DNA from: Sebaldella sp. S0638
GTDB taxonomy: Bacteria > Fusobacteriota > Fusobacteriia > Fusobacteriales > Leptotrichiaceae
Reading direction: 5' to 3'
Length of the DNA stretch: 56,683 nt
Assembly (NCBI RefSeq): GCF_024158605.1
Contig: NZ_JAMZGM010000016.1
Coordinates: 1-56,683, forward strand
Below are positions 1-56,683 of the stretch, in pieces (position 1 is the stretch's first letter; every line of letters starts with the position of its first letter). Below the pieces are notes generated by a model. The model did no database searches. It was not told the origin of the DNA and saw nothing but the letters and a program-made list of their open reading frames with translations. The translations under genes were made by a program, and so were the position numbers.

Positions 1-455
1 AATGGGTTTATTACTCCTTACCAGGCTAGATTCAATTTCTTTGGATCCTAATGTTCCCATTTTGCTTGACCATTACAATAGGGAATCAGAATTTCAACAT
101 AAAAATGAACGCTGCTATAGGTGATATTGTGATTCTATTAATAGCGTCACAAGACATAAGTAATTGGCTAATAAACGAAGATATAAAGCCGAACACTAAT
201 AAGCGACATAATATAAATAATGCTGTAGCTTTGCCCTTTTGGGTACCGACCACTGTCACACCGTCAGCAGTGCCACGAGAAATACAAATAAATGGCTCTG
301 GAACATGGACCGGAAATATTGTTATAAATGGAAATGTGACGATAAACGGGACTAGTACCGCAGAAGATCACATTTCAAGCGGGATAAGTGGCAAAGATCA
401 TTTACACAGCGGAGTGACACCGGGTTCAGGGAAAACAGGAAAGCCGGAGGGGTAA
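1..455 (+). pseudogene. Phage baseplate spike protein (Gp138/gp5-N-like), 5' partial and apparently frameshifted
   Basis: The longest frame runs 51-455 (134 aa). It carries a Gp138-type OB-fold pattern (AAIGDIVILLIAS, then a KRHNINNAVALPF-like segment), then Gly/Asn/Thr repeats with an HxHSG-like tail typical of needle or spike tips. Its first residues are out of register: the conserved lead-in PNVPILL is read in another frame (codons about 47-67), and the match to frame 3 resumes near 69 (TITIGNQNF). Frame 3 is closed by TAG at 27-29, so the gene as shown has a 1-nt shift near 60-70. The window edge cuts the 5' part. The gene sits just upstream of gp25 and baseplate J, as expected for the spike. 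The family call comes from pattern only, and a sequencing error could explain the shift. Confidence 0.55.
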
Positions 456-457
456 AA

Positions 458-841
458 ATGGATATAAAACTTATAACAAATACAGGTGAAATATATTTAA
501 ATGACAAGTTGGATATAGAATTTTACACGGAAGCCGAAAACGATCTTGAGATAATTCAAAAAATTGTCTTAATGCTAAACATAAGACAGGGTGAATTGCC
601 ATATAACGTAAAATATGGCTTGTCGTGGGCTATTCTTTTCGAAGGGCATGGAAATAATATACAGACTATAAAAGAACATGTCAGAAATCAAATTTTAAAG
701 TATTTTGATGAAGTGGACAAGATATTTTATATTGAAATGGAATGGAGTGGTGAATATATGCGGGCTTTATCATTGAATATAAATTTTACTCTGAAAAATG
801 GTAAGGGGTACGGCTTAGAGGGGGTGAATATATTTGGCTAG
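458..841 (+). CDS. Phage baseplate wedge protein, gp25/GpW family
   Basis: This 127-aa protein has the GPW/gp25 core segment (LMLNIRQGELPYNVKYGLSW, about residues 37-57), in which a loop of the wedge protein contacts baseplate J and the sheath initiator. Gp25-like proteins nucleate the contractile sheath at the baseplate rim. The start ATG is 3 nt after the upstream stop and is preceded by GGAGGGG. The 3' end overlaps a TTG start for the baseplate J gene by about 8 nt, so translational coupling is likely. The order spike, gp25, J, I is that of P2- and Mu-like contractile tails. The family call is by motif and synteny. Confidence 0.72.
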   Translation: MDIKLITNTGEIYLNDKLDIEFYTEAENDLEIIQKIVLMLNIRQGELPYNVKYGLSWAILFEGHGNNIQTIKEHVRNQILKYFDEVDKIFYIEMEWSGEYMRALSLNINFTLKNGKGYGLEGVNIFG

Positions 842-1949
842 AATTGAAGTAACTACAGTACCAGAAAATCAAAACTTGATGTTTGATGAAATGCGTAAAT
901 TATTAGGTGGATAATTAACAGCAGATCCACGAAGTGCTTTATATATGTTACTTTTCCCGATTTCGTTATTAGCAAGAATAAAAAACGAGCAAATACAGAC
1001 GTTAGCGGATAAGATGAAAATTTATAGTTGCGAAGGCATTGAAATAGACGACCAGCTAAACAACTTCGCCTTTCCTCGGAAAAATGCAAACTATGCAACA
1101 GTAAGCTTGACGCTTAAGGGCGGTATAAATGTTCAGTTATATGCCGGCGACTTGATTGTCGAAGCTAAAGACGGGACGCAATACACCTTGATAGAAGACG
1201 GAATTCTTAACAGTGCAGGCAAGTTTAAATTTGAATGCGATATTCCCGGAGACATAGGAAACAAAGAAGCTGGGGAGATAATAAAATTCATGAAAATAAA
1301 GTCCGGAGTTTATGAACTATTGCAGGATAGCCCAGCAACGGGTGGACAGGAAGAAGAGAGCGACAATGATTATTTAATGCGCTGGGAGCTTTCAAGAAAA
1401 TCAGGTTCATGGAATCTTGACGCGATATATTCGGCACTTCTTAAATTAAATGGTGTAAAGAGTGTATTTGCCGATGAAAATCATGAAAATGAAGAAGTTA
1501 ACGGAGTACCTGCAAAGTCTATAATTGTTGTTGTTGACGGCGGAGCAGATGAAGAAATCGGGGAAACATTGTGGTTAAAAAAAGACACGGCGATAAAATC
1601 AATCGGAAATGTCAAAGTTGATGTGTTAGATGTGCAAGGGAATGTCAGAAAAGTATCTTTTTATAGACCGGAAAAGGTAACAATAAAATATAAGATAGAA
1701 TACACAGCAGTCAATGGGATAAACATAACGGACGATGACTTAAAGATATTAGTAGAAAACTATATCAACAATATAAATCTTGCTGGGTATCTGACATCAT
1801 ATGATTGCGAAAATAAGACTATAAGATCTGTTTACGATAACACTAAGCTTTTAAACATTGATGTATATTTTAAAAGAGAAAGTGAAACAGAGTACAGCAA
1901 GGTACTGAAATTAAACTTTAACGAGGTGGGTTATGCAGTTAACAGTTAA
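834..1949 (+). pseudogene. Phage baseplate protein J with an in-frame TAA
   Basis: The frame from TTG 834 encodes an N-terminal piece of 26 codons (starting as ARIEVTTVPENQNLMFDEM), then meets TAA at 912-914. The same frame continues with typical baseplate J sequence from 915 to 1949. The largest intact ORF starts at ATG 945 (334 aa). That ATG has no good Shine-Dalgarno sequence, whereas GAGGGGG precedes TTG 834, so the intact gene would encode about 371 aa, normal for the family. Baseplate J forms the wedge triangle around the spike. The stop is therefore most simply a nonsense mutation. TAA ends the neighbouring genes normally, so reassignment of TAA is unlikely. The 3' end overlaps the tail protein I start at 1933. 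Confidence 0.72.
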
Positions 1950-2604
1950 AAATAATTATGAATTTATGTTGTCATATCTGCCTCACTATTTAGCAAGAAA
2001 TAAGCGGGTGCAGGCATTTATTAAAGCTATTTCTTTAATCTTCGATGATATAGACAATAACCTCAATAAATTGAATAGAATGTGGCTAATAGACGAAGCC
2101 ACAGGCGAATTTTTAGACGATCTGGGTGAACTGGTGGGTGAGAAAAGAAATAATAATGATGATGAAAGATACAGAAAAAGAATAAAATTAGCTTTCAAAC
2201 TCACTAATTTTGTGCCTCATTTAAACAGCTTGTTAGAGATATGTAAATTTTATACAGGTTTAAACCCAGAAATACGGCTCGGCTGGGAAGAAGATGGAGA
2301 GCCGGGACGTTATGACGTCGACTTTGTTGCAAATAGAGATTTTAATTTTTCGCTTATAGATGATTTAGACCTCGATAGAATTGCAGGCGGTGGAATAAAA
2401 GTTAATACAAGAAAATGTATTGATAATTACAAAACCGTACGTTATGCGAAAGGCTTTAAATCAGGAGGTCGAGGCTTAAGGCACGGGGCAAGGCGGGCGC
2501 CGATTTGCGATTTTATTTATACAGCTTCGAAGTATTCCGGAAGTTTCAATTCCGCCGGAAACAATTTAAACAAAATGATAAAAATGTCAGGAGGGAAAAA
2601 GTGA
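1933..2604 (+). CDS. Phage tail protein I
   Basis: This 223-aa protein resembles P2 gpI. It has an N-terminal LPHYLARNKRVQAFIKA helix, then the recognisable WLIDEATGEFLDDLGELVG segment around residues 50-70, where tail protein I family members carry a conserved helix-turn. P2 gpI attaches tail fibres to the baseplate. The ATG at 1933 lies inside the end of the baseplate J frame (17-nt overlap), and AGGTGG precedes it. Its TGA at 2602 overlaps the GTG start of the fibre gene, so J, I and fibre look translationally coupled. The C-terminus, about residues 160-223, is basic and glycine-rich. Confidence 0.75.
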   Translation: MQLTVKNNYEFMLSYLPHYLARNKRVQAFIKAISLIFDDIDNNLNKLNRMWLIDEATGEFLDDLGELVGEKRNNNDDERYRKRIKLAFKLTNFVPHLNSLLEICKFYTGLNPEIRLGWEEDGEPGRYDVDFVANRDFNFSLIDDLDLDRIAGGGIKVNTRKCIDNYKTVRYAKGFKSGGRGLRHGARRAPICDFIYTASKYSGSFNSAGNNLNKMIKMSGGKK

Positions 2605-3431
2605 GTAAAATAATAAAAGTAATAGATGAAGAAATGGATCACCCGCTTGACTATAAGATCTTAGATAGTGGGCGGGGTAATGATATAAAAAGGTTCGTTC
2701 CTGAACCCGGAACAAATAATTTGGATAGCGCGACACCAGTCGACCGTGATTTATTAGAGCAAATACAAAAAAATGGAGTTTATGAAGTTGAGACGGTACA
2801 CACTGTTAATAGTAGTTCAATAGATATTTATAACTGTGAAATAGAAGGGCTGGACGACTTCGGAATATATAAGAATATTTTTATAAAAATGCTTGTAGAT
2901 ATGCCGAACGAATTCGACCAGCCAAAAATAAAGCTTAATAACATAGAATATACAATGTTATATAAGCCGGAAAACGAGGATTTTAAACCTCTTGACACTA
3001 GAATGCTAAAAGCCGGGCAGTTTTATAACTTAGTTTTTAACGGCTCGCAATTCATTGTTGAAAACGGATCGTTGCCAGCCACGCCAGACGGTTCTGGAAT
3101 TATAAGTTTGAATAAAATTGAAGAATTAATTCTAAATTCTTATATTCAAAATTTAGCCAATCCTGGATATATAAAATTATCGAATGGTCTTATGTTGCAA
3201 TGGTTCACGGGAATAGCGAATTCTAGTAATGGTTCAAGTGGTACAACAATTACTTTTCCCGTTGCTTTTGATAATAATTGTTTGAGCTTGTCGGCAAACG
3301 ATGTAGGTATAGGGGCGCAGAGTGCTTCCGCTGGCTTAGTAAATCGTTTTAATTGTCGTATATGGTCGAAAGAAGTGACGGGCGGAACTTATGCAACAGG
3401 AACTGTACACGTTATAGCAATAGGATATTAA
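2601..3431 (+). CDS. Phage tail fibre protein with gp53-like C-terminal domain
   Basis: I place the start at GTG 2601 (276 aa), not further upstream, because AGGAGGG lies 6-12 nt before it and GTGA overlaps the tail protein I stop. The middle part is low-complexity fibre sequence. From about residue 180 the segment GYIKLSNGLMLQWFTG, followed by a Ser/Thr-rich stretch, TITFPVAFDNNCLSLSAND and a VIAIGY end, matches the gp53-like C-terminal tail-fibre receptor-binding domain. It would form the trimeric distal fibre tip. The late tail operon context agrees. Domain recognition is by eye. Confidence 0.72.
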   Translation: MSKIIKVIDEEMDHPLDYKILDSGRGNDIKRFVPEPGTNNLDSATPVDRDLLEQIQKNGVYEVETVHTVNSSSIDIYNCEIEGLDDFGIYKNIFIKMLVDMPNEFDQPKIKLNNIEYTMLYKPENEDFKPLDTRMLKAGQFYNLVFNGSQFIVENGSLPATPDGSGIISLNKIEELILNSYIQNLANPGYIKLSNGLMLQWFTGIANSSNGSSGTTITFPVAFDNNCLSLSANDVGIGAQSASAGLVNRFNCRIWSKEVTGGTYATGTVHVIAIGY

Positions 3432-3443
3432 AGGAGGTTATTA

Positions 3444-3851
3444 ATGTATATAGTATTAGAAAGTAATAAATTCATAGGTTTTTCACTTAAAGAAGAGGAA
3501 GGATATAAAAATATAGAAATCACAGAAAAAGAACATATTGACTTTATGGATCAACAATCACAAGGTTTTGTATTTTGTTGGAACAATAAGAAAAAGCAAC
3601 TTGAATCTATAAAATTGAATGAATTTGAATATATAAATGATTCTGGGGAAATTGCGAAAGATACAGAGGCAGAGTTAAAACATTATAAGGATATGCTTTT
3701 AATTCTTAAAAGGGGGAGGGTACAGCTCAAAAAGGATATAAGGGACTTCGAGGAATTCGAAGAAGATACCGCAGAACTTAAAGAACAGCTTGAAATAAAA
3801 GAAACAGAGATAAAAGAAATGGAAAATAAAATTAAGGAATTGGAGGGGTAA
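3444..3851 (+). CDS. Prophage protein of unknown function with C-terminal coiled coil
   Basis: This 135-aa protein is not recognised with certainty. The N-terminal 65 residues look globular. From about residue 70 to the end the sequence is charged and heptad-like (ELKEQLEIKETEIKEMENK), predicting a long coiled coil. The start ATG follows AGGAGG at the ideal distance, 12 nt after the fibre gene. A gene in this slot, between fibre and endolysin, is often a fibre-assembly chaperone or fibre accessory protein. That role is inference from position only. Confidence 0.6.
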   Translation: MYIVLESNKFIGFSLKEEEGYKNIEITEKEHIDFMDQQSQGFVFCWNNKKKQLESIKLNEFEYINDSGEIAKDTEAELKHYKDMLLILKRGRVQLKKDIRDFEEFEEDTAELKEQLEIKETEIKEMENKIKELEG

Positions 3852-3853
3852 AG

Positions 3854-4375
3854 GTGGAAAGATTTAATAAAATATTTGACTATTTGCTAATTGTCGAAGG
3901 TAATTACAGTGATCACCCAGCGGATAAGGGTGGTAAAACAATGTACGGAATAATAGAAAGTGAGGCGAGAAAATACGGTTATAAGGGTGAAATGCGGAAA
4001 ATGCCGAAGTCAATAGCCGAAGACATATACAAGAAAAAGTATTACTTAAAAAATAATCTGGATAAGATAAAAGACGACCGTGTCGCCTTAAGTATTTGTG
4101 ACTGGATAGTAAACTCTGGCACATGGGGAAGTAAAAAGGCACAAACGGCAGTTAACAAGATATTAGGAAAGAATATTTTAACTGTTGACGGGATAATCGG
4201 GAATAACTCAATAAAATATATTAACTCTGTAGATCCTGATAGATTTTTAAAAGTTTATCATGAGTTACAAAGAGCATTTTATAAGAGCATAGGAAAAGGC
4301 AGTCAGGCGGTTTTTTTGAAAGGCTGGCTTAATAGAGTAGACAGAAAAGAAAAGTATATAAAAAATAATTTTTAG
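3854..4375 (+). CDS. Phage endolysin, glycoside hydrolase family 108-like
   Basis: This 173-aa protein begins with GTG 3854 behind GGAGGGG. Residues 15-32 carry the GH108 signature: catalytic Glu15 in VEGNYSDHPADKGGKTMYG, close to the family's EGGY...DPGG.T pattern (here EGNY and DKGG). The C-terminal half has the expected peptidoglycan-binding region (NKILGKNILTVDGIIGNNS, about residues 97-115). It would cleave the peptidoglycan glycan chain at host lysis. There is no signal peptide, so export depends on the holin-like genes downstream. The second Gly of the usual EGG motif is Asn here, which is seen in some members. Confidence 0.82.
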   Translation: MERFNKIFDYLLIVEGNYSDHPADKGGKTMYGIIESEARKYGYKGEMRKMPKSIAEDIYKKKYYLKNNLDKIKDDRVALSICDWIVNSGTWGSKKAQTAVNKILGKNILTVDGIIGNNSIKYINSVDPDRFLKVYHELQRAFYKSIGKGSQAVFLKGWLNRVDRKEKYIKNNF

Positions 4376-4386
4376 GAGGTTTCAGA

Positions 4387-4839
4387 ATGAAAATGTATAT
4401 AATAATAGCTGTGGCGGTGTTAATATTAACAGGTGGTTTCGTAATCTACTGTAAAGTGAAAAAACTTAAGGTCAAGGAGGCAATAAGCTTATTCATGGAT
4501 ATAGTCGAAAAGATAATCGGCTCCGGGAATGGAGACACTAAATTCAGGCTATTAAGAGATTTGCTTCTAATGTGGCTTAAAACACAGATTACAAGTAAAT
4601 GGCTACTGGCAATCGTTAATATACTCTTTTCAACTAAAGAGATCGAAAAAATAGTCAATACAGATCTTAATGTAAAACAGGCTACAGGGATATATAATAA
4701 TACTTTCGATCTTTCTGACTTCGATTTTAAGAAGCTGGATAAAAAGAATTATGTCGAGTTATACGCAGAGAATGAGTTAAAAGACTTTTTAAATGAGAAT
4801 AAGGCAAGAATAGGGGTAACATTAGGACGTAAATTTTAA
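4387..4839 (+). CDS. Prophage membrane-anchored protein of unknown function
   Basis: This 150-aa protein has one hydrophobic segment at residues 4-22 (YIIIAVAVLILTGGFVIY) followed by a basic stretch, so it is N-terminally anchored with most of the chain on the cytoplasmic side if the positive-inside rule holds. The rest is helical and charged. AGGAGG precedes the ATG. It lies between endolysin and holin in the late operon. I do not recognise the family. A role in lysis timing is possible from position alone. Confidence 0.6.
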   Translation: MKMYIIIAVAVLILTGGFVIYCKVKKLKVKEAISLFMDIVEKIIGSGNGDTKFRLLRDLLLMWLKTQITSKWLLAIVNILFSTKEIEKIVNTDLNVKQATGIYNNTFDLSDFDFKKLDKKNYVELYAENELKDFLNENKARIGVTLGRKF

Positions 4840-4855
4840 TACAGAGGGGGCAAAA

Positions 4856-5176
4856 ATGAGTTTTATAATAGAAATACCGCATATACTTTTTATTGTATAT
4901 GCGGTAATATTGGGGGCACTGGGGAATGTAACATATAGGGCAGAAAGAAGGTTGCCAATAAAACCAATTTCGGTGCGTGTTTTATGGGGTTTCTTTGCTG
5001 TAGCTATATATTTATCTGTGTTGCAGAATTATTTAAAAATAACTGAACTGAATCTTTTGAATGCGTTTCCGATATTTTTAATAGGCTTTTCTAGCGAATT
5101 AATCGCGAAAAAAGTACCGTTGATTATAGAGAAGTGGAGCGAGAGGGTTAAGGGTGGTAATAATGAAAAAAAGTAA
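4856..5176 (+). CDS. Putative phage holin (multi-span membrane protein)
   Basis: This 106-aa protein has three hydrophobic stretches, at about residues 6-22, 40-60 and 70-84, and a charged C-terminal tail (IEKWSERVKGGNNEKK). That layout fits a class I holin. It sits two genes after the GH108 endolysin. GAGGGGG precedes the ATG. It overlaps the next ORF by 14 nt. Holins form the lesions that release endolysin. No specific holin family could be assigned by eye. Confidence 0.6.
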   Translation: MSFIIEIPHILFIVYAVILGALGNVTYRAERRLPIKPISVRVLWGFFAVAIYLSVLQNYLKITELNLLNAFPIFLIGFSSELIAKKVPLIIEKWSERVKGGNNEKK

Positions 5177-5483
5177 AAAAGATATTTTGAATTATCCGCG
5201 TAAAATCATTGTGAGAATTGCATTTATAATCATTTTATTAAGCACAATACAGGAAACTATAAGGCACAATCAAATTGAAAAAAATTTTAAATCAGTTCGG
5301 GAAATAGCCTTTAAATATGAAGGCGTGGAGGAAGAAAAAAAGTTGGAAGAAGAGGAAAGAAAAAAAATACAATTTAGTGATACTTTGAATGTTTCTATAT
5401 TAATACTTAAATTAAGTTGTATAATTGGGGCTTTATATATATATGATAAAAAATATTTTGATAATAAAGAAGAGGGCTGTTAA
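5163..5483 (+). CDS. Small prophage protein with two membrane segments flanking a coiled coil
   Basis: I use ATG 5163 (106 aa), which has AAGGGTGG upstream; the frame is open slightly earlier. Residues 15-30 are hydrophobic (IVRIAFIIILLSTIQ). A charged Glu/Lys segment of about 50 residues follows, then a second hydrophobic stretch near residues 80-96. It overlaps the holin-like gene. The position and the TM plus coiled coil recall spanins, which diderm phages need to disrupt the outer membrane. However, no lipobox or Rz1-like nested ORF was seen, and a second TM is not spanin-like. Function is unknown. Confidence 0.5.
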   Translation: MKKSKKDILNYPRKIIVRIAFIIILLSTIQETIRHNQIEKNFKSVREIAFKYEGVEEEKKLEEEERKKIQFSDTLNVSILILKLSCIIGALYIYDKKYFDNKEEGC

Positions 5484-5496
5484 AAGCTCTTTTTTA
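5470..5496 (+). terminator. Probable intrinsic terminator after the lysis genes
   Basis: AAGAGGGCT and AGCTCTT form an imperfect stem around a short loop, followed by TTTTTTA. It overlaps the last codons of the preceding gene. The stem is weak because of one extra G, but the U-tract is good. Confidence 0.5.
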
Positions 5497-5583
5497 TTTC
5501 ATAGAAAAACTACGAAAAATAAAAAATATTGTTTTAAATGTCAAAAAAACAATAAAAGTATATTTTTGAAAATGACAATATTC

Positions 5584-5616
5584 CGAAGTATCCGACTTCG
5601 ATTATTTTGTTTTTTA
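5584..5616 (+). terminator. Hairpin with T-rich tail upstream of a small prophage gene
   Basis: CGAAGT (5584-5589) and ACTTCG (5595-5600) form a perfect 6-bp stem with a 5-nt loop, followed by ATTATTTTGTTTTTT. It could end late-operon transcription before the gene at 5661. The tail is interrupted by A and G. Confidence 0.45.
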
Positions 5617-5660
5617 GTGATAAACTTATTATATAAAATAACTAATTGGAGGTATTTATC

Positions 5661-6008
5661 ATGAGAAAGATAAAAGTAAAAAGCCCAAAAAGAGAAAAGT
5701 TTTATACACCTCAAGAAATGCAGACAATAAGAGAAAAAATGTCAGGAATAAAAGTTCCTAATAATTATAGGAATGAAAAAGTGTCGGATCTGATAAAGGA
5801 ATACGGGGAAGAAAGAACTAAAAAGTTAATAGAAGAAGAGGTTTATTTATTTAAAAACTCTATGATATTAGTTTGGGACGAAGCGACTTACAGATCAATG
5901 AACGGAAAAGAAAGCGACATGATTGATTATACTTTCAAAAATAGAAATGAAATTATGAGAAATTCAATGTATGAATTTTTAGGTATAGGAGTGGGAATTT
6001 TTTCATAA
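5661..6008 (+). CDS. Hypothetical prophage-end protein
   Basis: This 115-aa protein starts at ATG 5661, with GGAGG 9 nt upstream; the frame opens a little earlier without a better site. It is a basic N-terminus (KIKVKSPKREK) followed by a helical soluble protein. I see no signal peptide, membrane segment or recognisable motif. It lies alone after the lysis genes, behind a possible promoter (TTGTTT at 5607, TATATA at 5630, 17-bp spacing). That is a typical place for a lysogenic-conversion (moron) gene. No function is proposed. Confidence 0.6.
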   Translation: MRKIKVKSPKREKFYTPQEMQTIREKMSGIKVPNNYRNEKVSDLIKEYGEERTKKLIEEEVYLFKNSMILVWDEATYRSMNGKESDMIDYTFKNRNEIMRNSMYEFLGIGVGIFS

Positions 6009-6060
6009 TTAAAAGTTTTATTGCTTAAAAGAAAAAACTTTATTTTGTTGAAAAAATACA

Positions 6061-6089
6061 TTGCTTTTTGTCAATGAATGTGTTATGAT
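6061..6089 (+). promoter_or_regulatory. Sigma70-type promoter
   Basis: TTGCTT (6061-6066) and TATGAT (6084-6089) are separated by exactly 17 bp. Transcription should begin near 6096. The first structure met downstream is the hairpin/T-tract at 6128-6166. Confidence 0.7.
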
Positions 6090-6127
6090 TGTTTTAGGGT
6101 TGTAAGAAAAGTTAAAATATAGATAGG

Positions 6128-6166
6128 GGGTTTATTGGTTTTACTGATAAACTCTTTGTTTTTTTT
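6128..6166 (+). terminator. Terminator or attenuator 30 nt downstream of a promoter
   Basis: GGGTTTAT (6128-6135) pairs with ATAAACTC (6147-6154), including one G-U pair, around an 11-nt loop. A tail of TTTGTTTTTTTT follows. With the promoter at 6061-6089 it would give a transcript of about 70 nt, unless readthrough reaches the ORF at 6184. Confidence 0.65.
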
Positions 6167-6183
6167 GAAAAGAGGTGTTGTTA

Positions 6184-6294
6184 ATGGAAGATGAGGAGTT
6201 TTTAATTATAGAAGGAGAAAGAGAGATTATTATTATTTCTGATACAGAAACAACAATAATAAGGGACAAAAGGGGCTTATGCTGGGGTGAGTAG
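6184..6294 (+). CDS. Possible 36-residue acidic protein
   Basis: ATG 6184 follows AAGAGGTG at a workable distance and encodes 36 residues, starting MEDEEFLIIEGEREIIII and ending CWGE. It is acidic and beta-rich, with no signal. It resembles the next small ORF at 6419 only in composition. The dedicated promoter and attenuator upstream make it more credible than its size alone. Function is unknown. Confidence 0.4.
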   Translation: MEDEEFLIIEGEREIIIISDTETTIIRDKRGLCWGE

Positions 6295-6355
6295 ATTATT
6301 TTTCAAAAAGTAGCTGGGGACGGCTATTTTTTAATTTACTCAATAAAATAATTTC

Positions 6356-6384
6356 TTGATATTTGTTTACAATTTTGTTAGAAT
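6356..6384 (+). promoter_or_regulatory. Sigma70-type promoter
   Basis: TTGATA (6356-6361) and TAGAAT (6379-6384) are separated by 17 bp. Predicted +1 is near 6391, ahead of the TTG start at 6419. This argues against coding sequence beginning at 6356. Confidence 0.7.
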
Positions 6385-6418
6385 AAGAGTGGTAACTTAT
6401 AAGCGCGAGGTGGTCCTA

Positions 6419-6550
6419 TTGAAAGAAAAATCTGACGAGCCTTTAATTTTTATTTATGAAAATAAAGACGGGTTCTATCTGATTGAGTATTGCAAAGATA
6501 CACTTAAACTTGTCACACTCAAAAAAAATAATATAAAATTTGAGAAGTGA
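6419..6550 (+). CDS. Small hypothetical protein at the prophage edge
   Basis: I choose TTG 6419 (43 aa), with GAGGTGG 7-13 nt upstream, because the earlier part of the open frame is occupied by the promoter at 6356-6384. The product (KEKSDEPLIFIYENKDGF...) is soluble and charged, with no recognisable domain. It is followed by a long structured non-coding stretch and a strong terminator. It may be a short regulatory peptide or a phage accessory protein. No function is assigned. Confidence 0.4.
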   Translation: MKEKSDEPLIFIYENKDGFYLIEYCKDTLKLVTLKKNNIKFEK

Positions 6551-6563
6551 GGATTGCTTATTT

Positions 6564-6700
6564 GTAACTTCCTAAGAGTATTACACTTGTTCATGGTTTT
6601 GAAGTGTAAAGGGTTAGGCATGAGGCTATTATGCCTCATAAAGAAAGTAACGGGTGGAATAACAAGGTAGTTTATGAAGAGCGTGGTTGCTCTTTTTTTT
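6564..6700 (+). ncRNA. Candidate structured RNA ending in an intrinsic terminator
   Basis: Nested helices are visible. CCTAA (6571-6575) pairs with TTAGG (6614-6618) and encloses TTACACTT (6581-6588) paired with AAGTGTAA (6602-6609). A separate ATGAGGC/GCCTCAT hairpin follows (6620-6626 with 6633-6639). The stretch ends in the terminator at 6677-6700. It has no ORF of note. It could be the 3' part of the transcript from 6391 or an independent small RNA. It matches no riboswitch family I recognise. Confidence 0.4.
6677..6700 (+). terminator. Strong intrinsic terminator
   Basis: AAGAGC and GCTCTT form a 6-bp stem with a 6-nt loop, followed by eight T residues. Confidence 0.8.
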
Positions 6701-6731
6701 ATGTCAACTTTTATACAATAACTTGAAATAT

Positions 6732-6746
6732 GACCTATATTAGGTC
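6732..6746 (+). repeat. Perfect inverted repeat
   Basis: GACCTA-TAT-TAGGTC, a 6-3-6 dyad in the gap before trkH. It could be an operator or a small hairpin; no adjacent regulator gene is present. Confidence 0.5.
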
Positions 6747-6804
6747 GATGCTATAGACACATTGTTAATAGAGCGAATAAAAAATGAACTTGAAAGGTAA
6801 ATAT

Positions 6805-6829
6805 AAGGCACTTCCGAAGTGCCTTTTGT
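6805..6829 (+). terminator. Strong intrinsic terminator with no gene upstream
   Basis: AAGGCACTT (6805-6813) and AAGTGCCTT (6817-6825) form a perfect 9-bp stem with a 3-nt loop, then TTTTG. The 100 nt upstream hold no convincing ORF, so it may end a small RNA or a truncated element transcript. Confidence 0.75.
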
Positions 6830-6899
6830 ATTTATACATAAAAGAAGTTGAATGAGAAAAAATAAAATGATACAATTAGGTAATTATTTTTTATACTTT

Positions 6900-6934
6900 G
6901 TCGACGAAAAAATTTTGGTCGACAAATGGTCGAC
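6900..6934 (+). repeat. Three GTCGAC palindromes; possible attachment or operator site
   Basis: GTCGAC occurs at 6900-6905, 6918-6923 and 6929-6934. The last two are in direct repeat units of 11 bp (GGTCGACAAAT), and the first is in the opposite orientation with its flank (TTTGTCGAC). In AT-rich DNA this cluster is unlikely by chance. It lies at the boundary between prophage-like sequence and host trkH, where an attR core or an operator would be expected. Confidence 0.4.
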
Positions 6935-7059
6935 AAACAGCAAAAAAATGATTTTTTAAATAGACAAATGCAAGTAAAATTAATAAAGTAGATGAAAAAT
7001 AAATAATTATATTGTATAATTGATAAGAAAAAAGTTTATACTCGCAATGGAGGGAACAA

Positions 7060-8415
7060 ATGTCGAGAAAAAAAAGTATATCCCCTTATTGGATATTACT
7101 TGATTCATTTATAATAATAATATTTATAGGAACAGTTCTTCTTACGCTGCCTATATCCAGCGCTACAGGAGAAAGAGTTCCGGTAATAGACAGTCTCTTT
7201 ACCACAACATCAGCTGTGGCAGTAACAGGGCTTGTGGTAAATGATGTGAGTACTACTTTCAGCCTGTTTGGTAAAACGGTAATAATAGTTCTAATACAGC
7301 TTGGCGGTCTGGGGATAATGACCTTTTCGTCAATAATAGTGCTGCTTATATCTAAGAAAATAAGCTACCGGACAAAGAAAATAGTTCAGGAAGACCTGAA
7401 TTACAACACTTTATTTGACATACAGAAATATATAAAAAATGTAGTAAAAACAGTTTTATTTATAGAGTTTATCGGAGCATTCTGCCTGTTTTTTACTTTT
7501 ATAAAAAAGTATAGTTTTTGGAAAGCTGTTTATTATTCTGTGTTTCATTCGGTTTCGGCCTTTTGTAACGCGGGTTTTTCATTATTTTCAGATAATCTGG
7601 GCGGATACAGGGGAAATTTCTCTGTAAATATAGTTATCTGTGCTTTGATTGTATTCGGAGGGATCGGATTTGCAGTCCTGAATAATATTCATCTTTATAT
7701 AAAGAAAAAAATAAAAAGAGACAAGAATAAAATAAGACTCAGTCTTACCACGAAAATGGCAGTGTTAATGTCTGCTGTTTTGATAATAGCAGGTCTTTTG
7801 ATAACATTTGCCGTAGAGTCACATAATCCGGCTACATTGCAGAGTTTTTCACTGCATGATAAGCTGCTGGCATCTTTATTTCAGAGTGTTACCACGAGAA
7901 CAGCAGGTTTTCAGACCATGGATCTGGCACATATGAGAATAGCTACTTTAATATCATACATTTTTCTGATGTATATAGGGGCTTCCCCGGGATCAACAGG
8001 CGGCGGTATTAAGACTACGACAATAGGTGTTATAATATTAGGTGTTTACAGCACACTGACAAACAGGGAAGACATAGAAATAAAGAGAAAGAAAATAGCA
8101 TGGGATGTCTTTAACAAGGCGACATCCATAGTTTTTATTTCCTTGACATATATAATCTGCATAGTTTTTTTGCTGAGCCTTTTGGAAAAAGACAAAGGAT
8201 TTCTGGAACTGGTATTTGAAACAGTGTCAGCTTTCGGGACAGTGGGGTTATCAATGAACATTACGCCAGAACTTGGCAGTGTATCAAAATTGCTGATAGC
8301 ATTAACCATGTTCATAGGAAGGGTCGGGCCGCTCACAGTAGCAATGGCTTTATCAGAGCACAGCAAGAGAAGAGGAAGTTATAAATATCCCGTGGAGGAT
8401 GTACAGGTAGGATAA
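7060..8415 (+). CDS. trkH: Trk/Ktr-type potassium uptake channel subunit
   Basis: This 451-aa membrane protein is of normal size for TrkH/KtrB. Four pore loops carry the selectivity-filter glycines: TGL near residue 57, NAGF near 176, TAGF near 286 and TVGL near 395. Each loop is followed by a hydrophobic M2-type helix. It forms the K+ pore in the inner membrane and needs a cytoplasmic RCK ring, supplied by the next gene 15 bp downstream. GGAGGG precedes the ATG, and a TATAAT at 7015-7020 is the likely -10. Whether it is KtrB- or TrkH-like is not decided. This is the first clearly host gene after the prophage end. Confidence 0.9.
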   Translation: MSRKKSISPYWILLDSFIIIIFIGTVLLTLPISSATGERVPVIDSLFTTTSAVAVTGLVVNDVSTTFSLFGKTVIIVLIQLGGLGIMTFSSIIVLLISKKISYRTKKIVQEDLNYNTLFDIQKYIKNVVKTVLFIEFIGAFCLFFTFIKKYSFWKAVYYSVFHSVSAFCNAGFSLFSDNLGGYRGNFSVNIVICALIVFGGIGFAVLNNIHLYIKKKIKRDKNKIRLSLTTKMAVLMSAVLIIAGLLITFAVESHNPATLQSFSLHDKLLASLFQSVTTRTAGFQTMDLAHMRIATLISYIFLMYIGASPGSTGGGIKTTTIGVIILGVYSTLTNREDIEIKRKKIAWDVFNKATSIVFISLTYIICIVFLLSLLEKDKGFLELVFETVSAFGTVGLSMNITPELGSVSKLLIALTMFIGRVGPLTVAMALSEHSKRRGSYKYPVEDVQVG

Positions 8416-8430
8416 ATTTTGGAGGTATAA

Positions 8431-9090
8431 ATGGCTAATTATTTAGTAGTGGGATTAGGAAGATTCGGAAGAAGCGTAGCCAGAACACTGTATGAAAATA
8501 ATCAGGATGTTCTTGCAATAGATGATGATGAGGAGACAGTCCAGCAGGCTATAGACTCAGATGTGGTGAGTGAGGCAATTGTGCTGGATGCAAGTGATGA
8601 AACTGCGATAAAAAACGTTATTAAGGATAATTTTGATGTGGCTTTTGTGTGTATAGGGTCAAATATGCAGGCAAGTATTATGGTTACTCTTCTGCTGAAA
8701 GAAGCAGGCATACCAAAAATAATTGCCAAAGCACAAAGCAGGGCTCAGGGAAAGGTGCTTGAAAAAATCGGTGCAGACGAAGTAGTATATCCTGAGGAAT
8801 TCATGGGAAAACGTACTGCAAATAAAATATTAAGACCAACAATAGTGGAGCATTTTAAGCTTTCTAATAAATATGCAGTAGTAGAGGTTCTTGCACCTAA
8901 GAGTTTCAGTGATAAGACTCTGATACAGCTTGACATAAGAAAAAAATACGGAATAAATATAATAGGAATAAAAGATAAAAATAACGAGGTAAATATCTCG
9001 CCGGCTCCAGATTCTGTGATAAGAGAAGGAGATACACTTATAGTGGTGGCAGATAATAAAAAATTAAATGAATTAAACAGAATGAAGTAG
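8431..9090 (+). CDS. trkA: Trk/Ktr potassium uptake regulatory subunit (RCK)
   Basis: This 219-aa protein has one RCK unit, as in KtrA-size proteins. An N-terminal Rossmann fold with GLGRFG at residues 8-13 and an acidic end of strand 2 (IDDDEE, about 26-31) binds nucleotide (ATP/ADP or NAD). A TrkA-C domain covers about residues 135-219. It forms the cytoplasmic gating ring for the channel encoded just upstream. GGAGG lies 7 nt before the ATG. TrkA of E. coli is twice as long, so this is the single-domain type. Confidence 0.9.
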
Positions 9091-9103
9091 TTTGGAGGAA
9101 CAG

Positions 9104-10990
9104 ATGAGAGATTATGATGTTATTGTGGTAGGAGCGGGTCATGCAGGATGTGAAGCATCACTGGCAAGTGCAAGACTTGGAATGAAAACTGCAATATTTA
9201 CAATAACACTTGATAATATAGGGGTGATGTCATGTAATCCGTCATTGGGCGGACCGGCGAAAAGCCATCTTGTGAAGGAAATAGATGCTTTAGGCGGTGA
9301 AATGGCATATAATATGGACAAAAGTTTTATACAGATGCGAATATTGAATACTAAAAAAGGGCCTGCGGTAAGATCGCTGAGAGCACAGGCTGACAGGAAA
9401 GTATATAACAGAGAAATGAAAAAAACCATAGAAAAACAGGAAAATCTGGATGTTATACAGGATATAGTAACGGAATTAAGAACGGAAAACGGAAAAGTTA
9501 CTGGGATAAGTACAAAAACAGGACTTGAATTTTCTGCGAAAACTGTAGTGCTTGCCACAGGGACTTTTTTGAAAGGGCTGATGCATATAGGCGACAGAAA
9601 AATAAAAGGCGGACGTATGGGAGAGCTTTCCAGCGAGGAGCTTTCTGATTCTCTCTCAAAAGAAGGGTTGAAACTCGGACGTTTTAAAACCGGGACTCCT
9701 CCGAGAGTAGATATAAGAACGATAAATCTTGATATTCTTGAAGAACAGCCGGGAGAAACAGAGCAGCTGTTAAAATTTTCCGCTAGAACAAAGGACGAGG
9801 ACATAAAAGGAAGAAAGCAGCTTTCATGCTATCTTACAAGAACAACACCAAATATACACAGTATAATTCTGTCAAATCTGGATAAGGCTCCTATGTATAA
9901 CGGTTCGATTGATAGTACCGGCCCGAGATACTGTCCGTCAATAGAGGACAAAGTAGTAAAGTTCAGTGAAAAAGACAGTCATCATTTATTTTTGGAACCG
10001 GAAGGTTTTGATACATCTGAGGTGTATATAAGCGGTCTTTCGACAAGCTTTCCGGCAGAAATACAGCAGAAAATAGTAAATAACGTAATCGGGCTTGAAA
10101 ATGCACATGTAATGAGATACGGTTATGCAGTCGAGTATGATTATGTGGATCCAAGCGGACTGAAATATACGCTGGAATCAAGAGCAATTGAAAATTTATA
10201 TCTGGCAGGGCAGATAAACGGGACAAGCGGCTATGAAGAAGCAGCTGCTCAGGGACTTGTCGCGGGTATAAATGCTGTACAAAAGCTAAAAGGAAAAGAA
10301 CCTCTTATATTGGATAGAGCAGATTCATATATAGGAACAATGATAGATGATCTGATTAATAAAGAAATAATGGAGCCGTACAGAATGTTTACCGCAAGAT
10401 CAGAGTACAGATTAATTCTGAGAGAGGATAATGCAGATCTGAGACTGGCAGAAACTGGTTATAAAATAGGGCTTGTAAGTGAGGAAGACTACCAAAAGAC
10501 AGTATATAAAAGAGAGTCAGTGAAAAAAATCATAGAAATACTTGAAAATACGAAACTGGGAACAAGTAACGGAAGACTCGTGGAAATACTTGAGAAATAC
10601 GGGGATTCGTTAAAAAGCGGAACTACCCTGAAGGAAACTCTCAGACGTCCGAAAGTAACTTATGATGATATAAAATACATAGCCGGAATAATGAATGATG
10701 TTCCTAATCTGTCTTATGACGAAGATATAGAATATCAGACAGAAGTTCAGGTAAAATACGAAGGTTATATACAAAAATCGTACCAGATAATAGAAAGACA
10801 AAAAAGACTGGAAGAAAAAATGATCCCGGAAAACTTTGATTATAACAGAATGCAGGGAATAACAAGGGAAGCAAAGCAGAGACTTAATGAAAAAAGACCG
10901 CATAATATCGGGCAGGCATCCAGAATAGTCGGGGTGACACCTGCGGATATTTCTGTTTTACTGATGTATTTAGAAGGAGTGTTGAGTTAA
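9104..10990 (+). CDS. mnmG: tRNA uridine-5-carboxymethylaminomethyl modification enzyme MnmG
   Basis: This 628-aa FAD protein, with MnmE, forms the cmnm5 group on U34 of tRNAs. The FAD-binding motif [10 protein letters not shown] is at about residues 9-18. The conserved [10 protein letters not shown] block is near 45-54, and [17 protein letters not shown] near 370-387. I start at ATG 9104 because GGAGG is 6 nt upstream; an in-frame TTG at 9092 overlaps that Shine-Dalgarno. The stop TAA overlaps the ATG of rsmG (TAATG), so the two are coupled. MnmE is not in the window. Confidence 0.96.
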
Positions 10991-11685
10991 TGAAGGATTA
11001 TTTTAAGCAGCTTCTGGAAAAATCAAATATAAAGCTGGAAGATTCTAAGATAGACATATTGCTCGAATATCTCCGGCTGCTTACAGAAAAGAACAAAGTA
11101 ATGAATCTCACTGCAATCAGGGAAGAAAAAGAAATATTGGAAAAGCATTTTATAGATTCGCTGCTTTTATCAGAATTATTTTTACATACAGATAAGAAAA
11201 TAATAGATATAGGTACAGGAGCCGGGTTTCCCGGACTGGTTCTGGCAGTAGTATTTCCGGAAAAGGACTTTCTGCTTGTGGATTCAGTGAGAAAAAAAGT
11301 CGCTTTTATAGACGAGACAGCAGAAATTTTAGGACTGACAAATGTAAAAACAAGCTATGAAAGAGCCGAAGATCTCATAAAAAACAGCAGAAGTTCTTTT
11401 GATGTGGGATTATGCAGAGGAGTAGCAAATCTTCGGATAATACTTGAGTATATGATTCCGTTCTTAAAAACAGACGGAAGGTTTTTACCGCAAAAATTAA
11501 ATGAAAATGAAATATCAGAATCTGGAAATGCGTTGAAAGTATTAAATTCCAAAATTTTAAAAATCCATAGATTCAGACTTCCTGAATCAGATGATGAAAG
11601 AATAATAATAGAAATTCAAAAACTAAAAGAAACAGACAGCCAGTATCCGAGAAAAACAGGGATACCTGCAAAAAAACCATTATAG
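10990..11685 (+). CDS. rsmG: 16S rRNA (guanine527-N7)-methyltransferase RsmG
   Basis: This 231-aa protein has the SAM-binding motif DIGTGAGFPGLVLA at about residues 72-85, preceded by the family's NLTAIR and HFIDSLL segments. It methylates G527 of 16S rRNA in the 30S subunit. It starts within the mnmG stop codon (1-nt overlap). The C-terminal tail after about residue 205 is basic. The mnmG-rsmG pair next to parB is a classic near-origin arrangement. Confidence 0.95.
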   Translation: MKDYFKQLLEKSNIKLEDSKIDILLEYLRLLTEKNKVMNLTAIREEKEILEKHFIDSLLLSELFLHTDKKIIDIGTGAGFPGLVLAVVFPEKDFLLVDSVRKKVAFIDETAEILGLTNVKTSYERAEDLIKNSRSSFDVGLCRGVANLRIILEYMIPFLKTDGRFLPQKLNENEISESGNALKVLNSKILKIHRFRLPESDDERIIIEIQKLKETDSQYPRKTGIPAKKPL

Positions 11686-11694
11686 GGAGAGAAT

Positions 11695-12501
11695 ATGAAG
11701 CTCTTAAATCTGGATTCCGGAAAAATAATTTTAAATTCAAAGCAGCCCAGAAAAAAGTTTGATAATGAAAAACTTGAGGAACTTTCAAAGTCTATAAAGG
11801 AATATGGGATAATACAGCCTATTATTGTGAGAAAAATAGTATCGCTGAATAAGTATGAGATAATAGCCGGTGAAAGAAGATTCCGTGCTTCGCAGATGGC
11901 CGGACTTTCCAAAGTACCCGTGATAGAAATAGCCAGTGATAATATAAGAAGTTTTGAGATAGCTGTTTTGGAAAATGTGCAGAGGGAAAATCTGAATTCC
12001 ATAGAGGAAGCAGAGGCTTATAATAATTTAATAGAAGTATATAATTATACACAGGAAGAACTCGCAGAAAAATTAGGGAAGACAAGATCAGCAATATCAA
12101 ATAAGCTTCGTCTTTTGCATCTTCCGGAAAAAGTAAAACAGATGGTAAGGGAAAATAAACTTTCTTATGGTCAGGCCAGAACACTTCTGGCTTTTAAGGA
12201 TAAAAAACAGATAGAAGAACTTTCTGATGAAATTGTGAAAAAACAATATTCAGTGCGGGAACTGGAATTAATGGCAAAAAGAAACCAGAAAAAAGATAAG
12301 CCGGAAAAAGAACAAGCAGAAGCTGTTTTTGAAGGAAGTTCCGATGAAATAGAATATTTAAAAAGTAAATTAATAGAATTTTTTGAATCAAAGGTAGATA
12401 TTAAGCTGCTGAATGATAGTCAGGGAAAACTTGAGATAGAATTTTATGGTTATGAAGATCTGGAAAGAATTCTGAATATTTTGAAACTGGACTTGGAATA
12501 A
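11695..12501 (+). CDS. parB: ParB/Spo0J-family chromosome partitioning protein
   Basis: This 268-aa protein has the ParB CTP-binding boxes: QPIIVRK near residues 40-46, GERRFRAS near 57-64 and LENVQRENLN near 91-100. An HTH follows (EELAEKLGKTRSAISNKLR, about 120-138). A weak C-terminal dimerisation region covers about 215-268. It binds parS sites and loads SMC. It follows rsmG by 10 bp with GGGAGAG as Shine-Dalgarno. No parA gene lies next to it, which is unusual because parA normally precedes parB. A Noc-like role is also possible. Confidence 0.88.
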   Translation: MKLLNLDSGKIILNSKQPRKKFDNEKLEELSKSIKEYGIIQPIIVRKIVSLNKYEIIAGERRFRASQMAGLSKVPVIEIASDNIRSFEIAVLENVQRENLNSIEEAEAYNNLIEVYNYTQEELAEKLGKTRSAISNKLRLLHLPEKVKQMVRENKLSYGQARTLLAFKDKKQIEELSDEIVKKQYSVRELELMAKRNQKKDKPEKEQAEAVFEGSSDEIEYLKSKLIEFFESKVDIKLLNDSQGKLEIEFYGYEDLERILNILKLDLE

Positions 12502-12535
12502 AAATACGAAACCCAAAAACGAAAGGAGAAAAATC

Positions 12536-15500
12536 ATGAAATATCTTAAGAAAACAATAATAGTATTTATTCTCCTTTTGATGGTTATAACAGGAGTGGT
12601 TACGTATATTAACAGTAAATTATTCAGTAAGGATATTCAGGGCATTATAAAAAGCCTTAATCTTGATATAAAAGTAGAAGATGCGAAATTTGTAGGTTAC
12701 GGCAAAATAAAAATTACAGGGCTGGTTCTTTATGATAAAGACAAAAAGCCTGCAATTGAAGCAAATGAAGGTTATATATATATTAATCCGTTCAGTATAT
12801 CAAGAGTCAGAAAAATAGATGTATATTCTCCGAATGTAATTCTGGAAAAGAAAGAAGGAATGAAATTCAATATTGTAGAGATGTTTGCCGGGGAATCCGA
12901 CAAGATAGACAGAACATCGCGGATAGGGAGAATAAATTTTTATAATGCAAAACTGGATTACAGGGATACTTCCTATGACAAGCTTATTCAGAAAAATCTC
13001 AATAATGTGAATGGTTATGTACACTTTAGCAAAGCTAAAGGAATATCCCTTGAAGCGGCAGGAGACAATAACGGTGAAAAAATAGGAGTGGTTCTGAAAA
13101 TATTTTATCCTCAGAAGAGATCACCGGAATTATTTTTACAAAGAAAAGCAATACGTGAAAGCAAAATATACTTTGAGCTGAACTTTGATAAATTCGGAAT
13201 ATTTCCCGAAGCGATACAATACGTCCCTTTTGACGGGTTAGAGGTTTATGACGGTAAAATATCAGGACAGCTGAAAATGGGACTTAATAAAAAGTTTTCA
13301 GGAAACTTGAATGTTGAGAATGGTACGGTAAAATATGTAGATTATGATGAAATTTTGAAAAATGTAAATGCAGATGTGATCTTAAAAGATAATAATGTAG
13401 ATATAGCAACTGGTGCAGAGCTTAACGGCGGTAAACTTGATTTGGGAATAAAATTTCTGGAAAAAACGAAAACAGTTAAGCTGGCGATAAAATCCAATAA
13501 CATGGACTATTCAGACATAAGAAAATATAAACTTATAAAGGAACAAAATATAGAAGCTTCGGGGAGAATAACAGGAACCTTTAATGCGAATCTGGATTTG
13601 GACAAAAAGATATATGAATTTGACGGATTTTTGTCTTCACCTAATTTAAGATACAGCGGTTATAATTTTAGAAATCTGAAAACTAATCTGGTTTATGATA
13701 AAAACAGTATTTTGACTCTGAATAATATAAGTTTCGGCTTTAATGAAACTATTTCAAATGTACATATAGCAGCAGATGCAAGGGCTTTGTTTTCATATAA
13801 TACAAAACAAAAAGCAGGAAGCGGAACATATGAACTGGATAATAAAGGCTCAGATTTCAGCATAGAAAGAATAAACGGGAATTTTGAAATAGACAAAAAT
13901 AATGTAGTAAGAAGTAATTTTTTCTCACAGGAAACAGACGGTAACTTCGCTTTTGATACCAGAAATAAGTCACTGGAAGTAAATGCCAGCGGAAAGCAGT
14001 TTTTTGATCTGAAATACGGGGAAAATAAATTTACACTAAAGCCTGTAATACGAAATCTGAAAATAAATCTGGATAAATTCCTTTTGGTTTCAGGTTCTGC
14101 TGATATAGATATAGCCAAAAATAAATATTTTGATACGGCAAAGGTGTCAGCAGTAGTAAGAAACGGGAATTTCGACATAAATGCAAATGCAGTAATAAGC
14201 GGGCAGAATATAAGGGCAACGGGTACTACTGACAGTAAATTTAATCACAGATATAAGGTAAGCGGTTCAAACATACATGTAAAAAAGCTTCTTGACAGAT
14301 TTGACATAAAGGTAGCCGGAATGGATAAGTCAGATTTAACGGCAGATTTTAATGCGAATATTTACAGCAATGGAGGGAAACTAAAAGGTGACTTTAACAT
14401 TGCGAGTCAAAGAGGTAAATATTTTGTAGAATATGAGAAACTTAATATAAGCGGAGACATAGAAGACCTTCTTGCAGGAAGACTTCAGGCAAAAGTAAGT
14501 GCAGGTGAAATATGGCTGAATTATCAGAGATTCAAAAATCTTACCGGTGATGTCAGTTATGAAAATAACGTAATTACAGTGACTAATTTTAAAAATGAAG
14601 ATTTAAGTGCTAATGTAGCATTTAATATAAAGGATCAGAATGTGAATCTTAATGCACAGATACATAATTATATACTTTATAATGTAAGCAAGCCTGAATT
14701 TAATCTGAAATTAGAAAGACTTGATGTAAATCTGAGCGGAAATGTAAACTCACTGAACGGTTCATTATTCATAAGTCCGTCAATGGTAACAATAGATAAC
14801 AGATACAGCGGTGAGCTGAAGGGAAATATAAATGTAAGAAACAGTGTTTTGATTCTGGATGAGCTTGCGTGGAGAAAAAATACACTAAAAGGAACATATG
14901 ATTTAAATACACAGTCAGCTGATGTTTATGTTCATATAGAGGAATCAAAGCTGGAAGAATTATATGGTATGGATAATCTTGTAGTTTCTCTGAACAGTGA
15001 TATCAGGCTTCAGGGCCGACTTGACGACTTTACTGTAACAGGAGATATTAATATAGGGCATATGCAGTATGGTGATATAAAGCTTCCGGCTATAGAATCT
15101 ACCATAGCCTACAAAAACGGAGATATAAAAAGTATTCTTAAAAAGGGAAGTCTTGATATAACTAAATTTATTGTAAGGGGCGAAGAAGGGGAAGAAATAC
15201 TTAATACAAGTACAAAAGTAGATGATTTAGCTACATCACAGCTGGATTTTGTACTTAATGACAAGGTGCTGGATCTGACTTCGATAAAAGGACTTAAAGA
15301 AAAAGGCTACAGCGGAATTATAAATTATTCACTTATTTTAAGAGGAGATATAGATAATTTCTTCGTGGATCTGAAAGCTGAAAGTGATAATTTCAGCGTA
15401 TCAGGATTTAGTTTTAATAATTTATCGATAGATGCACAGGCTAATAATAAAGGGCTTAACATAGGGCAATTATATCTGGAATATGAAAATAACCCATTAC

Positions 15501-17047
15501 TGGTAAACGGTTATGTTACATTTACACCGATAGACTATAATATAAACGTTCTGGCTGAAAACTTTAATCTTGATTTTCTGAAAGCAGGAAAAGGGATGAA
15601 GGATGCAGGCGGTATTGCCAATCTGGATGTAACATTCACGCCTGATAATACATCAGGAGTCATTGATCTGCAGAACTTTGTATTTAAGGATCAAAAAGGA
15701 AGCGTGGATATATCGGAATTAAATGCTAATATTGACATAAATAACAGAAAACTGGTGGTTAATAATTTCCACGGCAATTATAACGGAGGAACGGTTAATA
15801 TATCAGGTAATCTGGATATACCGGGACTTGCTCCTGATTTTGCAGAGAGTAAAAAACTGGATTTGGGAGACTTCGATTTAAGGATAACACTGGATAAGAC
15901 AAATATAAAATATGGAAAAACATTTGACGGAGTGCTGTCTGCTGATCTGTCATTTACTGAAAAGGAACTTTTAGGATCTGTAGTTGTAGATAAAGGAAAA
16001 ATCGCGGATATATCTCAGTTTGTGGGAGAGAAAAAAGACAGTGAGGAAACTGCCGGAAAGAAAAGGGAAAAATCTATAATAGACGGTCTTCAAAGTGAAA
16101 TTGTAGATATTATAATGGGGCAGTATTCTGCTAATATAAGAATAAATATGATAAAAGGAATTGATCTGGAAATACCAAGTGTAAGTCTTGTGAGAAATAT
16201 AAGAGGTGTACTGAAAGGAGAAGGAGTAATAATGCTTAACTCCGGTAATATCTCAGCATCAGGAGACTTCTATGTAACCAAAGGTAAGTTTACTTTGAGC
16301 GACAGAAATTTTGTTCTGGATCAAGCAGAGTTTTATTATGGAAATAGCGGTTTTGCAGGATCGGAAATTGGAAATCCTTTTGTAGTTGTACTTGCTACCA
16401 CAAATATAAATAATGATCAGATAAGTGTAAGTATTAGTGGTAACTTAAGTGATCCTCAAATTAAGTTTAATTCAAGTTTAGGATTGAGTCAAGAACAAAT
16501 ATTGGCATTATTGATTTTTGATGCTAGAACAACTGAAAATAGTGATTTTGAAACAAGAGATCAAAATCAGCAGTTAGGAAATCTCGCAGATCCTATATTA
16601 AATCAATTGATTTTTGGTTCTGTAATTGGTACAATAGAAGAAACTTTTGGATTGTCAGCGGTATCTCTGAAAACAAACGTACAGACTCAGAGCGCGGACA
16701 AAAAAGCAAATGGTCAGGATTTAGGACCGACAATAGCACCATCTATATATATTCAGGATAATCTTTATAAAGACAGATTGTTCTGGAATGTTGAATTAGG
16801 TTATGGAGAAGAGAGCACAGCAAGTGCAGGATTAGATTATAATTTCTGGGTTACTTATAAGGTAAGCGAAAAATTTGGTGTAAATTTGGGATTACAAAAT
16901 TTAAGAGGAAATGACAGCCTTGTAAATAAAACAGACTACTATCTGGGTGTGGAATTTTCCACTAGGTTTTACGATTTTGGGGATTTCGTAAGAAGTCTCA
17001 GAAAACCTAAGTTGGAAGTTGTTCCTGAACAGGATAAACTAAAATGA
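12536..17047 (+). CDS. tamB: Translocation and assembly module protein TamB (DUF490/AsmA-like)
   Basis: This 1503-aa protein has an N-terminal signal anchor (residues 6-26). A very long repetitive beta-rich region follows (a beta-taco groove), then the conserved TamB C-terminal domain from about residue 1150 to 1503. In other diderms TamB spans the periplasm and helps OMP insertion or phospholipid transport with TamA or BamA. The bamA gene begins at its 3' end (the TGA overlaps an upstream ATG), as in many Fusobacteria where TamB pairs with BamA. AAAGGAG precedes the ATG. Codon choice in roughly 16,430-16,670 (CAA, ATT, TTA/TTG) differs from the CAG, ATA and CTG-rich remainder. Confidence 0.9.
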   Translation: MKYLKKTIIVFILLLMVITGVVTYINSKLFSKDIQGIIKSLNLDIKVEDAKFVGYGKIKITGLVLYDKDKKPAIEANEGYIYINPFSISRVRKIDVYSPNVILEKKEGMKFNIVEMFAGESDKIDRTSRIGRINFYNAKLDYRDTSYDKLIQKNLNNVNGYVHFSKAKGISLEAAGDNNGEKIGVVLKIFYPQKRSPELFLQRKAIRESKIYFELNFDKFGIFPEAIQYVPFDGLEVYDGKISGQLKMGLNKKFSGNLNVENGTVKYVDYDEILKNVNADVILKDNNVDIATGAELNGGKLDLGIKFLEKTKTVKLAIKSNNMDYSDIRKYKLIKEQNIEASGRITGTFNANLDLDKKIYEFDGFLSSPNLRYSGYNFRNLKTNLVYDKNSILTLNNISFGFNETISNVHIAADARALFSYNTKQKAGSGTYELDNKGSDFSIERINGNFEIDKNNVVRSNFFSQETDGNFAFDTRNKSLEVNASGKQFFDLKYGENKFTLKPVIRNLKINLDKFLLVSGSADIDIAKNKYFDTAKVSAVVRNGNFDINANAVISGQNIRATGTTDSKFNHRYKVSGSNIHVKKLLDRFDIKVAGMDKSDLTADFNANIYSNGGKLKGDFNIASQRGKYFVEYEKLNISGDIEDLLAGRLQAKVSAGEIWLNYQRFKNLTGDVSYENNVITVTNFKNEDLSANVAFNIKDQNVNLNAQIHNYILYNVSKPEFNLKLERLDVNLSGNVNSLNGSLFISPSMVTIDNRYSGELKGNINVRNSVLILDELAWRKNTLKGTYDLNTQSADVYVHIEESKLEELYGMDNLVVSLNSDIRLQGRLDDFTVTGDINIGHMQYGDIKLPAIESTIAYKNGDIKSILKKGSLDITKFIVRGEEGEEILNTSTKVDDLATSQLDFVLNDKVLDLTSIKGLKEKGYSGIINYSLILRGDIDNFFVDLKAESDNFSVSGFSFNNLSIDAQANNKGLNIGQLYLEYENNPLLVNGYVTFTPIDYNINVLAENFNLDFLKAGKGMKDAGGIANLDVTFTPDNTSGVIDLQNFVFKDQKGSVDISELNANIDINNRKLVVNNFHGNYNGGTVNISGNLDIPGLAPDFAESKKLDLGDFDLRITLDKTNIKYGKTFDGVLSADLSFTEKELLGSVVVDKGKIADISQFVGEKKDSEETAGKKREKSIIDGLQSEIVDIIMGQYSANIRINMIKGIDLEIPSVSLVRNIRGVLKGEGVIMLNSGNISASGDFYVTKGKFTLSDRNFVLDQAEFYYGNSGFAGSEIGNPFVVVLATTNINNDQISVSISGNLSDPQIKFNSSLGLSQEQILALLIFDARTTENSDFETRDQNQQLGNLADPILNQLIFGSVIGTIEETFGLSAVSLKTNVQTQSADKKANGQDLGPTIAPSIYIQDNLYKDRLFWNVELGYGEESTASAGLDYNFWVTYKVSEKFGVNLGLQNLRGNDSLVNKTDYYLGVEFSTRFYDFGDFVRSLRKPKLEVVPEQDKLK

Positions 17048-17061
17048 ATTTGGAGGTAATT

Positions 17062-19113
17062 ATGAAAGGAAAGTTATCATCAATTATAATTGTGATGGTT
17101 ATACTTATTTTGGCAACATTTAATATCCAAGCTGCAGAAAATAACGAACTGAGGGTTAGGAATATTCTCGTCTCTAATTTAAGGGAGCTGCCAAGAGAAT
17201 TAGTAATGAGCAAATTAAAAATAAGAGAGGGAGAAGTATACAGCACAAAGAAAATAAGTGATACTTATCTGGCTCTAAGGGAGTTACCCTACATTAATGA
17301 TGCTAACTTTTATACACAAGTGGAAGGCGAATATATAGATATCAGAATAGAAGTAGATGAGATGCCTAATGCTCTGGAAATAGCAAAAAGAGAAGAATCC
17401 AGAGAGGAACTCAGCAGAAAAACTGAATTTATCGTATCAAGTGTAAAGATAACAGGATTACAATCTTTGAAAGAAGCAGATTTTATAAAAGATATTCCTT
17501 TGAAAACAGGAGAATTTTTTGTACCGCAGAATGCTATAGACGGAGCTTCAAAGTTATTTAATTCAGGATATTTCAGCAGTGTTGAACCTAAAGTAGTAAG
17601 GGGAGCAGATAATACAATCAGCGTAGAATACGTTGTTGAGGAAAATCCTAGAGTAAATAATATTACAGTAGAAGGAAATACAATATTTACAGAGGCAGAA
17701 TTATTAAGTGCCCTTGAAGTAAAAAAGGGAGATATACTGAATATAGAAAAAATGGATCCTTCTAAAAACGGTATAATCAAAAAATATCAGGATAACGGTT
17801 ATACTCTGGCAAGAATTGACGATATGAAACTTGATGAAAGCGGAAATGTAAGAATAATCCTTTCAGAAGGAACAATTGAAGCAATAGAGTATAGAAAGAT
17901 AGGTAAGAAAAGAGAAGGGGAAAGAAGAACTTCAAAAAGTACAGATTTAAGAACTCAGGACTATATCCTTGAAAGAGAAACAAGAATGAAAGTCGGGGAA
18001 ATTTTCCAGAGAGATAAAATGGAACAAACAATAAGAAATATATATAGAACAGGGCTTTTTACATCAGTACAGCCTAACTTTAAGCCAAGCGCAACAGATC
18101 CTAACGCAAGAATAATAGAAATGGAAGCTGAAGAAAGACCGGCAGCATCTATTAACGGAAATATATCATATGGAACTTCAGTAGGATTCTTAGGAGGAAT
18201 CAACTATACAGATTCGAACTTCCTTGGAAGAGCTCAGGAATTCAAAGCAGCTATAGAGATTTCTGATGAAGGCGACCAGACATATGAAATAAGTATCTTT
18301 GATCCTTGGATAAGAGGGACTGAAAGACTTCAGGCAGGAGCAAGTATTTACTACAGACAGACAAAAGATGATGATGCTTACGGAACAGACTTATACAAAG
18401 TAAAAAGATACGGTACCAGATGGACACTTGGACAAGGTCTGAGCGATGATATATATGTAAGAGGGGCAATCAGATACGAAGATGTTAAGGAATACTACAG
18501 AGACGGTACAAAAAGAGATGACTACGATTTAGTAGCATTCACTCCGTCAATTACATATGATACAAGAAATAACAGATTCAGCCCTCAAAAGGGTATATAC
18601 TTAAATTTAAGTGATGAAATAGGTAAAATAGTATCTGACCACAGAAGCTATAACCAGTTTGAAATTGATTTAAGAGGATATCACAGAACATTCTTTAAAG
18701 ATAAAAACATAATGGCATATAGAGCAGTTTGGGGAACAACAGGATCAGAAACGCCGGAAGCATTAAGATTCAAAATGGGTGGAGCAGATTCGATAAGAGG
18801 ATATGACTACGGTGACTTTGAAGGATATAATGAATTTTACTTCAACGTAGAAAACAGAACACAAATAACTAACAGTATACAGTTAGTGGCTTTCTTTGAT
18901 ATTGGTAACGCATGGCAGACAACAGATAAAAGACCTGACAGAGACGGAGCAGATAAATTTAAAGACCTGAAATCAGGAGCAGGAGTAGGAGTAAGAATAC
19001 TTACACCTGTAGGACCGCTAAAATTTGACTATGCATGGCCGCTTGATATAGCACCTGGAGATACTAAAAAAGATAACGGTAAATTCTACTTTAACTTTGG
19101 GCCAAGCTGGTAA
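17062..19113 (+). CDS. bamA: Outer membrane protein assembly factor BamA (Omp85)
   Basis: This 683-aa protein starts at ATG 17062 behind GGAGGTAATT. The frame is open from 17044, but that ATG overlaps the tamB stop and has no Shine-Dalgarno. Residues 1-26 form a signal peptide with cleavage after an IQA site. POTRA repeats cover about residues 30-330 (SSVKITGL and [11 protein letters not shown] are typical strand starts). A 16-strand barrel follows, with [14 protein letters not shown] near residues 572-585 as the conserved VRGF/Y-like lid-lock motif. It inserts beta-barrel proteins into the outer membrane. It ends in an aromatic-rich FNFGPSW, with Trp as the last residue. Confidence 0.95.
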
Positions 19114-19127
19114 AAAATGGAGGAGAA

Positions 19128-20138
19128 ATGTATCATATAAATGAGATTTCAAAATTAATAAATGGAAAGATCATAGGGGAGGATAACTTAGAATTTTCTA
19201 AGTTATCTCCTTTTTTTGAAGCAGATCCTGAGGATCTCACATTTGCAGCTGATGAAAATATGCTGAAAAATATAAGCGGAACTAAAGCAAAAGCAGTTAT
19301 AGTTCCTGTCATGGAAGAGTATCCTACAGGAAAGACATATATTGTTTTGGAACAGAATCCAAGAAATGTACTTCCGATACTTCTTAATTTTTTTAAACTA
19401 AAAATGCAAAAACCTGAAAAACAAACAGAGGACAGTGCTAAAATAGGTGAAAACGTAACGATAGGAATAAATTCATATATAGGACATAATGTGGAATTAG
19501 GTGAAAATACAGTTATTTACCCTAATGTGACTATTATGGAAGGCGTAAAAATAGGGAAAAACTCTATAATTTATTCCAATGCAGTAGTAAGAGAATTTTG
19601 TATATTAGGTGAAAATGTGATATTACAGCCGGGAGCAGTAATAGGAGCAGATGGTTTTGGTTTTATAAAAGATAAAAATGGTAATAATGTAAAAATAGAG
19701 CAGATAGGAAATGTAATTTTGGAAAATGACGTAGAAATAGGGGCTAACTCATGTGTAGACAGAGGGGCCATAGGTTCTACAATTGTAAAAAGAGGAACTA
19801 AAATAGACAATCTTGTACATATAGCCCATAATGACATAATAGGTGAAAATTGCTTTATAATAGCACAAACAGGTATTTCAGGAAGTGTGGAAGTAGGGAA
19901 TAATTCTGTTCTTGCCGGTCAGGTAGGAGTGGCAGGGCATTTGAAGATAGGGAATAATGTAGTAGTAGCAGCAAAATCAGGGATTACAAACGATATACCC
20001 GATAATTCAAAAATGTCCGGTTATCCGCTGAGACCGCATATGGAAGACCTTAGAATAAAAATGTCTATGGGAAAAGTTCCGGAATTAATCAAAAGAGTAA
20101 AAGAACTGGAAAAAATATTAAAAAAAGAAGAGAAATAA
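19128..20138 (+). CDS. lpxD: UDP-3-O-acylglucosamine N-acyltransferase LpxD
   Basis: This 336-aa protein has the LpxD N-terminal uridine-binding domain (residues 1-100). A left-handed beta-helix of hexapeptide repeats follows ([20 protein letters not shown] and onwards), then a C-terminal helix. The active-site region [12 protein letters not shown] (about residues 231-242) contains the catalytic His. It adds the N-linked acyl chain in lipid A synthesis, so the cell makes LPS or LOS. GGAGGAG precedes the ATG. In many genomes a Skp/OmpH chaperone gene lies between bamA and lpxD; here it is absent. Confidence 0.95.
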
Positions 20139-20160
20139 TAATTTATGGTCGTTTAATATT

Positions 20161-20234
20161 TTCATAGTGATGACAGCGGCAGGGTAGGGCAGTCGTAAGT
20201 TTATCTTGACTATGAATAATAAATAATGTAAAAT
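20161..20234 (+). promoter_or_regulatory. Promoter with a long inverted repeat across its -35
   Basis: TTGACT (20206-20211) and TAAAAT (20229-20234) have 17-bp spacing and TGTAAAAT context. TTCATAGT (20161-20168) and ACTATGAA (20209-20216) form a perfect 8-bp dyad 40 bp apart. Its right arm overlaps the -35, and a G-rich loop lies between. It drives the lipoprotein gene at 20267. Confidence 0.6.
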
Positions 20235-20266
20235 TAAATCACCATAAATAAGAGGGAGTTGTATAA

Positions 20267-20905
20267 ATGAAAAGACTTTTTTTTCTGATCATAATATGTC
20301 TGTTCATGGTGAGTTGTGGAAAGCAGGCAGACAATACTGTGGAGAAATTTATAGACAACATTAAAAGCAAAAAAATTGATGCAGCAATGAAATATGTAAA
20401 AAATGAAAATGTTGCTAAAGATATGGAAATAATGGAAATATCTTATAAAAATAAAACACAGGAAGCTATTTTTGAAGCATTATTTAAGAATATGAATTAT
20501 AAAGTACTTCAGACAAAAAAAGAGTCAGATGAGCTGACTATAGTGAAGGTAGAAATAGAAAACGTAGATATAAAAGGTGTTTTTATGAGATTGTTTGAGG
20601 AAACAATACAGGATATGTCAGCAGGTGGTGAGGAATCAAAAGCTGATGATCACAGCACGCTGGAAAAGAAGCTCATAGAAATTCTGAATGATAAAAATGT
20701 ACCTAAAACAAAAGCAGTAACTGAATTCGCAGTTTATAACACAAAAGACGGAAATAAAATAGAGCTGACTCCGGATAATGTAAATATTATGTTCGGTCAG
20801 ATTTCATCACTTGGAGGTTTTGCAAAATCGGACGAAAGTTCTGAAGAAAAGAAAACAGAACCTGAGGATATTCAGCCAAAACCACAACCAATGCAGAAAA
20901 AATAA
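20267..20905 (+). CDS. Lipoprotein with DUF4878-like N-terminus
   Basis: This 212-aa protein has a lipoprotein signal peptide: KR, a hydrophobic core and lipobox FMVSC with Cys17 as the modified residue. The mature part starts with a VEKFIDNIKSKKIDAAMKYV segment of the kind seen in DUF4878-like periplasmic lipoproteins (a small cystatin/NTF2-like fold). The end is Pro/Gln/Lys rich. Aspartate at +2 is absent (Gly then Lys), so sorting to the outer membrane is possible. GAGGGAG lies before the ATG, and a strong terminator follows. Function is unknown. Confidence 0.75.
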   Translation: MKRLFFLIIICLFMVSCGKQADNTVEKFIDNIKSKKIDAAMKYVKNENVAKDMEIMEISYKNKTQEAIFEALFKNMNYKVLQTKKESDELTIVKVEIENVDIKGVFMRLFEETIQDMSAGGEESKADDHSTLEKKLIEILNDKNVPKTKAVTEFAVYNTKDGNKIELTPDNVNIMFGQISSLGGFAKSDESSEEKKTEPEDIQPKPQPMQKK

Positions 20906-20926
20906 GGCACATAAGTGCCTTTTTTA
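20904..20926 (+). terminator. Intrinsic terminator after the lipoprotein gene
   Basis: AAGGCAC (20904-20910) and GTGCCTT (20915-20921) form a perfect 7-bp stem with loop ATAA, followed by TTTTT. It overlaps the stop codon. Confidence 0.85.
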
Positions 20927-20979
20927 CTGCACGGAATTTTGTTAATTAAGTAACTTATTGGAGAGATAAGGAGATAAAT

Positions 20980-22221
20980 ATGTATGATAATGTAACAGAG
21001 GCTAAAAGATGCATAGCCTGTAAAGTACCTTTCTGTGAGAAAGGATGCCCGGTAAGTACACCTATAAAAGAAATAATACAAATGTATTTAAATAATAAAA
21101 TACTTGAAGCCGGTGATATTTTATTTAAAAATAATCCTCTTTCAATAGTATGTTCTATTGTATGCCCTCATGAAAAGCAATGTGAAGGAAGCTGTATTCT
21201 GAACAGAAAATCAAGAGGGGTAGAGTTTGGAAAAATAGAAAATGAAATTTCAAACTGCTATATTGATAATGTAGACTTTGCCATACATAAGCTGAATGAC
21301 AGAAAATCAAGAGTTGCGATTATAGGAGGCGGACCGGCGGGGATAGCTATTGCATTTATACTGGCCTTTAAAGGATATGATATTACAATATATGAGTCAC
21401 ATTCACAGATCGGCGGTGTCCTAAGATATGGTATTCCTGAATTCAGACTGCCAAAGGTTACAATTGACAAGCTGGAGAAAAAACTTATGGAAATAGGTGT
21501 AAAAATAAGACCGAATATATTGATCGGCCCTACTTTAACACTGGATGATATTTTTAATGACGGTTACGGAGCTATTTTCATAGGCACAGGAACATGGAAT
21601 CCAAGAAAATTAAAAATAAAAGGTGAAGCTTTAGGTAATGTTCATTATGCAATTGACTATTTAAAGTCGCCTGAATACTATAAACTTGGGGAAAAAATAG
21701 TAATAATAGGTGCCGGAAATGTGGCGATAGATGCAGCAAGGACTATGATAAGAAATGGTGCCAAAGAGGTTCTTCTTTTGAACAGAGAGGGAGAAACAGG
21801 AATAACTGCTAATAGAAAAGAGTTTAATGATGCAGTAGCTGAAGGCGTACAGGTAATGAATTTCAAAACCGTACTTGAAATAAAAGACGACGGTGTAGTA
21901 ATAGCCAATACAGAGTTAACTGAAAAAGACGGTGTAACAGACTATAGTGTGGATTATGACAGTGAACGCTTTTATAAATGCGATTCTGTAGTAGTGGCAA
22001 TAAGCCAGGGACCAAGGTCAAATATAGTTTCTGCGAATAAAGATCTGGAGATAAATGACAGAGGACTGATAGTGACTAATATAGACGGGAGTACCACTAA
22101 AAAGGGAGTGTTCTCAGGCGGAGATGTAGTTACAGGTGCTAAAACAGTGGTTGAAGCTGTAAAGATGTCTAAAATAATAGCAGAAAAAATGGATGAATAT
22201 ATGAGAAACGAATATAAATAA
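20980..22221 (+). CDS. NAD(P)-dependent oxidoreductase, glutamate synthase small-subunit (GltD) family
   Basis: This 413-aa protein has the GltD-family N-terminal iron-sulfur region: CIAC...FCEKGCP at about residues 11-25 and CSIVCPHEKQCEGSC near 53-67. Next come a FAD-binding GGGPAGIA (about 114-121) and an NAD(P)-binding GAGNVAIDAART (about 245-256). It passes electrons between NAD(P)H and a partner. No large GltB subunit lies nearby, so it may instead serve as an NfnB- or SudA-like subunit or a standalone reductase. GGAGA-type Shine-Dalgarno; it is followed 18 bp later by hslO. Confidence 0.85.
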   Translation: MYDNVTEAKRCIACKVPFCEKGCPVSTPIKEIIQMYLNNKILEAGDILFKNNPLSIVCSIVCPHEKQCEGSCILNRKSRGVEFGKIENEISNCYIDNVDFAIHKLNDRKSRVAIIGGGPAGIAIAFILAFKGYDITIYESHSQIGGVLRYGIPEFRLPKVTIDKLEKKLMEIGVKIRPNILIGPTLTLDDIFNDGYGAIFIGTGTWNPRKLKIKGEALGNVHYAIDYLKSPEYYKLGEKIVIIGAGNVAIDAARTMIRNGAKEVLLLNREGETGITANRKEFNDAVAEGVQVMNFKTVLEIKDDGVVIANTELTEKDGVTDYSVDYDSERFYKCDSVVVAISQGPRSNIVSANKDLEINDRGLIVTNIDGSTTKKGVFSGGDVVTGAKTVVEAVKMSKIIAEKMDEYMRNEYK

Positions 22222-22239
22222 CAAGAAAGGACAGACATA

Positions 22240-23133
22240 ATGGGAAAATTAATAAAAGGCGTAAGCAAAAATGCCAGATTTTTTATATGTGATACAAAAG
22301 ATCTGGTTCAGGAAGCTATGGATATACATTCGTGCAGTGCTACCGGTATATCAATACTGGGGAGAGTTCTTACAGCAGCAGGAATGATGGGAAAAGATCT
22401 GAAAAGTGAAAGTGATTCGCTGACAATAAGAATAAACGGCGACGGTCCTGCAGGAACAATTATAACTACTGCCAACATGAATGGTGAAGTAAAGGGGTAT
22501 ATGAGCAATCCTCAGGTAGATACAGAAGAACATGACACAGGACAGATACAGATAGGAAAAGCCGTGGGGAACGGGACAATGTATGTAATAAAAGATATGG
22601 GACTGAAAGATCCTTTTTCCGGGCTTGTTCAGCTGCAAACAGGAGAAATAGGCGATGACCTCGCATATTATTTTTATACATCGGAACAAATACCGTCAGT
22701 AGTAGCGCTAGGGGTAAAAGTAAATCAGGATTATAAAATATCATGCGCCGGAGGATTTATTATCCAGCTGCTTCCCGGAGCGGAAAATGAATTTATAGAC
22801 AGGCTAGAAGAAAAATTAAAAGCAATAAGACCAGTTACAGAGCTTTTTGAAGGCGGATTTGATATATACAGAATAGCAAAACTGCTTTATGAAGATATGG
22901 GAAGCGATGTGGAGGGGAAACTCATAGAAGATTACGAAATACTTGAGGAATCAGAGCTTTCTTATAAATGTGACTGTTCAAAAGAAAGATATCTGAGAGG
23001 ACTTATAACACTTGGAAGAAAAGAAATAGAGCAGATTCTTGAAGAAGACGGCGGGAAAATGGAAGTGGAATGCCACTTCTGTATGAAAAAATACGAATTC
23101 ACAAAAGAAGACTTTGATGGTATAGATTTTTAG
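22240..23133 (+). CDS. hslO: Redox-regulated chaperone Hsp33
   Basis: This 297-aa protein is of normal length. The C-terminal zinc/redox switch is visible: CDC near residues 246-248 and CHFC near 277-280, the CxC...CxxC pattern of Hsp33. The N-terminal domain has the family's ARFFICDTKDLVQEA start. On oxidation the cysteines release zinc and the protein holds unfolding substrates. It is 18 bp after the GltD-like gene, behind AAGGA, so they are probably co-transcribed. Confidence 0.95.
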   Translation: MGKLIKGVSKNARFFICDTKDLVQEAMDIHSCSATGISILGRVLTAAGMMGKDLKSESDSLTIRINGDGPAGTIITTANMNGEVKGYMSNPQVDTEEHDTGQIQIGKAVGNGTMYVIKDMGLKDPFSGLVQLQTGEIGDDLAYYFYTSEQIPSVVALGVKVNQDYKISCAGGFIIQLLPGAENEFIDRLEEKLKAIRPVTELFEGGFDIYRIAKLLYEDMGSDVEGKLIEDYEILEESELSYKCDCSKERYLRGLITLGRKEIEQILEEDGGKMEVECHFCMKKYEFTKEDFDGIDF

Positions 23134-23273
23134 TATCAGAATGAAGACAAATATAACAAAAGTATTTCATTTGTGTAAAACAGGAAACACTTTTTTGCAA
23201 TGTGTAAAATATTTTTAAATTAACAGGCTTAAAAGCTTTTAAAATATGATATAATAAAATTCAGGAGGTAAAA

Positions 23274-23759
23274 ATGGAAGACAGATTTTTATATAGTGAG
23301 GCAGATGATACTATTTTTATAAAAATAGAAGGAAATGCCACTATGAAGAACAGTAAAACATTATCAGATCTTTTAGCCGAAATATTCAAAGGTGAGAAGA
23401 AGAATCTGGTTTTTGAAATGTCTGATTGCAACTACCTGGATAGTACATTTCTGGGTTTGATAGCCAAATGTGCCCTTGAAATAAAGAAAACATGGAATTC
23501 TACATTATATATAATGAATGCTTCAAATATGGTATTAAGCGGTTTGAAACAAACAGGAATAGATAAATTCGTGGAGAAAATAGAGGACAGTTCACTGCAA
23601 TTAAAGGCATCAGAGCTGGAAAAACAGGATTTTGGCGATAAAAAAGAAAAAACACTGCATATTCTGGAAATGCATAAAACTTTGATGGAACTTAATGAAA
23701 AGAATAAAGAGACATTTCAGAATGTAGTAAATATGATAGAAAAAGATCTGAATAAATAG
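23274..23759 (+). CDS. STAS-domain protein (anti-sigma-factor antagonist-like)
   Basis: This 161-aa protein has a STAS domain in residues 1-105. The SpoIIAA-like segment DCNYLDSTFLGLIAK (about residues 55-69) contains the Ser/Thr site equivalent to the phosphorylated serine (DST). A helical, charged extension of about 50 residues follows and is not part of the usual fold. AGGAGG precedes the ATG, and an extended -10 (TGATATAAT, TATAAT at 23250) is 20 bp upstream. No anti-sigma kinase or phosphatase gene lies nearby, so its partner is unknown. Confidence 0.8.
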   Translation: MEDRFLYSEADDTIFIKIEGNATMKNSKTLSDLLAEIFKGEKKNLVFEMSDCNYLDSTFLGLIAKCALEIKKTWNSTLYIMNASNMVLSGLKQTGIDKFVEKIEDSSLQLKASELEKQDFGDKKEKTLHILEMHKTLMELNEKNKETFQNVVNMIEKDLNK

Positions 23760-23863
23760 GAAATCAGAATTTTGTCATTGTGAATAATAAATAAGAATTT
23801 GCTGATTAGGGGAGTACCTTTTTCAGTTTTTCTTGTTTTTGAATATAGTGAAAAAGATAATTT

Positions 23864-23933
23864 GCCGGAGTTTGGCAGAGGGCAGGCGGGTTACAGCCTG
23901 AAAGAGCCGGCTGTATGTGAGACCTGTACTCAT
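23864..23933 (+). ncRNA. Candidate structured leader upstream of ddl
   Basis: This GC-rich island in an AT-rich gap can fold. GCCGG (23864-23868) pairs with CCGGC (23907-23911), enclosing CAGGC (23883-23887) paired with GCCTG (23896-23900). A second hairpin GTGAG/CTCAT lies at 23917-23921 and 23929-23933. An alternative TGCC...GGCA pairing overlaps the first helix. No ORF or known riboswitch signature was found in it. It could be a cis-regulator of ddl or a separate small RNA. Confidence 0.35.
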
Positions 23934-24013
23934 GCTATTATCCGGTTGAATATTACATAATAAAAAATAGTAAACACTTACATATAATTTATAATAAAGG
24001 AGATTAGTCGGAA

Positions 24014-24931
24014 ATGTCAAAACTTAAAATAGGAGTCATAAGAGGAGGAATCTCTTCTGAGAGAGAAGTGTCACTTAAATCCGGTGAGGGAATAATAAAG
24101 GAACTGAATAAAGATAAATATGATGTAAAAGATATAATATTAAATGAGAAAAATGATATTTTTACTTCTTTGGACGGACTGGATTTTGTGTTTCTTGGGT
24201 TACACGGAAAATTCGGGGAAGACGGAAAGATTCAGGCGATACTGGAAACAATGGATATACCTTATACAGGATGCGGTGTTCTGGCTAGTTCACTATGTAT
24301 GGATAAAGATATAACTAAGCACATAATGAGAAGTTACGGTATTAGAACTGCTAAATGGATTGCCATTAGAGATGGCGAAGAGTGTAATTATTCTGAAGTA
24401 ATAAGTTATCTGGGCGATGATATAATAGCCAAACCTAATTCAGGCGGTTCCAGCGTAGGAGTTCATTTTATCAAGAATGAGCAGGAATTTTGCGAAGCAT
24501 TAAAGGATATATTCACTATAGATAAAGAAGTGATGATAGAAGAAGTATTGAGAGGCGTGGAAATATCCGTACCGATCATTGACGGGAAAGTTTATCCCAC
24601 ACTGTGTATAGAGCCGAAAGCCGGTACTTTCTTTGATTATGCATCAAAATATGAAGTAGGCGGTGCTGATGAGTATGTAGTGGAATTCGAAAAGGAACTT
24701 CAGGATGAAATAAACGATCTGACAGAGAGAGCCTACCATGCAGTGAAATGTGAAGGGTATGCTAGAATAGACTTTATGCTTAAAGACAATAAACCTTACC
24801 TGATGGAAATAAACACGCTTCCCGGAATGACAATGACAAGTCTTGTACCGAAAAGTCTGAAGCATCTCGGTGTGAGTTATTCAGAATTGCTGGATAAACT
24901 TATAGAAGTGTCTTTAAAGATAAAAAGATAA
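24014..24931 (+). CDS. ddl: D-alanine--D-alanine ligase
   Basis: This 305-aa ATP-grasp enzyme makes the D-Ala-D-Ala end of peptidoglycan precursors. The N-terminal GGISSEREVSLKSG (about residues 10-23) is the substrate-binding start. VFLGLHGKFGEDG (about 59-71) carries the HG(K/R)xGEDG signature. KPNSGGSSVG (about 139-148) is the ATP loop, and MEINTLPGMT (about 268-277) holds the metal-binding Glu/Asn. AAAGGAG lies before the ATG. A 250-bp upstream gap contains a candidate structured RNA. Confidence 0.95.
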   Translation: MSKLKIGVIRGGISSEREVSLKSGEGIIKELNKDKYDVKDIILNEKNDIFTSLDGLDFVFLGLHGKFGEDGKIQAILETMDIPYTGCGVLASSLCMDKDITKHIMRSYGIRTAKWIAIRDGEECNYSEVISYLGDDIIAKPNSGGSSVGVHFIKNEQEFCEALKDIFTIDKEVMIEEVLRGVEISVPIIDGKVYPTLCIEPKAGTFFDYASKYEVGGADEYVVEFEKELQDEINDLTERAYHAVKCEGYARIDFMLKDNKPYLMEINTLPGMTMTSLVPKSLKHLGVSYSELLDKLIEVSLKIKR

Positions 24932-24958
24932 AAAGATAAATATTGGAGAGGTGATAAT

Positions 24959-25441
24959 ATGGAATTAAATAAAATACCTAGTTTTACAATAGATCATATA
25001 AAACTGGAACCCGGAATTTATGTTTCAAGAATAGATGAAGTAGGCGGAGATTATGTTACTACTTTTGATATGAGACTGAAAAAACCAAATGCGGAGCCTG
25101 TGATAAATATAGCAGAACTGCATACAATAGAGCATTTAGGAGCTACTTTTCTGAGAAATGATGAAGAATGGAAAGATAAAGTGGTTTATTTCGGGCCGAT
25201 GGGATGCAGAACAGGATGTTATCTGCTGTTAAAGGGAAGACTTGAATCAAAAGATATACTTGATCTGGTAAAAAGAATGTGGCAGTTTATCAGCACATTT
25301 GACGGGGATATTCCGGGAGCTACTGCTAAAGACTGTGGAAATTACCTCGATCAAAATCTTCCAATGGCAAGATATGAAGCAAAAAAATATCTGGAAAGAA
25401 TGGAAAAGTTTACAGAAAGTAACTTAGTATATCCTGAATAG
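24959..25441 (+). CDS. luxS: S-ribosylhomocysteine lyase LuxS
   Basis: This 160-aa metalloenzyme splits S-ribosylhomocysteine into homocysteine and DPD, the precursor of AI-2. The HxxEH metal motif (LHTIEHLGATFLR, about residues 53-65) and the third ligand Cys in AKDCGNYLD (near residue 124) are present. Catalytic Cys in GCRTGCYL (about 81-88) also matches. GGAGAGGTG precedes the ATG. It lies 27 bp after ddl and before a long hairpin. Whether AI-2 signalling or only methyl recycling is served cannot be told. Confidence 0.96.
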   Translation: MELNKIPSFTIDHIKLEPGIYVSRIDEVGGDYVTTFDMRLKKPNAEPVINIAELHTIEHLGATFLRNDEEWKDKVVYFGPMGCRTGCYLLLKGRLESKDILDLVKRMWQFISTFDGDIPGATAKDCGNYLDQNLPMARYEAKKYLERMEKFTESNLVYPE

Positions 25442-25462
25442 AATCATAATATAAATTTAGTG

Positions 25463-25508
25463 AAAGTGAAAAAAGCAGGGAAAATCCCGTTTTTGGAAAT
25501 TTCACTTT
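25463..25508 (+). terminator. Long hairpin between luxS and tatD (terminator or attenuator)
   Basis: AAAGTGAAA (25463-25471) pairs with TTTCACTTT (25500-25508). Inside it lies GGGA-AAA-TCCC (25478-25488) followed by GTTTTT. The inner stem plus T-run could act as a terminator; the outer stem could be an alternative fold that lets transcription pass. Confidence 0.5.
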
Positions 25509-25529
25509 ACTTAAAATAGGAGAAGAAAT

Positions 25530-26285
25530 ATGAAATTAGTGGATACACACGCACATATATATGACGAGAAGTTCGCAGGTGATTTTGACGATATAATGAA
25601 CAGAATAAATAATGAACTGGACTTCGTGGTTAGTATTGGTTATGATATGGAATCTTCGGAAAAAAGTATAGCTTTATCTGAAAAATACGAAAAAATATAT
25701 AGTGTAATAGGGTTTCATCCCACAGAAATAAAAAAATACAGTATAGAAGCAGAAAAAAAGCTTGAAGAGCTTGCTAAGAATTCTAAAGTAGTGGCGATTG
25801 GAGAAATCGGGCTTGATTATTATTGGATGGAAGATCCGAAAGAAGAGCAGAAAAAAATATTCAGAATGCAGATGGAACTCGCAAGAAGGGCAAAGCTTCC
25901 GGTGGTTATCCATACAAGAGATGCTATGGAAGATACTGTAAATATACTTGAAGAATATAAGGATCTTGGAGGAATACTGCATTGTTATCCGGGTTCTTAT
26001 GAAACAGCGAAAAAAGTAATGGACAGATATTATTTTGGAATCGGCGGGGTAGTTACTTTTAAGAATAATAAGATTACAAAAGAAACAGTAAAAAAACTTC
26101 CGCTGGAAAGAATAGTAATAGAGACAGACTGTCCTTATCTTACACCCGAGCCGTTCAGAGGAAAAAGAAATGAACCTGTATATGTAAAATATATAGCAGA
26201 AAAAATTGCAGAAATAAAAGGAATACCTTTGGAACAGGTTATAGAAGTTACTACTAATAATGCAAAAAATATTTATTCCATATGA
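25530..26285 (+). CDS. TatD-family metal-dependent hydrolase
   Basis: This 251-aa TIM-barrel protein has the TatD metal sites: DTHAHIYDE at the start (His7, His9), GEIGLDYY (about residues 92-99), HTRDA (about 128-132), HCYPGS (about 152-157) and ETDCPYLTPEPFRGK (about 199-213). Members act as 3'-5' DNA exonucleases or D-aminoacyl-tRNA deacylases. GGAGAAG precedes the ATG. It may share a transcript with luxS, depending on the intervening hairpin. Confidence 0.93.
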   Translation: MKLVDTHAHIYDEKFAGDFDDIMNRINNELDFVVSIGYDMESSEKSIALSEKYEKIYSVIGFHPTEIKKYSIEAEKKLEELAKNSKVVAIGEIGLDYYWMEDPKEEQKKIFRMQMELARRAKLPVVIHTRDAMEDTVNILEEYKDLGGILHCYPGSYETAKKVMDRYYFGIGGVVTFKNNKITKETVKKLPLERIVIETDCPYLTPEPFRGKRNEPVYVKYIAEKIAEIKGIPLEQVIEVTTNNAKNIYSI

Positions 26286-26300
26286 TCTTCAGAGAAAAAT

Positions 26301-26329
26301 TTGACAAAAAAATCTTAAAATGATATCAT
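26301..26329 (+). promoter_or_regulatory. Consensus sigma70-type promoter
   Basis: TTGACA (26301-26306) and TATCAT (26324-26329) are 17 bp apart, 37 bp before the ATG of the next gene. Confidence 0.75.
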
Positions 26330-26365
26330 ATAACGGTGTTAATTATTAAAAAAAAGGAGAGATTT

Positions 26366-26695
26366 ATGGAAAAAAACACAAAATTAATGTACATTTTGGC
26401 AATTTTTATTAGCTTCATTTCACCGTTGATTTTCTTTATAAATGCAAAATCAGCAGAAGAAAAGGAAGATGCAAAATTAAGCTTGAATTTTGAAATTAGC
26501 TATACAATAATTATGTTTGTAGTAGGGGTAGTAGTTAATATAATAACTTTTATCGTGCCTACTATAGGTATGATTTTATCTTTAGCATATTTAGTGATTT
26601 GGGTATGGCATGCATTTATTGATTATAAAGCAATGAAAGCAGTTGAAGAAGGAAAAACTCCAGAATTTCCTATCAACTTTAATTTAGTAAAATAA
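26366..26695 (+). CDS. DUF4870-like small membrane protein
   Basis: The start is ATG 26366 (109 aa), with AAAGGAGAG upstream; the frame opens earlier, inside the promoter-to-leader region. Three hydrophobic segments are seen at about residues 8-28, 47-66 and 70-90. The NFEISYTIIMFVVGVVVN stretch is typical of the DUF4870 (Tic20-like) family. Function is unknown in that family. A terminator follows at 26721-26757, so it is a single-gene unit. Confidence 0.75.
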   Translation: MEKNTKLMYILAIFISFISPLIFFINAKSAEEKEDAKLSLNFEISYTIIMFVVGVVVNIITFIVPTIGMILSLAYLVIWVWHAFIDYKAMKAVEEGKTPEFPINFNLVK

Positions 26696-26720
26696 AAGTT
26701 ATTTCAGAAGATATCATAAA

Positions 26721-26757
26721 AAGGCATTCAAAATTATTATTTTGTATGTCTTTTTTG
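26721..26757 (+). terminator. Intrinsic terminator
   Basis: AAGGCAT (26721-26727) pairs with ATGTCTT (26746-26752), including one G-U pair, followed by TTTTTG. It rules out a coding start before 26791 for the next gene. Confidence 0.6.
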
Positions 26758-26790
26758 TTTAATCAAATACTTTATAATAATGGAGGAAAT

Positions 26791-27036
26791 ATGTTATTAA
26801 AGATAAATTATAAAAATATACCAGATAATAGAATAATACCGACTGAAGCTGTTATAGTTATGTGTAAGTCTGGAAAAGAGATCATTTTAAATTTAAACGG
26901 CAATAAATACATACATATAATATACAATGATGACAAAGATGTGAATGAAGATTTTGAATTGATACAATCGGTTTGGTATCTAAAAGAATATGAAGGGAAA
27001 AATTTTATATTTTTAAAAAATCATGTACATAGTTAA
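26791..27036 (+). CDS. Hypothetical 81-residue protein
   Basis: ATG 26791 has GGAGGAA directly upstream. The product is an 81-aa soluble, beta-rich protein (LLKINYKNIPDNRIIPTEAV...). It has no signal, membrane span or motif I recognise. It sits alone between two terminators, between the DUF4870-like gene and acpS, and is even more AT-rich than its neighbours. It could be a recent insertion or a contact-dependent-immunity-like small protein; this is speculation. Confidence 0.55.
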   Translation: MLLKINYKNIPDNRIIPTEAVIVMCKSGKEIILNLNGNKYIHIIYNDDKDVNEDFELIQSVWYLKEYEGKNFIFLKNHVHS

Positions 27037-27190
27037 TATTTATTAAAGATAAAAATCTGGTTTGCAAAATTATTCAAAATATATATTTAAATTATTTACT
27101 GAGAAATAGTTCTAAGAAAATAATGCTTTTAGTATATCAAGTTATTTTTAGTAAATATTATAAAGAGCATTTTTTATACAAAAAATTGAA

Positions 27191-27219
27191 TTGAAAAAAA
27201 CTCTGACAAGAGGTAGAAT
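27191..27219 (+). promoter_or_regulatory. Sigma70-type promoter for acpS
   Basis: TTGAAA (27191-27196) and TAGAAT (27214-27219) are 17 bp apart, 52 bp before the acpS ATG. A possible terminator (AATGCT at 27122, AGCATT at 27166, then TTTTT) lies just upstream. Confidence 0.6.
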
Positions 27220-27270
27220 AGTATAAGACATGAAGTTTCAATAAAATTTTTTTATACATAAGGAGAAATT

Positions 27271-27642
27271 ATGAAAATAATAGGAATAGGAACAGATATA
27301 ATAGAAATAGACAGGATAAAAGATGCTATAAATAACGTAAAAACATTTAAAGGAAGAGTTTTTACCAAAAATGAAATAGAACATGTAGAAAAGCGAAAAA
27401 ATCCTTATCCCAGCTATGCCGGAAGATTCGCAGCAAAGGAAGCGGTGTCTAAGGCAATAGGGACAGGTTTCAGAGGATTTAATCTCGTAGATATAGAAGT
27501 ATATAATGATGAACTGGGTAAGCCTTACCTGAGATTTTATAACGATTTGAAAGAATTAATGAAGGATGTGGAATTTCAGATAAGTATATCACATAGTAAG
27601 GAATATGCAGTTTCAACAGTTATTTTGTATAAAGAAGAATAA
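27271..27642 (+). CDS. acpS: Holo-[acyl-carrier-protein] synthase
   Basis: This 123-aa protein transfers 4'-phosphopantetheine from CoA to acyl carrier protein. The GIGTDIIEIDRI start (residues 4-15, with Mg2+-binding Asp8) and AGRFAAKEAVSKAIG (about 51-65, with Glu58 and Lys) are the two signature motifs. SISHSKEYA (about 108-116) is the third. The length is normal for AcpS. AAGGAG precedes the ATG. Confidence 0.96.
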   Translation: MKIIGIGTDIIEIDRIKDAINNVKTFKGRVFTKNEIEHVEKRKNPYPSYAGRFAAKEAVSKAIGTGFRGFNLVDIEVYNDELGKPYLRFYNDLKELMKDVEFQISISHSKEYAVSTVILYKEE

Positions 27643-28030
27643 TGTAAACTACCATATAAAAAAATTATTTTTGAAAACAAATAAAAATAAAAAATTACTT
27701 TGTAAATCAAATAAAAAAATAGATGTTTGAAACATTTGAAATACTTTCTGATAAAAATATAAGAAGAAAGCAGAAAATTTATTTAATATTCCTTTACGGA
27801 GTTTTATTTTATATGAAAAAATATATCTTTTTTGTTTTAGAAACAAATTTGTAAGAATATCCTGAACATTAGAAAAAATCATGGAAAATAAGAATATGAA
27901 TTCATGATTTTTTTTATTTATATTATAATAGTATGTAGCTATATAAAAAATATATAAATAAAAATTTATCGAAAAATAAATTGTAATTATTACAATTTTA
28001 TACTCGAATTACTTAATATAGGCTCGGTAT
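27643..28030. other. AT-rich gap of nearly 400 bp without a gene
   Basis: Very AT-rich sequence with no credible ORF on either strand. The only clear structure is a hairpin with T-tail at 27873-27914 (AAAATCATG and CATGATTTT arms, 19-nt loop). It might terminate acpS transcription if the message is long. Confidence 0.6.
27873..27914 (+). terminator. Hairpin with T-tract in the acpS-sufC gap
   Basis: AAAAAATCATG pairs with CATGATTTTTT around a 19-nt AT-rich loop, giving an 11-bp dyad ending in T residues. It could serve either strand. Confidence 0.5.
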
Positions 28031-28032
28031 CG

Positions 28033-28073
28033 AATATTTTGAATCAAAATATTTTGAAACCAAAATAATTTTG
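28033..28073 (+). promoter_or_regulatory. Operator-like array of overlapping CAAAAT/ATTTTG dyads upstream of suf
   Basis: Three overlapping inverted repeats are present: AATATTTTG-AAT-CAAAATATT (28033-28053, 9-3-9), TATTTTG-AAAC-CAAAATA (28050-28067, 7-4-7) and CAAAAT-A-ATTTTG (28061-28073). The array ends 5 bp before the suf -35. The likely job is control of Fe-S cluster assembly by a regulator not encoded in the window. Confidence 0.6.
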
Positions 28074-28077
28074 ATGA

Positions 28078-28106
28078 TTGACTACTTTGGTATTATATAG
28101 TAGAAT
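28078..28106 (+). promoter_or_regulatory. suf operon promoter
   Basis: TTGACT (28078-28083) and TAGAAT (28101-28106) are 17 bp apart, 32 bp before the sufC ATG. Confidence 0.75.
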
Positions 28107-28137
28107 AATTGTATATATATTATTTATGGAGGTCGAA

Positions 28138-28884
28138 ATGAGTTTATTGGAGCTTAAGGAACTAAAAGCTAAAGTTGAAGATAAAGAAATTTTAAAAGGA
28201 TTGAACCTTAATATAAATAAAGGGGAAGTACATGTTATTATGGGGCCTAACGGAGCCGGAAAATCAACTCTGGCAAGTGTTTTGGTAGGACATCCTAAAT
28301 ATGAAATTTCAGGCGGGGACATAATTTTTGACGGTGAAGAGATAAATGATCTGGGTGTGGATGAAAGAGCACAAAAAGGAATGTTTTTATCTTTTCAGTA
28401 TCCTGAGGAAATACCGGGATTAACTGTGGAAGATTTTTTGAGAGCTGCTAAAGAAGCAGTATCAGGAGAAAAACAATATTTTATGCAGTTTCATCAGGAA
28501 TTAGTAGAAAAAATGGAAAAACTTCATATAGACCCTACATATGCAGACAGACATCTGAATGTGGGATTCTCAGGGGGAGAAAAAAAGAAAAATGAAATAC
28601 TGCAAATGGCAGTTTTGGAACCAAAACTGGCAATTTTGGATGAAACAGATTCCGGACTTGACAGAGATGCTACAAAGATAGTTTTTGAAGGTGTACAAAA
28701 GCTGAAAAATGATGATAACGCACTTCTTATAATAACTCATTATAACAAGGTACTTGATTATCTGAAACCTGACTTTGTCCATATATTAATGGATGGAAAA
28801 ATAGTGAAAAGCGGCGGGATAGAGCTGGTGGAATATATTGAGAAAAAGGGATACCAAAAAATGAGGGAAGAATTAGGACTTTAA
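28138..28884 (+). CDS. sufC: Fe-S cluster assembly ATPase SufC
   Basis: This 248-aa ABC ATPase starts at ATG 28138 with GGAGG 7-11 nt upstream; the open frame begins earlier but runs into the promoter. Walker A is GPNGAGKS (about residues 38-45), the signature NVGFSGGEKKKNE is near 141-153, and Walker B LAILDETDSGLD near 163-174. The GGEKKKNE variant of the ABC signature and the Asp/Ser after Walker B are SufC hallmarks. It powers the SufBCD scaffold that builds Fe-S clusters. First gene of sufCBDSU. Confidence 0.96.
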   Translation: MSLLELKELKAKVEDKEILKGLNLNINKGEVHVIMGPNGAGKSTLASVLVGHPKYEISGGDIIFDGEEINDLGVDERAQKGMFLSFQYPEEIPGLTVEDFLRAAKEAVSGEKQYFMQFHQELVEKMEKLHIDPTYADRHLNVGFSGGEKKKNEILQMAVLEPKLAILDETDSGLDRDATKIVFEGVQKLKNDDNALLIITHYNKVLDYLKPDFVHILMDGKIVKSGGIELVEYIEKKGYQKMREELGL

Positions 28885-28900
28885 AAAAGAGGTGAATGAT

Positions 28901-30313
28901 TTGGAAGACAGAAAGAAAACTTATATCGCCGATATTGAAAGAGGCGTTTATGATATAAAAGATGAAATGAAACATGAATTTACCACTAAAAAGGGTTTGA
29001 CAGAGGAGATAATAAGAACAATTTCCAAAGAAAAAAATGAACCTGAATGGATGCTTGAACACAGACTGAAATCATTGGAAGTATATAATTCCAAGCCTAT
29101 GCCTAAATGGGGTGCTGACTTATCTGATTTAGACGTAGACGATATTATCCACTATCTGCGTCCTGACAGCAAAATAATGAGTGATTCATGGGATGATGTA
29201 CCTGATTATATAAAAAATACTTTTGACAGGCTGGGAATACCTGAGGCTGAAAAACAGTCACTTGCAGGAGTGGGTGCGCAGTATGACTCAGAAGTGGTAT
29301 ACCATAGTATTCATGAGGAACTGGTAAAACAGGGAGTTATTTATACCGATATTGAGACAGCACTAAGAGAACACGAAGATATAGTAAAAGAGTATTTTAT
29401 GAAGCTGATAACTATGAATGATCATAAATTCGCCGCATTGCACGGAGCTGTGTGGTCAGGGGGATCATTTGTATATGTGCCGAAAGGTGTAAAAGTAGAC
29501 AAACCCTTACAGTCATATTTCAGGCTAAATGCTGCTGAAGCAGGACAGTTTGAGCATACACTTATAGTAGTGGAAGAAGGGGCAGATCTGCACTTCATAG
29601 AAGGATGTTCAGCGCCGAAATACCAGAAAAACGCGCTTCACGCCGGAGCAGTGGAATTATTTATAAAAAAAGGCGGAAGACTAAGATATTCGACTATAGA
29701 AAACTGGTCTAGAAATATGTATAATCTGAATACCAAAAGAGCAACAGTGGATACAGACGGAGTAATAGAATGGGTATCAGGATCATTTGGATCAAGAGTA
29801 TCAATGCTTTATCCTATGAGTATACTTAAAGGAGAGCGTGCAAGATGTGAATTTACAGGAATTACTTTTGCTTCTACAGGACAGTATCTGGATACAGGAT
29901 CAAAGGTAATACATGCAGCGCCGTATACTACATCTAATGTACATTCCAAGTCTATTTCCAAAAACGGAGGTACGGCTTTATACAGAGGACTTCTGAGAGT
30001 GGCACCCAATGCACACGGATGTAAGTCTACCGTGGAATGCGAGTCACTGATGCTTGATAATGAATCAAGATCAGATACTATACCTATTATAGAAATACAC
30101 AATGATAACATTGATATCGGGCATGAAGCCAAAATTGGAAGAATAAGCGAAGAAGCTATTTTTTATTTAATGTCAAGAGGGATTAGCAAGGATGAGGCAA
30201 AAGCCATGATAGTAAGAGGATTCGTGGAGCCGATTTCCAAAGAGCTGCCGCTTGAATACGCAGTTGAGTTAAATAAACTAATAGAGCTGGAGCTGGAAGG
30301 TACTATAGGATAG
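28901..30313 (+). CDS. sufB: Fe-S cluster assembly protein SufB
   Basis: The product is about 470 aa. The frame is open from GTG 28892, but AAGAGGTG (28887-28894) fits a TTG start at 28901 better. Conserved SufB stretches are SLAGVGAQYDSEVVYH, the beta-helix core with FIEGCSAPKYQ (Cys candidate for cluster assembly), and near the end IEIHNDNIDIGHEAKIGRIS. It is the scaffold on which the new cluster is formed with SufC and SufD. It lies 16 bp after sufC. Confidence 0.95.
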   Translation: MEDRKKTYIADIERGVYDIKDEMKHEFTTKKGLTEEIIRTISKEKNEPEWMLEHRLKSLEVYNSKPMPKWGADLSDLDVDDIIHYLRPDSKIMSDSWDDVPDYIKNTFDRLGIPEAEKQSLAGVGAQYDSEVVYHSIHEELVKQGVIYTDIETALREHEDIVKEYFMKLITMNDHKFAALHGAVWSGGSFVYVPKGVKVDKPLQSYFRLNAAEAGQFEHTLIVVEEGADLHFIEGCSAPKYQKNALHAGAVELFIKKGGRLRYSTIENWSRNMYNLNTKRATVDTDGVIEWVSGSFGSRVSMLYPMSILKGERARCEFTGITFASTGQYLDTGSKVIHAAPYTTSNVHSKSISKNGGTALYRGLLRVAPNAHGCKSTVECESLMLDNESRSDTIPIIEIHNDNIDIGHEAKIGRISEEAIFYLMSRGISKDEAKAMIVRGFVEPISKELPLEYAVELNKLIELELEGTIG

Positions 30314-30325
30314 GAGGACACTTTG

Positions 30326-31453
30326 ATGTTTAACGAAGATAATATAAAAGAGCTTGATAATTATCAGTTTAGAATAGATAACTTTAAAAAATATTCAGCT
30401 TTGTCAGCACCGAAATGGAAAAGAATCAGTCATAATGTGGAGGTTCCTGAAAATTATAAAAAATTTGACGGGGTTTCTGTATCAAATGCGGAACAGGACG
30501 GTCTTACAGTAAAGAATATAAACGAAGCATTTCAGGATATGGGAAAGTACAATAATGACAATGAATACGGGCTGAATGAATTTTTTAACACACAGGTATA
30601 TTCATTTTATAACAGCGGGAAATTTATTCATATAGGTGAAAGAAAAAAACTTGAAAATACAGTATGCATAAATTATAATTTTAATAAGGAAAATAATCTG
30701 CTTATTGATTATAACGTAATTGTAGCAGAGGATTTTTCAGAAGGAACAATTATTATAAATTATAATTCAGAAGATGATACAGAAGCATATCATAACGGAA
30801 TGATCAAAATAATAGCTAAGCCAAACTCGAAGATTAAGGTCATAAAGATACAGAATCTGAATCTGAACAGTTATAACTTCGAGGGGAGCAAAGCAGAGGT
30901 TTTTGGAAGTGCTGATGTGGCTATTTACAGTATGGAAATGGGAGCAAAGGTAAATGCCGTGAGTAATAAAAACTATCTTGAGGAAGATGGTTCCAAAATA
31001 GAAATATGGCCCGGTTATCTTGCTGACAAAGACAGAAAGGTAGACCTTGAATACTCGGTAATATTCAGAGGAAGAGATACTGCCGGTGTAATAGAAGGAA
31101 GAGGAGCTGTAAAGGATACTGCAAGAAAGGTATTCAGAGGAAATCTTTATTTTAAGAAAGGCGCAAGACACTCTGTGGGAAAAGAAGGGGAGTTTGCTAT
31201 TCTGCTGGATAAAGGTGTAAGATCTGACTCTATTCCGGGATTATTCTGTGATGAGGATGATGTAATAGGAGAACACTCTGCAAGTATAGGTAAAGTAGAT
31301 GAAAGTAAACTGTTTTATCTGATGAGCAGAGGTTTAACAGAAAATAATGCTAAGAAGCTCATAATAGAGTCTTCTTTCAAACCTATACTAAACAGTATAG
31401 ATGACCTTGAAATGAAAAATAAACTGCTGGAAGAACTGGAAAAAAGAATATAA
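30326..31453 (+). CDS. sufD: Fe-S cluster assembly protein SufD
   Basis: This 375-aa protein starts at ATG 30326, with AGGAGGA 7-13 nt upstream. The C-terminal third resembles SufB: VIEGRGAVKDTARKVFRGN, then SDSIPGLFCDEDDVIGEHSAS and SIGKVDESKLFYLMSRGL. The His in GEHSAS corresponds to the cluster-site histidine of SufD. It forms the heterodimeric scaffold with SufB and is 12 bp downstream of it. The N-terminal half is divergent, as is usual for SufD. Confidence 0.92.
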   Translation: MFNEDNIKELDNYQFRIDNFKKYSALSAPKWKRISHNVEVPENYKKFDGVSVSNAEQDGLTVKNINEAFQDMGKYNNDNEYGLNEFFNTQVYSFYNSGKFIHIGERKKLENTVCINYNFNKENNLLIDYNVIVAEDFSEGTIIINYNSEDDTEAYHNGMIKIIAKPNSKIKVIKIQNLNLNSYNFEGSKAEVFGSADVAIYSMEMGAKVNAVSNKNYLEEDGSKIEIWPGYLADKDRKVDLEYSVIFRGRDTAGVIEGRGAVKDTARKVFRGNLYFKKGARHSVGKEGEFAILLDKGVRSDSIPGLFCDEDDVIGEHSASIGKVDESKLFYLMSRGLTENNAKKLIIESSFKPILNSIDDLEMKNKLLEELEKRI

Positions 31454-31463
31454 GGAGCTCAAT

Positions 31464-32663
31464 ATGGAAATAAAAAAAGAATTTCCAATTTTTGATGATG
31501 AAAATCTGCATTATCTTGATACTGCCGCAACATCGCAAAAACCCCAGGTAGTGCTGGACAGTATAGAGAGATATTATAAAACCTATAACGGGAATCCCGG
31601 AAGAGGTTCCTACAAGCTGGTGATGGATTCCACAAGAATTTTTGAGGATTCAAGAAAGACAGTACAAAGGTTTTTGAATGCAAAAGAAAAAGAGGAAATA
31701 ATATTTACCAAAAGCACAACTGAATCTATAAATCTGCTGGCTTATTCATTTGGTCTGGAATTTATCAACGAAGGTGACGAAATAATACTTGGTATTACCA
31801 ATCATCATGCAAATATAGTTCCGTGGCAGATGGTAGCCAAAAAGAAAAAGGCAAAAATAAAGTATATTTATCTGCATGAAAACGGTCAATTTGATCTGGA
31901 CGATTTTAAATATAAAATTAGTAAAAGGACAAAGATTGTAGCTTTTTCGGCAGTTTCTAACGTAACAGGAGTAATTCATCCTATAGATGAGGTAGTGGAA
32001 ATAGCGCATAATAACGGTGCTTATGTATTAGTAGATGCTGCACAGGCTCTGCTGCATTTTCCTATAGATGTGCTAAAGAGTAATATTGATTTTCTTGCTT
32101 TTTCCGGACATAAATTATTTGCACCAATGGGGATAGGGGTCTTATACGGAAAGAGAAAACTTCTTGAAAAAATGCCGCCGTTTTTATTCGGCGGGGATAT
32201 GATAGAGTTTGTAACTGAGCAGAATTCCACGTTTGCACCTATTCCGAATAAATTCGAGGGTGGTACGCAGAATGTAGAAGGAGCTTACGGACTTTCAGAA
32301 GCGATAAAATATCTTGAAGGAATAGGATATGACCAGATAAATAAAATAGAGCATGAATTGGAAATGAAAGCTCTTTTTGAACTTCGCAATCTTGGGTTCG
32401 TAGAAACTTATCATACTGAAAATGTGGAAAGAGTGGGAGTAATTGCATTTAATGTAAAAGGAGTTCACTCGCATGATGTAGCTTTTATACTGGATTATTA
32501 CGGAGTTGGTGTAAGATCCGGACATCATTGTGCACAGCCGCTGATGAATTATTTGGAGATACCATCTTGCTGCAGGGCAAGTTTCAGTGTGTATAATGAT
32601 GCAGGAGATGTAGAAAAGCTCATAGAAGGACTTAGAAAAGTAAAGGAAGTGTTCAAGCTATGA
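31464..32663 (+). CDS. sufS: Cysteine desulfurase SufS
   Basis: This 399-aa PLP enzyme is of group II type. PLP lysine is in FSGHKLFAPMGIGVLYG (about residues 210-226). The Cys loop RSGHHCAQPLM is near residues 351-361 (HHCAQP, as in SufS). The start LHYLDTAATSQKPQVVLDSI is typical. It removes sulfur from cysteine as a persulfide and hands it to SufU, encoded next with a 4-nt overlap. GGAGCTC precedes the ATG. Confidence 0.96.
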   Translation: MEIKKEFPIFDDENLHYLDTAATSQKPQVVLDSIERYYKTYNGNPGRGSYKLVMDSTRIFEDSRKTVQRFLNAKEKEEIIFTKSTTESINLLAYSFGLEFINEGDEIILGITNHHANIVPWQMVAKKKKAKIKYIYLHENGQFDLDDFKYKISKRTKIVAFSAVSNVTGVIHPIDEVVEIAHNNGAYVLVDAAQALLHFPIDVLKSNIDFLAFSGHKLFAPMGIGVLYGKRKLLEKMPPFLFGGDMIEFVTEQNSTFAPIPNKFEGGTQNVEGAYGLSEAIKYLEGIGYDQINKIEHELEMKALFELRNLGFVETYHTENVERVGVIAFNVKGVHSHDVAFILDYYGVGVRSGHHCAQPLMNYLEIPSCCRASFSVYNDAGDVEKLIEGLRKVKEVFKL

Positions 32664-33106
32664 ATTTAGAAAAATTATATCAACAGACGATTTTAGAATA
32701 TAGCAATAGAAAAGACCTGAAAAGAGAGATGGACAGCCCGACTTATATAGAAAGAGGGCATAATCCTAACTGTGGTGATGATCTTACGCTGGAAATAAAA
32801 CTAAATTCAGATAATATAATCGAAGATGCTGCTTTTTTAGGAAACGGATGTGCGATTTCATCAGCTTCCACAGCAATGCTTATTGATCTTATAAAAGGGA
32901 AAAGCATAGAGGAAGCAAAGGAAAAAGTAGATATTTTCTTTAAGATGATGGGGCAGAAAGAAAAGCTAAGCAGCGATGAAATGAAAAAACTGGGTGATGC
33001 AGTGCTTATGGAATATGTGGCTAATATGCCTGCAAGGATAAAATGTGCGACGCTCAGCTGGCACTCGCTCAGAGTGATTATTGATAAAAATGAAGAGAAT
33101 AAGTAG
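32660..33106 (+). CDS. sufU: Sulfur-transfer protein SufU
   Basis: This 148-aa protein is of the IscU-like SufU family. Three conserved cysteines are seen: NCGDDLTL (about Cys39), FLGNGCAIS (about Cys65) and RIKCATLSWHSL (about Cys127). An Asp at the first site (CGDD) completes the zinc-binding set. It accepts sulfur from SufS by zinc-ligand swapping. Its ATG overlaps the sufS stop (ATGA). A terminator follows directly, closing the operon. Confidence 0.93.
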   Translation: MNLEKLYQQTILEYSNRKDLKREMDSPTYIERGHNPNCGDDLTLEIKLNSDNIIEDAAFLGNGCAISSASTAMLIDLIKGKSIEEAKEKVDIFFKMMGQKEKLSSDEMKKLGDAVLMEYVANMPARIKCATLSWHSLRVIIDKNEENK

Positions 33107-33130
33107 GATTTTATCTTGCTTATTTTTTTT
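33098..33130 (+). terminator. Terminator of the suf operon
   Basis: AATAAG (33098-33103) pairs with CTTATT (33119-33124) around a 15-nt loop, followed by TTTTTT. It overlaps the sufU stop codon. Confidence 0.6.
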
Positions 33131-33139
33131 AAAAAAATA

Positions 33140-33168
33140 TTGACATGCGCATAAAAAATACGTATAAT
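33140..33168 (+). promoter_or_regulatory. Perfect consensus promoter for hicAB
   Basis: TTGACA (33140-33145) and TATAAT (33163-33168) are exactly 17 bp apart: a full-consensus pair. A GCGCAT...ATACGT imperfect dyad lies in the spacer and could be the HicB operator. Confidence 0.8.
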
Positions 33169-33239
33169 ATATTTATTAGCATACAGATTTAAAACCGTCA
33201 ATGAAGTTTTCATCTGATCAAATTTGTAAGGAGATGCTA

Positions 33240-33422
33240 ATGGACTATAGTTCAAGAGGTCTCATTAAACGATTAATAGAAGCTGGGTGGATATTGAAAC
33301 GTTGTAATGGAAGCCATCACCAGTATATTAAAGGTGGGCGGGTTGTGACAGTACCACATCCCAGAAAAGATCTTAAATATGGGACGTATAATGCAATTTT
33401 AAAACAGTCAGGTCTGAAATAA
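33240..33422 (+). CDS. hicA: HicA-type mRNA interferase toxin
   Basis: This 60-aa protein starts at ATG 33240 with AAGGAG upstream. A longer open frame from 33201 has no Shine-Dalgarno. The HicA dsRBD-like fold is clear: LIKRLIEAGWILKRCNGSHHQY, with the active His in GSHH (about residues 26-29), then VVTVPHPRKDLKYGTYNAILKQ. It cleaves mRNA when free of HicB. Toxin first, antitoxin second is the usual hicAB order. A hairpin separates the two genes. Confidence 0.9.
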   Translation: MDYSSRGLIKRLIEAGWILKRCNGSHHQYIKGGRVVTVPHPRKDLKYGTYNAILKQSGLK

Positions 33423-33441
33423 CTGGGTTTAATACCCAGTT
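33421..33441 (+). promoter_or_regulatory. Hairpin between hicA and hicB
   Basis: AACTGGGT (33421-33428) and ACCCAGTT (33434-33441) form a perfect 8-bp stem with a 5-nt loop, starting inside the hicA stop codon. It has no long T-tract, so an mRNA-stability or translational role is more likely than termination. Confidence 0.55.
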
Positions 33442-33466
33442 TACCTGATTCAGGAGGTTTTTTATT

Positions 33467-33874
33467 ATGGCTAGAAAAGATATTTATATTTATCCTGCTA
33501 TTTTTGAAGAGGAGGATGGTGGATATAATATTAGTTTTCCAAATTTAGAGGGGGCGCTTACATGTGGGGATGACTTAAGTGATTCTTTATTCATGGCTAA
33601 AGATGTGTTAGGGTTATATTTATATACTTTAGAAGAGGATGGGACAGAATTACCAGAGCCTTCATTACCTAATAGAATAAAAGTCAAAGATAATCAATTT
33701 GTTCAGCTAATTGAAGTTTATATGCCGCCGATAAGGGATGAACAGGAAAATAGGCATATAAGAAAAAACGTAACTATTTCAAAATGGGTTAATGACTTGG
33801 CTGTAAAGAAAAAGATAAATTTCTCCGCAGTTTTAGAGTCAGCTTTGAAAGAAAAATTAGGTTATAGAAAATAA
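33467..33874 (+). CDS. hicB: HicB-type antitoxin
   Basis: This 135-aa protein has a HicB partial RNase H-like domain at about residues 1-75 (IYPAIFEEEDGGYNISFPNL, then GALTCGDDLSDSLFMAKDVL). A C-terminal DNA-binding part follows (NVTISKWVNDLAVKKKINFS, about 100-120) of ribbon-helix-helix type. It neutralises HicA and represses the promoter. AGGAGG precedes the ATG. A 12-bp perfect terminator hairpin follows. Confidence 0.9.
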   Translation: MARKDIYIYPAIFEEEDGGYNISFPNLEGALTCGDDLSDSLFMAKDVLGLYLYTLEEDGTELPEPSLPNRIKVKDNQFVQLIEVYMPPIRDEQENRHIRKNVTISKWVNDLAVKKKINFSAVLESALKEKLGYRK

Positions 33875-33881
33875 ATTTAAG

Positions 33882-33919
33882 AAATTACTCTTTGAACTAT
33901 CAGAAAGAGTAATTTTTAT
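33882..33919 (+). terminator. Strong terminator after hicB
   Basis: AAATTACTCTTT (33882-33893) and AAAGAGTAATTT (33904-33915) form a perfect 12-bp stem with a 10-nt loop and a T tail. The symmetry of A and T runs could make it bidirectional. Confidence 0.85.
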
Positions 33920-33971
33920 TATGAAAATATAGAAATATGGTATAATATTAAAAAGTTCAGGAGGTATATTT

Positions 33972-34484
33972 ATGTCATGTTTAGGTGTACTTTTCAGCAT
34001 TGATGATACTGAAGCCGAAAAGCTGAAAAAGATTAAGAGAGAAGATATCGTGGAGTATATTCAGGAGGAAATAGAAGAAGTTTATTTTGATGAAAAGCGG
34101 GAACAGCTGGCACAGCTAGATAAAGCCTGGGACGCTATACACAGGGCTTTCTGTAATAGCGAACTGTTATTTGAGGATGGAGAGCAGCCTTTGAGTCTTG
34201 TAATACTGGACGGTGAAATATTATACGGCGATGCAGACGAAGAAGATGACTATATAGTGTCGTTCAAAAGCGCGGAGCAGGTAAAATCAGTGTCAAAAGC
34301 CCTGAGAAATATTTCTGAGGAAGAATTCAGGAAAAAATATTTTGAAATTGATGAAGAAAAGTATGAGTATCCTTTAAGTGAAGAAGATTTTGAGTATTCA
34401 TGGGGATGGCTGTCTGATACATTTGAATTTTGGGATTATGCAGCTAAAAATAATTTATCTGTGATTTTTACTGTAGATCAGTAG
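33972..34484 (+). CDS. DUF1877 family protein (YfbM-like)
   Basis: This 170-aa acidic protein has the DUF1877 pattern: an MSCLGVLFSIDD start, LDKAWDAIHRAF near residues 50-61, LVILDGEILYGD near 77-88, and EEDFEYSWGWLSDTFEFWDYA near the end. The family fold is known, but its function is not. AGGAGG precedes the ATG, and TATAAT at about 33940 is a possible -10. It stands alone between hicAB and gdhA. Confidence 0.85.
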   Translation: MSCLGVLFSIDDTEAEKLKKIKREDIVEYIQEEIEEVYFDEKREQLAQLDKAWDAIHRAFCNSELLFEDGEQPLSLVILDGEILYGDADEEDDYIVSFKSAEQVKSVSKALRNISEEEFRKKYFEIDEEKYEYPLSEEDFEYSWGWLSDTFEFWDYAAKNNLSVIFTVDQ

Positions 34485-34596
34485 AAAAAGAACTTTCTAT
34501 TTATTGTTATTTTTTAGTTTTTCATGCATTTGATGAAATATTTTTCATAAAATAAAAAAAAATTCAATAATTTTTATTTTTTAAGAAAATAGCTAA

Positions 34597-36051
<1,455 letters not shown>

Positions 36052-36073
36052 TTTTTTTAATATATAATTTAAT

Positions 36074-36117
36074 AATCCTTTACAGATACTAAAACGGTAT
36101 CCGTAAAGGATTTTTTT
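36074..36117 (+). terminator. Strong terminator after gdhA
   Basis: AATCCTTTAC-A-GATAC (36074-36089) pairs with GTATC-C-GTAAAGGATT (36097-36112), 15 bp with one mismatch, followed by TTTTT. The next gene is convergent. Confidence 0.88.
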
Positions 36118-36148
36118 ATATTTTGCAGAATCGGGAAATCTGCTGAAA

Positions 36149-37729
36149 TTACATATTTGACCAGAAATACTCGGGATATTCTTCGTCCAGTATCGCTTCA
36201 ATTTCATTCTGATCTTTTTTCAAAATTTTTTTTATAAACTCTTTCTTGTTAATTTTTTTATTTACAGCTTCTGTAAAACCATTGTCTATATATTTTTGAA
36301 TATCGGTATAATCAAAGTAAAATTTTGTTTTCAAACTTTCTATATTAAATTCCTGAAATAATACCAGTGTAATTCTGTTTGAAAAAGTTATAATAAAATC
36401 ATAATCAATATGCTTTAATTTATGAATTTCATTAATAGTCAAATAAGCAACCATCTTAAATTCCAGATAATGACTCAAACGCTGGATAAAAAAATTAATT
36501 TTTTCTATAGATGAATTAGTAATGATAACTATTTTTTTTGTATTTTCACCAAATATTCTGTTATTCAGGAGAAAAGTCTCAAAAATAAGTGTGAGCGATG
36601 AAATCTGGTGAATTGTGAGTTTTATTTTATACTCTCTTTCGAGATATCCTGTTTTTTTCAGTATGGCATTGGAAATTTTGGAGTATTTTCTGAATGTATC
36701 ATCTAATTTATCGTCATAGAATGAGTATCTCAGATAATTTTTTAATGCAGACTTATAGAGATATGCGTATACAGCGTCAAAAACCTTGTTTTTAAGATAA
36801 AATTTTGTATTTATCTGTTCTTCTATGAATGTAATCAAAAATTCCGTAATATCGCGAATATTTTCATTTTTAGGAAATTCAATATTTTTATCATAATTCA
36901 GCGACGCAATCAGATAATTAATAAAAGTATTTTCATTTTTATCAGGGAAAATTTTGTAGGGACTTGCAGTAAGAAGATGGTTTTTATCCTGTATATCAAT
37001 ACGGCAGTTTTGTTTTTGTCTGATCAGGCTGAGGTTATAGTAAATATAAAGAAGTTTTTTGGATGCATAATCCATGTTTAAGCTATTATTTCTGATAAAG
37101 TCCTGTATTTTTTTTCTGTTTTTTTCTTCTGATTTTTCCACGGATTTTTTAAAAAATTCAAATAGCTTTCTTTCTATTGGATTATTTGCCTGTCTGCTGT
37201 AAATAACATCATTTTCGTCAAGTTCAATTACACTGATAAGTCTCTGTGCAGTAAGAATACGAAATCTGCCTTCATCACCGTAAATCTTTATTCCCTTTCT
37301 GGGTATAGTTTTTACTGTAAGATTATTTTCAGCAAGATAAGTTCTCAAATATCTGGAATCTTTCTTTTTGGTAGTGAGGCTAAGCCCCATTTCCTCGTAT
37401 GCTTTTGACAGATTAATATAATCATTAAGAAAAACCTGAATTAATATAATAGCCGTTCTTTCCTCTTTTTTAGGGGAATATTCATTTAGTTCCAGTCTTT
37501 GTACAAATTCTATTTTGTCCTTGTATGTAATAGTGCTTATGACTTTTCCTCTGTAGATTTTCAGCTGCTTATCCTTAGGCAGATAAAAGTTAAGATTTTC
37601 AATATTACGTTTTATAGTGGAAAGTCCTTTTTTATATTTTTCCATTAGTATATCAAGAAAAATATCTCTTCTCTCCTGAAGGTCATTTAACAGTTTTAAT
37701 TCAAAGTGATTTATACTCAATTTTTTCAC
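36149..37729 (-). CDS. BglG/PRD-like transcriptional regulator (HTH type) next to a PTS operon
   Basis: The frame gives 526 aa from GTG 37729. AGGCGG fits TTG 37720 better, so the true start may be three codons in. The N-terminus is helix-turn-helix-like (ILMEKYKKGLSTIKRNIENL, about residues 28-47, with the RNIENLN pattern of Mga/BglG regulators). Long helical domains resembling PRDs follow, then a C-terminal part with KKIVIITNSS near residue 401 like an EIIB fold. It lies downstream of the PTS operon but behind a terminator. It probably senses PTS-sugar flux and controls that operon. The substrate cannot be read from sequence. Confidence 0.7.
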   Translation of the reverse strand: MKKLSINHFELKLLNDLQERRDIFLDILMEKYKKGLSTIKRNIENLNFYLPKDKQLKIYRGKVISTITYKDKIEFVQRLELNEYSPKKEERTAIILIQVFLNDYINLSKAYEEMGLSLTTKKKDSRYLRTYLAENNLTVKTIPRKGIKIYGDEGRFRILTAQRLISVIELDENDVIYSRQANNPIERKLFEFFKKSVEKSEEKNRKKIQDFIRNNSLNMDYASKKLLYIYYNLSLIRQKQNCRIDIQDKNHLLTASPYKIFPDKNENTFINYLIASLNYDKNIEFPKNENIRDITEFLITFIEEQINTKFYLKNKVFDAVYAYLYKSALKNYLRYSFYDDKLDDTFRKYSKISNAILKKTGYLEREYKIKLTIHQISSLTLIFETFLLNNRIFGENTKKIVIITNSSIEKINFFIQRLSHYLEFKMVAYLTINEIHKLKHIDYDFIITFSNRITLVLFQEFNIESLKTKFYFDYTDIQKYIDNGFTEAVNKKINKKEFIKKILKKDQNEIEAILDEEYPEYFWSNM

Positions 37730-37795
37730 CGCCTGATTTATTATATAATCAATAATTTTATATATATTAGCATACTTTTGAAATATTGAAAATAA

Positions 37796-37822
37796 AAAGA
37801 CATTCCGTATTGAAATGTCCTT
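37796..37822 (-). terminator. Terminator of the PTS-lyase-deacetylase operon
   Basis: On the minus strand AAGGACATT pairs with AATGTCTTT around a 9-nt loop, then TTTATTTTC. It separates the ChbG-like gene from the regulator gene. Confidence 0.75.
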
Positions 37823-37826
37823 TTAT

Positions 37827-38615
37827 CTATAAATCAGAGTATTTACAGTATTCAAAGCCATGTTCCCTGAGAATATTATCAATATCCGGATCACATAACA
37901 TCTCTACTTCACGCATTCTCGCAAGATTAAATGAAGAGCCGAAATAAATTTGGGAATCTATGTATCCGGGATGGCATGAGCCTTCCACACTCATATATTT
38001 TTGATAGATTTCAGCATTTTCCCTGATAATTTTATGTAAATCCTGTTTAATATATTCATATGAAAAATCCATTTTTTTCATTTCGGGAAAATTAAATAGA
38101 TTCCAAAAAATATCTGTTTTTAATATATTTTTATCTGTGATGTTTTTTTCAATATCAAAGCAGTTTCTCAAAGGAAGATCATATTTTTTCGCCAGTGCTT
38201 CTGATACTTTGCAGTGTTTTTCAAAAGAGTGAACATAGTGATGCGAATCCAGATGCGTAAGTCTGACTCCTGCTAAAAGAAGCCTGCTGATCTGTGCGCT
38301 CCACTCTTCATACAGCTGATCAAGGTCAGCAGTATCAGAATTTTCTTTATATGTCTTTAAGCTTTTAAAATTTCCGTTATTATCTGTGAGGCTGTCCACA
38401 TTATCCAAAATCGGTTTTCCGCAGGTAAGAGTCAAATGAGCTCCTATTCCAAGCTTTGGGTTTTCTTTCATTAATTCTATACCGTGGTCAAAGCCGTACA
38501 TATTAGCCATCATAGTAGCAGAAGTAAGAATTCCGTTTCTGTGTGTTTCGATAATTCCAAGATTAATTGCTTTAGAATAGCCAAAATCATCTGCATTTAT
38601 TACAATTTTCCCCAT
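37827..38615 (-). CDS. YdjC/ChbG-family carbohydrate deacetylase
   Basis: This 262-aa protein has the family start IVINADDFGYSKAIN (about residues 4-18), whose Asp-Asp holds the metal. GAHLTLTCGKP (about 57-67) and HLDSHHYVH (about 119-127) supply the His ligands. Known members remove N-acetyl groups from chitooligosaccharide or diacetylchitobiose phosphate after PTS uptake. It is 16 bp after the lyase and in one transcript with the PTS permease, so its likely substrate is the imported sugar phosphate. The exact sugar is unknown. Confidence 0.85.
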   Translation of the reverse strand: MGKIVINADDFGYSKAINLGIIETHRNGILTSATMMANMYGFDHGIELMKENPKLGIGAHLTLTCGKPILDNVDSLTDNNGNFKSLKTYKENSDTADLDQLYEEWSAQISRLLLAGVRLTHLDSHHYVHSFEKHCKVSEALAKKYDLPLRNCFDIEKNITDKNILKTDIFWNLFNFPEMKKMDFSYEYIKQDLHKIIRENAEIYQKYMSVEGSCHPGYIDSQIYFGSSFNLARMREVEMLCDPDIDNILREHGFEYCKYSDL

Positions 38616-38630
38616 AATAAAGACCCCCTG

Positions 38631-40007
38631 TTATTTTCCGATGTTTTCTTTTTTTATTTTATCAGCAGTTTCATAAGCAATCCGGCTCAGATTTACGGCT
38701 GTCTGCTCAGATAATCCTGTGTAATTACGGGGATCAATCATAAATTTTATATCCTCATCAGAAAAATGTTTGGAAATAAGAGGATTGGCAATAAGATTTT
38801 TATAAAAATCCTCACCGTCTTTAGCAGTTTTTATGGCTATTTCGTATACCAGCTCATGAGCCTTATCTTTTCCAAGTGTTTCTGATAATTTCATCATTAT
38901 AAATTCGCTATTATCAAGTCCCTTATTCATATTAGCATTGGAAAGAAGCTTTTCTTTATGAGGAGAAAGTGTTCCTGTAAGTTCCTCACAACGCAGAAGA
39001 ATCTCTGTCATTAGTTCCAGTGCTTCTTCAAGTAATCCGTCAAATAGCATATAAGAAGAACTGTCTCCTTCATAAGGCCTTGCACCTGAATACATCCCCA
39101 CAGGAATCAATGAGTAAAGTTTTTGTGAATTAGCAATGATGCCTTTAGCAAGTTTAGGATTTATTTTATGAGGCATTGTACTGCTTCCCACAGTGCCGTC
39201 TTTAAAACTTTCAGAAACTTCACCTATTTCTTCAAGAGTAGTGCTGTACACTTCCTCGCCTATTTTATGGCACGCATTGGCAAGAAGTGCGAGATTCATA
39301 ATATATTCTGTTTTATGAGCAGTAATATTACGTGACGGAACGAGCATAGGCTCCATATCCAGAATTTCCGCCACGCGCTTTTGTATTTTTAGTCCTGTTT
39401 CTCCCATTGTGCTGAATGTTCCCACAGCACCGCCCATCATAATTGTAAATACTCTTTTTTCAGCTTCCCTCATACGTTCTGCACAGTTCAGAAAATCACT
39501 GATCCACACGGAAACTTTATACCCGTATGTAATAGGCGTGGCATGTCTGCCGTGAGTACGTCCCGGCATAACACTGTCTTTATGCTCATAAGCAAGCTTT
39601 GACAGATTATGCAGAATATCAGCCGTAAGTTCCATAAATTTCTGATGGATTTGTTTTGTGACAAGGAGTTGTGCGCTTTGCTGTATATTTTGTGTAGTAA
39701 GACCATAGTGGATATATTTTCCGCTGTCTCCGGGACAGGCTTTTACGAGTACCTTTAAAAAAGGTACAAAACCATGTCCGATTTCCTGATAAATTTTTTC
39801 CATTTCAATTAAGTCTATATTTTCAAGTTTTGCAGCTTTTTCTATTTCATCAGCGGCTTCCTTCGGGATAATTCCGTATTCTGCCTGTGCTTTTGCAAGT
39901 GCAGTTTCTAATTTTAACCAGCTTTCATACTTGGCTTCTTTTGTAAAAAGTTTTCTAATTCCTCTGTCGTCCATTGTTAATGTTTTTGAATCATATAATG
40001 CCCGCAT
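38631..40007 (-). CDS. Aspartase/fumarase-superfamily lyase (adenylosuccinate lyase-like)
   Basis: This 458-aa protein has the superfamily signature GSSTMPHKINP (about residue 275), plus HYGLTTQN and MPGRTHGRHATPI. These give the C1 and C2 active-site regions and the mobile Ser loop. Family members eliminate fumarate from N-linked succinyl substrates. It differs from housekeeping PurB: the loop reads PHKINP rather than PHKRNP, and the usual WHERDISHSS block is replaced by SGARPYEGDSSSYMLF. Its place between a PTS permease and a sugar deacetylase is odd for a purine enzyme. I infer action on a modified sugar or amino sugar. AGGAGG lies before the ATG. Confidence 0.8.
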   Translation of the reverse strand: MRALYDSKTLTMDDRGIRKLFTKEAKYESWLKLETALAKAQAEYGIIPKEAADEIEKAAKLENIDLIEMEKIYQEIGHGFVPFLKVLVKACPGDSGKYIHYGLTTQNIQQSAQLLVTKQIHQKFMELTADILHNLSKLAYEHKDSVMPGRTHGRHATPITYGYKVSVWISDFLNCAERMREAEKRVFTIMMGGAVGTFSTMGETGLKIQKRVAEILDMEPMLVPSRNITAHKTEYIMNLALLANACHKIGEEVYSTTLEEIGEVSESFKDGTVGSSTMPHKINPKLAKGIIANSQKLYSLIPVGMYSGARPYEGDSSSYMLFDGLLEEALELMTEILLRCEELTGTLSPHKEKLLSNANMNKGLDNSEFIMMKLSETLGKDKAHELVYEIAIKTAKDGEDFYKNLIANPLISKHFSDEDIKFMIDPRNYTGLSEQTAVNLSRIAYETADKIKKENIGK

Positions 40008-40031
40008 TGTATTTCCTCCTGATTTTATTTA

Positions 40032-41585
40032 TTAGTGTCCGAGTTTGTCGTCAACTGCATTTCTGACAAATTCCACATGTGGTCCGTAAACAACATGGAT
40101 GTGATTTTTTTGCGGGAAAAATGTACCTGAAGCACCGGCTTTCTTTATCAGGTCTTTATCCACAATATCCTGATTTTTCAGATCTATTCTCAGCCGTGTA
40201 ATACAGTTTTCCACGTGTACTATATTTTCTCTTCCGCCGAGAGCTGTTACCAGCATATCGGCAATTTCATCATATTTTTTGCTTTTTAAAAGATCTGAAT
40301 TCTGCACTACCTGCTCTCTTCCCGGAGTGGCAAGTCCGAATTTTATAATAAAATATTTGAATACAAAATAGAAAACAACAAAGTTTATTATTCCAAGAAA
40401 TATGAGATTCAGCCAGTTTGTATGTTCGTAAAGCAGTCCGAATATAGCAAAATCAAAGATAGTTCCTCTTATATAACCGATGGCTATATCCAAAAATGCC
40501 ATTGGTATAGTCATTAATCCGCATAATGCAGAATAAATTATATATAACAGCGGTGACAGAAACAGGAATGAAAATTCCACAGGTTCTGTTACATTGCCGA
40601 GAAATGCAGTAAGTACAATTGTCAGTATAATACCTTTGGCTATTTTCTTATTTTCCTTGAAAGCAGTGTGATACATAGCCAGTCCTATAGCAGGGATTCT
40701 AAACATAGTATTCAGCATCTGACCTGCACCGAGATATGAAGTAAGCATAGGCATAAGTCTTTTCCAGCTTTCGTGTTCTGGTCCCAGTTTAAATAAAATT
40801 TCATTTGTAGCGTTAAGGACACCTATGTAAGATTCGCCGTTTATAATATATGTTCCTCCTGCGGGAGTAAATCTTACCACAGAAGCCAGTACGTGATGGA
40901 GACCAAAAGGTATAAGGGCACGGTTTAAAAACCAGTAAATACCTACTCCGTAATATTTATTCATAAATATAAATGATATACTAATCAGAAATTTTGTAAG
41001 AAATCCCCATATAAAAGGTATAATAAATCCAATAGGTATCATATAGGCAAATGTAATAATAGGCACGGATTTTTTCCCTCCGAAGAATGCAAAGACAAGA
41101 GGCAGTTCAAGTTTATAATATCTGTCAGCCGCTCTTGCAGCAACAATTCCGGAAATAATACCTCCTATGGCATCAATACGAAGAGTGTGTATACCCAAAA
41201 CCATTCCTTGACCTACTACTGTGGGGTTTTCCGTAACGATATTTCCTGTAAGTGTCAGATAGACATTCATAGTAACAAGAAGAGTAAGATAACCAAGTAC
41301 AGATGAAAAAACAGCTATCCCTTTTTCCTTTTTTGATAATCCGTAAGCAACACCCATTGCAAATAATAACGGTATATTATTAAAAATAACAGTGGAAATA
41401 TTTTTCAAACTTTCAAATACCGCCTGAAGAACACCGTTTCCGAGAAAGGGCATTCTTTCTATAAGGTAAGCCTGCGTCAGTGCTCCCGTGATACCCATTA
41501 ACATTCCTATAGGAGCCATAACGCCTATAGGCAGAAGTAAAGACCGTCCAAAGGTCTGAATATCCTGTTTTAGCTTTTCTTTCAT
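40032..41585 (-). CDS. PTS sugar permease EIIBC, glucose/GlcNAc/maltose family
   Basis: This 517-aa protein has an N-terminal EIIC domain (residues 1-400, about ten membrane segments). It includes NRALIPFGLHHVLA near 220 and the substrate-site GNVTEPVEFSFLF near 340. A C-terminal EIIB domain follows, with the phosphorylated Cys in VHVENCITRLRIDL (about residue 463). No EIIA is fused or adjacent, so a general EIIA must serve it. It imports and phosphorylates a sugar. It is the first gene of the operon with the lyase and the ChbG-like deacetylase. Closest in style to MalX-type permeases, but the substrate is not known. Confidence 0.88.
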   Translation of the reverse strand: MKEKLKQDIQTFGRSLLLPIGVMAPIGMLMGITGALTQAYLIERMPFLGNGVLQAVFESLKNISTVIFNNIPLLFAMGVAYGLSKKEKGIAVFSSVLGYLTLLVTMNVYLTLTGNIVTENPTVVGQGMVLGIHTLRIDAIGGIISGIVAARAADRYYKLELPLVFAFFGGKKSVPIITFAYMIPIGFIIPFIWGFLTKFLISISFIFMNKYYGVGIYWFLNRALIPFGLHHVLASVVRFTPAGGTYIINGESYIGVLNATNEILFKLGPEHESWKRLMPMLTSYLGAGQMLNTMFRIPAIGLAMYHTAFKENKKIAKGIILTIVLTAFLGNVTEPVEFSFLFLSPLLYIIYSALCGLMTIPMAFLDIAIGYIRGTIFDFAIFGLLYEHTNWLNLIFLGIINFVVFYFVFKYFIIKFGLATPGREQVVQNSDLLKSKKYDEIADMLVTALGGRENIVHVENCITRLRIDLKNQDIVDKDLIKKAGASGTFFPQKNHIHVVYGPHVEFVRNAVDDKLGH

Positions 41586-41632
41586 TTAATCTCCTCCAAA
41601 TTTATTATATTTCAAATTATCTTCTTAAAGCA

Positions 41633-41661
41633 AGTATAGGAATTTTTAAAGGTTTTTACAA
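41633..41661 (-). promoter_or_regulatory. Promoter of the PTS-lyase-deacetylase operon
   Basis: On the minus strand TTGTAA (41661-41656) and TATACT (41638-41633) have 17-bp spacing, 48 bp before the ATG. No ribonucleic antiterminator-like hairpin is clear between promoter and start. Confidence 0.55.
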
Positions 41662-41750
41662 GGCAGAATATTTATACTAAAATAATTCAAAAAGTGCCCT
41701 TTAAATATTTTTGTGATATCTAAAATTATTTATATTCTAAGTAAATAATA

Positions 41751-41779
41751 TTGTTTGAAACAGAAAAATTTGTTAAAAT
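41751..41779 (+). promoter_or_regulatory. Promoter of the 28-codon lipoprotein gene
   Basis: TTGTTT (41751-41756) and TAAAAT (41774-41779) are 17 bp apart, 30 bp before the ATG. Confidence 0.6.
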
Positions 41780-41808
41780 GAATTAGCATGTAACGAAAGG
41801 AGTAAAAT

Positions 41809-41895
41809 ATGAAAAAAATAATAGTATTGTCAGTTATTATGTTTTTACTTACCAGCTGCGGTTCGGTAACAGTAATGGGCGGAGTCGGAGTGTAA
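41809..41895 (+). CDS. Tiny lipoprotein precursor (28 aa)
   Basis: ATG 41809 with AAAGGAG upstream encodes 28 residues. It has the pattern MKK, a hydrophobic core, and lipobox LTSC with Cys17. The mature lipopeptide would be 12 residues, CGSVTVMGGVGV. It has its own promoter and a 9-bp terminator hairpin 36 bp later, so it looks like a real monocistronic unit. Size and layout recall entericidin-like or colicin-lysis-like lipopeptides, but there is no sequence match that I know. It is too short for most gene finders. Confidence 0.6.
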   Translation: MKKIIVLSVIMFLLTSCGSVTVMGGVGV

Positions 41896-41930
41896 AAAAA
41901 TACGGAGTAGGAAAGAAAAGACTTATTTTT

Positions 41931-41962
41931 AGAGATCAGTTCAGGCTGATCTCTTGTTTTTT
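41931..41962 (+). terminator. Terminator of the tiny lipoprotein gene
   Basis: AGAGATCAG (41931-41939) and CTGATCTCT (41946-41954) form a perfect 9-bp stem with a 6-nt loop, then TGTTTTTTG. Confidence 0.88.
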
Positions 41963-42096
41963 GTTTGATATTTTAAAGAATAACTGATTCAGGATGAAAA
42001 ATAATTTTATATGAATTATAAAATGGCGGAGATTATTTAAAAAGATTGATTAAAAATACTGAATGGACTATAATTAAAAGAAAATAAGGAGTTAAA

Positions 42097-43356
42097 ATGA
42101 AAATATTATATTTTATGCTCTTTTTTCTATTATCTAATCTTATTTTTTCACTGGATTGTTCTGTTTTGGGATATGAGAAAAAAGACGGCAGAGTTTATTA
42201 TTCTTCTAATAGAGAGGGTAGAATATTAATACCGGAAGCAGATATATCTACATTTATATCTGAGGATTTTGTCGGCGCCAGCCATTCAAGGTATGCGAAA
42301 GATAAAAAGAACGTATATTTTGAAGGTAAAATTATGGGAAACCTGGATGCTGCTACATTTCGGATATTGGCTTTAGATTTTGAACATGCAGGAGTATGGG
42401 GGACTTCATGCCAGATACCTGATGTTACATATGTCAGCAAAGACAGTATTTACTTTGAAAATAATAAGATAAAAAATGCTGATTCCAAAACATTTCAAGC
42501 ATTAGGTTACGGATATTCAAAAGATAAAAGCAAGGTTTATTACAAAGAAAATGAAATAGCAGATGCTGATGCGAAGAGTTTTGTATTAGTGACTGATAAT
42601 AATGATATTCAAAAAGAAGGCAAAATGATTTTTAGTTTAGGTCACAGATATGGGAAAGATAAAAACAACGTATACTACAAAGGGGAAAAACTTAAAAATT
42701 CTGATTCGAAAACATTCGTAGTAATAGATACAATATACTCAAAGGATAAAAATAACGTATATAACAATGGGAAAATAAATGAGGAAACAGATTCAGCAAC
42801 ATTTCAGAAAATAGACAGCAGATTTTATAAAGATAAAGACAATGTTTATTATTTTAGCCGGAAATTGGATAAAATCAATCCGGCTGCATTTGAGATAGTC
42901 AGTACTGAATATTTTAGGGATGATTCTCGGGTATATTATATAAAAGGATATAATGAAATAAGAGAACTAGAGAATTCAAATCCTGAATATTTTAAAATAG
43001 AGAGTAAAAATTATTCAAAGGATAATATTAACTTCTACTACAAAGATGAAAAAATATCTGAAGCAGACATAAAAACAATGAATATTATTGATGATAATTA
43101 TTCAAAAGATAAAAATAATGTATATCATTTATCCAAAAAAATAAAAAATGCTGACCCGAAAACATTTCAGGCTTTAGGAGAAAATTATTATAAAGATAAA
43201 AATAATATATACTGGTATGGGGAAAAAATAAAAGGGGCAGATTTAAAAACTTTTGAGGTGTTATATTGGGGATATGCAAGAGATAAAAACAGAGTTTATG
43301 ACAGCGGCAGATTCATAGAGGGGGCAGACCCAAAAACATTTATTATACCGGGATAA
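42097..43356 (+). CDS. Exported DKNYY-repeat protein
   Basis: This 419-aa protein has an N-terminal signal peptide (residues 1-19). About eleven degenerate units of 28-35 residues follow, with cores like SKDKNNVYYKG followed by an (A/S)D(P/S)KTF motif. This is the DKNYY repeat family. The repeats are likely short beta hairpins exposed in the periplasm or at the cell surface. Function of the family is unknown. AAGGAG precedes the ATG. The gene is monocistronic, with a terminator at 43390-43428. Confidence 0.85.
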   Translation: MKILYFMLFFLLSNLIFSLDCSVLGYEKKDGRVYYSSNREGRILIPEADISTFISEDFVGASHSRYAKDKKNVYFEGKIMGNLDAATFRILALDFEHAGVWGTSCQIPDVTYVSKDSIYFENNKIKNADSKTFQALGYGYSKDKSKVYYKENEIADADAKSFVLVTDNNDIQKEGKMIFSLGHRYGKDKNNVYYKGEKLKNSDSKTFVVIDTIYSKDKNNVYNNGKINEETDSATFQKIDSRFYKDKDNVYYFSRKLDKINPAAFEIVSTEYFRDDSRVYYIKGYNEIRELENSNPEYFKIESKNYSKDNINFYYKDEKISEADIKTMNIIDDNYSKDKNNVYHLSKKIKNADPKTFQALGENYYKDKNNIYWYGEKIKGADLKTFEVLYWGYARDKNRVYDSGRFIEGADPKTFIIPG

Positions 43357-43389
43357 TATAAGGGAATGTTTCTTTATTCCTAATAAAAT

Positions 43390-43428
43390 AGGGACTTAGG
43401 TCAGTTGATCATAAGTCTCTGTTTTTTT
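43390..43428 (+). terminator. Terminator after the DKNYY gene
   Basis: AGGGACTTA (43390-43398) pairs with TAAGTCTCT (43412-43420), including one G-U pair, then GTTTTTTT. Confidence 0.75.
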
Positions 43429-43470
43429 ATGATGATAATTTATCTGTGAAAATATTTTATTGATTCAAAT

Positions 43471-44700
43471 CTACAGCCGATAAAAAACTTTCCTTGATAT
43501 AACTGCAATAAGTGAGGTAATCAGCACAGCTGAAAAAATAATTAGATATGTCTGATCTTTTAATGTGCCAAATAAAAAGCCGTACAGTATCTGACCAACA
43601 GGACGGGCGCAGGTAATTACCGCAATAGCATATGACATAACTTTGCCGATCATATGTTTAGGGGTTTCTTTTTGAATAAAAGTTATCATCGTGATTCCCA
43701 GCATGGTTCCTATTGCCATAAAAATAAAACAGGAAACTGTTATAATCACATAAGAAAGCATTGGCGGCAAGTGGAAAAGCAAAACAATACCTACAGGTAT
43801 TACTGCAAGAGCTGCACCTAATAAAATCAGCCAGACTCTTTGTATTCTTAGTTTTGAAGACAGTATCCCGACTAAAATTCCCCCTGTAAGTGCACCTATT
43901 CCCATAAGTCCCTGTGTTAATCCGTAAAGTTCGTTTGAGAGTGACAGCGTTATTTTAATAATGATCGGGATACCAACTATAATCATCGAGGTCAGAAACA
44001 GATTAAATGATGATATGATCAGTATGCTTTTAGATATTGCGGGGTTGCTTCTGCCTATGAATTTTATGCTTTCTTTTAAATCACTTTTTATTATAGATAA
44101 AATACCATCATTATCCGGCTGCTTTGTAAAAGGAATTTTTATGAAAATTTCCATTACGGCAGAAATAAAAAAGCTGATGCCGCTGATAATAATAATAGGT
44201 ACTATTTCCAGAATACCGTATAACAGTCCGCCTAAAACCGGGCCTGCAAAACCTGAAAGAGACTCAACCTGATTTATAACAGCGTTAGCTTTTAATAAAT
44301 TCTTTTTAGATGCAAGAACTGGCAGACTTGACTGTACAGCGGGTTCATAAAAAGATTGTATAACAGACAGACAGATCATCAGAATACTGATCAGCACAAT
44401 TACATTATGATCTGTAAAAACAAGACCAAATAATGCTATAAGAAAAGCTGTGATAAAATCTAGTATTACCATAATATTTCTGCGGTTAACCCGATCAGCC
44501 AGAATTCCTCCCACAGGTGAAAAAATTACTGCCGGAATTATTGAAATTGCCAAAACAGTACCAAAAGCCGCAGGAGACCCAGTTTTGTCCAATATGTATA
44601 ATGGCAGGGCAAAACGTAAAATTGCATTGCCGAATAAAGAGATTATCTGATCGATAACCATCAATGTAAAGTCCTGATTGAATAATTTTTCAATGTTCAT
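43471..44700 (-). CDS. MFS efflux transporter (macrolide/multidrug type)
   Basis: This 409-aa protein has about twelve membrane segments. The MFS motif A variant GGILADRVNRRNIM is at about residues 59-72. The N-terminus (FTLMVIDQIISLFGNAILRF) and an overall layout of two six-helix halves resemble MefA/TetV-like exporters. It probably expels a drug or metabolite. It is transcribed behind a MarR-type gene from its own promoter, which has a GTTTCC-TT-GGAAAC dyad at the start of transcription. It is likely induced when the MarR protein binds the exported compound. Confidence 0.85.
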   Translation of the reverse strand: MNIEKLFNQDFTLMVIDQIISLFGNAILRFALPLYILDKTGSPAAFGTVLAISIIPAVIFSPVGGILADRVNRRNIMVILDFITAFLIALFGLVFTDHNVIVLISILMICLSVIQSFYEPAVQSSLPVLASKKNLLKANAVINQVESLSGFAGPVLGGLLYGILEIVPIIIISGISFFISAVMEIFIKIPFTKQPDNDGILSIIKSDLKESIKFIGRSNPAISKSILIISSFNLFLTSMIIVGIPIIIKITLSLSNELYGLTQGLMGIGALTGGILVGILSSKLRIQRVWLILLGAALAVIPVGIVLLFHLPPMLSYVIITVSCFIFMAIGTMLGITMITFIQKETPKHMIGKVMSYAIAVITCARPVGQILYGFLFGTLKDQTYLIIFSAVLITSLIAVISRKVFYRL

Positions 44701-44728
44701 TTTAATTACTCCTGTTTATTTGAAATTT

Positions 44729-44779
44729 GTTTCCTTGGAAACATATTTGAATGATAACATAATATTGTATCCTTGTCAA
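44729..44779 (-). promoter_or_regulatory. Promoter of the MFS gene with a dyad operator
   Basis: On the minus strand TTGACA (44779-44774) and TATCAT (44756-44751) are 17 bp apart. The dyad GTTTCC-TT-GGAAAC (44729-44742) lies about 8 bp beyond the -10, over the expected start point: a classic place for MarR repression. Confidence 0.7.
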
Positions 44780-44794
44780 CAAAAATCAAAAAAA

Positions 44795-44815
44795 CCTGAT
44801 TATGTTAGAATCAGG
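44795..44815 (-). terminator. Terminator of the MarR-type gene
   Basis: On the minus strand CCTGATT and AATCAGG form a 7-bp stem with a 7-nt loop, followed by TTTTTTTGATTTTT. It lies between marR and the MFS promoter. Confidence 0.8.
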
Positions 44816-44837
44816 CAATGTGATTTATTATTTAAAT

Positions 44838-45311
44838 TTATTTTGATTTTGCATTTATATTTTGTTTTTTCATTTCTGCATCTAAATGTTCGGTATATTT
44901 ATTGATAAAACTGATCATACTGTCGAACTGTTCCTCGGATATTTGTTCAAATATAACTTCATCCCGCTTAACAAATTCTTTGTGAAGTTTCTCATGGATA
45001 TTATAAACGGTTTTTCCCTGCTCTGTAAGTCTAAAATAGATTTCTTTTTTGTTATCCGGACTTTGATAGCTTTCTATAAGCCCCTTACTCATAAGTTTTT
45101 TAGTTAATTTACTTATGGCTCCTCTGGTCATATAGAAAGATTCTGCAAGCTCTGTTACATTAGAATCCGGTGTTTTTCCAATATATTCAATGCAATGGAC
45201 TTCGGAAGATGTATAACCTTCCAGATTTTTTTCCATTTTAGGCTTATTAAGCAGGACTATTTTATTTAATATATCTCTAAAACCTTTCATAACCTGTTCT
45301 TCTTTTTTCAT
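44838..45311 (-). CDS. MarR-family transcriptional regulator
   Basis: This 157-aa protein has a winged-helix core: SNVTELAESFYMTRGAISKLT (about residues 52-72) is the recognition helix region, and LIESYQSPDNKKEIYFRLTEQG (about 80-101) is the wing. It sits directly upstream of the MFS exporter on the same strand. It has its own consensus promoter with an inverted repeat. It most likely represses itself and the exporter until a ligand binds. AGGAGG precedes the start codon. Confidence 0.9.
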   Translation of the reverse strand: MKKEEQVMKGFRDILNKIVLLNKPKMEKNLEGYTSSEVHCIEYIGKTPDSNVTELAESFYMTRGAISKLTKKLMSKGLIESYQSPDNKKEIYFRLTEQGKTVYNIHEKLHKEFVKRDEVIFEQISEEQFDSMISFINKYTEHLDAEMKKQNINAKSK

Positions 45312-45343
45312 GACCTGTCCTCCTGTCTAATGTCATTAACTAT

Positions 45344-45372
45344 ATCATATTTCGTTTTTGTTTCTATGTCAA
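45344..45372 (-). promoter_or_regulatory. Promoter of the MarR-type gene
   Basis: On the minus strand TTGACA (45372-45367) and TATGAT (45349-45344) are 17 bp apart. TTTCGTT and AACGAAA arms flank the spacer region, a possible autoregulatory operator. Confidence 0.7.
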
Positions 45373-45379
45373 CGAAAAA

Positions 45380-45833
45380 ATATAAAAAGAATGATTTCTG
45401 CGGCAGCACAAAAAAAGAGATAGTAAAATCGCCTTCATTTATTGTCTTTTAAGTACATTTACAGGAAATAACCATGTGAAGCTTCTATATATAAGAAATC
45501 TTTGAAAATAATTAGAATAATTAAATAAAAATCTAATATAAAAGAAAGTTTGAACTAATCTGACAGGAGTATTCTTATATTATAAGCAAAATGAAACATA
45601 CAAAATATTTCATCAAAATTCAGAGATATGAGCATATATCTCTTGGAACGGAGGGATAGTTTATAAGACTTTTATCGAATATACCAGATATGCTTAATTA
45701 TTATCTGTTAAATAAAACAGTGCGTAATAAAAAGCAGATGATACTTCTTTATATTTGTTATATTGGTGAAATTATATAAAAGCGGCGGGAATCATAATAA
45801 AAATGTAAAAATCAACAAAAAGAAGGAGATGGA
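45380..45833. other. 450-bp gap before the small exported-protein genes
   Basis: AT-rich, no convincing ORF. It contains a dyad AGAGATAT-(6)-ATATCTCT near 45621-45642, then GGAGGG without a following ORF. A weak promoter-like TATAAA near 45776 precedes the first small gene. A long regulatory leader is possible. Confidence 0.5.
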
Positions 45834-46040
45834 ATGAAAAAAACAATAATGGGAGTGTTAATGGTGGTGAGCGCTTTGACACTGGGAGCGGAAAAAGGCA
45901 AAACAGAACCTGCAATTCCTGATTTGGAAGCACAAATGGAAAAAGCAGATAAAATAGAAAGTTATAAGGCAAAAAAAGACAGCGCATGGCACAAAACCGA
46001 GTATAATAAAGTATTAAAATATTTGAAAAAGAAGAAGTGA
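45834..46040 (+). CDS. Small exported protein 1 (68 aa)
   Basis: A signal peptide (MKK, hydrophobic core, TLGA then EK) of about 20 residues is followed by 48 charged, helical residues (DLEAQMEKADKIESYKAKK). AGGAGATGG precedes the ATG. It is the first of three tiny exported-protein genes with 11- and 3-bp gaps. In Fusobacteria such small-gene sets often precede large autotransporter adhesins (as radABC precedes radD). No such gene follows here. The similarity is in architecture, not sequence that I can prove. Confidence 0.65.
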   Translation: MKKTIMGVLMVVSALTLGAEKGKTEPAIPDLEAQMEKADKIESYKAKKDSAWHKTEYNKVLKYLKKKK

Positions 46041-46051
46041 GGTGAGTTTTT

Positions 46052-46342
46052 ATGAAAAAAGCACTAATGATCTGCGCTGCGGGAACAATGATATTTGTAT
46101 CATACAGTGCGGAAGATGCAGTTCCGGAAGTAAGTAAAGCAGTAGAAGACAGCATAACAAAAGATTATGATCAGGACGGAGTATACTCGTCGTATGAAAA
46201 AGCATTAAGACGTGCACAGGGGTCAGTATATGTAACATTGCCTGAAAGAAGAGGCGAATGGTATTCTACTCTGGACAAGATAAAAGACGAGGAAAATGAA
46301 CTAATGCCTGATGAACAGGCAAGAATGAAAAGAAAGAGGTAA
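46052..46342 (+). CDS. Small exported protein 2 (96 aa)
   Basis: A signal peptide with a cleavage site near SYSA is followed by an acidic segment and then EKALRRAQGSVYVTLPERRG, ending in basic residues (RMKRKR). GTGAGGTGAG precedes the ATG. The body is helical and charged, with no known domain. It is the second gene of the three-gene set and almost certainly co-transcribed with its neighbours. Function is unknown. Confidence 0.65.
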   Translation: MKKALMICAAGTMIFVSYSAEDAVPEVSKAVEDSITKDYDQDGVYSSYEKALRRAQGSVYVTLPERRGEWYSTLDKIKDEENELMPDEQARMKRKR

Positions 46343-46345
46343 CTA

Positions 46346-46615
46346 ATGAGAAGATTAGGAATAATGTCTGTATTATGTGTAGCAGCAGGAATTTGCGTGA
46401 GTGCAGCTTCTACTTATGAGTATAAAAGAGAGCTTAGAGAAGGTGCAAGAGGAAAATGGCTGAATCTCAGGCAGCATTTAAACAGTGGAACAAGACTGGA
46501 AAAAGAACTTACAAAGGTAGACAGCCAGATTGACAAAAAAGTGGCTGAGATAAAAGAAATAGAAGATTTACTATTTAGAATAGAGCAATATAAAGCAGAA
46601 AACAATATAAGATAA
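46346..46615 (+). CDS. Small exported coiled-coil protein 3 (89 aa)
   Basis: A signal peptide (MRRLGIMSVLCVAAGICVSA) is followed by about 65 residues of strongly helical, heptad-like sequence (LEKELTKVDSQIDKKVAEIK). This recalls a short FadA-like coiled coil, but at half the length of FadA (about 130 aa). AAGAGG precedes the ATG, and the gap to gene 2 is 3 bp. A terminator follows at 46653-46684. Adhesion or assembly is possible from context in related genomes; it is not shown here. Confidence 0.65.
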   Translation: MRRLGIMSVLCVAAGICVSAASTYEYKRELREGARGKWLNLRQHLNSGTRLEKELTKVDSQIDKKVAEIKEIEDLLFRIEQYKAENNIR

Positions 46616-46652
46616 AAAGAAGTTTTTATAAATTTTAAAAATTAATTAGTGA

Positions 46653-46684
46653 AAGTCGGATTTTGTATAGTCTGGCTTTTTTTA
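46653..46684 (+). terminator. Terminator of the small exported-protein set
   Basis: AAGTCGGA (46653-46660) pairs with TCTGGCTT (46671-46678), with G-U pairs, then TTTTTT. Confidence 0.65.
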
Positions 46685-46694
46685 TATAAATTAT

Positions 46695-46723
46695 TTGACG
46701 TTTATACGTATGGTGTGTATACT
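46695..46723 (+). promoter_or_regulatory. Promoter of the RHH/RelE toxin-antitoxin pair
   Basis: TTGACG (46695-46700) and TATACT (46718-46723) are 17 bp apart. The spacer holds ATACGTAT and the edge holds GTATAC, likely half-sites for the ribbon-helix-helix antitoxin. Confidence 0.7.
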
Positions 46724-46747
46724 AAGTATGAAAAAGGAGATGATTTT

Positions 46748-47053
46748 ATGGCAACTCTAAGAAAAAATATAACAATAAAAGAAGAAGATTTTGAAAAAAT
46801 ATCAGACTTCGCATATAGAAATAGAGTTTCAGTTTCAGAACTTCTAAGGAAAGCTGCAATTTTTTATATAAATGTTCAGGAAAGTATGGATTTAAGTGAA
46901 TATTTGAAGAAAAACTGTGATTTTGTTTCTGAAGAAGAACAAAAAGATTTAGATAATTGGATTAAAGAATTAAAGAGTAACTCTGATTCTGACTACGATT
47001 CTGATGAAGGGCAGGAAATAACTCTTGAAGATATCATACAAGGTAAGTTATAA
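46748..47053 (+). CDS. Ribbon-helix-helix antitoxin
   Basis: This 101-aa protein starts at ATG 46748, with AAGGAGATG upstream. The N-terminal ATLRKNITIKEEDFEKISDFA is a ribbon-helix-helix start. RVSVSELLRKAAIFYIN follows (about residues 29-45). The C-terminal half is very acidic (SNSDSDYDSDEGQ), as expected for the part that wraps the toxin. It overlaps the toxin start by 29 nt. The gene is probably autoregulated. Confidence 0.82.
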   Translation: MATLRKNITIKEEDFEKISDFAYRNRVSVSELLRKAAIFYINVQESMDLSEYLKKNCDFVSEEEQKDLDNWIKELKSNSDSDYDSDEGQEITLEDIIQGKL

Positions 47054-47294
47054 AAAGGAGGCAGTAAAATTTTTAAAAAAGCATAGAATTGAAGCAATAA
47101 AATTCTATAAAGCTTTCGAAACTATGGCAAATGATCTTGAGAATTTTGATGGTTATGACATCAAAAGAATTGTTGGAAGAGATAATGAATACAGATTGAG
47201 ATTAGGAAAATACAGAGCTTTATTTAGAGTGATTGATAATGAACTGCTGATCTTGGTGATCTATACAGACAGCAGAGGTCAAATATATAAATAA
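47025..47294 (+). CDS. RelE/ParE-family toxin
   Basis: This 89-aa basic protein has the RelE fold pattern: YKVSYKKEAVKFLKKH at the start and DIKRIVGRDNEYRLRLGKYRALFRVI (from about residue 47), with the expected Arg and Tyr residues. The start is taken as TTG 47025, with AGGAAATA upstream, because no later ATG gives a complete first strand. It lies within the antitoxin 3' end. RelE members cut mRNA on the ribosome, and ParE members poison gyrase; which applies is unknown. Confidence 0.82.
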   Translation: MKISYKVSYKKEAVKFLKKHRIEAIKFYKAFETMANDLENFDGYDIKRIVGRDNEYRLRLGKYRALFRVIDNELLILVIYTDSRGQIYK

Positions 47295-47313
47295 TCAGAC
47301 ATATAAACTACAT

Positions 47314-47958
47314 CTATATGTCTGAAAGTTTTTGCTGTATAATATTTTTTTTCAATTCTCTTCTGTAATCTTCCAGCAGCAGATTAAGTGTTGAAGAAAG
47401 TACCGGAAATATAAGTAAAAAAGTACCGGGTATTTTCGGAACATAAACTGAAACAGATATTGCAGTAATTGTTATAATCAAAGTAATAAAAAATCTAAAA
47501 ACAGAATTTCTTTTCCGGGAATCAGCTCTGGATTCTCTCACTTTCTTTATTCCCTCATGTTCACTGTTATATATTATATATTCAAATATCAAAAGATAAC
47601 TCAGGTTAACAAAGAGGTAAACTACATTATATCCCACTGCAGGAATAATATTCGACGGATTTTCCATTACCCATTTTGTAAAAATAGGTATCAGTGAAAG
47701 GAAAAAAAGAAACAGAAGATTAACCCATGTAATTTTACCGGAAATATTATTTATATAATAAAAAATTCTGCTGTGCTGGCTCCAGAAAGAGCCTACAACT
47801 ATAAAACTGACAAAGTAGATGACAAGTGTTTCTGCCAGTTGTAAGAGACTGCTGCGGTCAAATGCCGGCGGCAGAGGAATGCTTAAAACCATAATTGTAA
47901 TAATTATTGCAATGATTCCGTCACTGAGGGCTTCGAGCCTCTGTTTTGATAACTTCAT
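47314..47958 (-). CDS. TMEM175-like (DUF1211) potassium channel
   Basis: The product is 214 aa from ATG 47958, with AAAGGCGG upstream; the open frame begins ten codons earlier. The first helix carries RLEALSDGIIAIIITIMVL (about residues 7-25), the (F/L)SDG motif of bacterial TMEM175 pore helices. About six hydrophobic helices are seen. QHSRIFYYI (about 81-89) and NLLFLFFLSLIPIFTKW (about 97-113) are also characteristic. It would pass K+ across the inner membrane. The C-terminal tail is basic. Confidence 0.82.
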   Translation of the reverse strand: MKLSKQRLEALSDGIIAIIITIMVLSIPLPPAFDRSSLLQLAETLVIYFVSFIVVGSFWSQHSRIFYYINNISGKITWVNLLFLFFLSLIPIFTKWVMENPSNIIPAVGYNVVYLFVNLSYLLIFEYIIYNSEHEGIKKVRESRADSRKRNSVFRFFITLIITITAISVSVYVPKIPGTFLLIFPVLSSTLNLLLEDYRRELKKNIIQQKLSDI

Positions 47959-48056
47959 ATTTTCCGCCTTTGCATAATTTAATAACAAAATAATTAATTA
48001 TCATGTCAGTAAGATTATACCACACATTTAAAATTTTATATCTGTTGAAAATAAAA

Positions 48057-48087
48057 AAGTATACTGACATATTCTGCCGGTACACTT
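48057..48087 (-). terminator. Terminator of the pst-pho operon
   Basis: On the minus strand AAGTGTAC pairs with GTATACTT around a 15-nt loop, then TTTTTA. It lies 11 bp beyond the kinase stop. Confidence 0.75.
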
Positions 48088-48098
48088 TTTGTGTAAAT

Positions 48099-49397
48099 TT
48101 ATTTTGGAATAATAATAGAAAATGTACTTCCTACTCCTGAGTTACTGGTTAAGTTTATTTCACTGTTATAGTTATTTACAATTTCTTTCACTATGGCAAG
48201 TCCGAGTCCTGATCCTGAAAAGTTCATAGGTCTTGATTTATCAACCCTGTAGAATTTTTCAAATATTTTATCCTGCTCTTCCTCAGATATTCCGAGTCCG
48301 TTATCTGCAATTCTAAATGTATAAGTATCGTTATTTTCTGCAATTTCCACATTTATTTCCGGTTTTTCCGAGGAATATATAAGTGCATTTTCAATAAGAT
48401 TTTTCATAACGAGTTTTATTTTTTCCGCATCAATATAGATGTAGTTATTTTCATCAAAAAGGTCAAAATTTGTTTGTATTTTTGCATTTTTATTATTAAT
48501 AAGGAGGGTCAGCCCGAACAAAGTCTCATTAATAAGCTCATCTGCCTTAATATATGAGAGATTCAGGATTTTGAAACCTTCAAATTTTGAGTAATTCAAG
48601 AAATCATAGATTAGATTATCTATTTTGTTTATATTCGAATTTATGATTTTGAAAAAAGTCTTCATATTCTCATCTTTATTTTCTATAGATTCTTCAAGAG
48701 CTATTGTATATCCTTTTATATTTGTAAGAGGTGTTTTCAGCTCATGGGAAACATTTGAGATAAAATCTTTTTGTATTTTTTCAAAGTTTTTTGTGATAGT
48801 AATATCTCTGAGACTTATAATGATGGAATGTTCGGTTTCCAGCCTGTATGACTCTATAAGATAATATTTATTCAATTCAGTAAGGAAAAAATCTTCTTTT
48901 ATATTTTCTTTTGATGTAAGAATACTTTTTATTTTTTTTATAAGAGAATTATATTTTATTGTATCAAAATATTTTTTTGATTTTGAATTATATGTAAGAA
49001 TATCAACATTCTTATTTTTTAATATTATCTCGTTATTATTTATTACAAAAATAATATCATCAATGGCTCTAAGAATTTCTTTCAGCTTTTGGCTTTCTTT
49101 TTCCAGTGTTTTTTTGTAATTTTTTGTTTCTTTCTTTATATTAAAGACCTTCTGAAAAAAATCAAGGGATTTATTATTAATATAATAATCAATATTAAGT
49201 GTAAAGTTATCGTCAATAATATTAATGACATTTTCTTTTAAAAATTCTATCTCTTTCTCTTTGCTCATATAAAGGGAGTACAGTAAAAAGTCAAATATCA
49301 GAAATATAGCTGAGAATGAAAGAAGTATAGTTATTTTCTCGTGGAAAATAAATGCCAGAAATAAAATAAAAATCTCAAAAACAATAACTAAAGTCAA
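48099..49397 (-). CDS. phoR: Sensor histidine kinase, PhoR type
   Basis: This 432-aa protein has two adjacent N-terminal membrane segments (about residues 2-20 and 24-46) with almost no periplasmic loop. A PAS-like region covers 110-205, the His box FISNVSHELKTPLTNIKG is at about 214-231, and an HATPase domain ends with SGSGLGLAIVKEIV near 396-409. It phosphorylates the response regulator encoded just upstream (4-nt overlap). In the pstB-phoU context it is PhoR: in other bacteria phosphate status reaches PhoR through PstSCAB and PhoU rather than by direct binding. No HAMP domain is obvious. Confidence 0.88.
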   Translation of the reverse strand: MTLVIVFEIFILFLAFIFHEKITILLSFSAIFLIFDFLLYSLYMSKEKEIEFLKENVINIIDDNFTLNIDYYINNKSLDFFQKVFNIKKETKNYKKTLEKESQKLKEILRAIDDIIFVINNNEIILKNKNVDILTYNSKSKKYFDTIKYNSLIKKIKSILTSKENIKEDFFLTELNKYYLIESYRLETEHSIIISLRDITITKNFEKIQKDFISNVSHELKTPLTNIKGYTIALEESIENKDENMKTFFKIINSNINKIDNLIYDFLNYSKFEGFKILNLSYIKADELINETLFGLTLLINNKNAKIQTNFDLFDENNYIYIDAEKIKLVMKNLIENALIYSSEKPEINVEIAENNDTYTFRIADNGLGISEEEQDKIFEKFYRVDKSRPMNFSGSGLGLAIVKEIVNNYNSEINLTSNSGVGSTFSIIIPK

Positions 49398-50092
49398 ATT
49401 TCTTTTAATCGGTATCCAACTCCTTTTATAGTTTTTATATTTTTAGATATAGAAGGAAGCTTTTCACGGATTTTCCCAACATAGACATCAATTGTCCTGT
49501 CCCCGAGATGATAATTTTCATTCCAAACCCTGCTGAGGATAGTTTCCCTGCTGAGGGCAAGACCTTTATTCTGTATAAGAAAGGCAAGAAGCTTGAATTC
49601 TTTATTGGAAAGAATAATTTCACTGCTGCTTTCGGTTACTGTATGCTTATCAAGATTAATTTCTATCTGGTCATACTGCAAAAGTCCGCTTTCTTTCTCA
49701 GGAGCAAAACCCTCTTTTTTCAAAGAAAGGAGTTTTTTTATTCTCAGAATAAGTTCCCGCGGGTCAAAAGGCTTCCGGAGATAGTCGTCGCATCCCGCCT
49801 GAAAACCGTCAATAACATCCTCTGTTTCAGTTTTTGCAGTAAGCATAAAAATAAAAGGAGTCCCGTATTTATGTGATTCTTTTTTTATTAATTTGGCAAT
49901 TTCCAGTCCGTTTAATCCCGGAAGCATAATATCCAGAATAACAAGGTCGGGTTTATGATTTTGCAGCATTTCCAAAGCTTTACCGCTGTTTTGGGCAGTG
50001 ATGACATTGTAATTTTCTTTCTCAAGAAAAAACTGTATGAGAGTTTTTATCTCAAGGTCATCTTCTACAACAAGAATGGTATTTTTTTTCAT
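49394..50092 (-). CDS. phoB: Phosphate response regulator, PhoB type
   Basis: This 232-aa OmpR/PhoB-family regulator has a receiver domain with acidic pocket VVEDD (residues 8-12), phosphorylated Asp in VILDIMLPGLNGLE (about Asp55) and Lys near 108 (DDYLRKPFDPREL). A winged-helix DNA-binding domain follows, with RTIDVYVGKIREKL near 199-212. It would bind the TTTACA repeats found upstream of pstB. The stop overlaps the kinase start. AAAGGCGG precedes the ATG. Confidence 0.92.
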   Translation of the reverse strand: MKKNTILVVEDDLEIKTLIQFFLEKENYNVITAQNSGKALEMLQNHKPDLVILDIMLPGLNGLEIAKLIKKESHKYGTPFIFMLTAKTETEDVIDGFQAGCDDYLRKPFDPRELILRIKKLLSLKKEGFAPEKESGLLQYDQIEINLDKHTVTESSSEIILSNKEFKLLAFLIQNKGLALSRETILSRVWNENYHLGDRTIDVYVGKIREKLPSISKNIKTIKGVGYRLKEI

Positions 50093-50116
50093 ATTAATAT
50101 CCGCCTTTTAAAAAGT

Positions 50117-50830
50117 CTATTTTTTTCTTTTTAAGGTTATTTTTTCTTCTTCATAATCGATATGTCTTATATCAATTCCGTTATAAATATAAATAACAGT
50201 TTCGGCAAGATTTTTTATTGTATCCCCGATTCTTTCCAGATGCTGTGATATAAACAGTGCTCCAAGGTAGATTTCTCCTTTTTCGCCGTTTCCTCCCTTT
50301 TCGGAAGCAGTTTTATCATTCATTACTTTTTTTGTAGTTTCAATAACATTGGTTTTATAAGCATTAACTTCATCATCAAGGCTTAGTATAAGGTAAGCAT
50401 AGTTCAGCTCTTCCTCATAGTAGCATTTCAGAAATAAATCAAACATCTGTTCGACTTTTGTGTGCATTTCAAGTATGCTCTGTTTTTCCAGAGACTTTAT
50501 ATTGTCAGAATGCTTTAATACTTTTAGTATATTCAGTGCAAGATCATTTATTCTTTCAGTGGCATTTCCTATTTTTATAACACCGATAAGAAATCTCAGA
50601 TTTATAGCCATAGGCTGAAATCTCGCAATAGTAGTGATTACTTCCTCGTCAATTTTTAATTCAGTGTGATTCATTGTTTCTTCTATTGATTTTGCCTCAC
50701 CGTATAATGCCTTGTCAAAAGTACCTGAATTAAGTATAGTTCTGATAATAGTGAGGGATCTTTTACAGTTTTTTAAGGCCTCTGAAATAAGAGTTCTGAT
50801 ATCTTCCATTCTTTCATCTAAGTTTCTCAT
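50117..50830 (-). CDS. phoU: Phosphate signalling protein PhoU
   Basis: This 237-aa protein is all helical, with two repeats of the PhoU three-helix bundle. FQPMAINLRFLIGVIKIGNATERINDLALNIL (about residues 70-101) contains the metal-binding E..ND motif. AIFI/QHLERIGDTIKNLAE near 195-210 is the second copy. It links the Pst transporter with PhoR and damps phosphate uptake. It lies 21 bp after pstB. GGAGGAC is the Shine-Dalgarno. Confidence 0.92.
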   Translation of the reverse strand: MRNLDERMEDIRTLISEALKNCKRSLTIIRTILNSGTFDKALYGEAKSIEETMNHTELKIDEEVITTIARFQPMAINLRFLIGVIKIGNATERINDLALNILKVLKHSDNIKSLEKQSILEMHTKVEQMFDLFLKCYYEEELNYAYLILSLDDEVNAYKTNVIETTKKVMNDKTASEKGGNGEKGEIYLGALFISQHLERIGDTIKNLAETVIYIYNGIDIRHIDYEEEKITLKRKK

Positions 50831-50851
50831 TATATTGTCCTCCCATTTTTT

Positions 50852-51655
50852 TTAACTGAATTTTCCGTTTATATATTCTTCTGTTTTTTTATTACTTGGA
50901 TTTGTAAATATTGTACTTGTTTTATCATATTCTTCAATTACACCTTTGTAGAAAAATGCCGTATAGTCGGAAATTCTCGCAGCCTGCTGCATATTATGCG
51001 TAACTATAACTATAGTATAGTTCTTTTCCAATTCTCTTATTAATTCTTCTACTTTTGATGTAGAAAGGGGGTCAAGCGCCGAAGTAGGCTCATCCATAAG
51101 AAGAATATCCGGTTTTATTGATATTGCTCTTGCGATACATAATCTTTGCTGCTGTCCTCCTGAAAGTCCCATAGCTGACTTGTGCAGCTTGTCCTTTACT
51201 TCATCCCATAAAGCAACAGCTTTCAGGCTTTTTTCCGCAATTTCCATAAGTTTGTTTTTATCTTTCAGTCCGTGAAGTCTCGGAGCATATACTATATTTT
51301 CATAAATAGACTTAGGGAATGGATTCGGCTTCTGGAAAACCATACCAACTTTTTTTCTGAGTTCTACGACATCATATCCCGGTTCAAATATATTTTTTCC
51401 GTTGATGACAATATCTCCTACATATTTTGAGGTATCAATCAGGTCGTTCATTCTGTTTATTGAACGAAGAAAAGTAGTTTTCCCGCATCCGCTGGGACCT
51501 ATAAGCGCCGTAACGTTATTTTTGGGTATTTCCAGATTCAGATCATATAGTGCCTGGAAATCTCCATAAAAAAAATTAAAATTTCTAACCGAAATTATAT
51601 TTGTCAAGCCGTTGTCATTATTTATCACCGGTTTATCTAATTTTGCCTCAGCCAT
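50852..51655 (-). CDS. pstB: Phosphate ABC transporter ATP-binding protein PstB
   Basis: This 267-aa ABC ATPase has Walker [10 protein letters not shown] (about residues 53-61), the Q-loop region [15 protein letters not shown] (about 105-119, a PstB signature), the ABC signature [14 protein letters not shown] (about 169-182) and Walker [13 protein letters not shown] (about 188-199). It powers high-affinity phosphate import. The permease and binding-protein genes pstSCA are not adjacent, which is unusual because pstB normally follows pstA. AGGAGGAG precedes the ATG. A Pho box lies directly upstream. Confidence 0.95.
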
Positions 51656-51699
51656 TTCTCCTCCTAGAATACTTTCTTTATTTAAATTATATCAGTGAT

Positions 51700-51753
51700 A
51701 TTATAAAATGTAAATGTAAAAGAAATATAAACCCTATGTAAAAGAATTGTAAA
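51700..51753 (-). promoter_or_regulatory. Pho-box promoter of the pstB-phoU-phoB-phoR operon
   Basis: On the minus strand TTTACA occurs at 51753-51748 and 51742-51737, TTTATA at 51731-51726, and TTTACA at 51720-51715: four units at exact 11-bp steps, plus a further TTTACA at 51714-51709. TATAAT (51705-51700) is the -10, 9 nt after the last in-phase repeat. The boxes replace a -35, as in PhoB-activated promoters. Confidence 0.85.
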
Positions 51754-51820
51754 AAAATAACTGCTTATATTACGATAATATGGTAAAATTAAAAGAAGTA
51801 TGTTTAAGAAAGGCTGTTAT

Positions 51821-52672
51821 ATGAAAAGATTTAAAATAGAAAAAGAACATTACGGGTATAAAATATCGCAATACCTTCGTGAGATACAAAACTATTCTGG
51901 AAGAAGTCTGAGGAATATCGAAGTTTTTTTTGACGGGAAAAAAGTGAAGACTACAAAGAAGATAAGAAAACAAGGTATTCTTAAAGTAGTGGAAAAAGAA
52001 AAAGGAACTAATATAAAACCTATAAAAATACCTTTGGATATTGTATTTGAAGATGATGATGTACTGGTGGTAAATAAACAGCCGTATCTTGTTACACATC
52101 CCACAAAGAAAAAAGTAGATGTAACACTGGCAAATGGAATAGTTTATTATTTTCAGGAAAAATATGGAAAAGAAATGGTTCCGAGATTTTATAACAGACT
52201 GGATATGGATACTTCAGGGCTGATAATAATAGCTAAAAACAGCTTTGCACAGGCATTTTTACAAAACTTCGGAGATGTGAAAAAATACTATATGGCTTTG
52301 GTTCACGGAATTATAAAAGAAAATACGATAACCATAGAAAAGCCTATTGCACGTGTGGGTGACGATTTGAGAAGGCAGATTCTCGATGAAGGCCAGTATG
52401 CGAAAACTGTGGTAAAAACTATAAAGCGAAATGAAGATAAAAATATAACTCTCGCAGAATGTGAACTTTTTACAGGGAGAACGCATCAGATAAGAGTTCA
52501 TCTTTCGAATGAAGGATACCCTATACTCGGAGATAAGCTTTACGGTGATATAGATGATAATGTGAAAAGGCAGATGCTTCATTCATATAAAGTAAGTTTT
52601 ATTCATCCCAGAACAAAAGAAATAAAGGAACTGGAAATAGGGATGTATGATGATATGAAAGAGTTTATGTAG
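51821..52672 (+). CDS. RluA-family RNA pseudouridine synthase
   Basis: The product is 283 aa from ATG 51821; the frame is open from 51800, but AAAGG suits 51821. The catalytic block RLDMDTSGLIIIAKN (about residues 125-139) has the catalytic Asp, and GRTHQIRVHL (about 220-229) and GDKLYGD (about 238-244) complete the family pattern. The N-terminal 60 residues form an S4-like RNA-binding domain. The exact rRNA or tRNA target is not determined (RluD/RluC/YlyB type). It is divergent from pstB. Confidence 0.9.
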   Translation: MKRFKIEKEHYGYKISQYLREIQNYSGRSLRNIEVFFDGKKVKTTKKIRKQGILKVVEKEKGTNIKPIKIPLDIVFEDDDVLVVNKQPYLVTHPTKKKVDVTLANGIVYYFQEKYGKEMVPRFYNRLDMDTSGLIIIAKNSFAQAFLQNFGDVKKYYMALVHGIIKENTITIEKPIARVGDDLRRQILDEGQYAKTVVKTIKRNEDKNITLAECELFTGRTHQIRVHLSNEGYPILGDKLYGDIDDNVKRQMLHSYKVSFIHPRTKEIKELEIGMYDDMKEFM

Positions 52673-52768
52673 AAATATTTATTCTGTTCGGACAGAACAA
52701 ATTATGCAGTGAGAGAATTTTTTATGAAGTAAATATAATAGAAGATAAAGAGAACAGGAGGAATGATA

Positions 52769-53395
52769 ATGAGAGTAGTAGCAATAAACGGAAGTCCGCA
52801 TAAAAACGGAAATACCTATGAAAGTCTGGCTGTAATAACCAGAGAATTGGAAAATCAGGGGATTGAAACAGAAATTGTTCATATTGGAAATAAGGTGATA
52901 AGAGGCTGTACAGGGTGTAACCATTGTCAGAAAACAGAAGGAAACAACTGTATTTTTAATGATGATCCGGTTAATGAAACTGCACTGAAAATGGCTGAGG
53001 CGGATGGTATAATCCTGGGTTCGCCTGTTTATTATTCCGGAATTGCAGGGACTATGAAGTCTTTTTTGGACAGGGTTTTCTATTCCAAGTCAAGTTATTT
53101 TAGATACAAGGTATGTACTGCTGTTGCAGCTGTAAGACGTTCAGGAGGTGTGGATACTTTTCATCAGCTGAATAATTACTTTAATCTAGGCGAAATGCTG
53201 ATAGTACCTTCGCATTACTGGAGTGTCATACACGGAAGAAGACCTGGTGAAGTGCTGCAGGATGAAGAAGGTGTCCAGACTATCCGTGAAGTAGGGAAGA
53301 GCATGGCATGGCTTATGAAAAGTCTGGAAGTTTCTAAGGGTGAAGTAGAAAAACCTGAGAGGGAAGAGAGAAAGTGGACACATTTTATAAGATAA
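52769..53395 (+). CDS. NAD(P)H-dependent FMN reductase/flavodoxin-fold protein
   Basis: The product is 208 aa from ATG 52769; ATG 52763 overlaps the AGGAGGA Shine-Dalgarno. The FMN site INGSPHKNGNTYES (about residues 6-19), a CTGCNHCQK Cys cluster (about 48-56) and SPVYYSGIAGTMKSFLDR (about 83-100) mark the iron-sulfur flavoprotein-like NADPH reductases (NADPH-dependent FMN reductase family). It may reduce quinones, nitro compounds or metals. It stands alone with a strong terminator after it. The CxxCxxC cluster hints at redox or metal use. Confidence 0.88.
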   Translation: MRVVAINGSPHKNGNTYESLAVITRELENQGIETEIVHIGNKVIRGCTGCNHCQKTEGNNCIFNDDPVNETALKMAEADGIILGSPVYYSGIAGTMKSFLDRVFYSKSSYFRYKVCTAVAAVRRSGGVDTFHQLNNYFNLGEMLIVPSHYWSVIHGRRPGEVLQDEEGVQTIREVGKSMAWLMKSLEVSKGEVEKPEREERKWTHFIR

Positions 53396-53407
53396 ATAAA
53401 TAAAGGT

Positions 53408-53447
53408 TCTGATCTGTTTATTTTTGGTAAATAGATCAGATTTTTTT
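53408..53447 (+). terminator. Strong terminator after the flavoprotein gene
   Basis: TCTGATCT-G-TTTA (53408-53420) pairs with TAAA-T-AGATCAGA (53428-53440) around a 7-nt loop, then TTTTTTT. Confidence 0.88.
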
Positions 53448-53467
53448 ATCAAAAAATAATTTATGTC

Positions 53468-53498
53468 TTGACTTGGAGTCAGCTCCATATTATATAAT
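53468..53498 (+). promoter_or_regulatory. MerR-type promoter with 19-bp spacer and dyad operator
   Basis: TTGACT (53468-53473) and TATAAT (53493-53498) are 19 bp apart. The dyad TGGAG-TCAG-CTCCA (53474-53487) fills the spacer. This is the layout of promoters switched on by MerR-family activators. No merR gene lies in the window. It drives the SDR gene. Confidence 0.75.
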
Positions 53499-53563
53499 AA
53501 CAATATAGAAAATAATATCAGTTGTTACAGGCTGGTATAAAATAAAAAACAGGAGGTCAGAAA

Positions 53564-54331
53564 ATGAAATATACAGTTATTACAGGAGCAAGTACAGGGA
53601 TAGGGTATGAAGCAGCACTTGCTTTTGCCGGGAAAAATAAAAACCTTATTATTGTTGCGAGAAGCAAGGAGAAACTGGAGCAGCTGGAAAAAGAAATAAA
53701 GCAGATTAATCCTGATTTAGATGTTATTGTAAAGGTTTCGGATTTATCTGTTATGGAAAATGTGTATAAACTTTATGAAGATTTAAAAAAATATGAGCTG
53801 GAAACATGGATTAATAATGCCGGTTTTGGGAATACAGGTCTGGTTAAGGATCAGGAGCTCGGAAAAATAGAAATGATGCTGAATCTGAATATAGAAGCAC
53901 TGACTATTTTATCTACACTTTTTACAAAGGATTACAGTGATACGGAAGGGACACAGCTGATTAATGTTTCTTCTGTGGGCGGTTATTCCGTGGTAGACAA
54001 TAACGTTACATATTCAGCAACAAAATTTTATGTAAGTGCTTTTACTGAAGGATTGGCACAGGAACTTGGCAAAAGAGGCGGGAAAATGAAAGTAAAGGTT
54101 CTGGCTCCTGCTGCTACTGAAACAGAGTTTGCTAATGTTGCTCTGGGAGTTAATAATTTTGATTATGAAGAAAGTACACCAAGATTTCATACAGCGAAGG
54201 AAATGGCAGAGTTTTTGATGAAACTTTATGAATCAGATAAAATAATTGGTATTGTAGATATTCAGACATATGAGTTCAAACTGACAGACCCTGTTTTCAA
54301 TTTTAGACAAAGCCAGACAATGAAAGATTAA
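53564..54331 (+). CDS. Short-chain dehydrogenase/reductase (SDR)
   Basis: This 255-aa Rossmann oxidoreductase has the coenzyme motif TGASTGIGYE (about residues 6-15), NNAGFG (about 85-90) and the catalytic SSVGG...YSATK with Ser, Tyr and Lys (about residues 136-157). It resembles DltE/YohF-like SDRs acting on aldehydes or ketones. The coenzyme is probably NADP(H). AGGAGG precedes the ATG. The MerR-type promoter suggests induction by an electrophile, aldehyde or thiol stress. Terminator at 54366-54396. Confidence 0.9.
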   Translation: MKYTVITGASTGIGYEAALAFAGKNKNLIIVARSKEKLEQLEKEIKQINPDLDVIVKVSDLSVMENVYKLYEDLKKYELETWINNAGFGNTGLVKDQELGKIEMMLNLNIEALTILSTLFTKDYSDTEGTQLINVSSVGGYSVVDNNVTYSATKFYVSAFTEGLAQELGKRGGKMKVKVLAPAATETEFANVALGVNNFDYEESTPRFHTAKEMAEFLMKLYESDKIIGIVDIQTYEFKLTDPVFNFRQSQTMKD

Positions 54332-54365
54332 AACAATGTCGTAAATGAGAATCGTATTCGTAAAA

Positions 54366-54396
54366 AATCATCTTGAAACAGAGATGGTTTTTTATT
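54366..54396 (+). terminator. Terminator after the SDR gene
   Basis: AATCATCT (54366-54373) pairs with AGATGGTT (54382-54389), one G-U pair, then TTTTTAT. Confidence 0.8.
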
Positions 54397-54475
54397 TTGT
54401 CTGTAAATAATTATACGGTTGATTATATGGTGAGGTGTTATCATATATATATTATGAATAATAAGTCGTTTTTAT

Positions 54476-54504
54476 TTGACATTATGGATATTTTTATATA
54501 CAAT
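54476..54504 (+). promoter_or_regulatory. Promoter of the exported GlcG/HbpS-like gene
   Basis: TTGACA (54476-54481) and TACAAT (54499-54504) are 17 bp apart, 34 bp before the ATG. This shows that the open frame reading through it is non-coding. Confidence 0.75.
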
Positions 54505-54537
54505 CGATATAATGAAAAAATAATAAGAGGTGATTTC

Positions 54538-55011
54538 ATGAAAAAGTTTATTTACATTTTGGGGTTATTGGTACTAAGTCTGACTTCATTCAGCGATGCT
54601 CTTGTACAAAAAAATATTTCACTTGATATTGCGCAGAATCTGGCGACTGAGGTACTAAAAGAGGCAAAAAAGGAAAAAGTTAATATATCACTGGTAATAC
54701 TTGATAAGGGCGGAAATGTAGTCTTATCTATGAAAGAAGACAATGCTGCTGTGCATACAATGAAAACTGCACAGAAGAAAGCATTTACAGCTCTTTCATT
54801 CGGAATTACCACTACAGAATTTGCTTCACGTGTTGAAAAAGTTCCTAATCTGACTCAGATTGAGAATACAACTACTTTAGGAGGAGGAATTCCTATAAAA
54901 GTCGGGAATGAAACTATAGGTTCAATAGGAATCGGCGGTGCACCTTCAGGAGCGATAGATGAAAAGATCGGAGCTGCTGCTCTTTCGAGAATAAGCAATC
55001 TTTTGAAATAA
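54538..55011 (+). CDS. Exported GlcG/HbpS-family protein
   Basis: The product is 157 aa from ATG 54538, with AGAGGTG upstream. A signal peptide covers residues 1-20 (LGLLVLSLTSFSDA). The mature domain has the HbpS/GlcG (DUF336) pattern: ISLVILDKGGNVVLSMKED, then TAQKKAFTALSFG and TLGGGIPIKVG...GSIGIGGAPSG. Family members bind haem or act as cofactor-linked sensors. The substrate here is unknown. Export to the periplasm is typical of the HbpS branch. A terminator follows at 55030-55074. Confidence 0.85.
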   Translation: MKKFIYILGLLVLSLTSFSDALVQKNISLDIAQNLATEVLKEAKKEKVNISLVILDKGGNVVLSMKEDNAAVHTMKTAQKKAFTALSFGITTTEFASRVEKVPNLTQIENTTTLGGGIPIKVGNETIGSIGIGGAPSGAIDEKIGAAALSRISNLLK

Positions 55012-55029
55012 TTAATATATTTGAGATAC

Positions 55030-55074
55030 AGGACTATGCGAAAATGTAATTTTATTTTTGGCATAGTCCTTTTA
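55030..55074 (+). terminator. Terminator after the GlcG/HbpS-like gene
   Basis: AGGACTATGC (55030-55039) and GCATAGTCCT (55061-55070) form a perfect 10-bp stem with a 21-nt loop, then TTTT. Confidence 0.82.
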
Positions 55075-55163
55075 AAATTATCATATAAATTAAATAGAGA
55101 AAAACTTACTAAAAAACAGTTATGACTATTATTTGATAATATCTGCGAAAAATAAGTAATAAT

Positions 55164-55173
55164 GTGCTATAAT
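55164..55173 (+). promoter_or_regulatory. Extended -10 promoter upstream of the leader ORF
   Basis: TGTGCTATAAT context contains TATAAT (55168-55173) with the extended TGn element. No good -35 is present at 17 bp. Confidence 0.5.
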
Positions 55174-55221
55174 ATGGTGCATTTTAAATATGGAAATATG
55201 AAACAGAAAGGAGACTTATTT

Positions 55222-55281
55222 ATGTTAAATAAAAAACTAATGGATAGTGTATCAGAAAAGGAGGGATCTAAAAAAAGATAA
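55222..55281 (+). CDS. 19-residue leader peptide upstream of the RsgA-like gene
   Basis: ATG 55222 with AAAGGAG upstream encodes MLNKKLMDSVSEKEGSKKR and a TAA. Its codons for KEGS contain GGAGGGA (55260-55266), which pairs with TCCCTCC (55289-55295). Ribosome position on this ORF could therefore change the downstream fold and access to the rsgA Shine-Dalgarno. Leader peptides of this size precede some antibiotic-resistance genes. The ORF itself has no other likely function. Confidence 0.5.
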   Translation: MLNKKLMDSVSEKEGSKKR

Positions 55282-55295
55282 ATTAATTTCCCTCC
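55260..55295 (+). promoter_or_regulatory. Hairpin with a possible alternative pairing to the rsgA Shine-Dalgarno
   Basis: GGAGGGA (55260-55266) and TCCCTCC (55289-55295) form a 7-bp stem. The CCTCC at 55291-55295 can instead pair with GGAGG (55321-55325), the ribosome-binding site of the GTPase gene. This is a candidate on/off translational switch. Confidence 0.45.
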
Positions 55296-55334
55296 GAATT
55301 CAAACAATAAAAATAATTTTGGAGGAAAAAAATA

Positions 55335-56411
55335 ATGTATTTAAATTTGAAAAAATATGGACTAAGCGACCGTTTTGAACAGGAAGCTTCATTATATAGA
55401 AATCTGTTTCCGGCGAGAATTACAGAACAGCACCGTGATTTGTACAAAGTAATGTGTGAGCATGGGGAACTTATTGCAGGTATCTCAGGGAATTTAGCTT
55501 ATCACGCAGAAGATCTTATGAGTTTTCCGGCAGTGGGCGACTGGGTGATGATAGACAGAACAGACAGTGCTTCGGGAAATGCAGTAATCAAGAATATTTT
55601 AGGGCGGAAAAGCGTTTTTGTGCGTCAGACAGCCGGCACATCAAATGAACAGCAGGTAGTTGCTGCTAATATAGATACGATATTTATCTGTATGTCTTTG
55701 AATTCAGACTTTAATGTAAGAAGGATCGAGCGTTATCTGACAGTTGCGTGGGATAGTATGGCTGCACCGGTTATCGTACTTACAAAATCTGACCTGTGTG
55801 ATAATCTGGAAGAAAAGCTGGAAGAATTATCAACAGTGAGTCTTGGAATAGATGTAATTGTCTGTTCATCGGAAAATGAAAACGGATATCATGATGTTAA
55901 TAATTATATCGCAGAAGGAAAAACAATAGCATTTATAGGTTCGTCAGGTGTGGGGAAGTCTACATTGATTAACAGGCTGGCAGGAAATGAAGATCAGGTT
56001 GTTAGTGAGATTCGCTCCGGTGATGACAAAGGAAAGCATACCACTACTTACAGACAGCTAAAACTATTGCCAAACGGAGGAATTGTAATAGATACTCCGG
56101 GAATGCGTGAATTACAGCTTTATTCAGGTGATTTGTCAAAGACGTTTGAAGATATAGAAGAATTTGCCGCACAGTGTAAATATAAAAACTGTTCGCATAC
56201 TTCGGAACCGGGCTGTATGGTCAGGGAAGCAATTGAAAACGGGACTTTATCTGAAAAACGCTTTAGAAATTATCAAAAATTACAGCGTGAGATGGAATAC
56301 AGCAATTTGAACTCACGTCAGACCGAACAGGAAAAAATTAACAGAATGTTTGGAAGTAAAAAGGAAATGAAAAAAGTGATGAAACAGATGAAAAATAAAA
56401 AAAGCAGATAA
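55335..56411 (+). CDS. Ribosome small-subunit-dependent GTPase A (RsgA family)
   Basis: This 358-aa protein has an OB fold (residues 35-110), then a circularly permuted GTPase: G4 LTKSDL (about 153-158), G1 GSSGVGKSTL (about 204-213) and G3 DTPGM (about 255-259). A C-terminal zinc finger with CKYKNC, His and PGC follows (about 285-301). RsgA helps 30S maturation. The length is greater than many RsgA proteins (about 290 aa), with a lysine-rich tail. This long type is often a second copy beside the housekeeping one. GGAGG precedes the ATG. Control by a leader peptide is suggested upstream. Confidence 0.9.
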   Translation: MYLNLKKYGLSDRFEQEASLYRNLFPARITEQHRDLYKVMCEHGELIAGISGNLAYHAEDLMSFPAVGDWVMIDRTDSASGNAVIKNILGRKSVFVRQTAGTSNEQQVVAANIDTIFICMSLNSDFNVRRIERYLTVAWDSMAAPVIVLTKSDLCDNLEEKLEELSTVSLGIDVIVCSSENENGYHDVNNYIAEGKTIAFIGSSGVGKSTLINRLAGNEDQVVSEIRSGDDKGKHTTTYRQLKLLPNGGIVIDTPGMRELQLYSGDLSKTFEDIEEFAAQCKYKNCSHTSEPGCMVREAIENGTLSEKRFRNYQKLQREMEYSNLNSRQTEQEKINRMFGSKKEMKKVMKQMKNKKSR

Positions 56412-56527
56412 GATACAGGTATATTTATTTGGGAAATCGCTAATTATATTTGATTTTCCCGGCGAATCAAGTATCATAAGACAGAATAAACTATAGTGAA
56501 ATAAAAAATAACAGATGAAATTATAAA

Positions 56528-56556
56528 AAAGGTTCTCCATTGCGGGGAACTTTTTA
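56528..56556 (+). terminator. Probable terminator downstream of the RsgA-like gene
   Basis: AGGTTCTCC pairs with GGGGAACT with one bulged base, then TTTTAT. Another dyad TTGATT...AATCAA lies at 56451-56470. Confidence 0.55.
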
Positions 56557-56683
56557 TGTTAGTTATAAATTTTTATAGAACCATAATGAAGGGAATAAAG
56601 CTAAGGTTTGGGAGTGTGCAAGAAAGTCTGTAAATTAAATCTGATATAATAAAAGATTTGTTTTTCATATATTGATTTATCTA
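56557..56683. other. End of window without a recognised gene
   Basis: AT-rich sequence with a TATAAT near 56645 that could be the -10 of a gene beyond the edge. No complete ORF. Confidence 0.4.

Follow-up and report, generated by a model that had tools for sequence, protein, structure and literature searches.

In the chb operon for chitobiose (ChbBCA-R-F-G), PTS import is followed by deacetylation of the sugar phosphate by ChbG and cleavage by the 6-phospho-glycosidase ChbF. The MurP-MurQ-MurR system for N-acetylmuramic acid uses an EIIBC permease devoid of EIIA, and its MurQ protein, a SIS-fold etherase, releases lactate. In the fra, frl, and gfr loci for Amadori sugars, an amino-acid-conjugated sugar is phosphorylated and split by SIS-type deglycases. 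The locus analyzed here lies in a stretch of 56,683 nucleotides from Sebaldella sp. S0638 (contig NZ_JAMZGM010000016.1), hereafter the window. It combines a PTS permease with a putative lyase of the aspartase/fumarase superfamily and a deacetylase, a combination of which we found no description in the open-licence full-text literature.

Gene organization of the locus

The gene calls and coordinates of the three genes and of the neighboring regulator gene were borne out, all four being on the minus strand. The features are as follows:

40032..41585, minus strand: PTS EIIBC permease, glucose family (517 aa; Pfam PTS_EIIC and PTS_EIIB)
38631..40007, minus strand: putative aspartase/fumarase-superfamily lyase (458 aa; Pfam Lyase_1 and ADSL_C)
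37827..38615, minus strand: YdjC/ChbG-type deacetylase, lyase-linked subfamily (262 aa; Pfam YdjC)
37780..37830, minus strand: terminator, stem-loop then T run (RNA folding; the coordinates are those of the stretch folded)
36149..37729, minus strand: Mga/PRD-type transcription regulator (526 aa, GTG start; from homolog domains)

The gaps of 24 bp between the EIIBC and lyase genes and of 15 bp between the lyase and YdjC genes, together with the Pfam matches, agree with the trio described in the initial annotation. The single terminator placed after the trio was also recovered, as a stable stem-loop followed by a T run 3' of the YdjC gene (-17 kcal/mol, z -7.26, with none of 200 shuffled sequences equally stable). 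This terminator is absent from the output of a simpler terminator scan. The claim of a single promoter did not hold, the 30 promoter-like matches at the locus showing no excess over shuffled sequences (28.3, sd 6.7).

Conservation of the EIIBC-lyase pair

A first search for relatives in 40 genomes, including that of the window, found an ortholog of the lyase in this genome only, with a best score of 74.4 bits in the other 39. Orthologs with 52-73% identity are scattered among Bacilli and Enterobacterales, and the gene group is common to scattered gut and environmental bacteria. This patchy distribution, which includes plasmids, suggests a niche nutrient. On one plasmid (L031) the lyase gene stands beside alpha-glucosidases and another PTS, and the Citrobacter EIIBC-lyase stretch had no blastn match in 20,395 E. 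coli records. Several of the genome samples were drawn evenly from larger groups, and 7 of the 22 genomes of the Lactobacillales search were already in an earlier sample. The resulting set comprises 45 loci besides the window, and counts out of 46 add the window to these. L027 and L083 in this set are the same record, the L178 lyase has 40% identity, and the L052 lyase is truncated and was excluded from the trees and from the residue counts over 44 rows. Neighbors up to five genes away were labeled by BLAST comparison with a small number of reference proteins, using identity thresholds of our own choice.

The window EIIBC matches PTS_EIIC (190 bits) and PTS_EIIB (49.5 bits) above the Pfam cut-offs, and the Pfam scan revealed no EIIA domain in it. 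MalX is its best NCBIfam model (375 bits, cut-off 632), followed by GlcB (357, cut-off 592) and NagE (316, cut-off 553). In 42 of the 45 loci, the gene directly upstream of the lyase, in the same orientation, encodes an EIIBC with 53-69% identity to that of the window, and the gap is at most 41 bp in 40 of these 42. All 43 full-length lyase-linked EIIBC rows group together against 20 others (SH-aLRT 100, the only support computed for this short tree search), and the other EIIBCs of 11 lyase-carrying genomes have at most 39% identity to that of the window. The core of the system is the EIIBC and the lyase, with a deacetylase adjoining in a minority of loci. A gene-neighborhood search, as proposed in the initial annotation, found the complete trio conserved in six Lactobacillales loci besides the window, overturning the idea that it is unique to this genome.

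The window regulator has no Pfam match at E<=0.001. Five of the six homologs scanned match the Mga helix-turn-helix, and two match PRD at E<=0.001, one of them over the PRD cut-off. The earlier label "PRD-like" is therefore fair but weak, finding its basis in these homologs and not in the window protein itself. Homologs with 26-40% identity are encoded near the lyase in 26 of the 45 loci (17 times upstream and 6 times downstream on the opposite strand, and 3 times on the same strand). An RpiR-type regulator is found in 17 of the 45. In the window, the regulator probably controls the operon.

Family assignment of the lyase

The window lyase passes the Pfam cut-offs for Lyase_1 (115.5 vs. 27 bits) and ADSL_C (49.7 vs. 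32.7 bits), and curated cut-offs assign it to the aspartase/fumarase superfamily as a predicted member other than PurB, ArgH, or CMLE. An ArgH identity was rejected on model TIGR00838 (64.7 bits, cut-off 279.5), which the argH of the host genome at C15 passes, and a CMLE identity on TIGR02426 (186 vs. 356 bits) and NF006554 (224 vs. 595 bits). Likewise, the score for the PurB model TIGR00928 is 245.7 bits against a cut-off of 326.2, whereas a gene at C66 of the host genome passes with 383.8 bits. The host therefore has a purB elsewhere, and the case for which the initial annotation had allowed, that of a lyase serving as the sole purB, does not apply. In the phylogeny it had called for, the lyases form their own clade (99/97, with bootstraps run and long branches flagged among the outgroups), separate from seven proteins passing the purB model and from the included argH.

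The absence of the PurB marks PHKRNP and WHERDISHSS, noted at the outset, was also confirmed. The lyase carries PHKINP and, at the site where the Bacillus-type PurB L036 has LWHERDISHSSAER, the stretch RPYEGDSSSYMLFD; the Arg positions of the Bacillus-type stretch WHERDISHSSAER are lost. The PHKRNP and WHERDISHSSxER marks are departed from by two true PurB proteins as well, those of the host genome (L040) and of Citrobacter (L039), and since the marks are not universal among PurB, the curated cut-offs provide the more reliable criterion. With both the score and the marks against it, a purine role was rejected. Annotated plasmid records do label the lyase "adenylosuccinate lyase family protein", as would suit a second adenylosuccinate lyase or other purine enzyme that came to lie in a sugar operon by chance. 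We regard this as extremely improbable, given the lost Arg positions, the over-cut-off purB present in all five lyase-carrying genomes tested, and the tie between the lyase and one EIIBC clade over distant hosts.

An SSxMPxKxNP loop, a TH motif, and a conserved His are typical of the superfamily, and His78, His100, Thr151, His152, Ser275, Ser276, Lys281, and Asn283 are invariant in 44 of 44 lyases. The position after KxNP is Lys288 in all 44 but Glu in all eight PurB/ArgH comparison rows, and the chemistry of the lyase may therefore differ. Asn107 also replaces a residue common in PurB. Lys285, Lys288, and Arg310 stand out by their conservation alone. Among the closest sequence and fold models are those of Tad1, CMLE, XcbD, and a fumarate lyase whose substrate is unclear, and some superfamily members whose models were matched yield no fumarate (CMLE, trans-aconitate decarboxylase, XcbD). 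These features would be compatible with other superfamily chemistry, such as cycloisomerization, decarboxylation, or thiol addition, in which fumarate is not the product and the fumarase and malic enzyme encoded nearby in some relatives serve another C4 acid. This is quite unlikely, as the SS loop and the His positions are invariant and the recurrence of a fumarase within five genes is hard to explain without fumarate.

Naming the substrate from the nearest fold was rejected. Tad1, CMLE, fumarate lyase, and human ASL all lie within 1.3 Z units of one another, so the fold decides nothing. The structure model has a pLDDT of 78.5, with residues 1-10, 151-154, 258-282, and 312-314 under 50; these segments include parts of the active site, and we make no pocket or docking claims.

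Two families of lyase-linked deacetylases

Two unrelated deacetylase families, YdjC and NagA-like, are associated with the lyase. The window YdjC passes Pfam YdjC (187 bits) and falls below the ChbG equivalog NF002559 (208.9 bits, cut-off 227). It groups with the six lyase-linked YdjC proteins of Lactobacillales (94/95, bootstraps run), the lyase-YdjC order being kept in these six of the 45 loci as in the window. A NagA-like deacetylase adjoins the lyase in 8 of the 45 loci, two of them also among the six with YdjC. These proteins form a single clade (8/8, SH-aLRT 100, likewise from a short search with SH-aLRT only), and seven pass TIGR00221. All eight have [ST]G[IL]T where ten of ten ordinary NagA have DGxH, while other motifs are retained. 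As all five enteric hosts of NagA-like loci have a second NagA elsewhere in the genome, the lyase-linked proteins probably have a different substrate.

Within five genes of the lyase, a deacetylase of either type is found in 13 of 46 loci and none in 33. The window genome has three further YdjC genes, one adjoining a different glucose-family EIIBC. Both observations would suit a system made of EIIBC and lyase alone, with YdjC as an unrelated passenger, yet the retained gene order, the separate YdjC group, and the NagA-like enzymes at eight loci make this very unlikely.

Fumarase, malic enzyme, and other neighbors

Eleven of the 45 loci, all in Lactobacillales, encode a class II fumarase no more than five genes from the lyase (12 with L178). 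The fumC_II model is passed by six of the 11 and is the best model, just under its cut-off, for the other five; the fumarases of L168, L173, and L176, just below the 55% identity threshold, were added by hand after checking. A malic enzyme is found in 9 of the 45 loci. Further upstream in L176 lies a malic/malolactic-type enzyme of another family, which is outside this count. Since fumarase and malic enzyme together convert fumarate to pyruvate, they point to fumarate as the product of the lyase, and their adjoining it in relatives supports what had been guessed earlier. Both are limited to one lyase subclade, with two changes on the lyase tree for malic enzyme and four for fumarase (again from a short search with SH-aLRT only), and thus do not amount to many independent witnesses. 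The window lyase belongs to this subclade, and its operon has neither gene. A DcuC C4-dicarboxylate carrier adjoins the sister lyases L054 and L055 (L054 scanned), and a KdgM-type porin, of a family for acidic oligosaccharides, is encoded near the lyase in 2 of the 45 loci.

Fumarate could also arise from an N-linked aspartate sugar of the Amadori or Heyns type (e.g., fructose-Asp or glucos-2-yl-Asp), imported as the 6-phosphate and cut at its C-N bond, as by PurB, into fumarate and an amino-sugar phosphate. Consistent with this, aspartase and fumarase models score the lyase lower than do PurB-type (C-N lyase) and CMLE-type ones, GlcN-6-P would be reached from a Heyns product in a single step, and most loci have no adjacent deacetylase. 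However, two dedicated deacetylase subfamilies would be left without a role, and no FraB-, FrlB-, or GfrF-type deglycase was seen by eye near the lyase, where a minority of the unlabeled neighbors were scanned. We consider such a substrate rather unlikely.

Proposed catabolic route

Taken together, the operon fairly probably serves the catabolism of an N-acetylated amino sugar carrying a C4-dicarboxylate, by PTS import, deacetylation, and elimination of fumarate. The working model of the initial annotation is supported by the dedicated EIIBC clade, the deacetylase subfamilies, and the fumarase and malic enzyme neighbors of the lyase; its variant in which the lyase opens the amine found no support here. 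We infer the substrate class, the phosphorylation, the order of steps, and fumarate as product. The substrate would be an N-acetylhexosamine with a C4-dicarboxylate of malyl or aspartyl type on oxygen or nitrogen. The EIIBC would import and phosphorylate it with the general EIIA-Glc or, in some hosts, an EIIA encoded next door. A dedicated deacetylase, of YdjC type in the window and NagA-derived in some relatives, would strip the N-acetyl group, and the lyase may then release the acid as fumarate by beta-elimination, leaving an amino-sugar phosphate for glycolysis. In some Lactobacillales, the clustered fumarase and malic enzyme could take fumarate through malate to pyruvate.

Among known metabolites the best fit is, tentatively, GlcNAc-malate or GlcN-malate, which forms the core of bacillithiol, a widespread thiol. 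Scavenging of this metabolite is possible, though not what we would expect by default: the PTS would take up the O-glycoside, the deacetylase would free the amine, and the lyase would cleave the glycosidic bond by fumarate elimination instead of hydrolysis. N-succinyl-glucosamine, suggested earlier, is an amide that we take to be without a leaving group for such an elimination.

Comparison with known systems

If the proposed route is correct, a lyase of the purine-pathway type would replace a glycosidase or etherase in sugar catabolism, and functions would be given to a lyase annotated "adenylosuccinate lyase family" and to two deacetylase subfamilies that resemble NagA or ChbG by family models. 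The GlcNAc-malate or GlcN-malate route would moreover be a new way of cleaving a glycoside.

The lyase shares with PurB the fold, the Lyase_1 and ADSL_C pair, the catalytic His, and the SS loop, but differs in falling under the purB cut-off and in the altered WHERDISHSSAER stretch and Glu after KxNP. The deacetylase of some relatives, as distinct from that of the window, resembles NagA in the model that most of its members pass and differs in its separate clade and the loss of DGxH in all of them. As in the fra, frl, and gfr loci, a conjugated sugar would be phosphorylated and then split; those loci, however, have SIS-type deglycases, other transporters, and no lyase. The chb operon has the same succession of PTS import, YdjC/ChbG deacetylase, and bond-cleaving enzyme. 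Here, the last enzyme would be a beta-eliminating lyase in place of ChbF, the EIIBC is of the glucose family and not of the lactose/chitobiose family, and the YdjC protein is under the ChbG equivalog cut-off. Like MurP-MurQ-MurR, the system has an EIIBC without EIIA and, in the relatives counted above, an RpiR-type regulator, and it would act on an acidic amino sugar whose acid side chain is removed by a lyase. In contrast to the SIS-fold etherase MurQ, which releases lactate, this lyase belongs to an all-alpha superfamily and would release fumarate.

Organization of the operon

The four genes of the locus all lie on the minus strand, with the gaps stated in the initial annotation (24 bp between EIIBC and lyase, 15 bp between lyase and YdjC).

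Genes of the operon and its adjoining regulator
40032-41585, minus strand, EIIBC permease, Pfam family confirmed
38631-40007, minus strand, lyase of the aspartase/fumarase superfamily, Pfam family confirmed
37827-38615, minus strand, YdjC-type deacetylase, Pfam family confirmed
36149-37729, minus strand, putative Mga/PRD-type regulator

The single promoter also put forward there is unproven, promoter-like matches being no more numerous than in shuffled sequences. Downstream of YdjC is a stem-loop with a T run (RNA fold of -17 kcal/mol, z -7.3 against shuffles), and the regulator is therefore probably transcribed separately from the other three genes. The draft genome, in which the window is contig C16, amounts to 4.27 Mb. 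Elsewhere in the window, a plus-strand gene run ending in a SufU-like gene (28078-33106) resembles by eye an iron-sulphur (SUF) assembly operon, and 33467-33874 encodes a protein with a HicB-like antitoxin domain (PF15919).

The lyase is linked to one clade of EIIBC permeases

At 42 of the 45 loci with lyase homologues outside the window, an EIIBC 53-69% identical to that of the window lies directly upstream of the lyase on the same strand, with a gap of at most 41 bp in 40 of them. The 43 full-length lyase-linked EIIBCs, including those of the window and of L178 and omitting the broken Enterococcus dispar copy, form one clade (SH-aLRT 100) to the exclusion of 20 others, all but one from lyase-carrying genomes; this clade was already apparent in an earlier 27-row tree. 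Within five genes of the lyase, the regulator is of the Mga/PRD type at 26 of the 45 loci and of the RpiR type at 17, while L031 and L178 have neither at the thresholds used.

Three loci depart from this arrangement. L052 has a truncated lyase and no EIIBC was found there, and at L178 the EIIBC is on the opposite strand and the lyase is 40% identical. At L031 (Companilactobacillus plasmid pLNT-1, 1001-9383), the usual EIIBC is absent and the lyase is the last gene after a 6-phospho-alpha-glucosidase, an alpha-glucoside PTS, an EIIA and an alpha-glucosidase, neighbors that possibly hint at an alpha-linked sugar.

The lyases also form a clade (99/97 in a tree of 29 rows), with a topology different from that of the EIIBCs. 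The window lyase branches with a group from Proteus and genome G389, and the window EIIBC (27-row tree) with a set containing those of Oceanobacillus, Citrobacter, and Enterococcus. Judging from this mismatch, parts of the system have probably been exchanged between lineages.

The lyase is patchily distributed

In a search of genome contigs, the lyase turned up at five loci, with 58-61% identity: two each in Oceanobacillus and Citrobacter and one in E. dispar. Plasmid-collection records added Proteus mirabilis (4.1 Mb, although filed under plasmids), a conjugative Klebsiella aerogenes plasmid, and the Companilactobacillus plasmid. Among 40 genomes comprising the window genome and 39 relatives, none of the relatives has an orthologue, other matches scoring at most 74.4 bits.

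Occurrence of the lyase in sampled genomes
Citrobacter family: 16 of 246
Citrobacter order: 3 of 394 (two at 38-39% identity)
Enterococcus family: 8 of 105
Enterococcus order: 22 of 395 (one at 40% identity; 7 of the 22 overlap with the family sample)
Enterococcus class: 4 of 398 (one at 30% identity)

This patchiness is as expected from lateral transfer. Two copies are decaying: stops split the lyase-linked EIIBC of E. dispar into pieces (L028, 5434-6770), and the lyase and regulator of L052 (7255-8795) are both short, which suggests that the nutrient is not constantly present.

Neighboring genes point to fumarate as the probable lyase product

At 11 Lactobacillales loci (L166-L176), a class II fumarase is encoded within five genes of the lyase. 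Six of these pass the fumC_II model (670-690 bits, cut-off 664.75); for the other five it is the best model, with scores below the cut-off (643-663 bits). Malic enzyme is found at nine of the 45 loci, its Pfam domains being confirmed in L051 and L166. Several clusters read EIIBC-lyase-(YdjC)-malic enzyme-fumarase-RpiR, or have RpiR preceding malic enzyme, mostly with gaps of tens of bases. Since fumarase and malic enzyme together convert fumarate to pyruvate, these neighbors are the strongest pointer to the reaction, whose product is probably fumarate. The pointer is weakened, however, because all these loci fall in one subclade, which includes the window lyase, and require few changes on the tree (two for malic enzyme, four for fumarase), and because both genes are absent from the window operon.

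There are two further pointers to the reaction. Sister lyases of Enterobacterales (L054 and L055, 38-39% identity) have a DcuC carrier for C4 dicarboxylates on one side and, on the other, a porin of the KdgM type, as identified by a domain scan of L054; and a KdgM-type porin is found 3' of the lyase at two of the 45 loci. With an AraC-like gene upstream (by eye) and no PTS, L054 and L055 represent another use of this type of lyase.

L178 (Lactobacillales, 5714-10235), where the lyase is directly paired with a fumarase (642 bits) and the EIIBC on the other strand is 56% identical, may be an early offshoot of this system. Lyases of about 40% identity also lie beside peptide-type ABC transporters on plasmids of Sinorhizobium (L032), Cereibacter (L033), and Rhizobium (L034); on the Cereibacter plasmid, another lyase adjoins a TRAP transporter together with a class II fumarase and a protein of the enolase superfamily.

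Two kinds of deacetylase accompany the lyase

A YdjC gene directly follows the lyase at six Lactobacillales loci (L165, L167, L168, L169, L171, and L173; 47-52% identity to the window protein). With that of the window, these cluster together (94/95; 92% of 200 bootstrap trees) against ten other YdjC proteins, two of which are among the three further copies in the window genome. Eight loci (five enteric, L168, L173, and L177) encode a NagA-like amidohydrolase, so that L168 and L173 have both kinds. The NagA-like proteins form a single clade (SH-aLRT 100), and seven of the eight pass TIGR00221. In place of the DGxH found in all ten ordinary NagA proteins they have [ST]G[IL]T; the motifs EGP, GH, TH, and [ST]D are retained. 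As judged from the five enteric hosts, all with a second NagA elsewhere (508-588 bits), and from the window genome, with three NagA above the cut-off, the lyase-linked deacetylases are unlikely to act on plain GlcNAc-6-phosphate.

Counting the window, at least one deacetylase lies within five genes of the lyase at 13 of 46 loci; on the lyase tree, this distribution requires a minimum of eight gains or losses. For the other 33, the alternatives are an unacetylated substrate or a housekeeping NagA that is sufficient. Pairs of PTS and YdjC recur without the lyase in the window genome: on contig C45 (L163, 5826-7997), an EIIBC 32% identical to that of the operon and a further YdjC gene are 21 bp apart.

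Proposed pathway and comparison with known systems

In the proposed pathway, EIIBC would import and phosphorylate the substrate, YdjC or the NagA-like enzyme would remove the N-acetyl group, and the lyase would release fumarate by beta-elimination from an O-malyl or N-aspartyl substituent, leaving an amino-sugar phosphate; deacetylation and elimination could occur in either order. To our knowledge, the metabolites joining N-acetylglucosamine to a C4 dicarboxylate that fit best are GlcNAc-malate and GlcN-malate, which belong to bacillithiol biosynthesis and breakdown. The acetyl group of GlcNAc-malate suits the deacetylase and its malate the lyase. As nothing in the genomes names either compound, they are tentative candidates; the main rival, an Amadori or Heyns sugar of aspartate, appears improbable. 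Passages of one study describe GlcNAc-Mal, spelled there with "maleate", and its deacetylation by BshB, and presume recycling of GlcN-Mal (PMC4101496).

No description of the EIIBC-lyase-deacetylase combination was recognized in the open-licence literature searched. The chb operon combines a PTS, the ChbG deacetylase, and then a cleaving enzyme, and in MurP-MurQ a PTS is followed by a lyase that removes an acid side chain. Both layouts are akin to that of the window operon, whose cleaving enzyme is unlike theirs.
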